Source: Verrucomicrobium sp.
GTDB lineage: Bacteria > Verrucomicrobiota > Verrucomicrobiia > Methylacidiphilales > UBA1321
Direction of reading: 5' to 3'
Length of the DNA stretch: 64,000 nucleotides
Assembly: GCA_017849585.1 (NCBI GenBank)
Contig: JAFIGT010000035.1
Location: 1 to 64,000, forward strand
The position numbers were made by a program, and so were the translations under genes. The notes under the pieces are model-generated. The model did no database searches. It saw nothing but the letters and a program-made list of their open reading frames with translations, and was not told where the DNA came from. Within the stretch, counting starts at the first letter, position 1. Each line of letters begins with the position of its first letter. Positions 1 through 64,000 of the stretch are shown one piece after another.

Positions 1-174
1 GGGGGGGGGGGGGGGGGGTTCCTGAGCCGAGAGTGGGACCAGGGAAAGGATGGAAACGATTGCCGTGAATAAGTACCCCATGCGTTTCATGGGCAGTACC
101 CTAGAAGACCCTGAGAGGGGAAATCCAGATTAATCTCGAGACGCGAGGCGATCGCGGTGTGGAGATGTGGCCTG
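1..174. other. window edge: poly-G run and untranslated downstream flank of atpC
   Basis: The first 18 bases are all G, which looks like a contig end or sequencing artefact rather than biology. The remaining stretch to the atpC stop holds no convincing gene, and I see no strong hairpin with a T-run that would end the atp transcript. Confidence 0.5.
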
Positions 175-588
175 CTAACTGCGCTTTTTGGTCTTCAGAT
201 TGAACTGCACGAGCGAGCGGGCGAGCATGGCCTGCGTGGCTTCGAGTTCTTCGCCGACGAGGGTCTGGGTGCGGAGGGCTTCCTGGGCGCGGGCGATGGC
301 TTCCTTGGTTTTTTGCTCGTCGATGTCGTCGGCTTTGACGGCCATGTCGGTGAGGACGGTGACGACGCCTTGCGAGACTTCGGCAAAGCCTTCACCGATG
401 GCGAGTGTGCTGGTCTTGCCATCGGCGGTGATGCGGAGTTCGCCGGGCTGGACCTCGGTCATGAGCTTGGCGTGATTGGGTAACGCGCCGATTTCACCCT
501 CGCTGCCGGGCAGGAGCACGCCTTCGACGTTGCCGTCGTAGATGCTGCCTTCCGGCGTGACGATCTGGAGATGAAATGTGTTGGCCAT
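175..588 (-). CDS. atpC: F1Fo ATP synthase epsilon subunit
   Basis: The 137-residue protein is the epsilon subunit of the F1 central stalk, which couples rotation to catalysis and can inhibit ATP hydrolysis. The N-terminal beta-sandwich is recognisable: an opening like FHLQIVTPEGSIYDG, then the conserved LPGSEGEIGALPNHA stretch around residues 26-40. The C-terminal half is the expected Ala/Glu-rich helical hairpin. It is the last gene of the operon, 33 bp after atpD, which is the usual order. Length is typical. The chosen ATG starts the conserved fold directly. Confidence 0.96.
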   Translation of the reverse strand: MANTFHLQIVTPEGSIYDGNVEGVLLPGSEGEIGALPNHAKLMTEVQPGELRITADGKTSTLAIGEGFAEVSQGVVTVLTDMAVKADDIDEQKTKEAIARAQEALRTQTLVGEELEATQAMLARSLVQFNLKTKKRS

Positions 589-621
589 GGCTGAGATCCT
601 TTTTAGCTGGAGAACGCGCTG

Positions 622-2935
<2,314 letters not shown>

Positions 2936-2968
2936 AGGTTCCTATTCGGTGAAAGCTGCGAAGCTCGA

Positions 2969-4498
<1,530 letters not shown>

Positions 4499-4534
4499 GG
4501 CTTTTTAGTGGTGTGGAGTTGTTGGGAAAAAGGG

Positions 4535-4927
4535 TTATTGCAGGTTCTGGCGCAGGGTGTTGAGGCGACCGCGGATGGAGTCATCCCAGACATCGCTGCC
4601 GCGCTGGACGCGCAGGCCGCCGATGAGGGCGGGGTTGATCGTGTAGTTCTTTTGCAGGGCGGGGCCAAATTTGCGTTCGAGCGCGGCGAAGGCGGCAGCG
4701 CCCTGGTCGGGCAGGGCGACGGCGGAGGTGACGCTGACGCTGTTTTGCTCGACTTCGATTTCCACGAGCTTGAGGAGCCGGGTGGCGATGGCGAGGTAGT
4801 TGCGCGGCTTCTGCGTGCAGAGCGCGTCGACGGTCTCGCGCACGCGGGATTCGTCGAGCTGTCCGTTGACGACGGAAAGCTTGAAGAGCTTCTTGGCGGT
4901 CTGTCGGGCTTCCCTATTAATTTTCAT
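4535..4927 (-). CDS. atpH: F1Fo ATP synthase delta subunit, short form
   Basis: Delta joins the peripheral stalk (subunit b) to the crown of F1. Here it is only 130 residues; the family is usually about 175-180. The C-terminal domain is recognisable from roughly residue 55, ending with NPALIGGLRVQRGSDVWDDS and then IRGRLNTLRQ. The N-terminal helical bundle that binds alpha is cut to about 50 residues. The reading frame shows no sign of damage, and the position between atpF and atpA fixes the identity. It could be a lineage-specific short delta, or an upstream start could be missed. The 100 bp before the ATG contain no obvious extension in frame. Confidence 0.88.
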   Translation of the reverse strand: MKINREARQTAKKLFKLSVVNGQLDESRVRETVDALCTQKPRNYLAIATRLLKLVEIEVEQNSVSVTSAVALPDQGAAAFAALERKFGPALQKNYTINPALIGGLRVQRGSDVWDDSIRGRLNTLRQNLQ

Positions 4928-5029
4928 CTCCTAGCGGAGGGCAGTAGCTGGCTTGTTGCACAAGCCGCGTTTGCTTCCTCACTCCTCGATATATTGGTTT
5001 GTTTGTAAAGCGGATGCAGCATCGGGCTG

Positions 5030-5596
5030 CTAATTCTGGTTGGCGATCTGGCGGACGGTTTCTTCGTTCAGGCGGGTCTGGTCGTCGGCGGTGAGGACCT
5101 TGCCGCTGACCTTGGCGGTGGTCTCGATGACGAGCTTGGCCACTTCCTGTTTCAATTCGGTGAGCATGCGTTCGCGGTCGAGCGCGGTGGCTTCATGCGC
5201 CTTGGCGATGAGCTGCTCGGCCTGCGCGACGGCTTCCTGCAGGCGGCGTTCGCCCTGCACGGCGGCGGCTTTCTGCGCGTCGTTGATAAGGGTGGTGGCC
5301 TGTTCGTTGGCTTTCTGGATGATTTCCTTGCGGGTGGCTTCGGCGGCGGCGAGTTCGGCCTTGATCTTCTCGGCGTTGTCTAGGCTGTTCTTGATCGTGT
5401 TGCGACGTTCGTCGAGCACGGTGATGATGGGATTGAAGGCGTATTTCTTCAGCACCCAGGCGAGGACGCTGAAAACCACGAGCTGCGAAATAAAGTGGGG
5501 GAGGCTAAAGCCAAATTTCTCGGCCAAGCCCACATCTTCCGCCACGGCGGAGTGCGTTTCGGCGGCGGCCAAAATCAGGGTGTTCAGGGTGATCAT
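5030..5596 (-). CDS. atpF: F1Fo ATP synthase subunit b
   Basis: Subunit b is the membrane-anchored peripheral stalk. From the chosen start (MITLNTLILAAAE) the protein is 188 residues. One membrane segment around residues 30-50 (LPHFISQLVVFSVLAWVLKK) is followed by a long charged Ala/Glu/Lys coiled coil to the end, as in the family. An upstream ATG at 5650 in the same frame would add 18 residues with a proline- and charge-rich start that does not resemble a b subunit, so I prefer 5596. The Shine-Dalgarno signal is weak at both. Confidence 0.93.
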   Translation of the reverse strand: MITLNTLILAAAETHSAVAEDVGLAEKFGFSLPHFISQLVVFSVLAWVLKKYAFNPIITVLDERRNTIKNSLDNAEKIKAELAAAEATRKEIIQKANEQATTLINDAQKAAAVQGERRLQEAVAQAEQLIAKAHEATALDRERMLTELKQEVAKLVIETTAKVSGKVLTADDQTRLNEETVRQIANQN

Positions 5597-5688
5597 AGGA
5601 AGCAGTGTGGTCTGGTTTTCGTTTTTCGGTAAGCTCCGGCCCTGAGGCATTCACCGCAAGGCCGGAACAGAAACAGCTAAGCCGTCAA

Positions 5689-5898
5689 TTACTTGGCGAG
5701 GAAGATCGCGAAGAAGACGATACCTTCCGCGAACGCCATGGCCAAGATGCTCTGCACGAGGATCGGGGTGGCGGCACCGGGGTTACGGCCGACCGCTTCC
5801 GACGCCTTCGCGCCAATGAAACCGACGCCGAGGGCCGAGCCGATGGCGGCAAAGCCGATATGGAAGCTGCCCGAGAGGTCTGCGAGTAGATGCAACAT
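5689..5898 (-). CDS. atpE: F1Fo ATP synthase subunit c (proton ring)
   Basis: The protein is 69 residues and forms the c-ring. Two membrane helices flank the polar loop GRNPGA (residues 37-42). Helix 1 has the small-residue packing motif around G20-G29. The ion-binding glutamate is E58 in the segment FAEGIVFF. The Na+-type polar ligands (a Gln in helix 1 and Ser/Thr just after the Glu) are absent, so I read this as proton-type. A longer frame begins at 5976, but its extra 26 residues are hydrophilic and unlike any c subunit. Confidence 0.95.
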   Translation of the reverse strand: MLHLLADLSGSFHIGFAAIGSALGVGFIGAKASEAVGRNPGAATPILVQSILAMAFAEGIVFFAIFLAK

Positions 5899-5981
5899 GA
5901 TGTGATTCTCCGTTTTGTTTGAGTTGTGTTGTTGTTCTGCTCTGCCCCCGCGATTGAACACGGTCGGACAAAGCAAAGTGT

Positions 5982-6833
5982 TTAGTGCTTGGACTCTCCG
6001 TGATCGTCGTGCTTGATCATCATCCCGGTGAAGGCCGCCGTGAGCAGGCAGAACACCAAGGCCTGGACAATCGCGACCAGCAATTCAAAGAAGTAGAAGG
6101 GAATCAGCGCGAAGCAGGCGCCGATCGGGCCCGCCGTCTCGTACATCGATTCGAGCATGTACTCGCCGCCATAGATATTGCCGAAAAGACGGAAGCTGAG
6201 CGATACCGGGCGAAACGCGATGGAGACCACTTCGATCAAACCTGCGCCAAAGAAGATCAGGCCAAACAAGATCGAAACGACGAGGCCGACCCACCCTTTG
6301 AGGCCGAGTTCGGCCTTGGAACCGAAGATGTGCTGGTAAAAGCCTTTGAGGCCGAGTGCTTGAAAGGACCAGATAAGCCAGAGCACGGCAAACAGAACGG
6401 CCATGGCGGCGGTCATGTTCAAGTCGGCATTCACGCCACGCAAGAGCGGCTTGGTGATTTCGAAATGACCGTGCTCGGTGACCCCCCAACCAATGCTGCC
6501 GACGCCGGGGATGAGCGCGAACAGGTTCATCGAGACGATGAAGATGAAAATCGTGGCGAAGAACCAGAAGGTCTTCTTCGCGCCCTCGTAGCCGAGGATG
6601 GGTTCCAAAATACCGAAAAGCTTTTCAATGACGACTTCCAGAAAACCCTGTCCGCGATCGGGCACAGCCTGCAGGCGGCGCGTGGCGAGACGAACCAAGA
6701 CGATGACCGCGAGAGCCGCGGCCCACAGCACGACCATCGAGTTGGTGATGGGGAAGGGTCCGATGCGGAACACCTCGACTGGTCCCATGGGCAAGGAGGC
6801 AAAAAATGCCGTATTTGTCGCGATTGGTAGCAT
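5982..6833 (-). CDS. atpB: F1Fo ATP synthase subunit a
   Basis: Subunit a provides the two proton half-channels against the c-ring. The protein is 283 residues with five to six membrane helices. The essential arginine lies in the conserved SFRLFGNIYGGE segment near residue 210, and the C-terminal helix contains FFELLVAIVQALVFCLLTA. It is the first gene of the operon; no atpI precedes it. Translation starts at ATG 6833 with the plausible opening MLPIATNTAFFASLP. The 400 bp upstream carries a CRP-type palindrome. Confidence 0.96.
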   Translation of the reverse strand: MLPIATNTAFFASLPMGPVEVFRIGPFPITNSMVVLWAAALAVIVLVRLATRRLQAVPDRGQGFLEVVIEKLFGILEPILGYEGAKKTFWFFATIFIFIVSMNLFALIPGVGSIGWGVTEHGHFEITKPLLRGVNADLNMTAAMAVLFAVLWLIWSFQALGLKGFYQHIFGSKAELGLKGWVGLVVSILFGLIFFGAGLIEVVSIAFRPVSLSFRLFGNIYGGEYMLESMYETAGPIGACFALIPFYFFELLVAIVQALVFCLLTAAFTGMMIKHDDHGESKH

Positions 6834-7231
6834 AAGGAAAGAGCTGAGTATGATTGTCAGATTTAGATTTTAGGCAAGACTAAGTTGTGAAAAATTTCAC
6901 AATCTCTTCTAATGGTTAAAGTTCAAGGACTTATACTAATACGGTTAAGTAGAAGTAATAATGGGCGGGTAAGTGTCTTTAGACGAAATAATTACACTTT
7001 ATGAAAAAGTGCCAGTGCCGACCTGTTTTCGTCTCGAAACCAAGTGTCCACACATTTCCTCCCTTCTGTAGACCGGTGTTTTGGTGGGTCAAACCCTTCT
7101 TAAAAAGACCTTTTTAGGTTCGGTCGCCACAGGGGTATCGGTAGCGATCTTCGAAAAGTTTGGCAAAAAATACCATTAAATTGCGAGAGAGGCACAGCGT
7201 AACTCCTTATATTTATGGCATTAACATTGGA
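6834..7231. other. AT-rich intergenic region upstream of the atp operon
   Basis: No gene is visible in these 398 bp. Composition is much more AT-rich than the flanks. It holds the palindrome at 6885-6902 and a short inverted repeat of A5/T5 around 7100. It must contain the promoter of the atp operon, reading leftward, but I cannot single out a convincing -35/-10 pair. Confidence 0.6.
6885..6902. promoter_or_regulatory. candidate CRP/FNR-family operator upstream of atpB
   Basis: The site TTGTGAAAAATTTCACAA is a perfect inverted repeat and matches the CRP consensus TGTGA-N6-TCACA exactly. It lies 52 bp before the atpB start codon; the only gene it could control at close range is the atp operon. 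No CRP-like gene is in the window, so the cognate regulator is unknown. Confidence 0.45.
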
Positions 7232-8629
7232 TTAATAAGGTATATACCCGTGCTCTATTCCATTCCGTGTATCGAAGTATGAAAACCATCTCTCGACCGG
7301 TCCATGCTCCAATCCTGACCTCCGATAACGAAAGTCGATTACCGGCTTCCCGGAAATATCAACCTCCACACGCTGCCGCGAGTGAAGCCTTGGAATAAAA
7401 GACGGTTCCTCACTAAGAACTCCTGTAATGCGATCGCCCTTCCATCCGGTAATCTGAACCCAAATCCATTCGTAACTGTGTTTGGAGCGATTCAACGGCA
7501 CCTTAAGTTCAATGAATTCTCTATCGCCAAGACCCTTTTGAACCGCAGCACGTAGAATTGGGAGCTTTTGGTTGACCAATCGGCTTGTCAGCGGCCGATC
7601 ATCGCTTGGCTGAATATCCGAACGCCCGAAAAACTGACCTAATGCCTCTCGGCATTGGGCAGCCATATTCTTCTCACTAAAATCATCAAAATGCACCCTC
7701 CGCTGCTCAAGCGGACAATCGCCATTTCTCGGCTTGTCTATATACAGAGTAAGATTCATCTCTCCAGTAGCTCCTGGCTTAAGTCCTGCAAGTTGCTCCT
7801 CACGAAACACGGCGTTGCGAAGTTCTTTCACACTAATTTTCCGTTTTCCGTACTCATCCAATGAACTGTTTTCCACGATGCTCTGACAGATTATCTGCAT
7901 GAAATTTTCGATCTCTTGGTTTTCAGTCCATGAATAAAACTCGACTGCGATATCAGGCAATCCAAACTTTTGCATACCCAAGGTCACCGCCCGCATAGCG
8001 GTTTCATCCTCCATATAAGAACGAATCGCCACATGCCGAGCCACGACAGGGACTTCCTCTGTCCAACTTTGAATGCGACGGAGACGCCATTCGTCTGGCG
8101 TGAAGATCTCGCGCGTCGACTCATCCCAGATCAACCCACCGGTTTGCCGAGCCAGCGATTCAAGCGCTGTCGTAATGGACCGCAGCCCCTTGACTCTCTC
8201 GGCTGGCGGGTAGAAAAAATCAATGACGTAGGCCAATTCACACTTCTGCAATTGCTCAGCCTGTTCTGGGGTGAAGCCATGTCCGAAATAGTTGAGAGCA
8301 GCTATATCAGGTGGTCGATATTGATTGGCGACGTCGTTGATAGCTTTGGCTCGATAGACAAATCCAACCCTGTCGGCCTTGTATCCCTTGATCTGTCTCC
8401 AGAACGGAGCGGACCCTTCGAGGATTTTCTGGAAGGTGGATTCTACCGACTGCGTCGTCTGAGGTAGATAGACCGCATACTGACATCTGATGGGTTCTTT
8501 TTTAACGAGATTGCCAATTGGCCTATCCTTTAATTGCTCGCTTGGGCGGGAACAACCTACCACAGTCGTGAAGAGACCGATGAGGAGCAACCCAGCGATA
8601 CCGCGCCCTAAAAATAAGCATAGCCGCAT
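7232..8629 (-). CDS. lipoprotein with DUF2314-like C-terminal domain
   Basis: The 465-residue protein starts with a lipoprotein signal; the lipobox VVGC puts the lipidated cysteine at residue 26. The middle is unrecognised. The last ~110 residues resemble the DUF2314 family: an FIELKVPLNRS strand, WIWVQITGWKGDRITGVLSE, then a basic RQRVEVDISGKPVIDFRYR end where the family has an 'I.DW'-type motif. Function is unknown. A G-rich stretch sits 7 bp before the ATG. It is read leftward towards atp, 398 bp away, and is divergent from the aquaporin gene. Its base composition is lower in GC than that of the atp genes. Confidence 0.75.
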   Translation of the reverse strand: MRLCLFLGRGIAGLLLIGLFTTVVGCSRPSEQLKDRPIGNLVKKEPIRCQYAVYLPQTTQSVESTFQKILEGSAPFWRQIKGYKADRVGFVYRAKAINDVANQYRPPDIAALNYFGHGFTPEQAEQLQKCELAYVIDFFYPPAERVKGLRSITTALESLARQTGGLIWDESTREIFTPDEWRLRRIQSWTEEVPVVARHVAIRSYMEDETAMRAVTLGMQKFGLPDIAVEFYSWTENQEIENFMQIICQSIVENSSLDEYGKRKISVKELRNAVFREEQLAGLKPGATGEMNLTLYIDKPRNGDCPLEQRRVHFDDFSEKNMAAQCREALGQFFGRSDIQPSDDRPLTSRLVNQKLPILRAAVQKGLGDREFIELKVPLNRSKHSYEWIWVQITGWKGDRITGVLSEEPSFIPRLHSRQRVEVDISGKPVIDFRYRRSGLEHGPVERWFSYFDTRNGIEHGYIPY

Positions 8630-8866
8630 GAAAACCCCCGGTTTTACAGATCCCCGACCTCGCCACCGTATCTTTTTTGGCCACGCACGGCAAGGTCGTA
8701 GTCAGGTGCCTTACAACTACTTTCTACCGCATAAAAAATCGGGTAAACTGCTTGTTGAAAAGTGAATACGCTTGATGCTTAAGGAGCTAAACGACCTGAC
8801 TTTTTGGAAATTCTGATTGCATCTTGTGGCAGAACCCGTAACTTGCTCGCTCAAGAAAGGATACGA

Positions 8867-9523
8867 ATGAGGATTTACCTCGCCGAGGCCATCGGCACCT
8901 TCGCTCTCATCTTTATTGGTGTGGGAGTGATGCAAAACACGGATAATCTGTTAACCATCGCTTTAGCGCATGGGTTAACCATCGCCGTCATGGTCTCAGC
9001 AGTTGGCAGCATCTCTGGAGGTCATCTTAATCCCGCCGTCACATTTGGCGCGTGGGTGGGAGGCAAAATTTCCACGGCGGAAGCCGGGAAGTACTGGGTG
9101 GCGCAATTATTGGGCGCGACCTTGGCCGGGGTGTTAGTCACCATCCTCTTCGGCAAAGGGGTCGTGATCCTGGGTACACCCGGATTATCGGCCAAGACAA
9201 CCTATCTTCAAGCCATCGCTATTGAGGCGGTCACAACGTTCTTCCTGGTGTTTGTCGTTTACGGCACGGGAATTGACCGCCGCGGTCCCAAAATCGGGGG
9301 CCTGGCCATCGGCTTGACGGTAACCATTGGAATTTTGGTGGCAGCTCCGTTTACAGGTGGCGCATTGAATCCAGCCCGGGCTTTTGGTCCGGCCCTGGCC
9401 TCGGGCGATCTTCTGCTCAACGGCTGGTCCTACTTCGGGAACCACCTGGTTTACTGGTTTGGCCCTCTTTTGGGCGGTGCCTTGGCCGGTCTCATTTACG
9501 GCCGTTATTTGCTGAAAGATTAA
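8867..9523 (+). CDS. aquaporin (MIP family)
   Basis: The protein is 218 residues with six membrane helices and the two half-helices of the MIP channel fold. NPA motifs are at 55-57 (HLNPAVTFG) and 168-170 (ALNPARAFGP), the second followed by the selectivity-filter arginine R171. The short loop layout without the extra glycerol-facilitator insertions suggests a water channel of the AqpZ type. I chose ATG 8867 because AGAAAGG lies just upstream and the MIP fold begins at once (MRIYLAEAIGTFALIF). The longer frame from 8804 adds 21 polar residues. Confidence 0.93.
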   Translation: MRIYLAEAIGTFALIFIGVGVMQNTDNLLTIALAHGLTIAVMVSAVGSISGGHLNPAVTFGAWVGGKISTAEAGKYWVAQLLGATLAGVLVTILFGKGVVILGTPGLSAKTTYLQAIAIEAVTTFFLVFVVYGTGIDRRGPKIGGLAIGLTVTIGILVAAPFTGGALNPARAFGPALASGDLLLNGWSYFGNHLVYWFGPLLGGALAGLIYGRYLLKD

Positions 9524-9565
9524 GCAACGCACTCGAACACTCCTCGTTCGTTCACAACCCGCAAC

Positions 9566-10117
9566 ATGAATACAGATACACGGCCGCGTAATGGTGGCTC
9601 GGGCCGCCGCCGTCGCGGTGGACGCAATCGTCGCAATGATACCCGCAGCAGCAGCGGTCAGGGCTATACCCCTCGTCGCAAGGAAGAAACCAGCCTCTTG
9701 AAAAAGATCCTGGGTTGGTTCGGCATCAAGTCGAAACCCGCCAGTGGTTCGGGCAGCAGCTACAGCTCGTCCAAGCCTGTCAGTGAAAAAGCAGAACGTG
9801 CGGAACGCCCCGCGCGCAAGGAACTCCAGGCCGAACCGCCGGTTCCGCAGGAAATCACCAGCACCAAGCTCTACATCGGCAACCTGTCCTATGACGCGGC
9901 CGAAAGCGACTTGTTCGACCTGTTCTCCAAGGTCGGTGCCGTGAAAAACGTGGAAGTGGTCATGGACCGCCAAAGCAGCCGCTCGAAGGGCTTCGGCTTT
10001 GTGGAAATGGAAGAACTCGAAACGGCCAAGCTCGCCGTGGAGAAGCTCAACCGTACCGACTTCATGGGCCGCCAGATCGTCGTGAGCGGTGCCAAGACCG
10101 ACCGCCGGGCAGCCTAA
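9566..10117 (+). CDS. RRM-type RNA-binding protein with basic N-terminal tail
   Basis: The 183-residue protein carries one RNA recognition motif at residues 100-178: RNP2 is LYIGNL (102-107) and RNP1 is KGFGFVEM (141-148), with the aromatic residues that stack on RNA intact. The first 40 residues are Arg/Gly/Asn-rich, and a Ser/Lys linker separates them from the RRM. Small bacterial RRM proteins are often cold- or stress-linked in cyanobacteria, but here the role is unknown. A strong terminator follows. Confidence 0.92.
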   Translation: MNTDTRPRNGGSGRRRRGGRNRRNDTRSSSGQGYTPRRKEETSLLKKILGWFGIKSKPASGSGSSYSSSKPVSEKAERAERPARKELQAEPPVPQEITSTKLYIGNLSYDAAESDLFDLFSKVGAVKNVEVVMDRQSSRSKGFGFVEMEELETAKLAVEKLNRTDFMGRQIVVSGAKTDRRAA

Positions 10118-10132
10118 TTTCTGGCCACTCGC

Positions 10133-10166
10133 AAAAAAGGCGCACTCGCAAGGGTGCGCCTTTTTT
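10133..10166. terminator. bidirectional rho-independent terminator
   Basis: Stem GGCGCAC / GTGCGCC (10139-10145 with 10154-10160) is flanked by six A on the left and six T on the right. It can end the RRM gene on the plus strand and, on the minus strand, the lactonase transcript. Confidence 0.9.
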
Positions 10167-10204
10167 CGTGTCGTGGGGGCTCCGCCCCCTCACCCCCGCT
10201 CAAG

Positions 10205-10288
10205 GAGCAACGTGACGTTGCATCCAGATACGCTGACGCCGGAACTGAATATCCTTTCGGCAACGAGCTGGGTCCAGCATCACGCTGG
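10205..10288 (+). repeat. 84-bp dispersed repeat, copy 1
   Basis: By eye this aligns end to end with the reverse complement of 20967-21049: both run from an AACGTGAC start through CATCCA, TTTCGGCAAC and GGGTCCAGC to TCACGCTGG. It contains the palindrome variant CCAGCATCACGCTGG at 10274-10288. It lies between two convergent genes. Confidence 0.7.
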
Positions 10289-10334
10289 CCTTGAGAATCC
10301 TCCCTTTTTTGGCGGGATTTTAGGGGCAGAGCCT

Positions 10335-11447
10335 CTAAAAGAACAGGACGCACACGGTCGTGCCGACGGTGGCGGACTGATCGGTGAGCGAGAGTTTACC
10401 GGTGGCGGGATCGATGCGGAGCACGGCGACTTTGCCGTCCTTTTGGCCCGTGGCGAGAATCCACTGACCGCTCGGATCGATGGAGAAATCGCGCGGCACT
10501 TGCACTCCGGCGGGGGCGTTGTCCACGTAGGTCAGTTTGCCATCGGTGCCCACGGCGTAGAGCGTGATCGAGTCGTGGCCGCGATTCGAGGCGTAGAGCC
10601 AGCGACCGTTCGGGTGTAACTTGATTGCGGCGGTCGAGGTGCCTTCGCGCGAGACGCCTTCCGGCATCGTGGAGATTGTCTGCACTTCTGTCAGCGCGCC
10701 GGTTTTTTCGTCGCGCGCGAGCACGCTCACGGTCAGCGCCATCTCGTTGATCAGGTAATAGAATTTGTCATTGGGAGCGAGCGCGAGATGCCGCGGTCCC
10801 GCGCCGGGCGTGCCCTTGAACGCGGCGGGTTCATTTGGCGTCAAGGTGCCGCGCGCCGGATCGAATTGAAAGATCCAGACCGAGTCGGTGCCGAGGTCGC
10901 ACGAGTAGACGCGGCGATTATCCGCATCCGCGTAGATGGAGTGCGCGTGTGGCTTCGATTGCCTTTGGGCGTTCACGCTCGAACCGGTGTAGGCGATCAT
11001 CGCCGTGCGTGCGCCGAGCGAGCCGTCGGCCTCGACGGGGAAGCTGATCACGTTGCCGCCGTTGTAATTCGCGACGAGGACATTCTTGCCCGTGGCATCG
11101 ACGCTGAGGTGACACGGGGCCGCGCCCTCGGCGGAGCGCGTGTTGAGGAAGGTCAGCTTGCCATCCGCTTCTACGCGGAACGAGCTCACGGCCCCCTCGG
11201 GGGCCTCCGTCACGGCGTAGAGAAAGCGGCGATTGGGAGAGAGCGCGATGTAGCTGGGATTCTTCGCGGGCGCGGCGAGGGTGATGGGGCCGAGCTGGCC
11301 GGTCTCGGTGTTGAAGACGCCGAGGTAGATGCCCTGGCTGGGCGGGGTGTTGGTGTAGGTGCCGAGGTAAAAACGAACGTCGGTAGCAGTTGCAGTCATG
11401 GTCAATAAAGTGGTGAGAATCGAAAGAAGTGGGGTGAAGAGTTTCAT
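10335..11447 (-). CDS. periplasmic lactonase-family beta-propeller (6-phosphogluconolactonase-like)
   Basis: The 370-residue protein begins with a Sec signal peptide (MKLFTPLLSILTTLLTMTA, cleavage near residue 22), followed by a seven-bladed propeller of the lactonase (Pgl/YbhE) family. Recognisable blocks are FYLGTYTNTPPSQGIYLG, APCHLSVDATGKNVLVANY, GPRHLALAPNDKFYYLINE and RDFSIDPSGQWILATGQ. Cytoplasmic Pgl hydrolyses 6-phosphogluconolactone; the signal peptide suggests this one acts on an extracytoplasmic lactone or sugar instead. I chose the ATG at 11447 because GGAG lies 8 bp before it; the longer frame to 11507 masks the signal peptide. Confidence 0.85.
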   Translation of the reverse strand: MKLFTPLLSILTTLLTMTATATDVRFYLGTYTNTPPSQGIYLGVFNTETGQLGPITLAAPAKNPSYIALSPNRRFLYAVTEAPEGAVSSFRVEADGKLTFLNTRSAEGAAPCHLSVDATGKNVLVANYNGGNVISFPVEADGSLGARTAMIAYTGSSVNAQRQSKPHAHSIYADADNRRVYSCDLGTDSVWIFQFDPARGTLTPNEPAAFKGTPGAGPRHLALAPNDKFYYLINEMALTVSVLARDEKTGALTEVQTISTMPEGVSREGTSTAAIKLHPNGRWLYASNRGHDSITLYAVGTDGKLTYVDNAPAGVQVPRDFSIDPSGQWILATGQKDGKVAVLRIDPATGKLSLTDQSATVGTTVCVLFF

Positions 11448-11642
11448 CCGATTTCTCCGCACCCTAGAAGTCCGCCTGTTGGTTGGCAAGCCGCCCGTCT
11501 TTCTCATTTGAAGCTGCGCGCCGCCTTCTCTGCCGTCACGGGTGAATCATTCATCGATGTTCTCAAGCTTTCTAATATCGTACTTCGGTCCTTCCTGATT
11601 CGCTTGTCAGCGGCCAAAGGAGAGCTATAGATTGACCTCACT

Positions 11643-12218
11643 GTGATACCGTTCGCCTTTATCGTTGATTGGTGGTCGGACCAAACGCTTTCGTTGCAGA
11701 TTTTCTGGGGCATCGGTTTGGTGTCGTTGGGATTGATCGTTTTGCAGGCCGTGCTCGGTCTCTTTGCCGGACACGATGGGGATGTCTCCGTCGATGTGGC
11801 GACCGATCATGAACTGAGCGGTTATCTCTCGCTGAAATCGATTTCCGCGCTGATGCTCGGTCTCGGCTTCGGCGGCGTGATGGCGCTCCAGCACAACTAT
11901 TCCATCCCGGTGGCGTCGGCTTTTGGCCTGCTCATCGGTCTCGTCATCATGGCGAGCTACGTGTTGCTTATGAAGTTTGTCTACAGCCTGCGTTCCGACG
12001 GTACGGCGATTTTGAAGGAAGCCATCGGCTGCAATGGCACGGTCTATATGCGCATTCCGGGAGAGAATGCGGGCGCGGGCGAAGTTCAGGTGTCATTCAG
12101 CGGTCGGCGGCAGAACGTGAAGGCCTACACGACGGGGCCGGAACTCGCCACCGGCACGGATGTGAAGGTCACGGCATTGCGGGGGGAAAGCGCCCTGGTC
12201 GTCGAAAAGCTTTCGTAG
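11643..12218 (+). CDS. NfeD/YuaF/YqiJ-like membrane protein, flotillin partner
   Basis: The 191-residue protein has three membrane segments (about residues 19-42, 66-84, 91-118). A small C-terminal beta domain of the OB-fold type follows, opening with GCNGTVYMRI and ending with VKVTALRGESALVVEKL. The family partners flotillins in membrane microdomains, and the next gene, 54 bp on, is a flotillin. The start is uncertain. GTG 11643 is the first standard start in frame, but the good Shine-Dalgarno AGGAG (11618-11622) is 20 bp away; it is well spaced instead for an ATT codon at 11631 in the same frame. Confidence 0.8.
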   Translation: MIPFAFIVDWWSDQTLSLQIFWGIGLVSLGLIVLQAVLGLFAGHDGDVSVDVATDHELSGYLSLKSISALMLGLGFGGVMALQHNYSIPVASAFGLLIGLVIMASYVLLMKFVYSLRSDGTAILKEAIGCNGTVYMRIPGENAGAGEVQVSFSGRRQNVKAYTTGPELATGTDVKVTALRGESALVVEKLS

Positions 12219-12272
12219 GATTCACGGGTCGGTTTTTTTGTCACAACCACAAATAAGAAGGAAAAAGGGATT

Positions 12273-13685
12273 ATGCCGGAGTTGTTTCTCATAGCTGGAA
12301 TCGCGGTTCTCGTTTTTGCCGTCATCATGACGTTGCTCACCCGCTACAAGCGGTGTCCGTCCGACCGCGTGCTCGTCGTCTACGGGTGCGTCGGCACGGG
12401 CCGCAGCGCGAAATGTCTGCACGGCGGCGCGGCGTTCATCTGGCCGGTCTTTCAGGACTACCAGTTCCTCGACCTGCACCCGATGTCGATCGATATTCAG
12501 CTCAACAACGCGCTCTCGAAGCAGAACATCCGCGTCAGCGTGCCGTCCACTTTCACCATCGGCGTCACCACCGACCCGCAGATGATGGGCAACGCTGCCG
12601 AGCGGTTGCTCGGGTTGAACAACGTGCAGATCATCCAGCTCGCGCAGGAAATTATCTTTGGTCAGATGCGTCTCGTCGTCGCCACGATGCGGATTGAGGA
12701 AATCAACGCCGACCGCGACAAGCTGATCGAAGCGATCACCACCAACGTCAGCACCGAATTGGAGAAGGTCGGCCTGCGCCTCATCAACGTCAACATTCAG
12801 GACGTGATGGACGAATCTGGCTACATCGAGGCGCTCGGCAAGGAAGCGTCCGCCAAGGCCATCGCCGATGCGAAGATCAAAGTGGCCGAGGCCGAGCGCG
12901 ATTCCGAAATCGGTAAAGCCGAAGCGGACAAGGAAATGACCGTCAGCGTTTCCAACGCGCAAGCCCTCGCCACGCAGGGCCGCAATGAAGCGCAAAAAGC
13001 CATCGCCCAATCGAACGCCGATCTGCGCGTGAAGCAGGCCGAAGCGGCGCGCCAGGCACAGGCGGCGGAAAACATCGCCAAGGCCGATGTCGAACGCCAG
13101 ACCTTCGAAGCCGAAGCCGTCGCGCAACAGGCCCGTGCCGAGATGACGCGCAAGGAACAATACGCCGTGCAGGTCGTTCCGGCGGAAATTGCCAAGGAAG
13201 CGGCCATCGTCAACGCCGAGGCGGATGCGAAACGCGTCACCATCGCGGCGGAAGCGGAAGGTACGAAGATCTTCACGATCAAGCAGGCCGAGGGTCTCGG
13301 CATCAAGGCGGTGCTCGAAGGCCGCGCGAACGGTTTCCGCGAACTGGTCAGTGCGGCGGGGGGCAACGCCAACGAAGCGGTCGTCGTCCTGCTCGCCGAT
13401 CAACTCCCGAGCCTCGTCGAATCGCAGATGAAGGGCATCTCCAACCTGAAGATCGACAAGGTCGTCGTCTGGGGTGGCGGCGAGGGCGGCGCGAGCGGTG
13501 GTGTCTCCGGTTTGCTGAAGGATCTCATCACCGGTCTCCCGCCCGTGACCGATCTGGCGAAGGCTGCCGGGATCGAACTCCCGCCTGTGCTCGGCAAAGT
13601 CGGCGCGGAAGCCGCGAAACCTTCCGCTCCAGTTCCCGCGCAACCGGTTGTCCTGCCGCCCGCCACGCCGAATCAACCAGCGTGA
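12273..13685 (+). CDS. flotillin (SPFH domain protein)
   Basis: The 470-residue flotillin has one N-terminal membrane segment (residues 3-23), an SPFH domain to about residue 190, then a long Ala/Glu-rich coiled coil with repeats such as EAERDSEIGKAEADKEM (190-350). A Gly/Pro-rich tail follows. It scaffolds membrane microdomains at the inner membrane, probably with the NfeD-like protein upstream. AGAAGGAAAAAGGG precedes the ATG. The last two codons and the stop (CCA GCG TGA) lie inside a dispersed palindrome, so the natural C-terminus was probably altered by insertion of that element. Confidence 0.92.
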   Translation: MPELFLIAGIAVLVFAVIMTLLTRYKRCPSDRVLVVYGCVGTGRSAKCLHGGAAFIWPVFQDYQFLDLHPMSIDIQLNNALSKQNIRVSVPSTFTIGVTTDPQMMGNAAERLLGLNNVQIIQLAQEIIFGQMRLVVATMRIEEINADRDKLIEAITTNVSTELEKVGLRLINVNIQDVMDESGYIEALGKEASAKAIADAKIKVAEAERDSEIGKAEADKEMTVSVSNAQALATQGRNEAQKAIAQSNADLRVKQAEAARQAQAAENIAKADVERQTFEAEAVAQQARAEMTRKEQYAVQVVPAEIAKEAAIVNAEADAKRVTIAAEAEGTKIFTIKQAEGLGIKAVLEGRANGFRELVSAAGGNANEAVVVLLADQLPSLVESQMKGISNLKIDKVVVWGGGEGGASGGVSGLLKDLITGLPPVTDLAKAAGIELPPVLGKVGAEAAKPSAPVPAQPVVLPPATPNQPA

Positions 13686-13691
13686 CGCTGG
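13677..13691. repeat. REP-like palindrome at the flotillin stop codon
   Basis: CCAGCGTGACGCTGG is a near-perfect palindrome (seven-base arms around one unpaired base). The flotillin stop TGA is bases 13683-13685, in its centre. The same 15-mer occurs at 20967-20981, again holding a stop codon, with variants at 10274, 15785 and 21048. Confidence 0.85.
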
Positions 13692-13844
13692 ATCCATGAG
13701 GCGCTCGTTATGGTTCAGGGGATGTTGCTATTCCCTGATACAGCCCAATGTCATCGGATTTGAAATAACTTTTGGCCGTAATCGTATAGGGAACGGGGGA
13801 AAGGGATCAGTCCCCTCAGACGAAAAGAGCTAAAAGGGAGAGCT

Positions 13845-13865
13845 AAAAGGGGACTGTCCCCTTTT
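13845..13865. repeat. GGGGACTGTCCCC palindrome, copy 1
   Basis: Ten-base arms AAAAGGGGAC / GTCCCCTTTT around a single T form a perfect hairpin. Related copies are at 14646-14664 and 14797-14816, and a degenerate one (GGGATCAGTCCCCT) is at 13803. They bracket the AT-rich gene at 13929. Confidence 0.8.
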
Positions 13866-13928
13866 CCGCTCCCTTTTCCGCTTTTCTCCGCAAGATGCAT
13901 ATAATAAAGGGTATTTATAATATTCGCC

Positions 13929-14552
13929 ATGTCAGTATATAGAGGTTCTTTTGCATCTCTAGTGATAGCGGTGCTTGTTTTTTGCTGTTCGTCGCTGAGC
14001 CTTTACTCAGATGCGAGCGGAGATATTACAGTGCTAATAATCGATTATAAAAAACAAGATCAGATTTCCTATGCCTTGTTAATGATTATTAACGAGTCTA
14101 AGGAACGTTATAAATTTCGCTCGCTGCAAGTTAAGCAGAAAAATATAAATACAGAGAATATTGATGGAGTTGCAGTGGGTCTCGACTATTTGAAAGATGA
14201 TCTGGCAATTAAAAAATATGTAAGGAAAACGGTCACGCAAAATGTTTTCTTAAATTCAGAGAATTCATCAAAAGATGGTGGAGCCTATGTGCTAAATGAA
14301 TCTGGTGGATCATTTATCGGAAAGATTGCTTATCCAACTCTCTGTTATAATAACTTAAAATTTGAAATATCTTTTCGAGTATATAATTATACGGATGAGG
14401 GTGGTAGCTATAAAATAGTCAAAAATATGGAGATATTAAATCCTATCTTCATTAATGATCCTGGATTTATTGAGAGAAAATTAGGCTTTGATCAGGTGGT
14501 GGTTTTAACGCGAGTTATCGAGAATCCTGAGGTAAGGCAGACAGCGAAATAG
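13929..14552 (+). CDS. AT-rich orphan gene, predicted secreted protein
   Basis: The 207-residue protein is not recognised. It has an N-terminal hydrophobic segment (residues 8-26) that could be a signal peptide or anchor, then a hydrophilic, Lys/Asn/Ile/Tyr-rich body with predicted beta strands. Codon use is strongly AT-biased (ATA, AAA, TTA), unlike the GC-rich genes on both sides. It sits between short palindromic repeats. Composition and setting suggest horizontal acquisition. The open frame of this length with a signal-like start supports a real gene. Confidence 0.6.
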   Translation: MSVYRGSFASLVIAVLVFCCSSLSLYSDASGDITVLIIDYKKQDQISYALLMIINESKERYKFRSLQVKQKNINTENIDGVAVGLDYLKDDLAIKKYVRKTVTQNVFLNSENSSKDGGAYVLNESGGSFIGKIAYPTLCYNNLKFEISFRVYNYTDEGGSYKIVKNMEILNPIFINDPGFIERKLGFDQVVVLTRVIENPEVRQTAK

Positions 14553-14564
14553 AGGCCGAAATAG

Positions 14565-14635
14565 AAATAGGGGACAGGCATCTTTTATTAGAAATAGAAA
14601 TAGAATAAATAGGGGACAGGCATCTTTTATTAGAG
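14565..14635 (+). repeat. two tandem copies of a 28-bp AGGGGACAGGCATC unit
   Basis: Bases 14565-14592 and 14607-14634 are identical over 28 bp (AAATAGGGGACAGGCATC followed by TTTTATTAGA). A third, diverged copy is at 14769-14795. Confidence 0.85.
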
Positions 14636-14645
14636 GGTGAAGAAT

Positions 14646-14664
14646 AAAGGGGACTGTCCCTTTT
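14646..14664. repeat. GGGGACTGTCCCC palindrome, copy 2
   Basis: AAAGGGGACTGTCCCTTTT, one base shorter in the right arm than copy 1. Confidence 0.8.
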
Positions 14665-14672
14665 CTCTTAAA

Positions 14673-14774
14673 ATGCAAATAATCTCAAAAATTTTATTAA
14701 TTCTCTTAGGAATGCTTATTTCTGTTGGAATAGGGTTATTTTTTATAATAGGAGAGAGAAAATTAGGGAAATAG
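14673..14774 (+). CDS. possible 33-residue single-membrane-span peptide
   Basis: The frame opens with ATG and reads MQIISKILLILLGMLISVGI, then GLFFIIGERKLGK and stop. It is one long hydrophobic helix with a charged C-terminus. It has the same AT-rich composition as the gene at 13929 and lies between the same repeats. No Shine-Dalgarno is seen. It may be a small membrane peptide, a remnant of a longer gene, or chance. Confidence 0.25.
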   Translation: MQIISKILLILLGMLISVGIGLFFIIGERKLGK

Positions 14775-14796
14775 GGGACAGGCATATTTTATAGAT

Positions 14797-14816
14797 AAAG
14801 GGGGCTGTCCCCTTTT
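14797..14816. repeat. GGGGACTGTCCCC palindrome, copy 3 (variant)
   Basis: AAAGGGGGCTGTCCCCTTTT: the same hairpin with one arm substitution. Confidence 0.75.
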
Positions 14817-14972
14817 CCTCCCTTTTCCCTTTTCTTCTCGAGGAGGATGCCCGAGGCAACCCACGTTGGGGTTGAGGAGAGATGTGGTGTGGATGTCGGT
14901 TCTCAGGGTAGGGCTGCGCCCAGCCCTGAACTATCGGAGGAAACGGCGTTGCCGTTTTTCTGAGAGGCGGCT

Positions 14973-15461
14973 TCAATTTTTGTTCCGCCACAACAGGCGC
15001 ATAAGCCAACCGACAAGAAGAATCAGGATGGCATAACCCGAAAATCCCTCCAGCAGACCCAACAGACGTTTGGGTGTCGAGCCCATGGCCGCCATGTATT
15101 GCACGAGCCGGGCAAAGCCGATGGTGAGAAAGCAAAAGGGAAAGAAGTAGAGGAGCGGAGTGACGATGGTAAAAAACAAACGTGTGGAATTGGACGCCCA
15201 ACGACTGATCCACCCAATCCAAAAAAGATAGGGAATGGAGATGACCATAAAACCACCAAACAAAAAAAAGCCGCGATAAACTCCCTCGATGTAGCGCGGC
15301 TCAAAAAGTCCCAAAGATTCCCTGCCGGTGATCAGGGCCAAAACAAAAAGCACCAGTTGGTCACAGTGCCCTCCCAACCACACCAGTGTAGCCAAAAGTA
15401 AACCACCCACTATGACTGCCAGAATTCTCCGAATGAAAGCCCCCTGCATGATCATTACCAT
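14973..15461 (-). CDS. hypothetical four-helix membrane protein
   Basis: The 162-residue protein is not recognised. It has about four hydrophobic segments (residues 10-30, 62-84, 92-116, 140-157) joined by short charged loops. A GGGGGAGAAGGA stretch lies directly before the ATG at 15461; ATG codons at 15455 and 15449 are alternatives. It is flanked on both sides by repeat-rich DNA and has no evident operon partner. Confidence 0.55.
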   Translation of the reverse strand: MVMIMQGAFIRRILAVIVGGLLLATLVWLGGHCDQLVLFVLALITGRESLGLFEPRYIEGVYRGFFLFGGFMVISIPYLFWIGWISRWASNSTRLFFTIVTPLLYFFPFCFLTIGFARLVQYMAAMGSTPKRLLGLLEGFSGYAILILLVGWLMRLLWRNKN

Positions 15462-15542
15462 TCCTTCTCCCCCTTGCTTTTACTTTTTTTAGGCAGAACA
15501 GTGGCGCGATGCAATCACGCCCTACAGGAAGACAAAACCACC

Positions 15543-15576
15543 CCTTGCCCGATCCCTCGACTGCGCTCGGGATGAC
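15543..15576 (-). repeat. dispersed repeat CATCCCGAGCGCAGTCGAGG, copy 1
   Basis: On the minus strand this reads GTCATCCCGAGCGCAGTCGA and then GGGATCGGGCAAGG. The same string, with one A inserted, occurs at 21118-21155 on the plus strand. Confidence 0.85.
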
Positions 15577-15669
15577 GAGGGTGAAGTGAAGGTTGTGGAT
15601 GAAAGGATCACACACCACGGCACTGCGCACTAGCAGCGTGACGGAAATCTCTCGAGAGTTATCTCCGCT

Positions 15670-15719
15670 TGTAGGACGGGACTGCGTCCCGTGGCGGCGG
15701 TTCACAGAGCCGCCCTACA
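15670..15719. repeat. 50-bp element with TGTAGG/CCTACA ends and two hairpins
   Basis: Terminal inverted repeats TGTAGG and CCTACA enclose hairpin ACGGGACTGCGTCCCGT (15676-15692) and hairpin GGCGGC...GCCGCC (15693-15714). It looks like a miniature mobile or REP-type unit. It has no coding capacity. Confidence 0.75.
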
Positions 15720-15767
15720 GAAAGGCATCGGCTGCTCGCGTCCAGATCGGGCGGGGCGTTACGGGGT

Positions 15768-15784
15768 GCAGGGCTCAGCCCTGC
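15768..15784. terminator. perfect hairpin downstream of glmS
   Basis: GCAGGGCT C AGCCCTGC is a 17-bp perfect inverted repeat 12 bp after the glmS stop on the minus strand. It lacks a T-run, so it is either a structural 3' end or part of a repeat element. Confidence 0.4.
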
Positions 15785-15795
15785 CGTCACGCTGG
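15785..15795 (-). repeat. half copy of the REP-like palindrome abutting the glmS stop
   Basis: On the minus strand CCAGCGTGACG begins on the base after the glmS stop codon TAG (15796-15798). Confidence 0.6.
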
Positions 15796-17643
15796 CTATT
15801 CGACGGTGACGGACTTGGCGAGGTTGCGGGGTTTGTCGACGTCGCGGTTGAGGGCGGTGGCGGTGTAGTAGCTGAGGAGCTGGAGCGGGATGGAGCTGAG
15901 GACCGGAAGCGTATAGTCGCTGGCTTTGGGGAGCCAGATGACGTCGTCGGCGATGGACTCCACCGTGGTGTCGCCTTCGGTGGCGAGGGCGATGACGGGT
16001 CCTTTGCGGGCTTTGATTTCCTGCAGGGTGCTCATGTTCTTTTCGTGCACGGAGTCCTGCGGGCAGATGAAGATGCTGGGGGTGTTTTTGTCGATGAGGG
16101 CGATGATGCCGTGCTTCAACTCAGCGGCGGGATAGCCGGAGGCGTTGATGTAGGTGATTTCCTTGAGCTTGAGCGCACCTTCAAGGGCGATGCCGTATTG
16201 GAGGAGGCGGCCAAAGAAGAGCATGCTGTGGGCCTGGCAATATTTGGCGGCGATGGTTTTGATGCGCTCGGTCTGGCCGAGGATTTTCTCGATCTGGGCG
16301 GGGAGCTTCTCGATGTCTTCGATGATCTGACGGCCCTGCGAGGCGGAGAGGTGGCGCATGCGGCCAAAGAGGAGGGCGAGGAGGGCGAAGATGGTGACTT
16401 GCGAGGTGAAGGATTTGGTCGCGGCGACGCCGATCTCGGGTCCGGCGTGCATGTAGACGCCGCCGTCGCTTTCGCGGGCGATGGTGCTGCCGACGTTGTT
16501 ACAAATGCCGAGGACGCGGAAGCCTTTGCGGCGGGCTTCGCGTAGCGCGCCGAGGGTGTCGGCGGTTTCGCCGGACTGGCTGACGACGAAGACGAGGGTG
16601 CGGCGGTCGAGGGGACAGTTGCGGTAGCGGAATTCACTGGCGAAGTCGACTTCGACAGGAATCTGGGCGATGGATTCGATGAGGTGTTCGCCAACCATGC
16701 CAGCGTGGAGCGCGGTGCCGCAACCGGTGATCAAGATACGGTCGACGTCGCGCAGTTCCTGCGGGCTCAAATTCAATCCGCCAAGGACGGCGGTGGCTTC
16801 TTCATGGCTCAGGCGGCCACGGATGGCGTTCTGGATGGCTTGGGGTTGCTCAAAGATTTCCTTGAGCATGTAGTGGGGGAAGTCGCCCTTTTCGGCGTCG
16901 GCTTGCTGGAAGTCGATATCGCTGATCTCGAACCCGGCGCTGCGCTTGGTGAGGGAGCTGACGCGGAAGGCATTGCGGTCGATGGTGACGACATCGTAGT
17001 CGTTCAGGTAAACGACCTTTTGCGTGTAGGCGACGATGGCGGAGACGTCGCTGGCGAGGAAGTGTTCCCCCGTGCCGATGCCGAGGACGAGCGGGCTACC
17101 GCGGCGGGCGCCGACGAGGATGCCGGGCTCGTCCTGATGGACGACGGCAATGCCGTAGGTGCCTTGGACTTCGCGCAGGGCGGCGATGACGGCGCGTTCG
17201 AGGCGGGACGTGGTGCCAGCGGGGAGTTTGACGAAGTGATCGCCAACGAGGTGGGCGAGGACTTCGGTGTCGGTATCGGAGGTGAAGGTGTGGCCTTCGC
17301 TGATGAGGCGCTTTTTGAGCGAGTTATAGTTTTCGATGACGCCGTTGTGGACGAGGGCGAGTTTGCCGGTGGCGTCGACATGGGGGTGGGCGTTGCGGTC
17401 GCTGGGTTCGCCATGGGTGGCCCAGCGGGTGTGGCTGATGCCCAGATTACCGTGGAGCGGGGTTTGCTCGGCAAGTGCGGAAAGGGCCTGGATGCGACCG
17501 ACCTTTTTGAGCAGGTGAAGACCGGTTCCATTGAGGACCGCCATGCCGCTGGAATCGTATCCACGATATTCCAAACGGCGTAAACCTTCCAAAAGGAGCG
17601 GTTGCGCTTCCTTTTCACCTAAATAAGCAACGATGCCACACAT
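15796..17643 (-). CDS. glmS: glutamine-fructose-6-phosphate aminotransferase (isomerising)
   Basis: GlmS makes glucosamine-6-phosphate from fructose-6-phosphate and glutamine, the first step towards UDP-GlcNAc for peptidoglycan and LPS. The 615-residue protein starts MCGIVAYLG, so Cys2 becomes the N-terminal nucleophile of the glutaminase domain (to about residue 240). Two SIS sugar-isomerase domains follow: ITGCGTALHAGMVGEHLIE then VVSQSGETADTLGALREA, and later EGALKLKEITYINASGY. The conserved C-terminus PRNLAKSVTVE is intact. It diverges from glgC with only 45 bp between starts. I see no glmS ribozyme-like sequence there. Confidence 0.97.
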   Translation of the reverse strand: MCGIVAYLGEKEAQPLLLEGLRRLEYRGYDSSGMAVLNGTGLHLLKKVGRIQALSALAEQTPLHGNLGISHTRWATHGEPSDRNAHPHVDATGKLALVHNGVIENYNSLKKRLISEGHTFTSDTDTEVLAHLVGDHFVKLPAGTTSRLERAVIAALREVQGTYGIAVVHQDEPGILVGARRGSPLVLGIGTGEHFLASDVSAIVAYTQKVVYLNDYDVVTIDRNAFRVSSLTKRSAGFEISDIDFQQADAEKGDFPHYMLKEIFEQPQAIQNAIRGRLSHEEATAVLGGLNLSPQELRDVDRILITGCGTALHAGMVGEHLIESIAQIPVEVDFASEFRYRNCPLDRRTLVFVVSQSGETADTLGALREARRKGFRVLGICNNVGSTIARESDGGVYMHAGPEIGVAATKSFTSQVTIFALLALLFGRMRHLSASQGRQIIEDIEKLPAQIEKILGQTERIKTIAAKYCQAHSMLFFGRLLQYGIALEGALKLKEITYINASGYPAAELKHGIIALIDKNTPSIFICPQDSVHEKNMSTLQEIKARKGPVIALATEGDTTVESIADDVIWLPKASDYTLPVLSSIPLQLLSYYTATALNRDVDKPRNLAKSVTVE

Positions 17644-17688
17644 TCTCCTTGTTGTAGCGCCACAGGTGTTTTAGCGTCAAGCCAAGCT

Positions 17689-18999
17689 ATGGACAATTCG
17701 GCTCGCCTCACCGTGTCGGGGCGCGATGTAGTTGCGGTGATTATGGGTGGTGGCGCGGGTACTCGCCTCTTCCCCCTCACCAAGGATCGCGCCAAACCTG
17801 CTGTACCTCTCGCCTCCAAATATCGCCTGGTCGACATCCCGATCAGTAACTGCATCAACTCGGATTTGAAACGAATCTTCGTTTTGACCCAGTTTAACAG
17901 TACGTCGCTGAACCGGCACATTCAGCAGAGTTATCGCTTCGACGATTTTTCGCAGGGCTTCGTGGAAATCATGGCCGCCCAGCAAACGACGACGAACAAG
18001 GAGGGCTGGTATCAAGGCACTGCCGATGCCGTTCGCCAGAATCTGGTCCACTTCCGCAGTCACCAGCACGACTACGTACTGATTCTCTCCGGTGATCAAC
18101 TCTACCGCATGAACCTGCGTAAGTTGCTGGAGCAGCATGTGGCGAGCTACGCCGATGTGACGGTAGCCACGATTCCGGTGCGTCGCGATTCCGCGAAGGG
18201 CTTCGGCATCATGCATGTCGACGACGAAAAGCGGATCGTGCGATTCGTTGAGAAGCCGACGGACGATGCGTTGTTGGACAGCCTGAAGTTGGAGGACCCG
18301 GTTCTCTCGACGCTGAATGTGCACACGAGCGATGATTTGTTCCTCGCGTCGATGGGTATCTATGTTTTCAACCGCAAGGTATTGTCTGCCTCGCTGGATA
18401 ATGATCTGACCGACTTCGGCAAGCACATCATTCCGGGACTGATCAAGTCGCACCGGGTGTTCTCCTACATCTATCAGGGATATTGGGAAGACATCGGTAC
18501 GATCAAGGCCTTCTACGAGGCGAACCTCGACCTGTGCAAGCCGGTGCCGCAATTCAATTTCTACGATGTGGCCGCGCCGATTTATTCCCGCGCCCGCTTC
18601 CTGCCAGGTAGCAAGATCGAGAACAGTCTGGTGGAAAAAGCTGTGATTGCAGACGGGTGCATCATCACCGCGTCAAAGATCGAAAACTCGCTGATCGGGA
18701 TTCGCGCCCGCATCAATGAAGGCACGACGATCAAGGATTGTATCCTGATGGGCTCGGATTATTACGAGACGGATCAACACCTGCTCATTGCCGAGGGCAA
18801 AGGTATTCCGCGCATCGGGGTTGGCAAGAATTGCAAACTCGAACGCGTGATTGTGGATAAGAACGCGCGCATCGGGGACAATGTAACGATCACTCCCGAA
18901 GGCAAACCGACCAACATGGACGGTCCGAACTTCTACATCCGTGACGGCATCGTGTGTATTCCCAAGAATGCGCAAGTCGCCAGCGGCACCGTGATCTAG
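17689..18999 (+). CDS. glgC: glucose-1-phosphate adenylyltransferase, plant/cyanobacterial type
   Basis: GlgC makes ADP-glucose for glycogen. The 436-residue protein has the nucleotidyltransferase domain with GGGAGTRLFPLTKDRAKPAV near residue 20, WYQGTADAVRQN near 105 and SGDQLYRMN near 138. A C-terminal left-handed beta-helix with hexapeptide repeats starts at about residue 300. The SDYYETD motif and overall length match plant and cyanobacterial enzymes better than the enterobacterial type. It diverges from glmS. No other glg gene is in the window. Two hairpins follow the stop. Confidence 0.95.
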   Translation: MDNSARLTVSGRDVVAVIMGGGAGTRLFPLTKDRAKPAVPLASKYRLVDIPISNCINSDLKRIFVLTQFNSTSLNRHIQQSYRFDDFSQGFVEIMAAQQTTTNKEGWYQGTADAVRQNLVHFRSHQHDYVLILSGDQLYRMNLRKLLEQHVASYADVTVATIPVRRDSAKGFGIMHVDDEKRIVRFVEKPTDDALLDSLKLEDPVLSTLNVHTSDDLFLASMGIYVFNRKVLSASLDNDLTDFGKHIIPGLIKSHRVFSYIYQGYWEDIGTIKAFYEANLDLCKPVPQFNFYDVAAPIYSRARFLPGSKIENSLVEKAVIADGCIITASKIENSLIGIRARINEGTTIKDCILMGSDYYETDQHLLIAEGKGIPRIGVGKNCKLERVIVDKNARIGDNVTITPEGKPTNMDGPNFYIRDGIVCIPKNAQVASGTVI

Positions 19000-19007
19000 C
19001 CTTATGA

Positions 19008-19036
19008 CCCGAAACTCGCGCCAAGCGAGTTTCGGG
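19008..19036. terminator. long hairpin after glgC
   Basis: Twelve-base arms CCCGAAACTCGC / GCGAGTTTCGGG around GCCAA, 8 bp after the glgC stop. No T-run follows; it stands in tandem with the terminator at 19052. Confidence 0.55.
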
Positions 19037-19051
19037 TGCGAAAGACTTTAC

Positions 19052-19085
19052 CAAAACGCCACAGGTTAACACCTGTGGCGTTTTG
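19052..19085. terminator. rho-independent terminator after glgC
   Basis: A 15-base perfect stem CAAAACGCCACAGGT / ACCTGTGGCGTTTTG with a TAAC loop. A-run and T-run arms allow action in both directions. Confidence 0.85.
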
Positions 19086-19271
19086 GTTGTTGTGACTAGA
19101 ATCGCCCCGTTTGGTTCGTGCGACAGCGGATGGGGCGAATATTCGGCAATCATTACCTATTTATAGGTATCCCATCGGAAATAATTGACCAATAACATCT
19201 ACCGACTTGGTAGCATATGTAAAAAAGTTCACTCGGGATTCCCTCTTATTATTTTACCTACTAACTTACTC

Positions 19272-19307
19272 AGGAGGGGGGCTGGCATGTACCCTGCTAC
19301 ACTCTAA
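19272..19307 (+). promoter_or_regulatory. leader ORF MYPATL with strong Shine-Dalgarno before the hybrid kinase
   Basis: AGGAGG (19272-19277) lies 9 bp before an ATG at 19287 that opens a six-codon ORF, MYPATL, ending in TAA at 19305-19307. The kinase ATG at 19314 is 6 bp past that stop, in the same frame, and has almost no Shine-Dalgarno of its own. This layout suggests the kinase is translated by termination-reinitiation from the leader. Confidence 0.5.
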
Positions 19308-19313
19308 AGCCGT

Positions 19314-20975
19314 ATGGATTACAATCCCATCGCACCGGCTGTACGGGATGTCCTCACAGCCATACGTCACCGCAAGCGGGTGGATGAAATCGTCGAACTC
19401 ATTCTGGATCGTTCCTGCCAACTTTGTAACGCGGTTCACGGCTCCTTTATCACACTGGATGAAGCCAACGGGCGGTTGACCGTCACCTCGACGCACGGCT
19501 CGGATTGGACGCTGGAAAAACAGGCGTGCATGCTGAAGATCGGCCAGGGCATCACGGGCCGCGTGGCGCAAACGGGCATCCCCTATTTGTGCCGCGATGT
19601 GACGAAGGACAGCCACTACTACCCGCTCTTCGACTACGTGCGCAGCGAACTCGCGGTGCCCGTCATCGTGACGGACAAGATCTGGGGCATCATCAATATC
19701 GACGGGCTGATGCCGTATGCGTTCGATGACAACACGCTGGCAACGCTGACCGTCTTCGCGGAACTCGCCGCGTTCGCGATCACCCTGCGCATCGAGTTGA
19801 ACGAGCAGGAGCGGTTGCAACGGCATTTGATTCAATCAGAAAAACTGGCGTCGCTGGGAGAGATCATCGCCGGCATTGCGCACGAGATCAATAATCCGCT
19901 GACATCGATTCTGTCCAATGCGTCGCTGCTGACGCTGAACCGCGGAGGCCAGCGCGATGCGTCTTCCGTGCGCGCGATCCTCGAGGAATCGCGCCGTTGC
20001 GCGGAGTTGGTGCGCAATCTTCTCTCCTTCAGCCGACAGGAAGCGGGCGACAAGGAGATCATCGGCATCAACGAGATCATCAGCCAGATCTGCTCGATCA
20101 AGAAGTATCAGCTCAAGGTGAACAACATCCGGTTACTCACTGAAACGGATCCGATTTCGTACCCGATCTTCGTCATCCCGGCGCAGATCCAGCAGATTCT
20201 ACTCAATCTCGTAAACAACGCGGAGCATGCCATTCCACCGAGCCGTCTGGATGGCATGGTGCAGCTTTCCGTCAAACGCGATGGCGAGAAGATCAAGATC
20301 CGCGTGATGGACAATGGCGGCGGCATCGCGCCGGAAGTGCAGCAATACATCTTTGATCCGTTCTTCACGACAAAGCCTGTCGGTGAAGGCACGGGGCTGG
20401 GTCTTTCCATCGCGCGCTCCATTGCGGAGGCGCACGGGGGCAATCTGTCGATCGAATCGAGCTCGCCCGCTGGAACGATTTTCTGCCTGGAACTGCCGCT
20501 GGCGATGAGCCCGGAGACGCCCAAGCCGACGGCGGTAAATGACCCGCCCCTCGTGGTGGCCAACGCGCAGGCTCATGCGACATCGAGTACCGATGCCACC
20601 ACGCCAGCGGGCCGGGCAATATTGATCGATGACGAACCGCTGATTCTGGAGGCGCTCTCGGATTATCTGGAAATGCAGAACATCACGGTGACAACGATGC
20701 AGGATAGTCGCGCGGCGCTGGATCTACTGCGGCGGGAACAATTCGACGTGATCGTGAGCGATATCCGCATGCCGGGCATGGACGGTCTGCAGCTCTATGA
20801 ACACGCACGCAGCATCGACAAGCGGTATGCAAAACAATTCATCTTCATGAGCGGCGATCTGGTGCGCGAAACGACGAAGTCGTTCGTCGTGGCGACGGGT
20901 TGTACGTGCCTGAAAAAGCCATTCACGATGGATGCGCTCTACAAGAATATCCTGCCGTACCTGAAGCCAGCGTGA
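19314..20975 (+). CDS. hybrid GAF-sensor histidine kinase with C-terminal receiver
   Basis: The 553-residue protein is soluble, with no membrane segment. An N-terminal GAF domain spans about 20-160. A HisKA/HATPase core follows: phosphoacceptor H190 in GIAHEINNPL, N-box LLNLVNNAEHA near 298-307, G1 box DNGGG (333-337) and G2 box GTGLGLS (359-365). A receiver domain (435-550) has acidic pair D439-D440 and phosphoacceptor D483 in VSDIRMPG. It therefore senses an unknown cytoplasmic ligand and can relay phosphate to its own receiver; no output domain or partner regulator is adjacent. Its last two codons and stop lie in a dispersed palindrome. Confidence 0.93.
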   Translation: MDYNPIAPAVRDVLTAIRHRKRVDEIVELILDRSCQLCNAVHGSFITLDEANGRLTVTSTHGSDWTLEKQACMLKIGQGITGRVAQTGIPYLCRDVTKDSHYYPLFDYVRSELAVPVIVTDKIWGIINIDGLMPYAFDDNTLATLTVFAELAAFAITLRIELNEQERLQRHLIQSEKLASLGEIIAGIAHEINNPLTSILSNASLLTLNRGGQRDASSVRAILEESRRCAELVRNLLSFSRQEAGDKEIIGINEIISQICSIKKYQLKVNNIRLLTETDPISYPIFVIPAQIQQILLNLVNNAEHAIPPSRLDGMVQLSVKRDGEKIKIRVMDNGGGIAPEVQQYIFDPFFTTKPVGEGTGLGLSIARSIAEAHGGNLSIESSSPAGTIFCLELPLAMSPETPKPTAVNDPPLVVANAQAHATSSTDATTPAGRAILIDDEPLILEALSDYLEMQNITVTTMQDSRAALDLLRREQFDVIVSDIRMPGMDGLQLYEHARSIDKRYAKQFIFMSGDLVRETTKSFVVATGCTCLKKPFTMDALYKNILPYLKPA

Positions 20976-21049
20976 CGCTGGACCCAATGGGTTGCCGAAA
21001 AGAACATCCAGATGCCGCGATAGCGTAGTGGATGCCATGTCACGTTGTC
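20967..21049 (-). repeat. 84-bp dispersed repeat, copy 2, with the palindrome at the kinase stop
   Basis: The reverse complement matches 10205-10288 along its length. Its end, CCAGCGTGACGCTGG (20967-20981), contains the kinase stop TGA at 20973-20975. A variant palindrome TCAGCATGACGCTGG overlaps its other end at 21048-21062. Confidence 0.75.
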
Positions 21050-21062
21050 AGCATGACGCTGG
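21048..21062. repeat. REP-like palindrome variant
   Basis: TCAGCATGACGCTGG followed by ACCCAT, matching the 3' flank seen after the copy at 20967 (ACCCAA). Confidence 0.6.
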
Positions 21063-21117
21063 ACCCATTCGCTGATTTGCTGCGCAAATCGCTTTCAAGA
21101 CAATCATTTTCTGATTC

Positions 21118-21155
21118 CGTCATCCCGAGCGCAGTCGAGGGATCGGGCAAAGGGG
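21118..21155 (+). repeat. dispersed repeat CATCCCGAGCGCAGTCGAGG, copy 2
   Basis: Matches the reverse complement of 15543-15576 with a single inserted A. It sits between the hybrid kinase and the next gene. Confidence 0.85.
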
Positions 21156-21263
21156 TGGGGTGTGATTTTGGAATTTTGAGACTTGTCAGTCTTCTGCCCG
21201 CTGTCATCGTTTCTCCATACGCCCCACAACGGGACGCGGGAATCATCTACCACGGGAGTTGGC

Positions 21264-21803
21264 ATGAAATGGATCACCTTGTTGGGTTGTCTCACACTGA
21301 GTTTCTCCACCCTGACGACGCATGCGGATTACGTTTTGCGGATCCTCTATTTTCCCAATCTCACGGAAGAGTCCCAGCCTTACGATTTCAACAAACTCGC
21401 GCAAGACCCGGCAGTCACCCGGATTTTCTATCCGGAGCTGACTGTGATTTACGGCAAGGAAACGTCCATCAAGGATGGCCGCACAATTCAAATCCCCACC
21501 GATTACGATAAGGACGGGAAAGTGACCAAAACTGAGCCCAAGTTTTGTGGGCAGGAAATTCGCGCGACGCTAAAAGAGACTCCCACTCCGCGCAATTTCG
21601 AACTCACGTTTGATCTTTCCACAGTCACCGATGCTGGTTTTCAAGAGATCGTCGCCACCAACGGGACGAAAATTCAGCAACCGACTTTTCTAACCAAACG
21701 AATAAATACGACCTGCTTTCTGCGCGAAGGTATGTGGCTGCCTCTCGGACTTTTCGCCGGACCGGACAAGGGCTTCTACGCCGTCCAGCTCATCAAAAAG
21801 TAA
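21264..21803 (+). CDS. hypothetical secreted protein, weakly secretin-like C-terminus
   Basis: The protein is 179 residues with a clear Sec signal peptide (MKWITLLGCLTLSFSTLTTHA). The mature part is mostly beta-strand. The end, with PTFLTKRINTTCFLREGMWL followed by PLGLF, resembles the closing strand motif of bacterial secretins ('r.v.t.v.l.dG..v.lgGl'), but the protein is far too short to be a secretin, so the likeness may only reflect a shared small beta domain. ATG 21264 has GGGAG 7 bp upstream. It stands alone between repeats and a weak hairpin terminator. Function unknown. Confidence 0.65.
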   Translation: MKWITLLGCLTLSFSTLTTHADYVLRILYFPNLTEESQPYDFNKLAQDPAVTRIFYPELTVIYGKETSIKDGRTIQIPTDYDKDGKVTKTEPKFCGQEIRATLKETPTPRNFELTFDLSTVTDAGFQEIVATNGTKIQQPTFLTKRINTTCFLREGMWLPLGLFAGPDKGFYAVQLIKK

Positions 21804-21824
21804 ATACTAAGCATCTCTGAAAAT

Positions 21825-21846
21825 CGCCAAAATCATTGGCTATTTT
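21825..21846 (+). terminator. weak candidate terminator
   Basis: A short GCCAA/TTGGC stem is followed by TATTTTT, 20 bp after the preceding stop codon. Confidence 0.35.
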
Positions 21847-22025
21847 TGCTCCTTTTTGTTCCCAACGTCATCGGGGTCATCCTCTTTTCTCAAGAAATTT
21901 CATTTGCCATGTGCTGGAACTCGCAACCCACGAGTTTTCACAACAATTGACACGCAGAATTGTTGGCGGCGACGGACCTAGCCTTAATCTTTCTCAGCAT
22001 CATAGCCCGGCTGATTCTGCAACGG

Positions 22026-23141
22026 CTAAGTCTTCGGCAGATGAGTGGCGTAGAGACCCTCGAGGTATTCGCCCATGGCGTCGAGACTATGGTGGGTGCG
22101 GATGCGTTCGAGCGCGCGCTGGCCGACGGCTTGTGCGGCTTCGGGATTTTGCAGGACGCGAGCGATGGCGACGGCCAGAGCGGCGGGATTCTTCGGCGGG
22201 ACGAGCCAGCCGGTATCGCCTTCGCGGATGACTTCGGGAATGCCGCCGACTTTCGTGCCGATGACGGGTCGGCCCATTGCTTGGGCTTGAAGAATGATTT
22301 GCGGCACGCCCTCATGGGCGGTGGAGGGCAGGACGAGGGCGGTGAGTGAGGCAAGTACTTCGGGGACGTCGGCCCGGAAGCCGAGCAGGCGAATCCGGTC
22401 GGTGAGTCCCACGGAAGCGATTTTCTTTTCGATATCGCCACGGCCGGGACCTTCCCCCGCGATGATGAAGTGCGTGCCCGCGGCGCTGGATTGTTCGAGC
22501 ACGAGCTTGGCGGCGTCGATGAAATCGCTGTGCCCCTTCCAACTGCGGAGGACGGAAATCATGCCGATAAGAGGGGTCTTTTCGGGTAGGCCGAGTTCAC
22601 GCTGAATGCGGCCGGGAGCCCGCGTGGAAAAACGGGTCATGTCAACTCCGGTGGGGAGGCATTCGATGCGCGAGGGATTGATTCCCTGCTCCCTGACGAG
22701 GCGGTCGACGATTTTTTGGCTCGTCGTCAGGACGTGGTGGGGCAGGTATTCAAACGCCACACGAGCGAGGAAAGGATTGCGGTATTCCACTTCTATGTGA
22801 CGTGAGCGGACGATGAACGGCACATTGGCCAACCGGGCGGCCACGCCGCCGAGCCAGCCATCGCGCGAGCTGTGCGTGTTCACGATCTGGATGTGTTCAC
22901 TACGGAAAAAAGAAATAAGCTGTAGCAGGCCGAGGGTCCAGTCGACGCGGCGAAAGCCAAAGGCGTAGACAGGGATACCCGCTTGTCGGCATTCCTGATA
23001 GATGCGGCTGTTCTCGGGGGCGACAAGCCAGACGCGGTGGCCGTGCTCGGCCATCCAGCGGAGTTCGACGAAGACGCGGAGTTCCTGCCCCCCCCAGCCG
23101 AGGGAACTTTCGGTATGCACAATCTGAAATTGCCGCTTCAT
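22026..23141 (-). CDS. GT4 glycosyltransferase
   Basis: The 371-residue GT-B fold protein begins with an acceptor-side Gly motif (ESSLGWGGQELRV, residues 11-23) that is common in LPS/exopolysaccharide GT4 enzymes. The donor-binding half contains ISVLRSWKGHSDFIDA and FIIAGEGPGRGDIEKKI. In the conserved EX7E block, HEGVPQIILQAQAMG, the second glutamate is replaced by Gln. It probably adds a sugar in LPS core or another surface glycan. It diverges from the GT9 run with only 33 bp between starts. Confidence 0.9.
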   Translation of the reverse strand: MKRQFQIVHTESSLGWGGQELRVFVELRWMAEHGHRVWLVAPENSRIYQECRQAGIPVYAFGFRRVDWTLGLLQLISFFRSEHIQIVNTHSSRDGWLGGVAARLANVPFIVRSRHIEVEYRNPFLARVAFEYLPHHVLTTSQKIVDRLVREQGINPSRIECLPTGVDMTRFSTRAPGRIQRELGLPEKTPLIGMISVLRSWKGHSDFIDAAKLVLEQSSAAGTHFIIAGEGPGRGDIEKKIASVGLTDRIRLLGFRADVPEVLASLTALVLPSTAHEGVPQIILQAQAMGRPVIGTKVGGIPEVIREGDTGWLVPPKNPAALAVAIARVLQNPEAAQAVGQRALERIRTHHSLDAMGEYLEGLYATHLPKT

Positions 23142-23174
23142 GGAAAGTGTCTACTATGAGCGGTCTTGAGCCCG

Positions 23175-24167
23175 ATGGAAATCCAAAATACGCCGCCAAC
23201 TCCACAACGTCTGCTCGTCATCCGCCGCAATCGCATGGGCGACATGATCTGCACGGTACCGCTGCTGCATGCCTTGCGCCGCCGCTTCCCCTTGACCCAC
23301 ATCGCCGTGGCGTGCGACCGCGAGGGAGCGCCGATCGCGCGGGCCTGCCCGGCGGTGAATCACGTGCATGTGCTGACGCGGGGGTGGCTGAGCCTGGCGG
23401 TGAATGTGCTCCATCTGCGCGGCTACGACGCGGTGATCGCGGTGAAAGGCGGGTTCGACCGCCGTCTCGGCATGTTGGCGCGGCTGACGGATACGCCCAT
23501 GCGGATCGGGTTTCATCACGCGGCGGGTCAACGGCCCTCCAAACTTTATTCGCATCCGGTGCCATTGCCACCCGCGCAGGAGCATCAAGTCGACACCTGT
23601 CTGCGGTTGCTCGCGCCGCTCGGTGTGACCGATTTGGCCGCCGACTTCACCCTGCGGTTACCGGATGAAACGACCGCCTTCGCGCTGGAAACGATCCGCG
23701 CCCATCGCCAGCCGCAGCATCGCTTCGTGGTGGTGGTCAATGCCAGCTCCAATCGCGAGTTTCCCCTGCCGGAAAAACAACTCGCCGCACTGATCCATCG
23801 GTTGGCGGAGGAACTGCACGCCCTGGTGGCGATCTCGAGCCTGCCCTCCGAAGGGGAACGCGCGAAGGCGCAACATCTGGCCCGCGCGGCGAAATCGAAT
23901 TCCGTCTTTGTGCTCGAAACACCGAGCCCGCTGCATCTTTCTGCCGTGCTAGCGCAATCGGGATTGGTGATCACGCCGGAGGGCGGAGTGGGTCATCTCG
24001 CCGCCGCGATGGGAACTCCTGCGGTCATTTTGTGGTCGGAAGGCCCATTTGAAAAATGGCGCACGCGCGCGGAGAATCACCGGTTCGTGCGACTCGACGG
24101 CAAGGAAGCCAAGCCGTCGCCGGAGGCGATCTGGCAGACCGTGCTCGAAACGGTGAAGGGTGCGTGA
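23175..24167 (+). CDS. GT9 heptosyltransferase-like protein 1
   Basis: The 330-residue protein has the ADP-heptose:LPS heptosyltransferase fold. The N-terminal motif RNRMGDMICTVPLLHALRRR is at residues 18-37. The C-terminal donor motif is TPEGGVGHLAAAMGTP, where most members have S/T-D-T-G..H. I took ATG 23175; a TTG nine bases upstream is also in frame, and no strong Shine-Dalgarno decides between them. It is the first of five co-directional transferases whose genes overlap or nearly touch. Donor and acceptor cannot be read from sequence. Confidence 0.88.
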   Translation: MEIQNTPPTPQRLLVIRRNRMGDMICTVPLLHALRRRFPLTHIAVACDREGAPIARACPAVNHVHVLTRGWLSLAVNVLHLRGYDAVIAVKGGFDRRLGMLARLTDTPMRIGFHHAAGQRPSKLYSHPVPLPPAQEHQVDTCLRLLAPLGVTDLAADFTLRLPDETTAFALETIRAHRQPQHRFVVVVNASSNREFPLPEKQLAALIHRLAEELHALVAISSLPSEGERAKAQHLARAAKSNSVFVLETPSPLHLSAVLAQSGLVITPEGGVGHLAAAMGTPAVILWSEGPFEKWRTRAENHRFVRLDGKEAKPSPEAIWQTVLETVKGA

Positions 24168-24183
24168 AAAAGAATTGATCTTC

Positions 24184-25317
24184 ATGAAAATCCGTTTTCT
24201 CCACGAACTGCATGCGGGAAGTTACCGCGCTCTCTTTGGCTGGTTGGCGAAGCGTCGGCCGCCGATCCCCGCGCACATCAAATTGGGGCCCGGCAGCAGC
24301 GTGCTCGTCTTCACCTGCGCGGGCATTGGCGATACACTGACGGACTCGGTCGTGTTCAAGGCGCTGGCGGAATCGTTCCCCGGCATTCGACTCGCCGCCG
24401 TGGTGCACAAACGCCGCCGCTCGTTGCTGGAACACAATCCCTACGTGCAGCAGGTGTTCACTATTGAAAAAGGACCGTTCGCGTTTTTCCGGCTGCATCG
24501 GGAGTTGAAAGCAGCCGCCCCGTGGGATGCGATTCTGCATCTGCGCGGGAATGACCCCGAGCCTCGCTGTCAGAGTTTTCTCCTGAACCCGGATGTCACC
24601 GTCAGCGTGCCAAACATGACACAGCTCAGCCGTCTCTGCGGTCATCACGTGCACCAACCCGATTGGGACGACACGCATGGCGTCGAACAAACGCTGCGCA
24701 TCGCCCGTTACCTCGGTGCGGATACGAAGGAGCCGACGCTGGTCTACGCCGTCAAGCCGGAGGAGAAAACCGCGCTCGAAGTCAAATTGCCGACCTTGGG
24801 CGTTCAGCCTGGTCCGCGCCTTGTCCTGCAGATTGGTGGCGGTCGCCGTGCCTCATGGCGGGACTGGCCCGAGCCGCGCTGGGCCGAATTGGTGGGGCTG
24901 TTGAAAAAGAAGCTTCCACCCAATGCGCAAATTCTGCTCCTCGGTGGTCGCGACAACGCCGACCGCAGCGAAACCATTCAAGCCCTGTTACCCACGAGCG
25001 AGGAGGGAGCGCCGGTCATCGATCTCGTTGGCAAGCTCTCGTTGACCGAATCCGCCGCATTACTCGCCTCAGCGCGGGCCGTGATCTCGACTGATACCGG
25101 CATCATGCACCTGAGCTTCGCTGTGGGCGCGCGCGTCGTGGCGCTCATCCATTGCAATAATCCCGCCCACCGGGTCGGCCCCTACGGGTATGGCGACCGG
25201 CATCGCGTGGTCCAATTGGCGCGGCCCGAAAATTATCGCTCGCCCGCCGACGCAAACATGGCCAACATCACGCCCGAAATGGTTTGGAAGAATTTAGAGG
25301 AAATTTGGAACGGATAA
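24184..25317 (+). CDS. GT9 heptosyltransferase-like protein 2
   Basis: The 377-residue GT9 protein carries CAGIGDTLTDSVVFKALAE near residue 45, the conserved RDWPEPRWAEL block, and STDTGIMHLSFAVGARVV as donor-binding motif near residue 305. A GTG at 24160, overlapping the previous stop by 8 bp, is an alternative start; I prefer ATG 24184 because the conserved fold begins soon after, but both are possible. It is part of the transferase operon, 10 bp before the next gene. Confidence 0.87.
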   Translation: MKIRFLHELHAGSYRALFGWLAKRRPPIPAHIKLGPGSSVLVFTCAGIGDTLTDSVVFKALAESFPGIRLAAVVHKRRRSLLEHNPYVQQVFTIEKGPFAFFRLHRELKAAAPWDAILHLRGNDPEPRCQSFLLNPDVTVSVPNMTQLSRLCGHHVHQPDWDDTHGVEQTLRIARYLGADTKEPTLVYAVKPEEKTALEVKLPTLGVQPGPRLVLQIGGGRRASWRDWPEPRWAELVGLLKKKLPPNAQILLLGGRDNADRSETIQALLPTSEEGAPVIDLVGKLSLTESAALLASARAVISTDTGIMHLSFAVGARVVALIHCNNPAHRVGPYGYGDRHRVVQLARPENYRSPADANMANITPEMVWKNLEEIWNG

Positions 25318-25327
25318 TCGCTGACCT

Positions 25328-26524
25328 ATGAACTTCCCTGGGCTTGATCCCGCTTGGTGCGGCATCCATCGTGCATTGTACAAAAGCTACGTCCTGCGGC
25401 CGTGGACGCTCTCGCATTGCCGCGCGGCCCTCGCTGCGGGCGATTCCGTGCTCGTCGTGGCTACGACCGCGCTTGGCGATACACTGCTCTGCACGCCGCT
25501 GCTGCAGACGCTCGCGGAGGCGCTCGGACCGGAACGGGTCGGTTTCCTCGTGCGCACGCCATACGCCAAGCTTTACGAAAACGATCCGCGTCTTGGCGGC
25601 CTGTACACCGTCGGCGGCAAGTATCGCGGTTTCTGCCAGCTCAAGCACAAGCTCAACAAGACGGGCCGTCCGCCGCGCATCGCACTGATCGCGAATTGCA
25701 CCGAGCCCGACCTGATCCCGATGCTGTGGCATTGCGGTATCCGCGGTTTCCTGCGCTATCGCTCGCGCTGGAGCGAGTGGGCCGAATGGTTCGCGAACCA
25801 AGACGAGATGCGCCGCCCCACGGCAAAAGACTACGCCTCGCACCACGCGATCGAGAACAATCTCGCCATGGCGGCCTCCCTCGGATTGCCGACGATCCAT
25901 CGCCTGCTCAAGACCTATCCGCCCGGCGTGCCGGCGGAAACGTGCCCGCTGGCCGAGCGCGAGAATGTGGTCTTGATCCACCCCGGCGCGTCGCGTCCGC
26001 AAAAGCGGTGGCCGCTGGAGAGCTGGACCGCCACGCTTTACCGCCTGAACCGCGATTTCGGCTGCCGCGTGGAAATCACCGGCACGGCCTCCGAACATGA
26101 CGACGCGGAGAAGCTGCGCAAGCGACTGGTCCCCGGCGTGCCGACGGAAAATCTCGCGGGCAAGCTCACGCTGGAACAACTCGCGGCGCATCAGCATCGC
26201 GCCTCGCTGTTTCTCTCGGGCGACACCGGTCCGTACCATCTCGCGGTCAGCGTGGGTTGCCCGACGGTGACGCTTTTCGCGCCCGTCGATCGCGGTTCCT
26301 CCACCGAGGCATGCGGCCCTCACCAGGCGGATCCGCGATTCCATCGTGCGTTGCAGACGCAGCGGTTCAATATGCGCCCCGGCGAGATCTTTCCAGAGCC
26401 GGTTATCGAAGAAGCGAGCCAGATCCTGAAATTGATCGCCGCGGCACGGACACCGGTCGTCGAACCCGCGCCCGCGCCGGTTGAAACTGAAGTCGTCGCT
26501 CCCGTTAAAAAAACCGTCAAGTAG
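25328..26524 (+). CDS. GT9 heptosyltransferase-like protein 3
   Basis: The 398-residue GT9 protein has TTALGDTLLCTPLLQTLAEA near residue 46, the PQKRWPLESW block near 218, and LSGDTGPYHLAVSVGCPTV near 298. The last 30 residues are Pro/Val/Glu-rich with a Lys end, a low-complexity tail that the two preceding GT9 proteins lack. It is co-directional and closely spaced with its neighbours. It probably adds a heptose or related sugar to the LPS inner core. Confidence 0.88.
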   Translation: MNFPGLDPAWCGIHRALYKSYVLRPWTLSHCRAALAAGDSVLVVATTALGDTLLCTPLLQTLAEALGPERVGFLVRTPYAKLYENDPRLGGLYTVGGKYRGFCQLKHKLNKTGRPPRIALIANCTEPDLIPMLWHCGIRGFLRYRSRWSEWAEWFANQDEMRRPTAKDYASHHAIENNLAMAASLGLPTIHRLLKTYPPGVPAETCPLAERENVVLIHPGASRPQKRWPLESWTATLYRLNRDFGCRVEITGTASEHDDAEKLRKRLVPGVPTENLAGKLTLEQLAAHQHRASLFLSGDTGPYHLAVSVGCPTVTLFAPVDRGSSTEACGPHQADPRFHRALQTQRFNMRPGEIFPEPVIEEASQILKLIAAARTPVVEPAPAPVETEVVAPVKKTVK

Positions 26525-26538
26525 CTGCACCGCGCTGC

Positions 26539-27660
26539 ATGAGAATCGGCATCTTCCTCCCGAACGCCACCTTCGACCAACCGGGCACGCCGGAAGTCGG
26601 CGGCATCGAGACGTTCGCCTTCACGGTGGGCGAGGCGATGCAACGGCTCGGTCATGAAGTGATTCTTTACGGCGGCCAACCGAAAGCAGGCTGCACCCAT
26701 CGCGAAACCACGCTGGCCCTGCGGCTCTTTCCGTACTGGGAAACGAAATCGATTCCCGACATCGGCACCCGCTTCCAACGCCTCGTGCAGCGGCTCCACT
26801 TCGGCTGGGTCTCGCGCCGGGAGTGGCAGGCGGATCACTTCGATGTGGCATTGCTGGCGAAACCGTTCGATTGGCCGGTGGCGTGGTGCTGGAAAAAAAA
26901 GCAGCCCGCGCTGAAGGTGATCATGGGCTGGCACGGAACCGATTTCTTCGCTGGAGACCGCTGTTTTTATCGCGCCGTGGATCGCGCGTTTGCGGTGAGC
27001 CCGCCCGTGGCGGACCTCGCGGAAAAACATGTCGGTTCGCGGCCGGAGCTCATTCCGAATCCGACCGATGTCGATTTCTTCTGCCCCGGCGAGATCGCGC
27101 CTCGCCCGACGACCGCGACACTACAAATTGCCGCCAGCGGTCGACTCGTCGGTTGGAAGGGATTTCATCTGCTGCTCGCGGCACTCGATGCGCTGCATAA
27201 GCGCAGCGTGCCGTTTCAATGCACGATCGCGGGCGATGGTCCCGAGCGCAATGCGCTGCAGGAATACATCACGCGACATAAGCTGGCGGGCAAGATCACG
27301 CTGTGCGGACGGCTCGACCGGTCGGCATTGCGCACGCTGCTGCGCACCTCGGATGTTTACGTGGCCCCGTCCATTGGCATGGAGGCGTTTTCCATCGCGG
27401 CGCTCGAAGCGGCGAGCGTGGGGCTGCCGCTCCTGCTTTCCAACCGCATCGGATTGAGCGGCTATTTGCAGGCAACCGATTTCATGTCCTATCCGGCCGA
27501 AGATGTCACCGCGCTGGCGGACAGTCTCGTGGCCATCGCGGCGCGGCGCACAGAAACGGCGTGGGTGGATCGCGCGGCGCGTCATGCACGGATGCGGGAA
27601 TTGTTCAGCCCGGAAGTGGTCGCGCAAAAGATCATTGCATTAGTTCAATCGCCTAAATAA
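26539..27660 (+). CDS. GT4 glycosyltransferase
   Basis: The 373-residue GT-B enzyme has an N-terminal GGIETFAFTVGEAMQRLGHE block, a middle GWHGTDFFAG, and a donor domain with SGRLVGWKGFHLLLAAL, IAGDGPERNAL and the full EX7E motif in MEAFSIAALEAASVG. This is a typical GT4 layout for LPS or exopolysaccharide. It starts 14 bp after the last GT9 gene and ends 8 bp before the next. Confidence 0.9.
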   Translation: MRIGIFLPNATFDQPGTPEVGGIETFAFTVGEAMQRLGHEVILYGGQPKAGCTHRETTLALRLFPYWETKSIPDIGTRFQRLVQRLHFGWVSRREWQADHFDVALLAKPFDWPVAWCWKKKQPALKVIMGWHGTDFFAGDRCFYRAVDRAFAVSPPVADLAEKHVGSRPELIPNPTDVDFFCPGEIAPRPTTATLQIAASGRLVGWKGFHLLLAALDALHKRSVPFQCTIAGDGPERNALQEYITRHKLAGKITLCGRLDRSALRTLLRTSDVYVAPSIGMEAFSIAALEAASVGLPLLLSNRIGLSGYLQATDFMSYPAEDVTALADSLVAIAARRTETAWVDRAARHARMRELFSPEVVAQKIIALVQSPK

Positions 27661-27668
27661 GTTTGATC

Positions 27669-28751
27669 ATGCCTCGTCTGCTGTATCTCTACCCGGAAGA
27701 GTGGACGGGCCGCCGCGCCCGCGAAGTGCACACTCTGGAAACGTGTCTCTCGATGGCCGATGCTGGCATCAGCGTTACATTGGTCACAGCGGGACGGTTC
27801 GATCAGCAACGCGCCCTGAGCGCCCTGAAACGTGACGAAGCACCAGCGGGATTTTCCGTCGTCAATCTCTCGCGCAAAATCGGTCCGATCCGCAGTGCGG
27901 CAATCTTCGGCTGGCAATTCTCGCTCTGGTTGCGCACGCAGCAGCCGTTCGATATCGGTTTCATTATTCATCTCAAGGCCGCGCCCATCCTGCAACGTGC
28001 CGCGATTCCCTATGTGTGGGAAGCACATGAGATCTTCGCCGAGACGCCCGAGCCGGGCAGCCGCGCCGCGAACGAGATTCATCAACGCGAACACGCCACG
28101 TTGCGCCATGCGGTGAAGTTGATCGCGACGAGTCAGGCGCTGGCCGATGCGCTCAATCAGCGCTATTTCCCCACCGCGCCGCAGCCGTTCTTCATCGTGC
28201 CGCATGGCTGCGCGCCACCCATCATCGAATCGCTGGCCGATCCGCGCGGCCCCTTCGTTTATGCCGGATCGATCGCCGCGTGGAAGGGACTTCCCCTCGC
28301 GCTGGAAGCCGCCGTGCGCGTGGAGGTGCTGGTCAATATCATTGGCGGTACGAGCGAGGAATGGGTGCGACTCCAAGCGCAACTTTCCCAGGCTGCCCGG
28401 GAGAACATCAAGTGGCTGCCACGCGTGACGCCGGGAAAGTTGCTCGAGCTGATGCGCGGCGCGCGGGCGGGACTGTGCCCGACGCTGCCGGAAACCGGCT
28501 CGGGCCGGTACTCGTTGCCGATGAAAATTTTTGATTACGCGCGGTGCGGCCTACCGGTGGCAACGACCGATCTGCCGTCGTTGCGTTCTCTAGATGTGGG
28601 TGACTGGTGCCGACGCGTGGCGCGACCGGACGCGTCCGCGTGGGAGGAGGCGCTGAAACAGCCCTTCCCGAAAGGCGAAGAAGCGCGTGATTGGGCCATT
28701 CTGCATACCTGGCGCAAACGCGGCGAGAAGCTCCGCGAAATTTTAAGTTAA
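27669..28751 (+). CDS. GT4-like glycosyltransferase
   Basis: The 360-residue protein is a more diverged GT-B enzyme. The N-terminus (YLYPEEWTGRRAREVHTLET) is acceptor-side, VWEAHEIFAETPEPGS is typical of GT4 homologues, and the donor half has FVYAGSIAAWKGLPLALEA and SLPMKIFDYARCGLPVAT in place of the usual EX7E block. ATG 27669 was chosen over a TTG six bases upstream. It is the last gene of the transferase run. Confidence 0.85.
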   Translation: MPRLLYLYPEEWTGRRAREVHTLETCLSMADAGISVTLVTAGRFDQQRALSALKRDEAPAGFSVVNLSRKIGPIRSAAIFGWQFSLWLRTQQPFDIGFIIHLKAAPILQRAAIPYVWEAHEIFAETPEPGSRAANEIHQREHATLRHAVKLIATSQALADALNQRYFPTAPQPFFIVPHGCAPPIIESLADPRGPFVYAGSIAAWKGLPLALEAAVRVEVLVNIIGGTSEEWVRLQAQLSQAARENIKWLPRVTPGKLLELMRGARAGLCPTLPETGSGRYSLPMKIFDYARCGLPVATTDLPSLRSLDVGDWCRRVARPDASAWEEALKQPFPKGEEARDWAILHTWRKRGEKLREILS

Positions 28752-28804
28752 AGCGCGGGAGATTTGTCAGTGGGGGACGAATGTCTCTGGCTTCCAGTCG
28801 CTAC

Positions 28805-29566
28805 TTATAATTTTTTGGTAATTTCCACCGCTGCCTCGCGACACAGGCGGGTCATGAGTTTTCGGGAGCGGACTGGTTCATTCGCTGGAAGAAATCCACC
28901 GATTGCGGCCAGTACATCACCGCCGGGAGCGAAAATCGGGACCGCCACACGAAACCAGTAACCATCCCAGCTATCATCTGGAAAATCCGGCTGTGAAAAA
29001 CCAAGGTGACGTACCTTGGTGAGAAACTCCTCCAATCGTTCGCGTGAATGCCAGAGCGGCTTTCCCAGAAGATCGAAATTATGCGCGCGGAAATACCCCT
29101 GCACTTCGTCTGGATGCGCATAGGCCAGAAAGAGCAGCGAACTGGCCTTGATGTACGGCTCCACGTGATACTCCCGGCGACGGATCAGCACGCCGGGACG
29201 GCGCGACTGCACGCAGAGTCGCTGATAGGTATGGGGGTGTTCGTACTCCAATAGATTGAAGTTGCCGTCCGGCATTTGTGCTTGGGTGCGCACCATCACC
29301 TTGCCTGCCACAGAGAGTAAATGACGGCCATCGTCGAGGGTCTTAAGCTCGGTGAGCGCATGGCCGAGCGAAAAGCGAATCGGATGTTTACGACGGATGA
29401 GAAAGTGCTCCGCTTCGAGCGTGCGGATGAATTTGTAAACCGTATTGGGCTTGGCGCCCACCGCCTCGGCGATTTGGTTGAGAGTACGGCCGTCTTCCAC
29501 GCCGGCGACCGCGTAGAGGATTCGGGCCACGCGTTGGACCGATTGAAGTGGATTTCCAGCGGGCAT
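28805..29566 (-). CDS. IclR-family transcriptional regulator
   Basis: The 253-residue protein has an N-terminal winged helix-turn-helix (LNQIAEAVGAKPNTVYKFIR, residues 29-48) and a C-terminal IclR effector domain. Near residue 212 the segment RVAVPIFAPGGDVLAAIGGF matches the usual 'vavPvfd..g.vvaalsv' strand. It diverges from a PEP-CTERM gene across 86 bp, where an imperfect TTGTT...AACAA inverted repeat near 29629 could be its site. It probably controls carbohydrate-linked genes; no ligand can be read. Confidence 0.85.
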   Translation of the reverse strand: MPAGNPLQSVQRVARILYAVAGVEDGRTLNQIAEAVGAKPNTVYKFIRTLEAEHFLIRRKHPIRFSLGHALTELKTLDDGRHLLSVAGKVMVRTQAQMPDGNFNLLEYEHPHTYQRLCVQSRRPGVLIRRREYHVEPYIKASSLLFLAYAHPDEVQGYFRAHNFDLLGKPLWHSRERLEEFLTKVRHLGFSQPDFPDDSWDGYWFRVAVPIFAPGGDVLAAIGGFLPANEPVRSRKLMTRLCREAAVEITKKL

Positions 29567-29652
29567 AAAATTCCGGATCTATGATCCAGTGTTTTCGCTC
29601 TTTTGGCAAGTTTTCGATTTCGGGAAATTGTTGCCAGTGAAACAATGATCGC

Positions 29653-30447
29653 ATGAAAACGATCCGAGCTTGTTCCATTGCTCTTCTGCCATGTCTGGCC
29701 TTTTTCGTTCTGGCCTTCGGTGCTTTTTCGGTGCAGGGCGCTCTCTATTCAGAAACCTTTGACAATACCACGGCGTCGAATAAAGCGGCCGGGTACTTGG
29801 GTTGGTCGGCCTTTGTAGGATCGTCCGCCACCGACTTGACCAGCATTGCGGGAGTGGCTGGTACCGACTACGTGGCAGTGGCTTCGGCTGCTGGTAATCC
29901 CGGTACGCCGAACGGTTTTATTTTTGCCAATAACGGCGCGACGGCGAATCAGACCTTTGCCTTGGTGGACACGACATTCAGTGCGGTAACCCTCGCCAAT
30001 GGCGATTCCATTACCTGGACGATGGGAAATAATGCCAACACCGCCACCGCCCAGATTCTCATCCAAATTGGGGGCAACGGTTCGGTGGGCAGTGGTTCTT
30101 GGTATGTATCGACCGCTACCAAAACTTCCAGCTCCCTCACGACGTCGACGTTCCAGAGTGCAAGCGAGAGTGCTGTGACTGCGACACTCACTTTTTCCAC
30201 CAGCATGAGCGCCTGGAAAGAGTTCACCTTGGTGGGCGGTAACAGCATGGCGGTGGGAAATACACTGACGGCTGATTTGAGTTCCACGACCATTACCGGC
30301 ATTGGCTTTTATCTCGTTGATCTGGCTGGTGCGGGCAATTCCATGCGACTCGATACGTTGCAAATTGTTCCTGAACCCGGGTCGCTGGCCTTGGCGCTGG
30401 CTGGTGGCTTGGTGAGTGTGATGTACGCCCGCCGTCGGCGGAGTTAG
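29653..30447 (+). CDS. PEP-CTERM sorted protein
   Basis: The 264-residue protein has a signal peptide (to about residue 30), a Ser/Thr/Gly/Asn-rich beta domain opening with LYSETFDNTTASNKAAGYLG, and a C-terminal sorting tag: VPEPGSLALALAGGLVSVMY, then RRRRS. The family tag directs proteins to an exosortase, which is not in the window. The body resembles carbohydrate-binding or adhesion-type beta sandwiches common in these proteins. Its stop overlaps the stop of the convergent AraC gene by three bases. Confidence 0.88.
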   Translation: MKTIRACSIALLPCLAFFVLAFGAFSVQGALYSETFDNTTASNKAAGYLGWSAFVGSSATDLTSIAGVAGTDYVAVASAAGNPGTPNGFIFANNGATANQTFALVDTTFSAVTLANGDSITWTMGNNANTATAQILIQIGGNGSVGSGSWYVSTATKTSSSLTTSTFQSASESAVTATLTFSTSMSAWKEFTLVGGNSMAVGNTLTADLSSTTITGIGFYLVDLAGAGNSMRLDTLQIVPEPGSLALALAGGLVSVMYARRRRS

Positions 30448-31358
30448 CGCCTCTTCTTTTTTGTGCGGGCGCTTTTCGCCGGTGCTGATGCCGGCGGATT
30501 GCGCAGGGCGCGTGGGGGTTGTCCGAACTTTTTTTTCACCCACAGCGAAAAGTGCGACAGGCTCTTAAAGCCGAGATCGTAGGCGATTGATTTGGAGCTG
30601 CGCCGGGATTCCAGCAAAGCGACGCGCGCACTGTGCTCCTTCTTGCGTTCCCAATATTCATTCGGTGTTTTGCCGAGGGTGGAAAAGAACAGTTTGTTGA
30701 GATGGCTGACGCAGAGGCCGACTTTTTTGGCCAATTCGCGCTCACGCAACGGTTGATTCAGCGGACGGGTTTCCAGGATGTGGACGGCTTGACGCACGCG
30801 CGGATCAAGTTGTCCAATGGTGTGGGGAATCAGTCCCTGCTCTTCCATCGCATCGGCGTAACAGAGAATCCAGCCACAGAGCAGGCGCTGGATTTCGAAA
30901 TGATTGCGCAAGGATCCCGAGCGCGTGGGGAGTTCGTTTTGCACTCCGGGAAATTCCCGGCCTACCATCCGCGCCATGCGTTCCGCGATGCGCGTCAACT
31001 TGGGAACCTTGGCCACGGGGATGGCGTGGGTGCGCGTCCGATCGAAGAGCGGTTCGCCGGTTGGCCACTCGGCGACAAAACGCACAGAGAGAATTTCCGC
31101 GTTGGGGCTGAAATGTTGCCGCCCATTTTCTTTGCACGGGAAAATCCAGTAGCCGCTCGTATACGTCTCTTTGCGTGACGCAAAGGTGAGGGTAACCGTG
31201 CCTCGGCGCAAGAGCCAGGCTGGGCTGGGGGTGCCCCAATACCGGTTCAATCCGGGGCGGGGAGGCCCCTCATACACCCAAGTCAACTGGGCGCGCAGGT
31301 CATTCCAATTTTGCACGGGCTCACTGGGCGGCGAGAGGTAGGGAGAGTGATTGGGCAC
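30444..31358 (-). CDS. AraC-family transcriptional regulator
   Basis: The 304-residue protein has a C-terminal double helix-turn-helix (residues ~195-290). It includes LAKKVGLCVSHLNKLFFSTL, GKTPNEYWERKK and IAYDLGFKSLSHFSLWVKKK. An N-terminal cupin-like sensing domain of about 150 residues opens with a proline-rich stretch. The start codon is GTG. It is convergent with the first PEP-CTERM gene and divergent from the second, across 162 bp containing a repeated GTAAATT-TATA motif, so it may regulate the second one and itself. Confidence 0.87.
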   Translation of the reverse strand: MPNHSPYLSPPSEPVQNWNDLRAQLTWVYEGPPRPGLNRYWGTPSPAWLLRRGTVTLTFASRKETYTSGYWIFPCKENGRQHFSPNAEILSVRFVAEWPTGEPLFDRTRTHAIPVAKVPKLTRIAERMARMVGREFPGVQNELPTRSGSLRNHFEIQRLLCGWILCYADAMEEQGLIPHTIGQLDPRVRQAVHILETRPLNQPLRERELAKKVGLCVSHLNKLFFSTLGKTPNEYWERKKEHSARVALLESRRSSKSIAYDLGFKSLSHFSLWVKKKFGQPPRALRNPPASAPAKSARTKKKRR

Positions 31359-31360
31359 AA

Positions 31361-31440
31361 GTAAATTATATAACTAATTGAGGATTTAAGCACGTCAATC
31401 CCCGAGCCGGCCAAGCGGCAGATTATGTAAATTTATAGAG
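31361..31440. promoter_or_regulatory. candidate AraC-type direct repeat sites
   Basis: GTAAATTATATAAC (31361-31374) and GTAAATTTATAGAG (31427-31440) are near-identical, same orientation, 66 bp apart, in the divergent space between the AraC gene and a PEP-CTERM gene. AraC regulators often bind spaced direct repeats. Confidence 0.35.
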
Positions 31441-31520
31441 GAAAAGTGCAACTGGCTGCAATTGTTACCAATAAACCACAAGGATACATTGAATGGGAGG
31501 AAATCTTTCCGGTAAAAACT

Positions 31521-32465
31521 ATGAAAAAAGTACTCTCCTTAATGGTAACGGCGATCCTGATCCTGTTCCCGTGTACGATGAGGGCTCAGACGACGTTGGT
31601 AAGCGACAATTTTGAAAGCTTGATCAACGGGGGGGCACGCGATGCTAATGGAAAGTATTCCACCGGCTCAACCGCCTCGACCTGGTGGTATCTCACGGCC
31701 ACAGGACCGATTGCCACCGTCACGAACACGTATACCGGTTCGGCTCCGGTGGGGAATTTCTCCGGCAACTGGCTGCAGACGAATTACAACTACAGCAGTT
31801 CCAGTGTGACGGGTGGGACAGCGAATGGAACTTATAACTGGGCTGTGTCTCCCTTTGCGGCGACGACTCTTGCCACAGTGGGTTCTTCCCTGACGGTGCA
31901 GTTTGATTTTCGCTACTATACTTCGACGAGTGGTGGCTGGGATCGGTCGCCGCAGTTTGGTTTCTTCAAAAGTTCCGGTGGACAGATCAGTGGGGACAGT
32001 ACCACCGCTTTGTCGTTAGTCTCGGGCGGATACGGAGTCAACACGAGCTACACCACGTCCGGCACTATCACTTCAACGGCCATGCTGTTTGAAAGCGCGG
32101 GTTGGTTTGCCTCCGGGGAAACGACCTTGGCTAGCATCAACAGCACAGCTAATCCCGCTTTGTTGCCGGTCTCGGAATTTGCCCTGCCCTATACCGAGAA
32201 TTATAAGCTCGTGCTCACAGTGGTGGCCACGGGCATGCAACTGCAGCTTTACTTGGATGATGTGCTGACTCTCACAACAATAGACACCACTGTCTCCAAC
32301 ACTACCTTTGACGAATTTGCTATCCGTGCCCGCGCCACGGGCCAGATCGACAATTTTAGCATCGTTACTGCTGTCCCCGAGCCAGAGACGTATGCACTGA
32401 TGATCATGGCGTTCGGCGTATTGATGATTTCCGTGCGTCGTCGCACCCTGCGGGTTGGTTTCTGA
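31521..32465 (+). CDS. PEP-CTERM sorted protein
   Basis: The 314-residue protein has a signal peptide (MKKVLSLMVTAILILFPCTM), a beta-rich Ser/Thr/Gly body with SDNFESLINGGARDANGKYS near its start, and the sorting tag VPEPETYALMIMAFGVLMIS followed by VRRR. The extra tail TLRVGF after the basic cluster is slightly longer than usual. An in-frame GTG at 31446 is possible, but only ATG 31521 gives a proper signal peptide. A strong terminator follows. Confidence 0.88.
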   Translation: MKKVLSLMVTAILILFPCTMRAQTTLVSDNFESLINGGARDANGKYSTGSTASTWWYLTATGPIATVTNTYTGSAPVGNFSGNWLQTNYNYSSSSVTGGTANGTYNWAVSPFAATTLATVGSSLTVQFDFRYYTSTSGGWDRSPQFGFFKSSGGQISGDSTTALSLVSGGYGVNTSYTTSGTITSTAMLFESAGWFASGETTLASINSTANPALLPVSEFALPYTENYKLVLTVVATGMQLQLYLDDVLTLTTIDTTVSNTTFDEFAIRARATGQIDNFSIVTAVPEPETYALMIMAFGVLMISVRRRTLRVGF

Positions 32466-32501
32466 TTGGACTTCTTTCAAAAAGACGACGAGCGACTCGG
32501 C

Positions 32502-32530
32502 AAGGCGGTACTTTCGGTACCGCCTTTTTT
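32502..32530 (+). terminator. rho-independent terminator after the second PEP-CTERM gene
   Basis: Ten-base stem AAGGCGGTAC / GTACCGCCTT with a five-base loop, running into six T. Confidence 0.9.
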
Positions 32531-32631
32531 GGTGCCCGAAAGGATTAATGAGAACGTGGCGATTTTCGTTTTCATACAGGATAGTGCGTGATACAAGACA
32601 GTTTGAGGCGATTAATCCCGCTGATAACCAC

Positions 32632-33756
32632 ATGAGCTCTGATACTAAGCGTTTTCGCATTCTTTCTCTCGACGGCGGACAGCGAGGCGTCCTGATGGCG
32701 CGTATGTTGATGCGGTTACAGGAACGGCTGCCGGGTTTCTTGGATCAGGTTGATCTCTTTGCCGGCACCTCGGCAGGAGCGATGACGGCTGCCATAGCTT
32801 TGACGAGTCCCTCGTGGAAAGTCGGGCTCAAGCGCGCTCACGATTTTTGGAGTGAAGCGAAGTTCGCGAAGATTAATCCGCTGCAAAATATCCTGTCTCT
32901 CACCGGGAAGTTTCCGTTGACGTCGAATGCCGCCATGCTCGAGCAGCTGGAGATTCATCTGGGGGATATTACCCTTGAGAAGCTCTCGCGCAAATTGGTC
33001 ATTCCCGCCTTTCAATTGGACAACGGCGCCAAAGATCCGGCTTTCCGCAACTGGACGCCGCGACTGTTTCATAACCTACCGCTCGAGGGTTCCGGTTCCA
33101 CTGAGCTGTTGCGCGATGTGGTCATGCGCTCCGGTTCCGCGCCGATTGTTTCACCCGCTTATCAGGGCTACGTGGACGGAGGACTCTACGCGAATAATCC
33201 CAGCCTGTGCGCTTTGGCCTTGGCGAAAGACTACACGGGTCTGCCCGTGGAGCAGATCGAAATTTTCTCCGTCGGCATGGGGCAGAATCCGATCTACTTG
33301 AACAAGTCGACGGACAATCTCGGCTACATGGACTGGTTTCTGGATAGCGGTCACGCGATGGCCATGCTCAATGCCGTGGCCGAGTCGAATTTAAAGGCAA
33401 TCAGCTATCAATGCGGGCGTTTGCTGGAGAGTGGTTTCTATCGTCTGGATCCCCGCTTGCCGCGCGCCTTCTACCGCAAAAACGAACAGCAGGTGCGTGC
33501 TGATATGGACGCGTGGGAGGGCATTGGTGCGGAGGTGAATTTGGTCTCAGCGGAAACCTGGCTGGTCAATCATGGCTGGCATAAGCCGGTGAAAGCCAAG
33601 ACTTCGGCCAAAGCCAAAACGAATGCGTTGCAGCGAAACAAAGTAAAGGCCGTGCGCCGTCCTGCCCGACAGACCAAACCCAAAGCGGATCGGGTCGTGA
33701 AAGTGGCGGCGGCTGAGACCCCGGTGGTCCCGTCTGAAGCGCCCATTAAGGAGTAG
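32632..33756 (+). CDS. patatin-like phospholipase
   Basis: The 374-residue protein is a patatin-type lipid acyl hydrolase. The oxyanion-hole motif DGGQRG is at 14-19, the nucleophile S47 is in GTSAGA, and the dyad aspartate D182 is in YVDGGLYANNP. All catalytic elements are present. After about residue 318 there is a basic Lys/Ala/Arg tail, which could bind acidic lipid or nucleic acid. ATG 32632 begins the conserved fold; an upstream in-frame start at 32455 would add 59 residues lying in the terminator region. The next gene, a STAS protein, starts 4 bp after the stop and borrows its ribosome site from this gene's last codons. Confidence 0.9.
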   Translation: MSSDTKRFRILSLDGGQRGVLMARMLMRLQERLPGFLDQVDLFAGTSAGAMTAAIALTSPSWKVGLKRAHDFWSEAKFAKINPLQNILSLTGKFPLTSNAAMLEQLEIHLGDITLEKLSRKLVIPAFQLDNGAKDPAFRNWTPRLFHNLPLEGSGSTELLRDVVMRSGSAPIVSPAYQGYVDGGLYANNPSLCALALAKDYTGLPVEQIEIFSVGMGQNPIYLNKSTDNLGYMDWFLDSGHAMAMLNAVAESNLKAISYQCGRLLESGFYRLDPRLPRAFYRKNEQQVRADMDAWEGIGAEVNLVSAETWLVNHGWHKPVKAKTSAKAKTNALQRNKVKAVRRPARQTKPKADRVVKVAAAETPVVPSEAPIKE

Positions 33757-33760
33757 TACT

Positions 33761-34087
33761 GTGATTACTGTTAATATTGAAAAAAGTGGCCATGTGGTCA
33801 TCGTTGTGGTCAAGGGACGGCTGGATGCGAGTACGAGCCCAGAGCTTGAGAAAAAACTGGCCGAGGCGGGCGGTGCGGCCAAAACGCCGCTGGTGCTTGA
33901 TTTTCAGGCGCTGGAATACATCAGCAGCGCCGGCCTGCGTGTCTTGATTTCCCTCTGCCAATCAAAACAGAAGGCGGTCATTTGCTCCATGCCGGAACTT
34001 GTCGCCGAAGTGTTCGACATTTCCGGTCTGAGCTCGATGTTTGAGCGCTACGATGATCGCGCCAGCGCGATCAAGGCACTGGCGTAG
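33761..34087 (+). CDS. STAS-domain protein (anti-sigma factor antagonist type)
   Basis: The 108-residue single STAS domain has VVVKGRLDASTSPELEKKL near residue 15 and the phosphorylatable loop YISSAGLRVL near 51-60. Such proteins bind kinase-type anti-sigma factors or act in partner-switching; no such kinase is adjacent. Start codon GTG; AAGGAG lies inside the end of the patatin gene, so translation is coupled. It overlaps the end of the convergent MFS gene by 17 bp. Confidence 0.88.
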   Translation: MITVNIEKSGHVVIVVVKGRLDASTSPELEKKLAEAGGAAKTPLVLDFQALEYISSAGLRVLISLCQSKQKAVICSMPELVAEVFDISGLSSMFERYDDRASAIKALA

Positions 34088-35522
34088 AAACGACCGCCTT
34101 TTTGGCAGGTCGCAGACAGGTAAAAGCGGAGGCGATGGCGGCGATCAACGCCAGCACCACCGCTCCGCTCATCGCGGCGGAAAAACCAATGGCCATGGCG
34201 AGCCGGTTCTCCTCGGGTGTATCGGGAAGTCCCTGGAAATGGGAACGGGCGATGATATAGGCGAAGGAGCCCAGCACGCTGATGCCCAGCAGCATTCCAA
34301 TATTCTTGAACATGTTGTAGGTGCTCGCCGTTATGCTGCGCAATTCACGCGTGGCCAGTCCCATCACATAGCTTGAATTCGGAGGGAAGAACAACCCGAT
34401 CGACAGGCCCAGCAGCGAAAAGACCGCGGTAATATGGAGGATGGAACTGCTGGCATTCAGCATTGCCATCAGCAGGCAACTGATACTAAGCAGTCCAGCC
34501 GCCAGTGCGCTCAGACGCTCGGCTCCCATCCGGTCGGCAATGAGACCGGAAATCGGTGCCGCCATCAGCATGATCAGACCCGGCATGGTCATCACGAGCC
34601 CCACTTTGCCTGGAGGCAGGTCGTGGACGCGCTGCAGATAGAAAGGGCCGAGGATTGTCAGGCAGCCGAGAATCATCATCACCGTAATGGCGCTGGTAAT
34701 GGCCAGAATCACCCGAAAATCACCGAAGACCGCGCCAGGAATAATGGGCGCACGTGCGCGTCGTTCCTGCCAGATAAAGAGACAGGTGAAGAGAACGCTG
34801 CCACTGAGGAACAGGAGTCCTTCCGGATTTCCCCATCCATCCAGATCGACCCGGTTGAGCCCATGATTGATGCCCACCAGGGCAAGCGTAACAAAGAGAA
34901 GTCCCAGCCAATCGAACGGAGCCGATTTTTCTGCCTCGTTAATGGGCGGATCATGAGGGAGATAGTGCCAACAAAAAAAGAGCGCGATGACGCACAGTGG
35001 AATATTAATCAGAAAAATCGAGCTCCAGCCCCATGCCTGCGTCATGAAGCCGCCGACAGGTGGACCGACGATGGAAGCTATCGAGGCGCTCGCTCCCAAG
35101 AGACCCATGGCGGTGCCCCGGCGATCTGGAGGCAGATGTTCAGCCACCAACACATAGCCCGTCGCCAGAAGAGCTGCTGCTCCCACGGATTGCAAAATGC
35201 GAGCTGCGACCAAAAGATCGAGTGTGCGGGAAAGACCGCAGATGAGAGAGCCGATGCCAAAAAGCAGGAAACCGCTGAGGAAAAGTCGCTTGGCTCCGAA
35301 AATGGAGCCGAGTTTTCCAACCAGCGGCAGACTGGCGGTCATGAACAAAATGTACGAGACCATCACCTGCGAGGTTGTCGTGATCGGGACATTCAGATCG
35401 CGGGCCAGATCAGGCAGCGCGATGGAAACAATACTGCCGTCCAGGGAGCTGACGAACGCCGCGAAGGCTACGCTGGCGATCAACCACCGTTGGCGCTTGG
35501 GATCTACAAGATAAGTTTCCAT
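34071..35522 (-). CDS. MFS transporter, DHA2 (14-helix) drug-exporter type
   Basis: The 483-residue protein has about 14 membrane helices. The N-terminal helix carries SLDGSIVSIALPDLARDLNV. The loop-2 motif reads GKLGSIFGAKRLF, and motif C-like ASIASIVGPPVGGFM lies near residue 160. It is a proton-coupled exporter of the EmrB/QacA kind, substrate unknown. It is divergent from the operon carrying MbtH and the NRPS (266 bp between starts), so it is a candidate for exporting the peptide product, by context only. ATG 35522 is preferred over a TTG six codons upstream. Confidence 0.88.
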   Translation of the reverse strand: METYLVDPKRQRWLIASVAFAAFVSSLDGSIVSIALPDLARDLNVPITTTSQVMVSYILFMTASLPLVGKLGSIFGAKRLFLSGFLLFGIGSLICGLSRTLDLLVAARILQSVGAAALLATGYVLVAEHLPPDRRGTAMGLLGASASIASIVGPPVGGFMTQAWGWSSIFLINIPLCVIALFFCWHYLPHDPPINEAEKSAPFDWLGLLFVTLALVGINHGLNRVDLDGWGNPEGLLFLSGSVLFTCLFIWQERRARAPIIPGAVFGDFRVILAITSAITVMMILGCLTILGPFYLQRVHDLPPGKVGLVMTMPGLIMLMAAPISGLIADRMGAERLSALAAGLLSISCLLMAMLNASSSILHITAVFSLLGLSIGLFFPPNSSYVMGLATRELRSITASTYNMFKNIGMLLGISVLGSFAYIIARSHFQGLPDTPEENRLAMAIGFSAAMSGAVVLALIAAIASAFTCLRPAKKAVVSTPVP

Positions 35523-35685
35523 ATGAAGAGGAATCTGCAAAAGCTCGGAGGTCGGGCGTCTACAAGGCGGCTGATGATGTGGCAGGCGTCGGAAAGAACG
35601 TCAAGGACAAATCCGATGCCTCACAGAATCAACAGGTTAATGATTGGATAAATTTGATGGTAAAAGCGACGTATTAAATTTGGTG

Positions 35686-35712
35686 TTGACTATCAAGCTC
35701 TCAGAATAATAC
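35686..35712 (+). promoter_or_regulatory. weak candidate promoter for the NRPS operon
   Basis: TTGACT (35686) and TAATAC (35707) are spaced 15 bp apart in an AT-rich stretch about 75 bp before the first gene of the operon. The spacing is short of the ideal 17, so this is tentative. Confidence 0.25.
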
Positions 35713-35788
35713 TCACGACATAAGTTTACAACTTAGTAGTAGTCTTCCAACTAATAATTTGGCAACGCTTTAAACGGAGATCAGAACT

Positions 35789-36022
35789 ATGAGTGACAAT
35801 GGTAACGGGGCTTTACGCGACACAATTCTTGAACTCGGTTCCGGGCTATGGGAAGGCCTGCAACCCAAGCGCGAGAGCATGGCCATTTTGCAGAAACATT
35901 TCCTTCTGGCGCAGGCCGAGATGCTCAAAGGCTTTGCCAAAGTCGTTGAGCTCGAGCTTGAAAATCTCGACAAGCCCGCGAAAAAGGCGACGGCACGTCG
36001 CGAGAAGATTTCCGTTAAATAA
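35789..36022 (+). CDS. small helical protein A of the NRPS operon
   Basis: The 77-residue protein is not a family I recognise. It is almost entirely alpha-helical with a heptad-like pattern: FLLAQAEMLKGFAKVVELEL lies around residues 38-57, followed by a basic Lys/Arg/Ala tail. It resembles the 83-residue protein at 37574: both share L-x-A-Q-x-E-x-L, then E-x-x-L-x-x-L-D, and a basic end. GGAG lies 10 bp before the ATG. It opens the operon that continues with MbtH, ArsA and the synthetase. A chaperone, adaptor or membrane-associating role is conceivable but unproven. Confidence 0.65.
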   Translation: MSDNGNGALRDTILELGSGLWEGLQPKRESMAILQKHFLLAQAEMLKGFAKVVELELENLDKPAKKATARREKISVK

Positions 36023-36104
36023 TTCACCCTGTAGGGGCGGAAGGAGTCCGGAACGGGCTCGACATTAACACGTAAGAACAACCCTGGACGGGAGACCGAT
36101 ACTC

Positions 36105-36335
36105 ATGTCTGAAAGTGCCGACAACAAGCGTTACCGCGTCGTAATCAATCACGAAGAGCAATACTCCATTTGGGCGGAAGGCCAGCCGCTACCATTGGGT
36201 TGGAATGCCGAGGGCAAGGAAGGTACCAAGGACGAGTGTCTTGCGTATATCAAGACGGTATGGGTGGATATGCGTCCCCTCAGTTTGCGTCAGGTCATGG
36301 CCCGTGAGTCATCCTCGACTGTACCTGCGGTGTAA
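36105..36335 (+). CDS. MbtH-like protein
   Basis: The 76-residue protein is a clear MbtH homologue. The conserved blocks are NHEEQYSIW (residues 15-23), LPLGW with its buried Trp near 33, and VWVDMRPLSLR (52-62). MbtH proteins bind NRPS adenylation domains and are often needed for their solubility or activity. One lies here in the same operon as the four-module synthetase 1.6 kb downstream. GGGAG precedes the ATG by 11 bp. Confidence 0.96.
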   Translation: MSESADNKRYRVVINHEEQYSIWAEGQPLPLGWNAEGKEGTKDECLAYIKTVWVDMRPLSLRQVMARESSSTVPAV

Positions 36336-36386
36336 GGTCCTCTTCATTTTCACTCCAATCTCGATCCTTTTTTAGATCCCTCCATT

Positions 36387-37571
36387 ATGCCCCGAATCAT
36401 TCTCCACTCCGGTAAAGGTGGCGTCGGCAAGACGACGACCTCTGCCGCCACTGCCCTCGCTTGTGCCAAGTACGGCCACCGCACCATCGTTTTGTCCTTT
36501 GACCTCGCGCACAGCTTGTCGGACTCCTTTGATATTGATCGCGATCTTTTCGACCAGAACAAGGGTTTGCCTTTCAACGTTACGCCGAATCTCGACATTC
36601 AGGAAATCGATGTACAGGAGGAGCTCGAACGTCACTGGGGTGACGTCTACAAATACTTTGCCATGTTGCTGACCTCGTCCGGGGTCAAAGATGTTGTGGC
36701 CGAGGAAGTGGCTGTAATGCCCGGCATGGAAGATGTCATCTGTCTTCTCTATCTCAACCAGTATGTGAAGGAGGGCAAGTACGACGTCGTGGTGGTCGAT
36801 TGCCCGCCCACGAGCGAGTCGATCCGTTTTGTCAGCATGACCTCCACCATTGAGTGGTACATGGGCAAACGTTTCGGCATGGATCGCAATTTGCTCAAGC
36901 TCGCGCGCCCCCTCGCCAAGCTCGCCGATTACGGCGCATTGCCAGAGGACAGTTATTTCGAAGCGATCAAGAATCTCTTTCACCGCATCGAAGGGGTGGA
37001 AACCATCCTCGTCAATCCCGAGATCACCACCGTTCGTCTCGTCACCAATGCCGAGAAAATGGTCGTGCGCGAGACGCAGCGCGCGTTCATGTACTTCAGC
37101 ATGTACGGACTCACCACCGATGGCGTTGTGGTGAATCGACTGTTGCCGCAGGGCGACGAGTACTTCAAACAATGGGTTGTCACGCAGACCAAGCACCTCG
37201 GTGAAATCGAGGAATACTTCAATCCCGTGCCCGTCACCAAGGTGCCGCTTTTCCGTGACCAGGTGATCGGTCTCAAGCGGCTCGAAGAAGTGGGCGAAGT
37301 GCTCTTTGGCAAAAAGGACCCTGCGGAAATCCGCGTCAAGGGTTCCACCTTCCAATTCGAAAAGAAGGGCGCGAAGTACGTCTTGCGTCTTCCCATGCCG
37401 TTCGTGAACAAGGAAGCCATCGATCTTTCCCGACAGCATGACGACCTTTTTATCCGTATCGGCAGTTTTAAGCGGCACGTACCACTCCCCCGTGCCGTGG
37501 CCCGGCTCTCTGCAGAGGGTGCCGAGATGAAGAATGGGGAATTGCATGTAACCTTCGCTAAGGAGAAATAA
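36387..37571 (+). CDS. ArsA/Get3-family ATPase with C-terminal HSP20-like domain
   Basis: The 394-residue protein has the deviant Walker A of the SIMIBI class, SGKGGVGKTT (8-17). In place of the usual DPAHSLSD switch it has DLAHSLSD (39-46), and the usual DTAPTGHTLR is DCPPTSESIR. The C-terminal ~80 residues (VLRLPMPFVNKEAIDLSRQH onward) resemble the HSP20-like domain fused to many bacterial ArsA proteins. No arsenic gene is nearby, so arsenite export is unlikely. Get3-type proteins deliver tail-anchored membrane proteins. Here it lies 51 bp after MbtH and 2 bp before a small helical protein, in the NRPS operon. Confidence 0.9.
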   Translation: MPRIILHSGKGGVGKTTTSAATALACAKYGHRTIVLSFDLAHSLSDSFDIDRDLFDQNKGLPFNVTPNLDIQEIDVQEELERHWGDVYKYFAMLLTSSGVKDVVAEEVAVMPGMEDVICLLYLNQYVKEGKYDVVVVDCPPTSESIRFVSMTSTIEWYMGKRFGMDRNLLKLARPLAKLADYGALPEDSYFEAIKNLFHRIEGVETILVNPEITTVRLVTNAEKMVVRETQRAFMYFSMYGLTTDGVVVNRLLPQGDEYFKQWVVTQTKHLGEIEEYFNPVPVTKVPLFRDQVIGLKRLEEVGEVLFGKKDPAEIRVKGSTFQFEKKGAKYVLRLPMPFVNKEAIDLSRQHDDLFIRIGSFKRHVPLPRAVARLSAEGAEMKNGELHVTFAKEK

Positions 37572-37573
37572 CC

Positions 37574-37825
37574 ATGGCCACCGCTGAAAAAAAGGCACCC
37601 ACGCCTGAAGAGATCAAGACGTATTGCAAGGAAGCCTCGGAAAAGCTCGCCGCCCACCTCAAGGAAGGCGTCAAAGTCGGTTCGGAAGTCGGTCACATCA
37701 TTCACCGGAATGTCCTGACCGCGCAGAAGGAATTGCTCGAACACCACATCGGTCGTCTCGAGGCGCATCTGAAGAAATTGGATGCGGAATTGGAATCGGA
37801 AGCGCCTCGCGCCAAAAAGCGCTAA
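37574..37825 (+). CDS. small helical protein B of the NRPS operon
   Basis: The 83-residue protein has no known domain that I can name. It is helical throughout, with a coiled-coil-like block NVLTAQKELLEHHIGRLEAH followed by LKKLDAELE and a basic tail PRAKKR. It shares the pattern L-x-A-Q-x-E-x-L...E-x-x-L-x-x-L-D with the protein at 35789. The gene begins 2 bp after the ArsA stop, so it is probably translationally coupled to the ATPase. It could be a client, cofactor or adaptor of that ATPase; this is inference. Confidence 0.7.
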   Translation: MATAEKKAPTPEEIKTYCKEASEKLAAHLKEGVKVGSEVGHIIHRNVLTAQKELLEHHIGRLEAHLKKLDAELESEAPRAKKR

Positions 37826-37945
37826 GCCTCCGAAAGCCAGTCATTTCTCCGCCCGGTTTCCCTCACATTGATTTCCTCTTCCACTCTGGTGGGAGGGGAA
37901 GTCCGGGCGAGGAGGCGCGCGTCTCTCCTTCTTTTCTTCTCCACC

Positions 37946-40900
37946 ATGCGTTTATCCATCGGCCAGGAAGCGCTCTATTTTGAGCATCAGGCCAATCCGC
38001 ATTCCTTTGCTCTCAATGAGTGTACGTTGATGCGGTTGCGGTCGGAGGTCAACGTGACAGCGCTGCACCGCGCGCTGCAGCATCTCGTCGACCGGCACGA
38101 AAGTTTGCGCACCCATTTTCGCCTTACGGGGAAGGGTGTGGAAGCGATCGTCTCCCCGCGCGCGGAGGTCGATTTCCGTGCCATCGATGCCCGCGTCGGG
38201 GGCGAATCGGCTGTCGATGCCGATTTGGTGGCGCTTCAGAACCGGCAATTCGATTTGGAGCGGGACTCCCTCTTTTGCGCGCGGTTGTGGAGTCTTTCAC
38301 CGACCGATCACCGGCTGCTCTTTCTCTACCATCATCTTATCATCGATGGTTGGTCGTACTGGCTGTTTTTGGAAGAGTTGCGCGAACTCTATCGAAGTGA
38401 GTGCAGGGGTGAACCCCATCGACTGCCTCCGGTGGAGGAGCAGTACGAAAACTACGTTCACGCGCAGGAGGAATTTCTTGCGAGCCCCAAGATTGCCGCG
38501 TTGGCCGCCTATTGGGAAAAGAAACTGGCCGACGCTCCCCTGCAACTGAACCTGCCAACAGATCATCCCCGGTCCATGGATACGGATCACCGGGGCGATA
38601 GCGTGGGGGTCACCCTGTCGCCGGAACTCAGTGCCGCGTTGAGTGGACTCGCTGCCAGTCGCCGTACCAGTCTTTACACGCTCTTGCTGGCTGCCTACCA
38701 GTCGCTGATCCATCGCTACACGGGCCAGACAGACATGGCGATAACGTCGCCCGTCCACGGACGAAACGACAAGCGGTGGAATCAACTCGTGGGTTATTTC
38801 GTCAACCAGATCGTCCTGCGCGGACAACCTTCTGCGACGATATCATTCGAGGAATTCTGGACGCAGATCCGGACAACGGTTTTTGGCGCTTACAAGCATG
38901 CCGCCTATCCGTTTCCGCTAATGGTTCGCCGGGCGGCGCAACAGCAACGATCACGCTCCGCCATGGCGCAGATTTCCTTCGTGTATCAAAAAAGCCAGTT
39001 TCGGGATGAAGATCTGTTGCTCGTTTATCCCGGTGCAACGACGGATGACCGCGTTGATTTTGCCGGGCTGAATGCCTCGGGCATTATTCCACCGCAAAAG
39101 CCCTGCCAGTCGGAAATCGGTCTCATCGTTTCTGAAGCAAGACAGTCGTTGCGGCTACAGTTTACTTACCAGACGGCACTTTTCGAAGCGGTCACGATCC
39201 GCCGTTTCGCTGCGCATTTTCAAGAGATGCTGGAGGCGATTGTCCGCGATCCCTCGCAGCCTCTCGGAAAGTTGGGCGAGCTGGCCGATCTGCCGCGCCG
39301 GTCTCCGAAAGCAATGCCTGCAGTGATGCCGTCGTCCAAGTCGAGGACGGTCACCACGATGCTCGATCTCTTCGCGACGGCATGCGAACACCACGCGGCG
39401 CGGGTTGCGGTGGAATGCGATGGCGCTGTTCTCACCTATAAGGAACTCGATGCGTACAGCACCCGGCTTGCGCGATACTTGCGCACGGTGGGGGTGACTC
39501 GCGACGTCGTGGTCGGCTTGCTCGTCGAACGATCGCTGGAGGCAATTGTCGCCATGCTTGCCATTCAAAAAGCAGGCGGGGCCTATGTGCCACTCTCCCC
39601 GGATTATCCCAAGGACCGGCTGGAATATCTAGTGCAGGATGCGGGCGTGCGCGTGATTGTGACCACACCTGCAGACCGGCGACCTCTCGATCTTCCGGTT
39701 TGCTGGGTGGATCTGACGACGATCCCGGAGACGGTTCCGTCCAGCGTGGAGCTGCCCATACCCCACTCCTTGCAGGCGGCTTATGTCATCTACACTTCCG
39801 GCTCCACTGGAAAACCAAAGGGCGTCGTGGTGTCGCAAGGAAGCCTTGCGGCGTTGACTCATTCCATGATGCAGGGGCAGCGTCTTCATGCCGACTCGCG
39901 TATGTTGCAGATGACTTCGCTGACATTCGATGTGGTGGGTGCGGAACTCTATCCCACACTGCATAGTGGCGGGCGGCTTGTCATCCCGTCCCGCAGTGAG
40001 CTGCTGCCGGGACTGCCCACTGTGCAATTAATGGAGAGGGCAAAGATCACGCACTTTGTATGCACGCCTTCCGCGCTGTCACTTCTGCCCTATCGCGATC
40101 TGCCTTCGCTGGAAGTAGTCATCGTGGGTGGCGAAGTCATTTCGCCTGCCTTGAAAGAACGCTGGAGCGCGCGCCATTGTCTTATCAACGCCTATGGTCC
40201 CACGGAAACGACCATCATCGCCACAGCCGCGGAGGCCCCGCCCTCCGGAGAATTGCCGCCGATTGGCAAGCCGCTCGAAGAGGTGACTGTTTATGTGCTC
40301 GATGAAAATCTTCTGCCGCTGCCGCCCGGTGAACGCGGGGAAATTTGCATTGGCGGGGCGGGCGTTGCGCGCGGTTACTGTAATCGTTCCGATGTCACGG
40401 CTGCACATTTCGTGCCCGATCCTTTCAGTCCACTGCCCGGGGCGCGGATGTATCGTTCCGGCGATCTGGGGTACTGGCGGGAAGATGGCCAGCTTGAATT
40501 CCTGGGCCGTATTGATCAGCAGGTAAAGATCCACGGTCATCGCATTGAGCTGGGAGAAATCGAAGCCATCCTGCTTGAGCACGAGGCCATCACGGCGGCT
40601 GCAGTTGTTGTCCGCAAAAACCAGCGCGACGAAAACGAACTGGTTGCTTTTCTTTGCGCGACGCATGCGGAGGACTGGCGCGCGTATCTCGAGACACGAC
40701 TTCCTTTTTACATGGTCCCCGCTGCCTTTACAGAGTTGGAGATCATGCCGATCACCAGCCATGGCAAGATCGACCGTCAGAAATTACAGGAGATGCCGGT
40801 GTCGGACAGGCCGCCGGTTGCCAAGACTCCTCCGGAAACCGCGATGGAGAAACGCATCGCGGCGGTTTGGTCAGAAATGTTGCAGGTGGAGAATATCGGG

Positions 40901-43900
40901 CGGCACGATCATTTTTTTGCGCTGGGCGGCCACTCCCTGCTGGCCATTCGCGTAGCGGGACGAATTGGAGCGGATCTTTCGCTCGATATTCCCCGGACGT
41001 TGCGTGAATTTCTGGCTAATCCTGTCCTCTCGGAATGGGCTCGGCGGTTGGAGACGCTGCAAGCACCGGAGTCTGCCACGCCGAACGAGGTGCCGCTCGT
41101 GCATGAGGCGAACCGCGCCCACACGCCACTCTCGTTTGTTCAGGAGCAGCTTTGGTTTGTCAATCAACTCGACCCCGGCAATACGGCATACAACACGCCG
41201 TTTGCCCTGCGTTTACAGGGATCTCTTGATATCGACGCCCTTGCGCGCTCGGTCGATACGCTTGCGCAGCGACACGCCTCGTTGCGCACCTGTTTTCAGG
41301 CGAGTGGTACCGAACTGCAGCAGAAGGTTGTCGATTTGCACCTCCCGCTTGAGCAGGTTGCGTTGAGCGGGGAAACGGTTGAAGCGCGTCTTGCCGAAGC
41401 AACGGCCCATGTGCGCACGGTGCTCCAGCGACCGTTTGATCTGCGCACCGCGCCGCTGCATCGTGCGGTTCTCTATCCGTTGGCCCTGGATGATCATCTC
41501 TTGTTGGCGGAATTTCATCATATCATTGCGGATGGCTGGTCTTTCGGGATTTATCAGCGCGAACTCGCTGCGCTCTATGCCGATTTTTCCGCAGGCCGCA
41601 CGCCAGAGCTGCCATCTCTGCCGGTGCAATACAGCGATTTCGCTGCCTGGCAGCGCGAACGCCTTTCCAGCGAGCGATTGCAACAGCTCAACGACTACTG
41701 GCTGAAGCAGCTGGCGGACACCACGCCAACAGAATTGCCGTGGGACTATGCCCGTCCCGCGGTGCAGACATTTCAGGGCGCCATGTACCGCGGTCGTATC
41801 GAGCCCGCGTTGCTGGTGCGTTTGAAGCAGCTTGCGCGCGAGGAAAATGCCAGTCTCTATATGGCCTTGCTCGCGGCGTTCAACATTCTGTTGCATCGCT
41901 ACAGTGGGCAGGAGGATATCCTGGTCGGCTCGCCGCATGCCAACCGTCTGAGGCCTGAGGTGGAAGGGGTGATTGGTGCTTTTGCCAATGTGCTGGTCCT
42001 GCGTTCGCGTCCGACGCCGGACGAGTCGTACCGGCGCTTGCTCGCGGCCACGCGCGACACGGCCAATGCCGCATTTGCGCATCAGGAATTGCCGTTTGAA
42101 AAGCTGGTCAACCAACTCGGTCTCGAACGCGATCTCAGCCGCAATCCGCTCATTCAGGTCGTATTCGCCCTGCAGAATGCCGGCGGACAGGAGGCGTTGT
42201 GGCCGGGGTTGACGGTTCAGGAATTTGACGTTCCCGTTGACTCCACCCGTGTCGATCTGGAATGTCACGTTTGTGAGAAGGACGATGCAGCGGAAATAAT
42301 ATTCGTCTACAACACAGCCTTGTTTGCTCCGGCTACGATCGAGCGCCTCACCCGTTACTGGCTCTCTTTGATGGAGTCCATTGCAGAGACTCCCGACCGG
42401 CCTATTAAACAACTGGCCATGATGGATGCCGCTGAACGGCAGCGGGCGCTGGACTGGTCGCGTGGGGTGAAGGTGCGCGAGCGCGCGGGTGCGGGGCAGA
42501 CGCTGACGGCACTGCTGGAATATGCCGTGTTGGAGCACCCGCTCCAGAGCGCAGTGGAGTGCGATGGTGTCGCAATGAATTATCAGGATTTGCACATCGA
42601 AGCCAACAAGCTGGCGCGTTATCTCGTCGAGACACACGGGATCAAATCCGAACGCCGCGTGGGTGTGCTCATGGGACGTTCGATCGAATCGGTGCTGGCG
42701 TTTCTGTCCATTCAAAAAGCGGGTGGTGTCTATGTGCCGCTCGATCCAGATTATCCGGTCGCGCGATTGGAATTCCTGATCGCGGATGCCGGACTCGATT
42801 TGATTCTGACCGGAGAAAATAGCTCGCCGAAATTGACTCTTCCGTCACAGGTGACCTGTCTTGCGCTGAGCGAAGCACGCGCACAGTGTGCGGATGAAAC
42901 CGGCATGCCTCTGCCGCTGCGTTGCCAGGGAGAAAATGCAGCGTACATGATCTATACCTCTGGCACGACAGGGCAACCGAAGGGCGTCGTCGTCCCGCAT
43001 GCTGGCATTGTCAACACGGTTCTGGCGATGGTGCGGGATTTCGGGCTCAAGCCCGGCATGCGTTTCTACCATTTTTGCTCGCTCAGCTTTGACCCTTCCC
43101 TGGTGGAGATCGCGGGTTCCCTCGCTTCAGGAGCGACGTTGGTGATTGGTCGGAAGGACGAGACTGCGCCCGGTGAACCGCTCTGGCGTTTCCTCAGCCA
43201 ACAGCGCGTCACGCATTTACAAATCACTCCCTCGGCGCTCGCCTTTGTGCCGTGCCGGAAATGGCCGGAGTTGAAATTGGTGATCACGGGCGGAGAAAGT
43301 CTCCCGCAAGCTCTGGCGCTGCGCTGGCGCGAGCACGCGCGGATGATTAATGCATATGGCCCCACCGAGGTGTCCGTCTGTGCGACCCTCACGGATGCGT
43401 GGAAAAGTGCCACGCCTCCGATTGGTTTCCCACTGCCTAATACGCAGGTGTACATTCTCGATGCGACGTTGCAACCGGTTCCATCTGGTGTGCGTGGCGA
43501 GATTTACATTGGTGGCGCTGGAGTGGCTCGCGGGTATCATCAGCGGCCCGAGTTGACCGCCGAACGTTTTATTCCCGATCCGTTTTCCACCCAACCCGGT
43601 GCACGTCTCTACCGCACGGGCGATCAGGGACGTTGGCTCACGGACGGGCAAATTGAATTTCTCGGTCGCATTGACACTCAGGTGAAACTGCGCGGATTCC
43701 GCATCGAGCTTGGCGAAATTGAAGCGATATTGCTCGATCTGCCGGAAGTGCAGGATGCCGCCGTGATAGTGGCCACCGGCGCTCATTCGGAAAGCCTGGT
43801 GGGCTTCATTGCGGTGGGAGATCTCACTGGCAAGGATCAACTGCCGGACGAATACCTGCGACATCTGCGCGCGCTCTTGCCAACCCATTTGGTGCCTAAC

Positions 43901-46900
43901 GCACTTTATCTGATCGAGACGCTGCCCAGCACCCCAAATGGCAAGGTGGATCGAGCACGACTCATCCGCATGGCGGCGACACGCATGGCGGCGAAATCAT
44001 TCTCCGCGCCGTCGACTCCGATGGAACAGCGTGTCGCGGCGATCTGGAGCGAGGCGTTGGGTGTTGCACGTGTGGGCCGCGAGGACAGCTTCTTCGCGTT
44101 GGGCGGTCACTCGTTGCTCGCCACCCGCGTACTGGCCCGCTTGCAGGAAGACATTCCGCTGGATGTAGCGTCGGCATTGAAGAACTTTTTCCGGTATCCA
44201 ACGCTGGCGGAATTTTCCGCCGCATTGGAAACGAATGCGGAGACGGCGGACGATATTCCCTGCGAGCCGGGCCGGACCACCGCACCGCTGTCCTTCGCGC
44301 AACAACGGTTGTGGTTCCTGCATCAACTCTTCCCGCTCGACGTTTCGTACAACGTGCCGATTCAGTTCCGTCTGCGCGGGGCGATTTCGGACGAGGCGCT
44401 GACAGCGGCGGTGCAGGAGCTGATCGATCGGCACAGTATCCTTCGCACACGTTTTCGTCCCGATGGGCGCGGCGGCGCGATCCAGGAAATTGCGCCTTCC
44501 ATGCGCGCTCGCATTGAGAAACTGACCTTCTCCAAGAACGGTTTCACCGATGCGGGAGAGTGGGCGAATCATCATGCTTCCGCGTTTATTCAGGTCCCCT
44601 TCGATCTGGAGAAGGGGCCGCTGTTCCGCATGCAGTGCCTGCATCTTGGTGAAGGGGAATATCGTTTCGTTTGCTGCCTGCACCACATCATCTTCGACGG
44701 CTGGTCGGCTCCAATTTTCATCAACGAACTCTTTGACAATCTCGATCTGAAGCTGGGATTCAAACTCGTTACGCGTCCTCCGTTGCCCGTGCAATACGCG
44801 GACTTTGCCGCATGGGAACGTCAACCTGCACAAGAATCGCGCTGGCTCTCGGCGCTCGAATACTGGCGGCAACAGTTGCGGGATCTTCCCGCGCTCGAGT
44901 TGCCGGGGGATCACCCGCGTCAGGCAGCTCCGAGTGGTCGCGCCGGTCGTCTCTACTTCGAAATTCCGGCGGAAGTGCTGACAAAGCTTGAAATGCTGAC
45001 TCGTCAGTCCGAGGCGACCACTTATATGGGATTCTTGGCCGCGTTCCAATTTCTGCTCGGACGTTGGAGTGGGCAGGATGATTTTTCAGTCGGCACGGCG
45101 GTGGCCAATCGTAACCAGAAGGAATTGCAGAATCTGGTCGGCTTCTTTGTGAACAGTCTCGTGTTGCGGGCTGATCTGCGGGGGGCGGTGTCCTTCACGG
45201 AACTTCTGGCTCGCGTCCGCACCACGGCGCGCGATGCCTTTGCGCATCAGGAAATGCCATTCGAGCGGTTGGTGGAAGAACTGCATCCGAACCGGGAACT
45301 GTTCAATCCGCTTTTTCAGGTGGTCTGTGTCTTGCAGCAACCCCAGCAGGTGCATTACGAACGGACGCATTTCCTGGCAGACTGGGTGGCTCCGGAAGTC
45401 CCGCTGGCCCGCGTTGATATTGAACTTCACCTCTTCGCGCACGACAACGGTTTTTCCGGCGGGCTGGTCTATGATCGTGCCTTATTCGAACCTGAAACGA
45501 TCGAACAACTGGCGGCGCAATATGTCCGCTTGCTGGAAAAAATTGTTGCGGCACCGAACCGGCCCTTGCGGGAATTTGATCTGCGCACCGAAAAGGAAAT
45601 TCGCAATGGAAGCCCGTCGTCCCCTGCGGCGGCGGAGCCCGTATCCAGCGACTTTACCCAGCGCTTCTCCCTCGTCGCAGCCATCCATCCGGACCGCGTG
45701 GCACTTGAGGATAAGGATCGGTGCCTCTCCTATGGCGAGCTCGATGTGTTGACCGACCGTGTCGCCCGACGCCTGCAACAACGTGGCGTAGGTCCCGAGA
45801 CAATCGTCGGCGTGATGATGGATCGCAGCATCGAAGTGGTAGCCGCCATACTCGCCATCATGAAAGCGGGGGGTGCCTATGTGCCGCTCGACCGGAATTA
45901 TCCACCCGACCGGCTTGCGTTCATTGTGCGCGATATCGACCTGCAATACATCGTGACGGAGGGGCGTTCCCTGCCGGTGGAAGGTCGAATGATGGAATGG
46001 CTCGATTGGTCTTCACTTGCGGCGCCAGATGGTGGGAGGGGATCGGATAAAGGGTTTGCAGCGGCGGTGCTGCATCCTCAACAGGCGGCCTACCTGATTT
46101 ATACTTCCGGTTCCACCGGGTTGCCCAAGGGCGTTGTGGCAACCCAGGCGAGTCTGTGCGCTTCCATGGCGGCGCAAGCCGATGCGTACCGGATGGGGCC
46201 GGAATCGCGCATGCTACAAAATGCCTCACTCAATTTTGATGCGTCGGTTTTGGAAATTTTCAGTGCACTCTGGTCTGGCGCACGATTGGTCATCCCGGAA
46301 AAGAACGCGCGAATTCCCGGCCCGGAAATGATTCGGACCCTCCGACGGCATGCCGTGACGCACTTGGTCATTACGCCATCCGCGCTGGTTTCGCTTCCGG
46401 AAGCGGAGTTGCCCGAACTCCAGGTCATCGTCTGTGGTGGCGAGGCCTTACCGCAATCGGTCATCACCACGTGGAAACCGGGTCGCCTCCTGATCAACGG
46501 CTATGGGCCCACCGAGACGACAGTTTGCGTATCGATCGCCTCCGAATGGGAATGGAATCGCCGCGCTCCGATCGGTCGTCCACTGCCCACTACGCAACTT
46601 TATATTCTCGACGAGGAATTGCGGCCCGTGCCGGTCGGCGCACGCGGAGAGTTATACATCGGCGGGGCTCTCGTCACGCGGGGCTATCTGAATCGTCCGG
46701 ATGTCACCGCCGAGTACTTCATTCCCGATCCCTTCAGCGGTGAGCCGGGCGCGCGCCTGTACCGTAGTGGCGATTTGGGGCGCTGGCGTGCAGATGGGCA
46801 GATTGATTTTCTAGGACGCCGCGACGATCAGGTCAAGGTGCGCGGATTTCGTATCGAGCTCAGTGAAATCGAAGCTGCATTGCACGAGCATCCGAGCGTC

Positions 46901-49900
46901 AAGGAAGCCATCGTACTCCTGCGTGACAATGCACGGCAGGAACGCGAAATCGCCGCCTATGTCGTGGCCAAACCCGACGGGGAGCGATTGCAATCCGAGC
47001 GCGTGGGTGCGTGGCGACAACTGTACGACGACGTCATCGACAAGACGAGCCAAGCCGCCGATCCGGAACTCGATATTGTCGGCTGGAACAGTAGCTATGA
47101 CGGTCGTCCGCTGCCCGCCGTCGAGATGCGCGAATGGCGCGACCGCACCGTCGCGCAGATTCTCGCGTTGCAACCGCGGCGCGTGCTGGAAATCGGTTGC
47201 GGCACCGGTCTGCTGCTTTTGCCCACCGCTCCGCATGTCGAGGCCTATTGGGGTGTCGATTTTTCTGCTGCCTCACTGAAACGTGTGGGAGCGTCCGTGG
47301 AGCGCAAGGGCTGGAAGCACGTCCACTTGCTGAACCGTCGTGCGGACGAACTGGAAGATCTCACAGCGGAACACTTCGATCTCGTTGTCATCAATTCCGT
47401 CATTCAATATTTCCCGAGCAACGACTACATGCTCAAGGTGCTTGAGCGGCTCATTGCCATGCTGCCGGACGGTGCGCGTTTGTTCCTCGGCGACGTGCGT
47501 AATCTCGAGTTGCTTGCCACCATGCAGGCCTCGGTGGAATGGAGTCATGCGGCGGACGATTGCACACGCGAGGAACTGGCGCGTCGGGTGCGTCGCAAGG
47601 TGGAGGCGGAGACGGAGCTCTCCTTCAGTCCCGGCTGGATGCTGGCTCTGCCGGAACAGATCGAGCGCATTCATTCGGTCGATTTGCGCTGGCGGCGCAT
47701 GCCGTTCGCCAATGAACTTTCCAAGTTCCGCTACGATGCGGTCCTGCAGATTGGTCCTGCCACAGGCAGCCCTGTGCGGTCGTGGGAAACACTGGAGGTC
47801 GTTGCACCTGTGACGAGTCAGGCCCTCGCGCAGGATTTGGAAATCGCCGCTTGGGTGGAAGGCCGTAGCGAATGGGGAACCGCCGCGAGGACCGTGGGCG
47901 AATTCCGCAAGCTGCTCACAGCACACACACGTGCGCTGCAGTCGGACGATCTTGCGATCATCACCGGAACACGTTCACATGAAACCGCTCGCGAGCTGAC
48001 GAACAATCCGCTCCGAGCGCATATCACGCGGCAAGCGCAGGCCGATCTGCGCCGCTATCTGGAAGAGCGTTTGCCCGCGCACATGATCCCGTCGACGCTA
48101 TGCGTGCTTGATCATTTTCCCGTGAACCGCAGTGGCAAGGTGGATCGCGCCATGCTGCGCCAGATCGATGAGGACCGCCACGATGGCACGGTGATCGAAC
48201 CGCCCGCCACGGAGATGGAACGTCTCGTCGCCAAGGTATGGTCGGAACTTTTGCAAATCGAGGCGATCGGTCGTCACGACAATTTCTTTTCACTCGGCGG
48301 ACACTCCTTGCTCGCGATGCGGGTCATTGGTCGCTTGCAGGATTTGATCGATGTCGACGTTTCGACGGTGCTGCAGAGTTTCTTCGCCCGGCCCACGCTG
48401 GCCGAGTTTGCCCGCGAGCTGGAGCCCACCGCGCAGACCCGCGCCGTGTCGCGCATTCTTCCCGGCACGGCGTCGGGCGACATCCCGCTATCGTATGCGC
48501 AACAACGGTTATGGTTCCTGGAAAAATTATTCCCGGGACAGACCGCGTATCAATCGCCTTTCGGTCTGCGCATGACGGGCGCTATTCCCGCTGACTGTGT
48601 CCGGCAGGCCATGCAGGCGGTTTTGGATCGCCACAGTGCGTTGCGGACCATTTTTGCGACGCGACAAGGCCGCGCTGTGCAACTCGTGCAGGAGAACGTG
48701 GTCCTGCCCTTTTCCTTCGAGAGCTGGAATGGACAAGGCGACGCGCAAGCGTGGTTGCAAGCGCAGGCGAATGTGTTCATCCGCAAGCCGATCAATCTCG
48801 AGCGCGATCCGCTGATCAAGACGAAGTGGTTCCAGCTTCACGAAGGAGAACAGGTGTTGCTCTGCTCGATCCATCACATTGCCTTCGATGGGTGGTCGGC
48901 CCCGATTTTATTGAACGAATTTTTAAGCAATCTCGATGGTCTCCTCAGCGGGGCATTGCCGTTGCGTCCGCCCCTGGCCGTTCAATACAGCGACTATGCC
49001 GCCTGGGAGCGTTCACCGGAGCAAGAGAAGCGCTGGGGCGAATCGGCAACTCATTGGCGCGAAGCGCTCGCCGGTTGCGAGCCGTTGCGATTGCCGCAGG
49101 AAGGCGAACCTGCTGGCGAAGCTGGGCTGGTAAAAATTAAAATTTCCCGCGAAGTGTCCACGGCGCTGCGCGAGCTTGGCCAGCGGCACGGCGCTTCGCT
49201 TTTCATGACATTGCTTGCCGCGTTCGACGTACTTCTGTCCCGTTGGAGCGGGCAGGAACGATTCCTCATCGGTACCGGCATTGCCAATCGGCACCAGAAA
49301 GAGTTGCAGGAACTGGTCGGCTTTTTCGTGAACAGTCTGCCGTTGCCCGCAGATCTGTCCGGCCAGCCGACGTTCAACGAATTGCTCACCCGCACGCGCG
49401 ATACGGTGCGCACCGCTTTTGCGCATCAGGAAATTCCCTTTGAGCGGCTCGTGCAGGAATTGCAACCCGAGCGCACACTGCGCAATCCGCTCTTCCAAGT
49501 CGTCTTCCTTTTGCAAGATACACCGCCCGATCGCTGGCCGATCTCCCATTTCCAGATCGAGCCGTACGCGCTCGAATGGACGACTACGCGCATGGATTTG
49601 GAGTTGCATCTGAGCGATGCCGAAGAGGGGATTCACGGCGTCATGTATTACGACCGCTCGCTTTTTTCCAGCGGAACAATGGAACGCGTGGCACATCAGT
49701 TGGAGCGGATTTTACAACAGGTCGCGGTTGCGCCTGATCAACCGCTTTCGGAGATTCGTCTCATCGACGATCAGGAGCGAGACCGCTTGCTCCAACAGGG
49801 TAGTCAGAACGAAACGGCCACCAGCGTCCGCTCCATTTTGGAAGTGTGGAATGAGACAATCCGACTTCATTCCGACCATGTCAGCGTGCATTGCGGCGAA

Positions 49901-52900
49901 CGTATTCTCACTTATGCGGAATTTGACGCGCAGGCCAATCGTCTCGCCCGGCTTCTCTGCGCGAAAGGCGTGCGGCCCGAATCACGCGTAGCGCTCTTGA
50001 TGGGACGACGGCCGGAAACTATCGTGGCGATGATCGCCGTGCTCAAGGCGGGCGGCGCTTACGTGCCGCTCGATCCGGAGCACCCGGCGGAACGCTTGCA
50101 ATGGATGATCGATGATGCGGCGCCCCTGTTCGTTCTGACCGATGGCGCTTATTTCGAGATGGATCACCTCGTGTTGGATTGGGACGAGGCGATGCGTGAG
50201 GCTGCCGCGCTCGATGCCACGCCGTTACCGGTGGTGGCGCGTGGGGACAATCTGGCTTACCTGATTTATACATCTGGCTCCACCGGCTTGCCCAAGGGTG
50301 CGGCGATCACACACGGCAATCTCGGTCACGCCGCGGACGCGTTGGCCAAGGCCTACACTGTGCGACCCGATTCGAGCGTCATGCAACTGGCGACGTTCAC
50401 TTTCGACGCCTCGGTGGCCGAGCTCTTCATGGCCTTCGCGGTCGGGGCACGGCTGTTGATGCCTGCGACCAAGGATGAGTTGGTGGGCCAATCACTCTGG
50501 CAGTTGCTGAAAAAAGAGCAGGTTTCGCATCTGCAAATCACGCCGTCCGCGCTTGCGTTGCTGCCGGTGCAACCCTGGCCCGGATTGGAAGCGTTGATCG
50601 TCGTCGGCGAAGCGTTTCCGAAAGAACTTGCTGAAACGTGGCGCGCGCATGCGCGATTGATCAATGGCTATGGCCCGACCGAGGGAACGATTTGCGCAAC
50701 GTGCGCCACCGAATGGGCGGTCAATACGCAACCACCGATCGGCCGCCCGATCGAGCGCGTGACGGTTTATCTACTCGATAATGCGATGCAGCCGGTGCCT
50801 GTCGGTGCACCGGGCGAAATCTATATTGGCGGCGCAGGCGTGGCGCGTGGGTATTGGGAGCGAGTGGAATTGACCGCAGCGCGTTTCGTGCCAGATCCGT
50901 TCCATCCGCAGGAGGGGAAGCGATTGTATCGCACTGGTGATCGCGGTCGTTGGCGCGCGGATGGACAAGTCGAATTCCTCGGTCGAGTGGACGACCAGGT
51001 GAAGATTCGCGGGCAGCGCATCGAGTTGGGTGAAATTACAGCGGCTCTGTTGTCGCACTCCGGCGTGCGCGAAGCCGCCGTGCGCGTGGTGGAAGGCGAA
51101 GGCCGCGAAGCCACCTTGGTCGGCTATGTTGTGGCGGCGGAAGACGGCGAAGCCTTGAGCTATGGTCACGTTGCGGACTGGCAGCGACTGTACGATGGCC
51201 TGATGACGCAGCCGCACGCGGAAGCCACTTCGACTTTCAATATCAATGGGTGGAACAGTCTTTATACAGGTGGACCGCTTCCGGCGGAGACCATGCGCGT
51301 CTGGCAGCAGTCGATCACCCGGCAGATTCTGGCGTTGCAACCGCGCCGCGTTCTCGAAATTGGTTGCGGCAGCGGCCTGATGCTTTTCCCTGTCGCGCCG
51401 CATTGCGAAAGCTACTGGGGCACCGACCTCTCGCAAGCCACGTTGCAGCGGCTCGAGCGCGTCGTGCAGGAGCAGGGACTCAAGCAGGTCAAGCTCTGGC
51501 ATCGTCCCGCCGACCAGTGGGATGATTTTGTCGGGACGAGTGTCGATACCGTGGTGTTGAACTCGGTCGTGCAATATTTCCCCACACTCGATTACCTGCG
51601 GCAGGTGCTAGTGCAGGCCTTGCGCGTGGTGGCGCCGGGCGGACGCATTTTCCTTGGCGATGTGCGGCATCTCGAATTGCTGGAAGCTTTGTATGCCTCC
51701 GTGGAATTGGCTCGCGCCGGGGAGAGTGCCAGTCGCGAGGAATTGCGCCGTCGCGTCGCGTCGCGTCTGGAACGCGAGGAAGAGCTGGCGATCAGTCCCG
51801 CCTTCTTCCGCAACTTGACGGAGTTCAGCTCACGCCTGAAGCGGATTGAAATCCGGCCGCGCGGGGGAGTGGCCAACGAGCTTTCCAAATTTCGCTACGA
51901 TGTCGTCCTGCATGTGGATGATGCGGCGGAAACGATGGAATCATTCGGCTGGTCCGTCGAGGTGGAGAAGGCGCTCGTCCGTGATTGGCAGACATTGCTG
52001 TGGATACGCGATGAATTGATCGCTCCCGAGGTACGGACCGCAGGCGAGTGGCGCTCTCGAATCGAGCAGATACCAGAGCGCTTCACGGCGGAAGAACGGG
52101 TGGCCTTGCTCGCGGAGAAGATGGTGGAAGGCCGAGCGTTTTCCAATCATCCGCTGCACCACCGCTCCCGCGAACAACTCATTGTCGCCTTGCGCACCCA
52201 CTTGCGCCGCACCTTGCCTTCGGTGATGGTGCCATCGCACCTTCAGGTGCTGGATCGGATGCCGCTCACCGTGGGCGGGAAAATTGATTTACGCCGCCTG
52301 CCCGTGCCGGTCACGCAGGCGAACCGGGTGGACCGCGCCCCGGTGCAGCCGCGTCATCCGATGGAAGATCTCGTCGCCTCGGCCTACGCGGAAGTGCTCG
52401 GCCTGGAGCGGGTGGGCCCGACGGATAATTTCTTCGAGCTCGGCGGTCACTCGTTACTCGCGTACAGTCTCATGGAGAAGTTGCGGCAGCGCACAGGCCG
52501 CGAACTTTCGCTCACACGTTTCTTTACCGGCCCCACGGTGGAACAGGTCGCGGCGAATTTGTTGGAACAGACGCGCGAGGTGGCGTGGTCGCCGCTGGTG
52601 CCGATTCAGACCTCGGGGCAGGAGCCGCCTTTCTTTTGCGTGGCGCCGATTTTGGGCACGGTCTTTCCGTACTTCGAACTCGCCCGTCAGCTCGGTCCAA
52701 ATCAGCCATTCTATGGATTGCAACCGCGCGGCCTCGACGGCAAACAGGCTCCGCATGATTCCATCGAAGCGATGGCCAAAGAATTCGCCGAGGCGATTCG
52801 TTCCGTCCAGCCGCAAGGGCCGTACCGGGTCGGCGGCTGGTCGTTCGGTTCGCCAGTCGCGTTTGAAACGGCGCATCAACTGGAAGCAATGGGGCAAAGC

Positions 52901-53479
52901 GTGTCGGTGGTCATCAGTCTCGACGGCGCCTTGCCCACACCGCGACAAATCATGCCGCGGAGCAGTCTGGCCAAAGGTGTGTGGTGGGGAATGACCGCCT
53001 TGTTCCGTCAAACGCTTCCCTATCTCGGCGATTACCTGTATCTCGCCGCGCAGTCGTCGCGGCTGCTGCGTCCGGAATCCGCTGCTTCGCGTCAGCCGTG
53101 GTCTTTCACCGCATGGATTGGTGAACAGCTGGGCCGCCTCGGTGGCGCTCCGGTTGTATCCAAGCAGTCGCGACTCTTGCTCGTGGAGCAACCGCTGTGG
53201 CGTGGCATGTTTGCGGTGTTCCGCGCCAATCTGCGCGCCTTGCGGGGCTATCGTCCGCAGCCGATTCACGCGCCGCTGATTCTGTTCTATAGCGAGGCCA
53301 GCCCCGTGGGCCGTCAGCCGCTGGATACCTGGCGCGGGATGTCGCCAGCCATTGAAGAAGTGCCCGCTTCGGGCGAGCACATGACCATGCTGCGGTCGCC
53401 CCATGTTGAAGGCCTCGCGAAAGTGTTGCGCCTGAAATTCGATGCGGCCGTTACAGTCCGCTCCACGACCGGGTCGTGA
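37946..53479 (+). CDS. four-module nonribosomal peptide synthetase with two embedded N-methyltransferases
   Basis: The 5177-residue protein reads C(1-435)-A(470-940)-PCP; C(1060-1490)-A-PCP; C(2110-2545)-A with MT insert (~3015-3335)-PCP; C(3510-3940)-A with MT insert (~4405-4740)-PCP-TE(4890-5160). All C domains keep HHxxxDG (His pairs at 129, 1191, 2246, 3643). PCP serines in LGGHS are S997, S2056, S3454, S4836. TE nucleophile is S4966 in GWSFG. Both MTs carry a SAM motif (LEIGCGTG, LEIGCGSG). Eye-read A codes (positions 235-331): DVAVIGAII, DPVQIGAVC, DALVVGGVC, DAAQIVGIC; none matches one I know. There is no epimerase. Predicted: a tetrapeptide N-methylated at 3 and 4. The first C domain suggests an acyl starter. 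ATG 37946 was chosen over TTG 37868. Confidence 0.95.
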   Translation: MRLSIGQEALYFEHQANPHSFALNECTLMRLRSEVNVTALHRALQHLVDRHESLRTHFRLTGKGVEAIVSPRAEVDFRAIDARVGGESAVDADLVALQNRQFDLERDSLFCARLWSLSPTDHRLLFLYHHLIIDGWSYWLFLEELRELYRSECRGEPHRLPPVEEQYENYVHAQEEFLASPKIAALAAYWEKKLADAPLQLNLPTDHPRSMDTDHRGDSVGVTLSPELSAALSGLAASRRTSLYTLLLAAYQSLIHRYTGQTDMAITSPVHGRNDKRWNQLVGYFVNQIVLRGQPSATISFEEFWTQIRTTVFGAYKHAAYPFPLMVRRAAQQQRSRSAMAQISFVYQKSQFRDEDLLLVYPGATTDDRVDFAGLNASGIIPPQKPCQSEIGLIVSEARQSLRLQFTYQTALFEAVTIRRFAAHFQEMLEAIVRDPSQPLGKLGELADLPRRSPKAMPAVMPSSKSRTVTTMLDLFATACEHHAARVAVECDGAVLTYKELDAYSTRLARYLRTVGVTRDVVVGLLVERSLEAIVAMLAIQKAGGAYVPLSPDYPKDRLEYLVQDAGVRVIVTTPADRRPLDLPVCWVDLTTIPETVPSSVELPIPHSLQAAYVIYTSGSTGKPKGVVVSQGSLAALTHSMMQGQRLHADSRMLQMTSLTFDVVGAELYPTLHSGGRLVIPSRSELLPGLPTVQLMERAKITHFVCTPSALSLLPYRDLPSLEVVIVGGEVISPALKERWSARHCLINAYGPTETTIIATAAEAPPSGELPPIGKPLEEVTVYVLDENLLPLPPGERGEICIGGAGVARGYCNRSDVTAAHFVPDPFSPLPGARMYRSGDLGYWREDGQLEFLGRIDQQVKIHGHRIELGEIEAILLEHEAITAAAVVVRKNQRDENELVAFLCATHAEDWRAYLETRLPFYMVPAAFTELEIMPITSHGKIDRQKLQEMPVSDRPPVAKTPPETAMEKRIAAVWSEMLQVENIGRHDHFFALGGHSLLAIRVAGRIGADLSLDIPRTLREFLANPVLSEWARRLETLQAPESATPNEVPLVHEANRAHTPLSFVQEQLWFVNQLDPGNTAYNTPFALRLQGSLDIDALARSVDTLAQRHASLRTCFQASGTELQQKVVDLHLPLEQVALSGETVEARLAEATAHVRTVLQRPFDLRTAPLHRAVLYPLALDDHLLLAEFHHIIADGWSFGIYQRELAALYADFSAGRTPELPSLPVQYSDFAAWQRERLSSERLQQLNDYWLKQLADTTPTELPWDYARPAVQTFQGAMYRGRIEPALLVRLKQLAREENASLYMALLAAFNILLHRYSGQEDILVGSPHANRLRPEVEGVIGAFANVLVLRSRPTPDESYRRLLAATRDTANAAFAHQELPFEKLVNQLGLERDLSRNPLIQVVFALQNAGGQEALWPGLTVQEFDVPVDSTRVDLECHVCEKDDAAEIIFVYNTALFAPATIERLTRYWLSLMESIAETPDRPIKQLAMMDAAERQRALDWSRGVKVRERAGAGQTLTALLEYAVLEHPLQSAVECDGVAMNYQDLHIEANKLARYLVETHGIKSERRVGVLMGRSIESVLAFLSIQKAGGVYVPLDPDYPVARLEFLIADAGLDLILTGENSSPKLTLPSQVTCLALSEARAQCADETGMPLPLRCQGENAAYMIYTSGTTGQPKGVVVPHAGIVNTVLAMVRDFGLKPGMRFYHFCSLSFDPSLVEIAGSLASGATLVIGRKDETAPGEPLWRFLSQQRVTHLQITPSALAFVPCRKWPELKLVITGGESLPQALALRWREHARMINAYGPTEVSVCATLTDAWKSATPPIGFPLPNTQVYILDATLQPVPSGVRGEIYIGGAGVARGYHQRPELTAERFIPDPFSTQPGARLYRTGDQGRWLTDGQIEFLGRIDTQVKLRGFRIELGEIEAILLDLPEVQDAAVIVATGAHSESLVGFIAVGDLTGKDQLPDEYLRHLRALLPTHLVPNALYLIETLPSTPNGKVDRARLIRMAATRMAAKSFSAPSTPMEQRVAAIWSEALGVARVGREDSFFALGGHSLLATRVLARLQEDIPLDVASALKNFFRYPTLAEFSAALETNAETADDIPCEPGRTTAPLSFAQQRLWFLHQLFPLDVSYNVPIQFRLRGAISDEALTAAVQELIDRHSILRTRFRPDGRGGAIQEIAPSMRARIEKLTFSKNGFTDAGEWANHHASAFIQVPFDLEKGPLFRMQCLHLGEGEYRFVCCLHHIIFDGWSAPIFINELFDNLDLKLGFKLVTRPPLPVQYADFAAWERQPAQESRWLSALEYWRQQLRDLPALELPGDHPRQAAPSGRAGRLYFEIPAEVLTKLEMLTRQSEATTYMGFLAAFQFLLGRWSGQDDFSVGTAVANRNQKELQNLVGFFVNSLVLRADLRGAVSFTELLARVRTTARDAFAHQEMPFERLVEELHPNRELFNPLFQVVCVLQQPQQVHYERTHFLADWVAPEVPLARVDIELHLFAHDNGFSGGLVYDRALFEPETIEQLAAQYVRLLEKIVAAPNRPLREFDLRTEKEIRNGSPSSPAAAEPVSSDFTQRFSLVAAIHPDRVALEDKDRCLSYGELDVLTDRVARRLQQRGVGPETIVGVMMDRSIEVVAAILAIMKAGGAYVPLDRNYPPDRLAFIVRDIDLQYIVTEGRSLPVEGRMMEWLDWSSLAAPDGGRGSDKGFAAAVLHPQQAAYLIYTSGSTGLPKGVVATQASLCASMAAQADAYRMGPESRMLQNASLNFDASVLEIFSALWSGARLVIPEKNARIPGPEMIRTLRRHAVTHLVITPSALVSLPEAELPELQVIVCGGEALPQSVITTWKPGRLLINGYGPTETTVCVSIASEWEWNRRAPIGRPLPTTQLYILDEELRPVPVGARGELYIGGALVTRGYLNRPDVTAEYFIPDPFSGEPGARLYRSGDLGRWRADGQIDFLGRRDDQVKVRGFRIELSEIEAALHEHPSVKEAIVLLRDNARQEREIAAYVVAKPDGERLQSERVGAWRQLYDDVIDKTSQAADPELDIVGWNSSYDGRPLPAVEMREWRDRTVAQILALQPRRVLEIGCGTGLLLLPTAPHVEAYWGVDFSAASLKRVGASVERKGWKHVHLLNRRADELEDLTAEHFDLVVINSVIQYFPSNDYMLKVLERLIAMLPDGARLFLGDVRNLELLATMQASVEWSHAADDCTREELARRVRRKVEAETELSFSPGWMLALPEQIERIHSVDLRWRRMPFANELSKFRYDAVLQIGPATGSPVRSWETLEVVAPVTSQALAQDLEIAAWVEGRSEWGTAARTVGEFRKLLTAHTRALQSDDLAIITGTRSHETARELTNNPLRAHITRQAQADLRRYLEERLPAHMIPSTLCVLDHFPVNRSGKVDRAMLRQIDEDRHDGTVIEPPATEMERLVAKVWSELLQIEAIGRHDNFFSLGGHSLLAMRVIGRLQDLIDVDVSTVLQSFFARPTLAEFARELEPTAQTRAVSRILPGTASGDIPLSYAQQRLWFLEKLFPGQTAYQSPFGLRMTGAIPADCVRQAMQAVLDRHSALRTIFATRQGRAVQLVQENVVLPFSFESWNGQGDAQAWLQAQANVFIRKPINLERDPLIKTKWFQLHEGEQVLLCSIHHIAFDGWSAPILLNEFLSNLDGLLSGALPLRPPLAVQYSDYAAWERSPEQEKRWGESATHWREALAGCEPLRLPQEGEPAGEAGLVKIKISREVSTALRELGQRHGASLFMTLLAAFDVLLSRWSGQERFLIGTGIANRHQKELQELVGFFVNSLPLPADLSGQPTFNELLTRTRDTVRTAFAHQEIPFERLVQELQPERTLRNPLFQVVFLLQDTPPDRWPISHFQIEPYALEWTTTRMDLELHLSDAEEGIHGVMYYDRSLFSSGTMERVAHQLERILQQVAVAPDQPLSEIRLIDDQERDRLLQQGSQNETATSVRSILEVWNETIRLHSDHVSVHCGERILTYAEFDAQANRLARLLCAKGVRPESRVALLMGRRPETIVAMIAVLKAGGAYVPLDPEHPAERLQWMIDDAAPLFVLTDGAYFEMDHLVLDWDEAMREAAALDATPLPVVARGDNLAYLIYTSGSTGLPKGAAITHGNLGHAADALAKAYTVRPDSSVMQLATFTFDASVAELFMAFAVGARLLMPATKDELVGQSLWQLLKKEQVSHLQITPSALALLPVQPWPGLEALIVVGEAFPKELAETWRAHARLINGYGPTEGTICATCATEWAVNTQPPIGRPIERVTVYLLDNAMQPVPVGAPGEIYIGGAGVARGYWERVELTAARFVPDPFHPQEGKRLYRTGDRGRWRADGQVEFLGRVDDQVKIRGQRIELGEITAALLSHSGVREAAVRVVEGEGREATLVGYVVAAEDGEALSYGHVADWQRLYDGLMTQPHAEATSTFNINGWNSLYTGGPLPAETMRVWQQSITRQILALQPRRVLEIGCGSGLMLFPVAPHCESYWGTDLSQATLQRLERVVQEQGLKQVKLWHRPADQWDDFVGTSVDTVVLNSVVQYFPTLDYLRQVLVQALRVVAPGGRIFLGDVRHLELLEALYASVELARAGESASREELRRRVASRLEREEELAISPAFFRNLTEFSSRLKRIEIRPRGGVANELSKFRYDVVLHVDDAAETMESFGWSVEVEKALVRDWQTLLWIRDELIAPEVRTAGEWRSRIEQIPERFTAEERVALLAEKMVEGRAFSNHPLHHRSREQLIVALRTHLRRTLPSVMVPSHLQVLDRMPLTVGGKIDLRRLPVPVTQANRVDRAPVQPRHPMEDLVASAYAEVLGLERVGPTDNFFELGGHSLLAYSLMEKLRQRTGRELSLTRFFTGPTVEQVAANLLEQTREVAWSPLVPIQTSGQEPPFFCVAPILGTVFPYFELARQLGPNQPFYGLQPRGLDGKQAPHDSIEAMAKEFAEAIRSVQPQGPYRVGGWSFGSPVAFETAHQLEAMGQSVSVVISLDGALPTPRQIMPRSSLAKGVWWGMTALFRQTLPYLGDYLYLAAQSSRLLRPESAASRQPWSFTAWIGEQLGRLGGAPVVSKQSRLLLVEQPLWRGMFAVFRANLRALRGYRPQPIHAPLILFYSEASPVGRQPLDTWRGMSPAIEEVPASGEHMTMLRSPHVEGLAKVLRLKFDAAVTVRSTTGS

Positions 53480-54152
53480 CGGTCCAGTCCAGTCCTTCGA
53501 CCGCCAGCGCGGCGGCGTATTCGGGTGCGCAGGGGAGATCACTCACGCGCCAACGCGTCACTTCAGCCTGGGCGAAGCGCGTGGCGAGCAGGACTGAGGT
53601 GCAACCCGATTCCAGCGACACATCAAACTCTGCCAGAGGGAGCGAAAGCCCGTTGCCGCGCGCTTTCAAAAAGGCTTCCTTGCGCGTCCAGATTCGGAAG
53701 AATGCCGGGGTTTGTTCTGCAGCGGGAAGTTGAAAGAGAGCGTTCGATTCGCTCTTGGAAAAAAAACGCGTCGCGACCGTGGCGAGATCGGGCAGGGTTT
53801 TGATTTGCTCCACATCGACGCCCACTTCGTAATCGGGGCTGATCGCCACCAGCGCGAGATCACCGGAGTGCGAGAGATTGAAGTGCACACCGCCATGCGG
53901 TGGTTCCAGTTGCGGTTTTTCCCAGCCGTTTTGCCGAATCATGATGTCACCAGGAGCAAGCGAAACATGTTGTGTCAGCAAAGATCGTAACGCCGCGTGA
54001 CTGATCACGTAGCGTTGCCGGTCCCGCTCGAAATGAAAGGCGTCCGCCTTCGTGCGTTCGGCGGTGGAGAGGAGCGCGCGGCAGTCTTCGATCTGCGCGA
54101 GGTGCTTGGTCCAGGAGATGCACCAGACTTCCACCGTGCTGGGGCTAGTCAT
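53451..54152 (-). CDS. 4'-phosphopantetheinyl transferase (Sfp type)
   Basis: The 233-residue enzyme loads phosphopantetheine onto carrier-domain serines, here most likely the four PCPs of the adjacent synthetase. Sfp-type motifs are intact: FNLSHSG (91-97), GVDVEQI with Mg-binding D113 and E115, and IWTRKEAFLKARGNGL (154-169) with catalytic E159 and K163. It is convergent with the synthetase and overlaps its 3' end by 29 bp. Its ATG overlaps the stop of the LacI-type gene by 8 bp (ATGACTAG), so it is co-transcribed with that regulator rather than with the synthetase. Confidence 0.95.
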   Translation of the reverse strand: MTSPSTVEVWCISWTKHLAQIEDCRALLSTAERTKADAFHFERDRQRYVISHAALRSLLTQHVSLAPGDIMIRQNGWEKPQLEPPHGGVHFNLSHSGDLALVAISPDYEVGVDVEQIKTLPDLATVATRFFSKSESNALFQLPAAEQTPAFFRIWTRKEAFLKARGNGLSLPLAEFDVSLESGCTSVLLATRFAQAEVTRWRVSDLPCAPEYAAALAVEGLDWTVTTRSWSGL

Positions 54153-55164
54153 GGACCGCCGCGGTCGAGTGCCGCACGATGAGCGGAATTGGCAGCGGGG
54201 TTGTCGTGTAGGCCTCTGCGGAATCCGATTCGTCCTTCTTTTCGTCGATCTGGCGCAGGAGCAGTTTCAAGCCTTCCGCGCCGCACGCATAGAGCGGACT
54301 TTGCATCACTGTGAGTGCGGGTTCGGATAGGGAGAGCGTCGTGGCGCTTTCAAACGCGATAACGGATAGATCGCGCGGAATGGAGAGGCCCATGTTCTTG
54401 CTCTCGGAGATGAAGCCCGCAGCGAGGTTATCGTTGCTGATGACCACTCCCGTGGGCCGTTCGTGCGGCGAGAGGAGTTGCAGCGCGGCGGAGCGGCCCG
54501 AGTCGGTCAGGTCATTGCTGAATTGCACGTGCTTGGCATTCTCGGTCAGTCCGGCCTTGCGCATGGCTTCCATGTAACCGCTGTGGATTTCGTGATGGCT
54601 GCGATCGGTGATGTCAAAGGAGACCAGCGCGATGCGGCGATGGCCGAGGGCGAGAAGATATTCCGTCGCGTCCATGCCGCCTTGATACGCATTCGTGAGA
54701 ATCTGGCGTACGCCATCGTCCTGCAACTTGCGGCCCACCACCACATGCGGTTGACCAAGCTGATGCAGGTCCGAGGGCGGCAGATAGGCTTCATTCTGCG
54801 AAATGAGCAGGCAGCCGACGGCGCTTTTTTGGGCCACGAGTTGGCGCAATTCACGGCAGGAACATTGTTGATTGTCGAACGGGTGAATCGTCAGATCGTA
54901 CTTCAATCGAAAGGCCATGTCGGCGATGCCGCTGAGGATGACGGAGACGTAGCCGCTCTTGAAAACACCCGGATAGGAGGGGACGAGAATCAGAATGTTA
55001 TTGCGATCCGCCGCCGACCAGCGCGGCTGGAATTTCATTTCATCCATCGCGAGGCGGATGCGTTGTGCGGTCTCGGGTTTGACACCGGGGCGGCCATTGA
55101 GCACGCGGGAAACGGTGGCGGGAGAAGTGCCGCAAGCTTGGGCGATGTCGTAGATGGAAGGCAT
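54145..55164 (-). CDS. LacI-family transcriptional regulator
   Basis: The 339-residue protein has the N-terminal LacI helix-turn-helix (IYDIAQACGTSPATVSRVLN, residues 4-23) and a periplasmic-binding-protein-like sugar domain with NILILVPSYPGVFKSGYVSV and a C-terminal VVISNDNLAAGFISES block. ATG 55164 starts the HTH directly; the longer frame to 55233 adds 23 unrelated residues. It is divergent from a glycosidase gene and probably represses it through the palindrome at 55257. It is also the upstream partner of the PPTase gene, so PPTase supply may respond to a sugar. Confidence 0.92.
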   Translation of the reverse strand: MPSIYDIAQACGTSPATVSRVLNGRPGVKPETAQRIRLAMDEMKFQPRWSAADRNNILILVPSYPGVFKSGYVSVILSGIADMAFRLKYDLTIHPFDNQQCSCRELRQLVAQKSAVGCLLISQNEAYLPPSDLHQLGQPHVVVGRKLQDDGVRQILTNAYQGGMDATEYLLALGHRRIALVSFDITDRSHHEIHSGYMEAMRKAGLTENAKHVQFSNDLTDSGRSAALQLLSPHERPTGVVISNDNLAAGFISESKNMGLSIPRDLSVIAFESATTLSLSEPALTVMQSPLYACGAEGLKLLLRQIDEKKDESDSAEAYTTTPLPIPLIVRHSTAAVHD

Positions 55165-55256
55165 GGAAGTGAAAGGGAGGAAACTTTTTTGGCTTGCGGA
55201 ACGATACCGAGGGAAGCCGCAAAAGAGAAACAAATTAAATTAATATTGAAATTAAT

Positions 55257-55268
55257 TGAAACGTTTCA
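55257..55268. promoter_or_regulatory. LacI-family operator
   Basis: TGAAACGTTTCA is a perfect 12-bp palindrome with the central CG typical of LacI-family operators. It sits 12 bp before the glycosidase start codon and 92 bp before the LacI-type gene, within its divergent promoter space. Confidence 0.7.
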
Positions 55269-55280
55269 CATAGTACCAGA

Positions 55281-56864
55281 ATGCGTCCCGTTTCACTTTT
55301 ATCCTGGGGTTTATCCCTTCTTGTCCTTTCTTCCGCATTGGGGCTTCGCCTCGTTGCTGCAGTCGAAAAAGCACCGCAACCGGGCGACGAATATCGCGGG
55401 GTCAACATCAAGGAAAGCGCCTGGCGCTCCGGCAATCCGGGAACGGTCGTACCTGCCAATGTGCGCATCGATGAAACCGTCGTGATCAAACCGTTCGGCA
55501 AACAACTCTTCGGTTACAACTTTGACTGGGAGGGGAATAGTCACATTCTGCCTGACCCGAAGACGGGCGGAATCGATCCCCGCGCGGCCGAACTCCTGCA
55601 GGGCGTACCGTTTCCGCTCAATCGTTTTGCCGGGGGCGAGTCGCAACGTTTTGCCTGGAAAGGGACCATCGGGCCGGTGGATCAACGTCCAGAACAGTTG
55701 TTGTGGAAATGGGCCAAGCCACATCGCGTCCTGCCGGGCTTGCTCGAAACCTGGCAATGGATTCATCGTCTCGATCCAAAGGCGGAACTGACCTGGGTGC
55801 CGAACCTCGATCAGGAACTCGACAGCAACTATGCCGAACTCGCCGCGTTTCTCACCGGCCAGCCGGACAGCGTGCCGCCCGAAGTGAAGGCGTGGGCGCA
55901 GCGTCGTATCGATCTCGGCGTGAAGGACCCGATCCCGGTTGCGATCTGGGAAATCGGTAATGAGATGGACATCGTCGGCCAGCCGCGCTGGACGATTGCC
56001 CGTTACCTCGCGGCCTGCAAAAAAGCGATTCGCGAAATCCGCACCGTCGACAAGCATGGCAAGATCGCGGTCACCGCTGCTTCCGCCCCATGGAATCCCG
56101 GTTACGCCGTGCCCGGCCAGCCGTGGCAACAGTGGCATCGCGAGCTGTTGCGCGAGCTTGGTCCGCAACTCGACTACATTGTTTTTCATCCCTACTACAG
56201 CGGCTATCCGACCGCCATGATGGAGCGTTGTCTCGACGAAATTCGCGATGACATCAAGAAAATCACCGGCTCGGATCGCATCAAGCTCTACATATCCGAG
56301 CATGCCCGCTGGCCCGATCTGGAAAAGAAACGGTACTATCAATCGCACAGTCTAGAAGGTTGTCTCGCCGCGTCGCAATTTCTCTTACGTTGCTTAAACC
56401 GGCCCGATGTCGGCCCGGCGAATTATCATAGCTTCAGTTCGTTCCCGTGGGGCATGATTTATCGCGACAAAAATTCCGGCCAGTTGTACGCCACCGGCCT
56501 TGCGGATCTATTCCGCCTTTATGGCAAGATCCCCGGCGGTGACGTCGTTCAGGTGGCGCTCGATGGTGCCATGACGGACCCGACGAAAGACGATCTATCA
56601 CTGACAGCGGGAGCGGTACGCGATGGCAAGACTCTCTATGTGGCGGTCACGAACATGGGCCCGGCGCGCGCCGTGACTCTGTCGACAAAACGACCGCTAA
56701 AACTGGCTGAAGCGTGGATCTTCACCGGGGCGGGACCCGATGCGTACAATCGTTACGGGCAACAGGAGATTACGCTTGCGCCGTGGACCGCTCTCAAAAA
56801 GGGAATCGTTGTCGACAAACTCGACGTTCCCTCCGGGGCGCTCCTGTTATTGAAACTGGAGTAG
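55281..56864 (+). CDS. secreted clan GH-A glycoside hydrolase (GH51/GH39-like)
   Basis: The 527-residue protein has a signal peptide (residues 1-27, ending LGLRLVAA) and a TIM-barrel glycosidase domain with a C-terminal beta domain. The acid/base glutamate is E228 in WEIGNEMD and the nucleophile is probably E340 in LYISEHARW, a spacing usual for clan GH-A retaining enzymes. Likeness is to arabinofuranosidase-type GH51 and GH39; substrate cannot be fixed. There is no good Shine-Dalgarno, and the LacI-type operator lies in the leader, so binding there could block transcription or initiation. Confidence 0.8.
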   Translation: MRPVSLLSWGLSLLVLSSALGLRLVAAVEKAPQPGDEYRGVNIKESAWRSGNPGTVVPANVRIDETVVIKPFGKQLFGYNFDWEGNSHILPDPKTGGIDPRAAELLQGVPFPLNRFAGGESQRFAWKGTIGPVDQRPEQLLWKWAKPHRVLPGLLETWQWIHRLDPKAELTWVPNLDQELDSNYAELAAFLTGQPDSVPPEVKAWAQRRIDLGVKDPIPVAIWEIGNEMDIVGQPRWTIARYLAACKKAIREIRTVDKHGKIAVTAASAPWNPGYAVPGQPWQQWHRELLRELGPQLDYIVFHPYYSGYPTAMMERCLDEIRDDIKKITGSDRIKLYISEHARWPDLEKKRYYQSHSLEGCLAASQFLLRCLNRPDVGPANYHSFSSFPWGMIYRDKNSGQLYATGLADLFRLYGKIPGGDVVQVALDGAMTDPTKDDLSLTAGAVRDGKTLYVAVTNMGPARAVTLSTKRPLKLAEAWIFTGAGPDAYNRYGQQEITLAPWTALKKGIVVDKLDVPSGALLLLKLE

Positions 56865-56928
56865 TCGCGGAATAGCGCCGCCTGTATATTTCGATTCCGT
56901 CACGGCGCGGAACCGGTATCGTGTCCGC

Positions 56929-57372
56929 ATGACTGATGGATCGACTGGCGCGGACCACTGGATCGTCACCCGTCGCCGGGTGGCGGCTGGCATGGCGCTG
57001 TTCTATTTCACCAATTCCGCGTTGATTGCACCCGGCGGCTGGCCTGTATTCGGCGAAGTCGCCTTCGCGCTCGTCACCATCGGCTTGTGGTTCACTCCCT
57101 GGATTTGGGCGCGAGCCTGGTGGCTCTGGTGGCCCAGTTATCTGCTCTCCACCCTCATCAGCGTTGCTCTTGTGAAAGTGATTGTCGCCGCGTGGGTCAT
57201 GCAATTCACGCATCCCGATGCGCCACTTTTCAACTGGCCGGTAGGGCTGCTCTATCTTTTTCTCAGTGCCAGTGTCTTCGGCCTTTTTTGTATCTGGCAA
57301 ACTAGTGCGCTTTTTGTTCACCGGGTGCAGCCGTGGTTCCGCAGCCTCCGGGGGCGAAGAAACAAAAAGTAA
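56929..57372 (+). CDS. hypothetical membrane protein
   Basis: The 147-residue protein is unrecognised. It has about four hydrophobic stretches (residues 18-35, 42-58, 62-90, 102-125), is Trp-rich in the middle (WFTPWIWARAWWLWWPSYLL), and ends in a basic tail RSLRGRRNKK. It is followed by another small membrane gene and a membrane phosphoesterase, all co-directional, which suggests a loose operon. Confidence 0.55.
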   Translation: MTDGSTGADHWIVTRRRVAAGMALFYFTNSALIAPGGWPVFGEVAFALVTIGLWFTPWIWARAWWLWWPSYLLSTLISVALVKVIVAAWVMQFTHPDAPLFNWPVGLLYLFLSASVFGLFCIWQTSALFVHRVQPWFRSLRGRRNKK

Positions 57373-57437
57373 TTCCGCGGGGCGGACTTGCGCGAAGGCT
57401 CAAACTGGGGAATCTTGAACCGTCTCATCGAGACACC

Positions 57438-57620
57438 ATGATTATGTCCCATGTGTATTCGAAACTTCTGGGGTTTTACGAGCGGCACCGCTTTCTGGTG
57501 ATTCTCAGCGGAGTGGTCGCGGTCTATTTTCTCGTCGCGTGGACCACCGGCCTGTGCACCGTGTGCGGCGTGATTTCCCGCGTGGCCGGAGCCTCAGGTG
57601 GAGCAAGTTGCGCGCCGTGA
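57438..57620 (+). CDS. small single-span membrane protein
   Basis: The 60-residue protein has one membrane helix (residues 17-36: FLVILSGVVAVYFLVAWTTG) followed by a CTVCG motif and a Gly/Ala/Ser tail. The Cys pair could bind metal or form a disulphide. ATG 57438 or 57444 are both possible. An earlier in-frame ATG at 57333 lies inside the preceding gene. Function unknown. Confidence 0.5.
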   Translation: MIMSHVYSKLLGFYERHRFLVILSGVVAVYFLVAWTTGLCTVCGVISRVAGASGGASCAP

Positions 57621-57683
57621 GCGCGTTCCTTACGCATGCACGGGACTTGAAGTTTGGCCGTGGCATGTCACTTTGAATCGTCC

Positions 57684-58835
57684 ATGCGTAATACATTCGT
57701 TTACTTTCTCAGTCTCATTCTGGGTTGTTACACGCTCGCGAATTTCTATGTGATCTGGCGAAGCTGGGTCATGTTGCCCGGTATTGGGGTTTGGCGTTGG
57801 CTGATTGCCCTGGCGATTATTTTTCTGGCCATGGCCTATCCGCTGTCGCGTATCGCGGAATATCACCGGATGGTATGGTTCAGCTCTGTAAGCGTGTGGC
57901 TGGGAGTTTTCTGGATTGCGGCCATTCTCTACTTCTTTTTGATTTTTCTCGGCCTGCATTTTTTCGACGCCCTGGTGTGGATCTTTGCCAAGGACGCCTG
58001 GGTGGAACGGTGGTTTGCGTGCCGCCCTCAGGTTTGGACTGGAGTGGTTGTGTTTGTCGCTGGGTTGCTGGCGTATGGTGCGTGGAATGCGAGTCATCCC
58101 CGCGTGGTGCGGCTGGAATGGACCTTGCCGCGCCTGCCTGCCGCTGCAACGCCGCTGAAGGTCGTCGCGCTTTCCGATCTTCACTGCGGTGTGATCATCG
58201 GTCGTGAGCAGGTGCAAAAAATCGTCACGATGATCAACGCGGAAAAGCCGGATGTGATTCTGCTGGCGGGCGATGTCATCGACGGGGACCTGGCTCCGGT
58301 TCAGGAACGAAAAATCGGTGAGGTGCTGCAGCAACTGCACGCCACGTACGGCGTCTATGCAGTGACGGGCAATCATGAATTCTTTGGCGGCGTGCAGCCA
58401 TCAGTCGATTATCTCGAAGCGCATGGCATTCGCGTGCTGCGTGACGAAGTGGTGCCGGTGGGCAACGCTTTCTTTCTGGTGGGCCGCGAGGACATCAGCG
58501 TGGTCCGCTACAAGCCGGAAGGGCGCGCCTCCCTCTCGGCTTTGCTGGGCCGGACGGATCGTTCCCTCCCGATCTTTGTGATGGATCACCAACCCGTGGC
58601 GCTCGACGAAGCGGAGCAGGCGGGGGCGGACGCGCAACTCTCCGGTCACACCCACGACGGTCAGTTCTGGCCGGTCAACTACATCCCGAAGTCACTTTTC
58701 AAACTGAGCTACGGCTACAAAAAATTCGGTCCCCTCAACGCGTATGTGTCGTGCGGAGTGGGGACGTGGGGACCACCCGTGCGGATTGGGAATCACCCCG
58801 AGATTGTCGTCTTCACGCTCAAACCTGCCAAGTGA
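57684..58835 (+). CDS. membrane-anchored metallophosphoesterase (YkuE-like)
   Basis: The 383-residue protein has four N-terminal membrane segments (to about residue 140), then a calcineurin-like phosphoesterase domain. The metal-binding motifs are complete: SDLHCG, GDVID, GNHEFF and GHTHDGQ. YkuE-type and LpxH-like relatives act on membrane lipids or lipid-linked phosphates; here the substrate is unknown. ATG 57684 starts the first helix. Its 3' end overlaps the convergent cation-efflux gene by 43 bp. Confidence 0.87.
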
Positions 58836-61800
58836 CGGCGGCGCAGCATCAGGAAGATCGCGGGCGTGACGATCAGGATGTGCAGCAAGCTGCTGATCAT
58901 ACCGCCGATGACCGGCACGGCGATTGGTCGCATGATTTCAATGCCGGTGCGTTCGCCGGAGAAAATCGGAATCATGATCACCGCCAAGCTCGCCACGACG
59001 GTGCTCACCGTCATCACCTTGGGGCGGAGACGTAATTCCGCGCCTTCGATCACAGCCGCTTTCAAATCGTCCGCGTTGAACGCATCGCCGCGTTCCAGCA
59101 TCTTGTTGCGTACAGCTTCCTCGAGATAGATCACCATCACCACGCCGGTTTGCACCGCCGTGCCGAACAACGCGATGTAACCGACCCACACGGCCACGCT
59201 GAAATTATACCCGAGTAGATATTGCAGGAAGATGCCGCCCGTGAGCGCGAACGGTACGGCGAGCAGGACGTGCGCCGCCTCGAGCGCGGAGTTGTACGTG
59301 ATATAGAGCAGGATGAAGATGATGAAAATCACGGTGGGCAAGACGAGCTTGAGTGTCTTCTCCGCGCGAATCAGATTCTCGTATTGGCCGCCCCACGCGA
59401 TGTAGTAGCCCGGCGGGAGCTTCAGTTTTTCCGCCAGCACCCGCTTCGCCTCCACCACGAAACCGCCCAGATCGCGGTCGCGCACGTTCGTCTGCACAAA
59501 AACGCGGAGCATCCCGTTCTCGCTCGAGATCATCGCCGGTCCCATCACCAGTCGGATGTCGCACACTTGCGAGAGCGGCACATGCTGGCCGTTCATTGAG
59601 GCCACGAGAACGTTGCGCAGCGCGTCGGGCGTGTCGCGCAATTCGCGGGCGTAGCGCACGCGGATCGGAAAGCGGCGACGGCCCTCGATCGTGGTGGTGA
59701 GCGTCTTGCCGCCGACGGCGGTTTCAATCGTGTTCAGGATTTCATCGACCGGCACGCCGTAACGCGCGGCATCGTCGCGGCGCACATCCATTTCGAGGTA
59801 AGGCGCGCCCGTGACGCGCTCGCCGTAGACATCCGCTGCGCCGGGGATCTGGCGCAATTCGGCTTCCACTTCGAGTGCCAGTTTTTCCAGCGTTTTCAAA
59901 TCGCTGCCGAAAAGTTTCACCGCCACCTGACCGCGAATGCCGGTGTTCAGCATCAGCACGCGGTTCTCAATCGGCTGGAGAAAAGCCGGTTGAAATCCGG
60001 TGTACTGCATCACCGCGTTGAGCATCTCCTGCCGCAGTTTGTCCATCGTCATGCCTTTACGCCATTGGTCGGTGGGCTTTAACATGATCGTGGTTTCAAT
60101 CATCGAGATCGGCGCGGGATCGGTCGCGCTCTCGGCGCGGCCCAGCTTGCCCGCCACACTCAGCACTTCGGGAAATGCGGAGAGCGCCTTGTCCTGCGCG
60201 GCCATCACGCGATTCACCTCCGGCAGCGACGCGCCCGGCAGCGTGGTCGGCATGAACAACAGTGCGCGTTCGTTCAGGGGCGGCATGAATTCGTAACCGA
60301 TGCGCGAAGCGAGCGCGAGGGCGGAGAGCAGGACGGCCACCGCTGCCGCGATGACGACCCAGCGATGCTCCAGCGCCCAGCGTAGCACGGGCTTATAGAG
60401 AGCGAGCAGGACGCGCATGACGATGTTGTCATTCTCGTCGTGGATTTTTCCGCGCACGAAAAACGACGCGAGCACGGGAATCAATGTCACGGCAAGCAAT
60501 GTTGCGCCTGCCATGGCGAAGGTCTTGGTGAACGCGAGCGGGTGGAACAATTTACCTTCCTGACCGGTCAATGCGAACACGGGAATAAACGCGAGGATGA
60601 TAATGGCCATCGCGAAGAAAATCGGACGAGCGACGAGATTAGTTGCCCGCAATACGATTTGCGCCATGTCCTGCGGATAGCGCAGGCCGGGGACTTTGCC
60701 TTGCTGCACATTGTGCGCCTCGCGCATGACCGCCTCCGTCACGACCACGCCCGCATCAACCAATACGCCGATGGCAATCGCGATGCCGGAGAGCGACATG
60801 ATGTTCGACGTGATGCCGAACTGCCGCATCAGGATGAATGAAATCAGAATCGAGAGCGGCAACGGCACCGTCACAATCACGATACTGCGAAAGTGAGCGA
60901 GGAAGATGATGTGCGCGAGCGTCACGAGAATCATTTCCTCGATCAACGTGATGCGCAGGGTATTCACCGCTCGTTCGATCAGCTCACTGCGGTCGTAGAA
61001 CGATTTGATTTCCACTCCCGGCGGCAGGCCGGGCGAGAGCTCGGTGATCTTCTCTTTCACCGCCTTGATCACATCGACCGTCGACGCGCCGTAGCGCATG
61101 ACGATGATGCCACCCACCACTTCGCGTCCGCCCAGATCGAGTGCGCCGCGCCGCGTGTCGGGACCGAGTTGCACATTCGCCACCTGCGAGAGGAAAATCG
61201 GTTGACCCTGAAAATAGCCGACCTGCGTGCGCTTGAGATCGTCGAGATTTTGTACGAGACCGAGACCGCGCAGCGTGTACTCGCGGCCCGACACTTCGAT
61301 ATTGCCTCCGCCCACGTTGCGGTTGCTGCCCTGCACGGCATTGATCACCGTCGTCAGCGTCAGGTTGAACGCGTGCAATTTCTCCGGATCAATATCGATC
61401 TGGTATTGCCGCACGAACCCGCCGAGGCTCGCCACTTCCGCCACGCCGGGAACGGAATTCAACTGATAGCGAATGTACCAATCCTGCAACGCGCGCAACT
61501 CGCCGAGATCAAGCGCGTGACCTTTCTCGCGGGCCTGCGTGTCGTCGAGATAATATTGATACACCCAGCCGAGACCAGTGGCGTCCGGCCCAAGCACTGG
61601 AATCACGCCCTCGGGCAATTTAAATGGCAGCGAGTTCAGCCGCTCGAGAATGCGGGTGCGGGCAAAGTAGACATCCACGCTGTCCTCAAAAATCACCGTG
61701 AGCATGCCGAAGCCGAAAGCCGATTGGGCGCGTACAACCTTCACGCCGGTGAGGCCCTGCAGACTCGCGGAGAGGGGATAGGTGATTTGATCCTCCACCT

Positions 61801-61978
61801 CTTGCGCCGAGCGACCGGGCCATTCCGCGAGCACGATCACCTGATTTTCGCTCAGATCGGGAATCGCATCGATCGGCGTGCGGTAGATGGAATAAATCCC
61901 CCAGCCAGCAATGAAGAAATAAGCGGCCAGAACCAGAAAACGGTTCTTTAGGCACCACGAGATGAGGGAATTAATCAT
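58793..61978 (-). CDS. heavy-metal RND efflux pump, CusA/CzcA type
   Basis: The 1061-residue inner-membrane pump has the RND layout: one helix, a large periplasmic loop, six helices, a second loop, five helices. The HME-type TM4 motif is present ([20 protein letters not shown]), as is the opening [18 protein letters not shown]. CusA-like features include [20 protein letters not shown] and [18 protein letters not shown], so a monovalent metal such as Cu(I) or Ag(I) is the likely substrate. It begins 13 bp after the adaptor gene. ATG 61978 is preferred; the frame is open for 34 codons more. Confidence 0.93.
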
Positions 61979-61991
61979 GGCAGCGTGAGGC

Positions 61992-63344
61992 TTAATGTTG
62001 ATGACCGGCAGGGGTCGGAGATGGCGTTGGTCCACTATCGCCGCTGCTGCTTGCGCCGCCCTGCAATTGGGCTTCCGCATCGATCAGGAATGCGCCCCCC
62101 GTCACCACATTTTCTCCAGCCTTCACGCCGGAACTGATCACGGCGAAGAGCTGGCTGCTGTCGGCCGTCTTGCCTTCGCCGCCAATCTGCACATCGCGCG
62201 GCTCGTAGCGATCGGCGCTCGCCTGCACGTAAACAATCTTGCGGCGACCCGTATCGATCACTGCCGAGGCCGGGACGGTCACCGGTGCCGTGCCGAGCTT
62301 GATCTCCAGCGTACCGGTTGCGGAGAGCTGCGGTAGTAGTTCGTGTTTGGAATTCTCCACCACGAAGCGGGCGCGGACGGTGCGTTTCTCGGGAATGATG
62401 CGGCGATCGATGAAGACCAGCTTGCCTGTGAAGATTTGACCGGGGCGCGCCTTGGAGACGAGTTGAATCCGCTGTCCGAGCTTGAGCGCGGCGTAGTCCT
62501 GCTCGAAGACCTCTGCATTGAACCACACATCGCTCAGGTCCGTGATGTGCAGCAGCACTGTCTCCGGCGTGAACCGCTCTCCCGTGTGCGGGATATCGCC
62601 CACGATGGAGCCGTTGATCGGCGACCGGACGATAAAAGTGCGACGGATTTGCTTTTTTTCCACCAGCGCTTTCAACGCCGCATCGTCGAACCCCGCTTGA
62701 CGCAGGCGATCCGCCGCCGCTTCGATTTTTGCGCTCAGCACATCCCGTTCGTAAAAGGTCGAGAGATACCGTTCGCGCAGCGCGGTGAGGTACGCTTCCT
62801 GATCGGCGATGGCAGTTTCGGAATAGACCTCAAAGAGCGGTTCCCCTTTTTTCAATTCGGTCGTATTGAAATTCACGAGCACCTTCTCGATGCGTCCACC
62901 GTAGTACCACGTGAAGTCCACGTGACGGTCGGAGATATACTGGATCTCGCCGAAGATCTGGATCGTGCGCGTGAGTTCGCGCGGCACCGCGGGCTCGATC
63001 TTGATGCTGCTCACCGAACTACGCGCCGCATCGACCGTGACATGTTCGATCGGAGCTAGCGAAGTCGCGGCGATGGCCGGTGTGGCGGTTGTCGTCACTG
63101 GCTCGGGCGCGGTTTCGGCGGATTTCGCATCGGACGCCGATGGTGTCGTGGTCAGCAGCGGGGTGAGTGTCATCCCGCAGATCGGGCAATTGCCCGGACC
63201 CTTGTGTCTCACCTGCGGATGCATCGAGCACGTGTAGATCTGGTCCTTTGAGTCGGCCCCGTCTTTTTTCGCGGAGCAAGCGGCAGCGATTGCGAGCAAT
63301 GCGACCAGCAGGAGGAAGGGAAGAAGCGCTTTGAATGGTTTCAT
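61992..63344 (-). CDS. RND periplasmic adaptor (CusB type) with heavy-metal binding domain
   Basis: The 450-residue membrane-fusion protein is a lipoprotein (C23 in an IAAAC lipobox). It has a heavy-metal binding domain right after the signal: [20 protein letters not shown] from residue 37, then GMTLTPL. Barrel-sandwich hybrid and helical hairpin domains follow. The C-terminus is His-rich (AGHQH). It links the CusA-like pump to an outer-membrane channel, which is not in the window, and may pass metal to the pump. Confidence 0.92.
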
Positions 63345-63362
63345 AAGTAAATCGAGTCCGGG

Positions 63363-64000
63363 TTAAAAAGACACCTTCACATTCATGCCCACCACGGGCG
63401 ATACTATCGAATTCCCATCCGGCATCCACGTGTCGTCGCGCATGCCGAAGAGCTCCACGCTTACGGCCTTGTTGAAGGGATAGAGCAGACCGACCGTGAA
63501 CCGGTTTTCTGCGAGGTATCCTTCGCGCAGATTCAGAAAATATTCGTTCGAGACGAACGGCGTGATCTTCAGCGGCAGGAAGGGCTTGCGGTATTCGGCC
63601 CGCACTAGATGCCGGAACGTATAAATCTCGCCATCCACATCACCGATGCCGCCTTGGAATTGTTGGCGCGAGCTGAAGTACCAATCCTTCAGCGGAATTT
63701 TCACCGTCATCGACGCCCAGCCTTGATTCGCCCGGTCGATCGTGTCGTTGCCCATCTCGTCCACGCCGTACGTCTCATCCCGTTCGTAGCCGATGGCGAA
63801 ATCGTAGCGCGGCGAGTAATGCCAGATCAGTTGCGGCATGATCTCATAGTGCAGAAACGTCGGCTTCGTATCCTGGAACCACTGCTCGCTCTCCACCATC
63901 ACTTCCAACCCGTAATCGAGCCGCTGGCTCACGCTGTCTACGATGCGACCCATCAGCGGACCCTGGGTTTCGCCCGCCTTCGCCGAAAAGGGGATCGCTG
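63363..64000 (-). CDS. outer-membrane beta-barrel protein, 5' end outside window
   Basis: At least 212 residues of beta-strand-rich sequence ending in PVVGMNVKVSF, where the terminal Phe is typical of outer-membrane barrels. Alternating patterns such as YDFAIGYERDETY, KITPFVSNEYFLNL and FTVGLLYPFNKAVSVELFGM resemble DUF2490-type proteins. The frame stays open to the window end (AIPFSAKAGETQGPLMGR), so the true start and signal peptide lie outside. It is 18 bp upstream of the adaptor gene and probably heads or shares the metal-efflux operon. Confidence 0.75.
   Translation of the reverse strand, partial: AIPFSAKAGETQGPLMGRIVDSVSQRLDYGLEVMVESEQWFQDTKPTFLHYEIMPQLIWHYSPRYDFAIGYERDETYGVDEMGNDTIDRANQGWASMTVKIPLKDWYFSSRQQFQGGIGDVDGEIYTFRHLVRAEYRKPFLPLKITPFVSNEYFLNLREGYLAENRFTVGLLYPFNKAVSVELFGMRDDTWMPDGNSIVSPVVGMNVKVSF

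Follow-up and report, generated by a model that had tools for sequence, protein, structure and literature searches.

The nonribosomal peptide synthetase (NRPS) encoded at 37946-53479 of the stretch of Verrucomicrobium sp. DNA analyzed here (64,000 nucleotides, hereafter the window) opens with a condensation (C) domain, which an earlier note on this DNA took to suggest N-acylation while seeing no acyl ligase. To which class does this C domain belong, what could supply it with an acyl group, and what would the line make?

Domain organization and genomic setting

The NRPS open reading frame lies uninterrupted on the plus strand (ATG at 37946, stop codon ending at 53479; in-frame TTG 26 codons upstream, at 37868, as an alternative start) and encodes 5177 amino acids. 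Pfam matches comprise four Condensation, four AMP-binding, four PP-binding, and two methyltransferase domains and one C-terminal thioesterase (TE), and together with motif positions they give the order C1-A1-T1 / C2-A2-T2 / C3-A3(nMT)-T3 / C4-A4(nMT)-T4-TE. The earlier description of a tetramodular, single-protein line that starts with a C domain and ends in a TE is thus confirmed, with C1 at the very N-terminus. The features are as follows (coordinates, strand, description, basis).

37946..53479, +, tetramodular NRPS, 5177 aa (ORF, Pfam)
37946..39325, +, C1, ACP-fed-type condensation domain at the N-terminus, HHLIIDG (motifs, profiles, tree, structure model)
39353..40810, +, A1, code DVAVIGAIIK; sister species DAAVIGGVAK (Pfam, code reading)
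40853..41050, +, T1, LGGHSL (PP-binding)
41114..42442, +, C2, LCL type (profiles, tree)
42488..43975, +, A2, code DPVQIGAVCK (Pfam, code reading)
44027..44227, +, T2 (PP-binding)
44276..45598, +, C3, LCL type, sister of C4 (profiles, tree)
45656..46915, +, A3 core, code DALVVGGVCK (Pfam, code reading)
46916..47935, +, nMT3, N-methyltransferase within A3, VLEIGCGTG (Pfam, motif, tree)
47936..48160, +, A3 C-terminal piece with A10 lysine, SGKVDR (motif)
48224..48418, +, T3 (PP-binding)
48476..49792, +, C4, LCL type (profiles, tree)
49871..51070, +, A4 core, code DAAQIVGICK (Pfam, code reading)
51071..52105, +, nMT4, N-methyltransferase within A4, VLEIGCGSG (Pfam, motif, tree)
52106..52300, +, A4 C-terminal piece, GGKIDL (motif)
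52373..52555, +, T4 (PP-binding)
52583..53476, +, type I thioesterase, GWSFG and GEHM (Pfam, motif)
53451..54152, -, Sfp/HetI-like PPTase converging on the NRPS 3' end (Pfam / family match)
54145..55233, -, LacI-family regulator, 8-base overlap with the PPTase gene (Pfam)

The C, A, and T modules have intact catalytic motifs and a terminal TE, as in modular NRPSs: HHxxxDG is present in all four C domains, LGGHSL in all four T domains, and GWSFG plus a C-terminal His motif in the TE. The A10 lysine and the Asp235 equivalents are found in each of the four A domains, and amino acid activation is predicted from them. Both methyltransferases carry LEIGCG(T/S)G and are inserted between the A8-type motifs (GRRDDQVKVRG in A3, GRVDDQVKIRG in A4) and A10 (SGKVDR and GGKIDL, respectively), which is the arrangement of N-methylating A domains and agrees with the two N-methylating modules noted earlier. 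The protein lacks an epimerization (E) domain; C2, C3, and C4 are each preceded by an LGGHSL carrier with no upstream E domain, as expected of LCL domains.

At 4.8 Mb, the assembly is 96% complete, and the window opens one of its contigs (113 kb); this gene is its sole NRPS. By RpoB the organism most likely falls within the Verrucomicrobiota: a stretch of 492 residues shares 74% identity with its counterpart in an Opitutales genome, against 59% or less over full length for Omnitrophota, Acidobacteriota, Planctomycetota, and Ignavibacteriota, with incomplete matches in two fragmentary genomes left out of the comparison. The PPTase gene overlaps it tail to tail by 29 bases, a separate AcpS-sized PPTase is encoded elsewhere in the genome, and the LacI-family protein may regulate the locus. 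An orthologue (87% identity over the whole protein) occurs in one of the two other genomes of the genus, in the same gene neighborhood on both sides (flanking genes syntenic and 84-99% identical), and nMT modules are absent from all remaining family genomes examined. Among 387 genomes of the phylum nothing is nearer than 36% to C1, and in a contig collection covering 84,980 species the best C1 match, with the window's own and very near records left out, is 36-37%. A near-identical synthetase, which the earlier note named as a refuting find, thus did not turn up in these two collections outside the genus.

Several other genes of the window were recorded. Directly upstream of the NRPS (36387-37825) are an ArsA ATPase with an HSP20-like C-terminal domain and a mostly helical 83-aa ORF, both 96-97% conserved in the sister species, with no close ArsA orthologue in the other ten family genomes. 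An MFS transporter (34071-35540, minus strand), possibly an exporter, shares conserved synteny with the NRPS. On the other side, 55281-56864 and 56929-57372 have no significant Pfam match and are 95% and 94% conserved in the sister genome. A run of glycosyltransferases (22026-32465; three GT9 heptosyltransferase-like, several GT4) has PEP-CTERM proteins beside it (29653-30447 and 31446-32465), and 58793-63998 encodes an RND pump (ACR_tran) and a membrane fusion protein with a heavy-metal binding domain, CusBA-like, followed by a DUF2490 protein.

Class of C1 and possible source of the acyl group

We classified the C domains of the 79 best-matching named loci by the domain that precedes them, either an ACP (GxDSL; PKS or FAAL) or a PCP (LGGHSL). 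The best C1 matches among these loci are mostly ACP-fed, and the named neighbors of C1 come after PKS ACPs, FAAL-ACPs, or a free ACP with FcoT. We made one profile from 36 ACP-fed domains and another from 108 PCP-fed ones; under eight-fold cross-validation, none of the PCP-fed and 83% of the ACP-fed domains scored positive. C1 scored +63 bits and the sister C1 +70, against -60, -83, and -63 for C2, C3, and C4, with most examples fetched by similarity to C1, a selection bias that extra PCP-fed domains from the same loci lessen but do not remove.

A careful maximum-likelihood search groups C1 and its orthologue with 21 ACP-fed domains (support 100/100), and the same tree places C2, C3, and C4 among PCP-fed domains (100/100). 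The AU test rejects a tree uniting C1 and C2-C4 in one clade (p-AU = 0.0015) but does not reject one that keeps C1 on the PCP side, a constraint that also allows a position at the base of the ACP-fed group (p-AU = 0.33). Quick C-domain trees place C1 in the same way; because the AU test on the first of them left C1 + C2-C4 unrejected and turned up a better constrained tree, that tree was set aside for the careful search on fewer rows. The branch leading to C1 is long, and the residue behind HHxxxDG is Tyr in C1 and His in the sister C1, compared with Leu, Met, Ile, or Val in ACP-fed domains. The ACP-fed C domains of Nostoc sp. TH1S01 and Aliterella atlantica lie inside the PCP-fed clade, a hint that ACP use arose a second time.

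Similarity to canonical Starter domains is low, phmmer giving C1 45-47 bits against those of CDA and RzmA (4jn3, 7c1h) and 162-181 bits against LCL-type chains, with few Starter references in the comparison. An AlphaFold model of C1 has a complete C fold (pLDDT 87.6), and a class assignment from structure was abandoned since LCL, DCL, and Starter structures match it within a few Z units.

Judged by sequence, then, C1 is neither an ordinary LCL domain nor a canonical Starter and belongs with the C domains fed by acyl-ACPs (PKS or FAAL). Profiles, tree, and the AU test against a clade with C2-C4 set it apart from PCP-fed domains, and it would branch either within or at the base of the ACP-fed clade, which is formed by C domains downstream of ACPs. 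In context it differs from these, having no ACP in cis or in an adjacent gene. It stands first in the line, where it would acylate residue 1, but its sequence is not close to Starters of the CDA, RzmA, and surfactin type. The starter type suggested in the earlier note consequently does not hold in the strict sense; N-acylation at C1 is still likely, and the opposite outcome considered there, an LCL domain fed by an upstream protein, is contradicted by that grouping and by the lack of any other NRPS in the assembly.

We searched for a donor system near the gene and in the rest of the assembly. No acyl ligase, ACP, or ketosynthase (KS) is encoded by the neighboring genes of the window, and no dedicated loader was found elsewhere, although a distant loader or ACP might escape detection in an assembly that is 96% complete; the earlier remark that no acyl ligase is present is borne out to this extent. 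The assembly contains no PKS (its only two KS proteins are both of FabF size), no FAAL, and no detected FadD-type ligase. One ACP was found outside the NRPS, on another contig, and it is a housekeeping protein that matches TIGR00517 and adjoins a FabF-sized ketosynthase gene. There are two other adenylating enzymes, an acetate-CoA ligase and an MFS-PlsC-AMP-ligase fusion of Aas (acyl-ACP) type; the fusion, which matches acyl-[ACP]-phospholipid O-acyltransferase best (below the cut-off of that family in a truncated reading), is the only long-chain acyl-activating enzyme found in the genome. The 83-aa ORF upstream of the NRPS (37574-37825) was considered as a dedicated ACP and rejected, having neither a PP-binding match nor a DSL motif, and no link was found for a patatin (32455-33756) considered as an acyl donor enzyme.

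Given the phylogenetic class of C1 and a gene content of one ACP with no PKS, FAAL, or FadD, the simplest donor is acyl-AcpP, and C1 probably takes it directly from fatty acid synthesis. The strongest competitor, which we nevertheless regard as unlikely, is a divergent Starter-like domain acting on free acyl-CoA, as in the synthesis of rhizomide, holrhizin, glidobactin, and surfactin. The gene layout is the same, with C1 at the N-terminus and no ACP or ligase in the cluster: the clusters of RzmA-Cs and HolA-Cs lack both, these domains accept acyl-CoA in vitro, and their authors left open the capture of acyl-ACP from primary metabolism (PMC7804268). The predicted fold of C1 would also suit LCL, DCL, and Starter classes about equally. 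Against acyl-CoA stand the distance of C1 from the solved Starters, its grouping with ACP-fed domains, and the absence of a FadD-type acyl-CoA ligase from the assembly, although acetyl-CoA or another short acyl-CoA could still serve. The Tyr of C1 (His in the sister C1) occupies the position that gates acyl chain length in RzmA and HolA (PMC7804268); if C1 shares this gate, a transfer across subtypes, a short chain would be favored.

It is considerably less probable that C1 is vestigial or silent, so that synthesis would begin on an unacylated residue 1 and give a plain tetrapeptide or ring. No dedicated acyl donor is seen near the gene, as such a reading would have it, but C1 retains HHxxxDG and a full fold, and C1 and its orthologue (78% identical) differ most at third codon positions, which indicates that C1 is under constraint. 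A peptide or polyketide delivered to C1 by another megasynthase is hardly credible: although the relatives of C1 mostly come after PKS ACPs, the assembly encodes no further C domain, no PKS, and only the housekeeping ACP.

With acyl-AcpP as the donor, the line might work as follows. The Sfp-type PPTase next door would arm T1-T4, and C1, to judge by its class, would join the acyl chain from an acyl-ACP, most simply the acyl-AcpP of fatty acid synthesis, to aminoacyl-1 on T1. C2-C4 would add residues 2, 3, and 4. N-methylation by nMT domains inside A domains is well established, and from their position nMT3 and nMT4 would use SAM to N-methylate residues 3 and 4 while these are bound to T3 and T4. 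The TE would then release N-acyl-X1-X2-(N-Me)X3-(N-Me)X4 as an acid or a ring.

Divergence of module 1 and internal history of the line

The two orthologues differ unevenly along their length. Amino acid identity is 78% in C1, about 63-64% in A1, 68% in T1, and 84-88% in module 2, compared with 93-100% in modules 3-4 and the TE (A3 and A4: 93-98%). The codes of A2, A3, and A4 are the same in both species, and that of A1 changes from DVAVIGAIIK to DAAVIGGVAK. The pattern extends to silent sites: third-base identity at four-fold sites of conserved residues is 0.41 over residues 60-1150 and 0.69 beyond (13 versus 49 sequence intervals, Mann-Whitney P = 1.5e-7), and it is 0.35 in A1 versus 0.59-0.81 in modules 2-4; in flanking genes, 62-86% of the codons at conserved residues are identical. 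Third codon positions are far more diverged than first and second ones, which indicates purifying selection over all NRPS domains.

Module 1 (C1-A1-T1) of one copy was therefore probably swapped by recombination for that of a more distant homologue, a reading drawn from two genomes. Fast adaptive change in place of recombination is an unlikely account: in its favor, the comparison involves two genomes only and the A1 domains (64%) are still mutual nearest relatives, but fast protein change alone would not make silent sites diverge as well. Since neither A1 domain has a nearer relative than the other, the donor would be a related synthetase. A paralogue in the same genome was rejected as the source of the A1 difference on the same observation and because there is no other NRPS, and foreign origin by composition was likewise set aside, GC3 being even across domains and near the flank value. 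The products of the two species probably differ in residue 1, module 1 having sharply diverged or been exchanged; between the two known carriers the N-methylated C-terminal part would be retained and residue 1 altered.

The earlier note saw a duplication in modules 3 and 4, citing LALQPRRVLEIGCG and ANELSKFRYD. A motif search confirms that both occur twice; the pair recurs in other nMT domains (e.g., PKRVLEIGCGTGLLL, QNELTQFRYD), so these family-wide motifs are weak evidence of duplication. The claim holds for parts of the modules: C3 and C4 are sisters in the careful tree (100/100), and so are nMT3 and nMT4 with moderate support (94/91) and only 45% identity. It fails for the A domains, where A3 and A4 (46.5% identity) are no nearer to each other than other pairs and, by path length, A1 goes with A3 and A2 with A4. 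Set against 90 other A domains, the four group as a single clade (SH-aLRT 100). With two sister pairs, A3 and A4 not sisters, and a single A-domain clade, the line probably expanded long ago by duplicating its own units, which were then mixed, C1 being recruited from the ACP-fed class.

Predicted product and comparison with known systems

The domain order predicts a product of the form N-acyl-X1-X2-(N-Me)X3-(N-Me)X4. The specificity codes are as unfamiliar as the earlier note had found them: the first eight letters of all four gave no match in the literature searched, and apart from the orthologues none of 225 A domains of the fetched loci shares more than six of nine code positions with them. 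Code endings of the Cys331 type presumably lean to aromatic residues, and Gln278 in A2 and A4 fits no specificity code known to us.

On balance we think it likely that the protein is a self-contained lipopeptide synthetase, with an acyl-ACP-type C1 start, two N-methylated residues, and a module 1 exchanged between species. The more specific combination, in which no dedicated loader exists, the acyl chain comes from the single housekeeping ACP, and C1-A1-T1 is an exchangeable cassette on a fixed N-methylated back end, is put forward tentatively, as somewhat less likely than not. To our knowledge, few nonribosomal peptides of Verrucomicrobiota have been characterized, and an N-methylated lipopeptide is predicted here from this phylum. 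Acyl-ACP capture by a C domain could be tested cleanly in this genome, which has a single ACP, no detected FadD, and only one NRPS. The difference in module 1 suggests an exchange unit already tested by evolution that NRPS engineering might use.

In product class, a short acyl peptide with several N-methyl residues, the prediction resembles the carmabins, dragonamides, and almiramides, N-methylated linear lipopeptides of cyanobacteria; the likeness is one of product class only, the organisms and loading systems being different. C1 falls in the clade of ACP-fed C domains of PKS-NRPS and FAAL-ACP-NRPS lines, many of them cyanobacterial or from Chloroflexota, but those lines have an ACP in cis or in a neighboring gene and the Verrucomicrobiota synthetase has neither. 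In the Halotia branconii cluster (FadD, FcoT, free ACP, NRPS; isonitrile-lipopeptide-like), a C domain of the C1 clade, about 35% identical to C1, lies downstream of a free ACP gene; its dedicated ACP, FcoT, and ligase have no counterpart here. RzmA and HolA (rhizomide, holrhizin; PMC7804268) acylate residue 1, as is predicted here, through an N-terminal C domain in a cluster with no ACP or acyl ligase, but their C1 is a true Starter using acyl-CoA, whereas the present C1 groups with ACP-fed domains and modules 3 and 4 carry nMT domains. That NRPSs diversify by recombination, both inside a gene and between genes, is well established (PMC9205934). In microcystin McyB1/McyC (PMC2174460), natural replacement of the adenylation domain alters residue specificity and retains the rest of the line, as proposed here, but there the A domain alone is replaced and C domains are not transferred, whereas the divergence here spans C1-A1-T1 and the start of C2. 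A modular lipopeptide synthetase is itself of a familiar kind; what is uncommon is that a C1 of the ACP-fed type has no loader and stands in a genome with a single ACP, together with the probable exchange of module 1.
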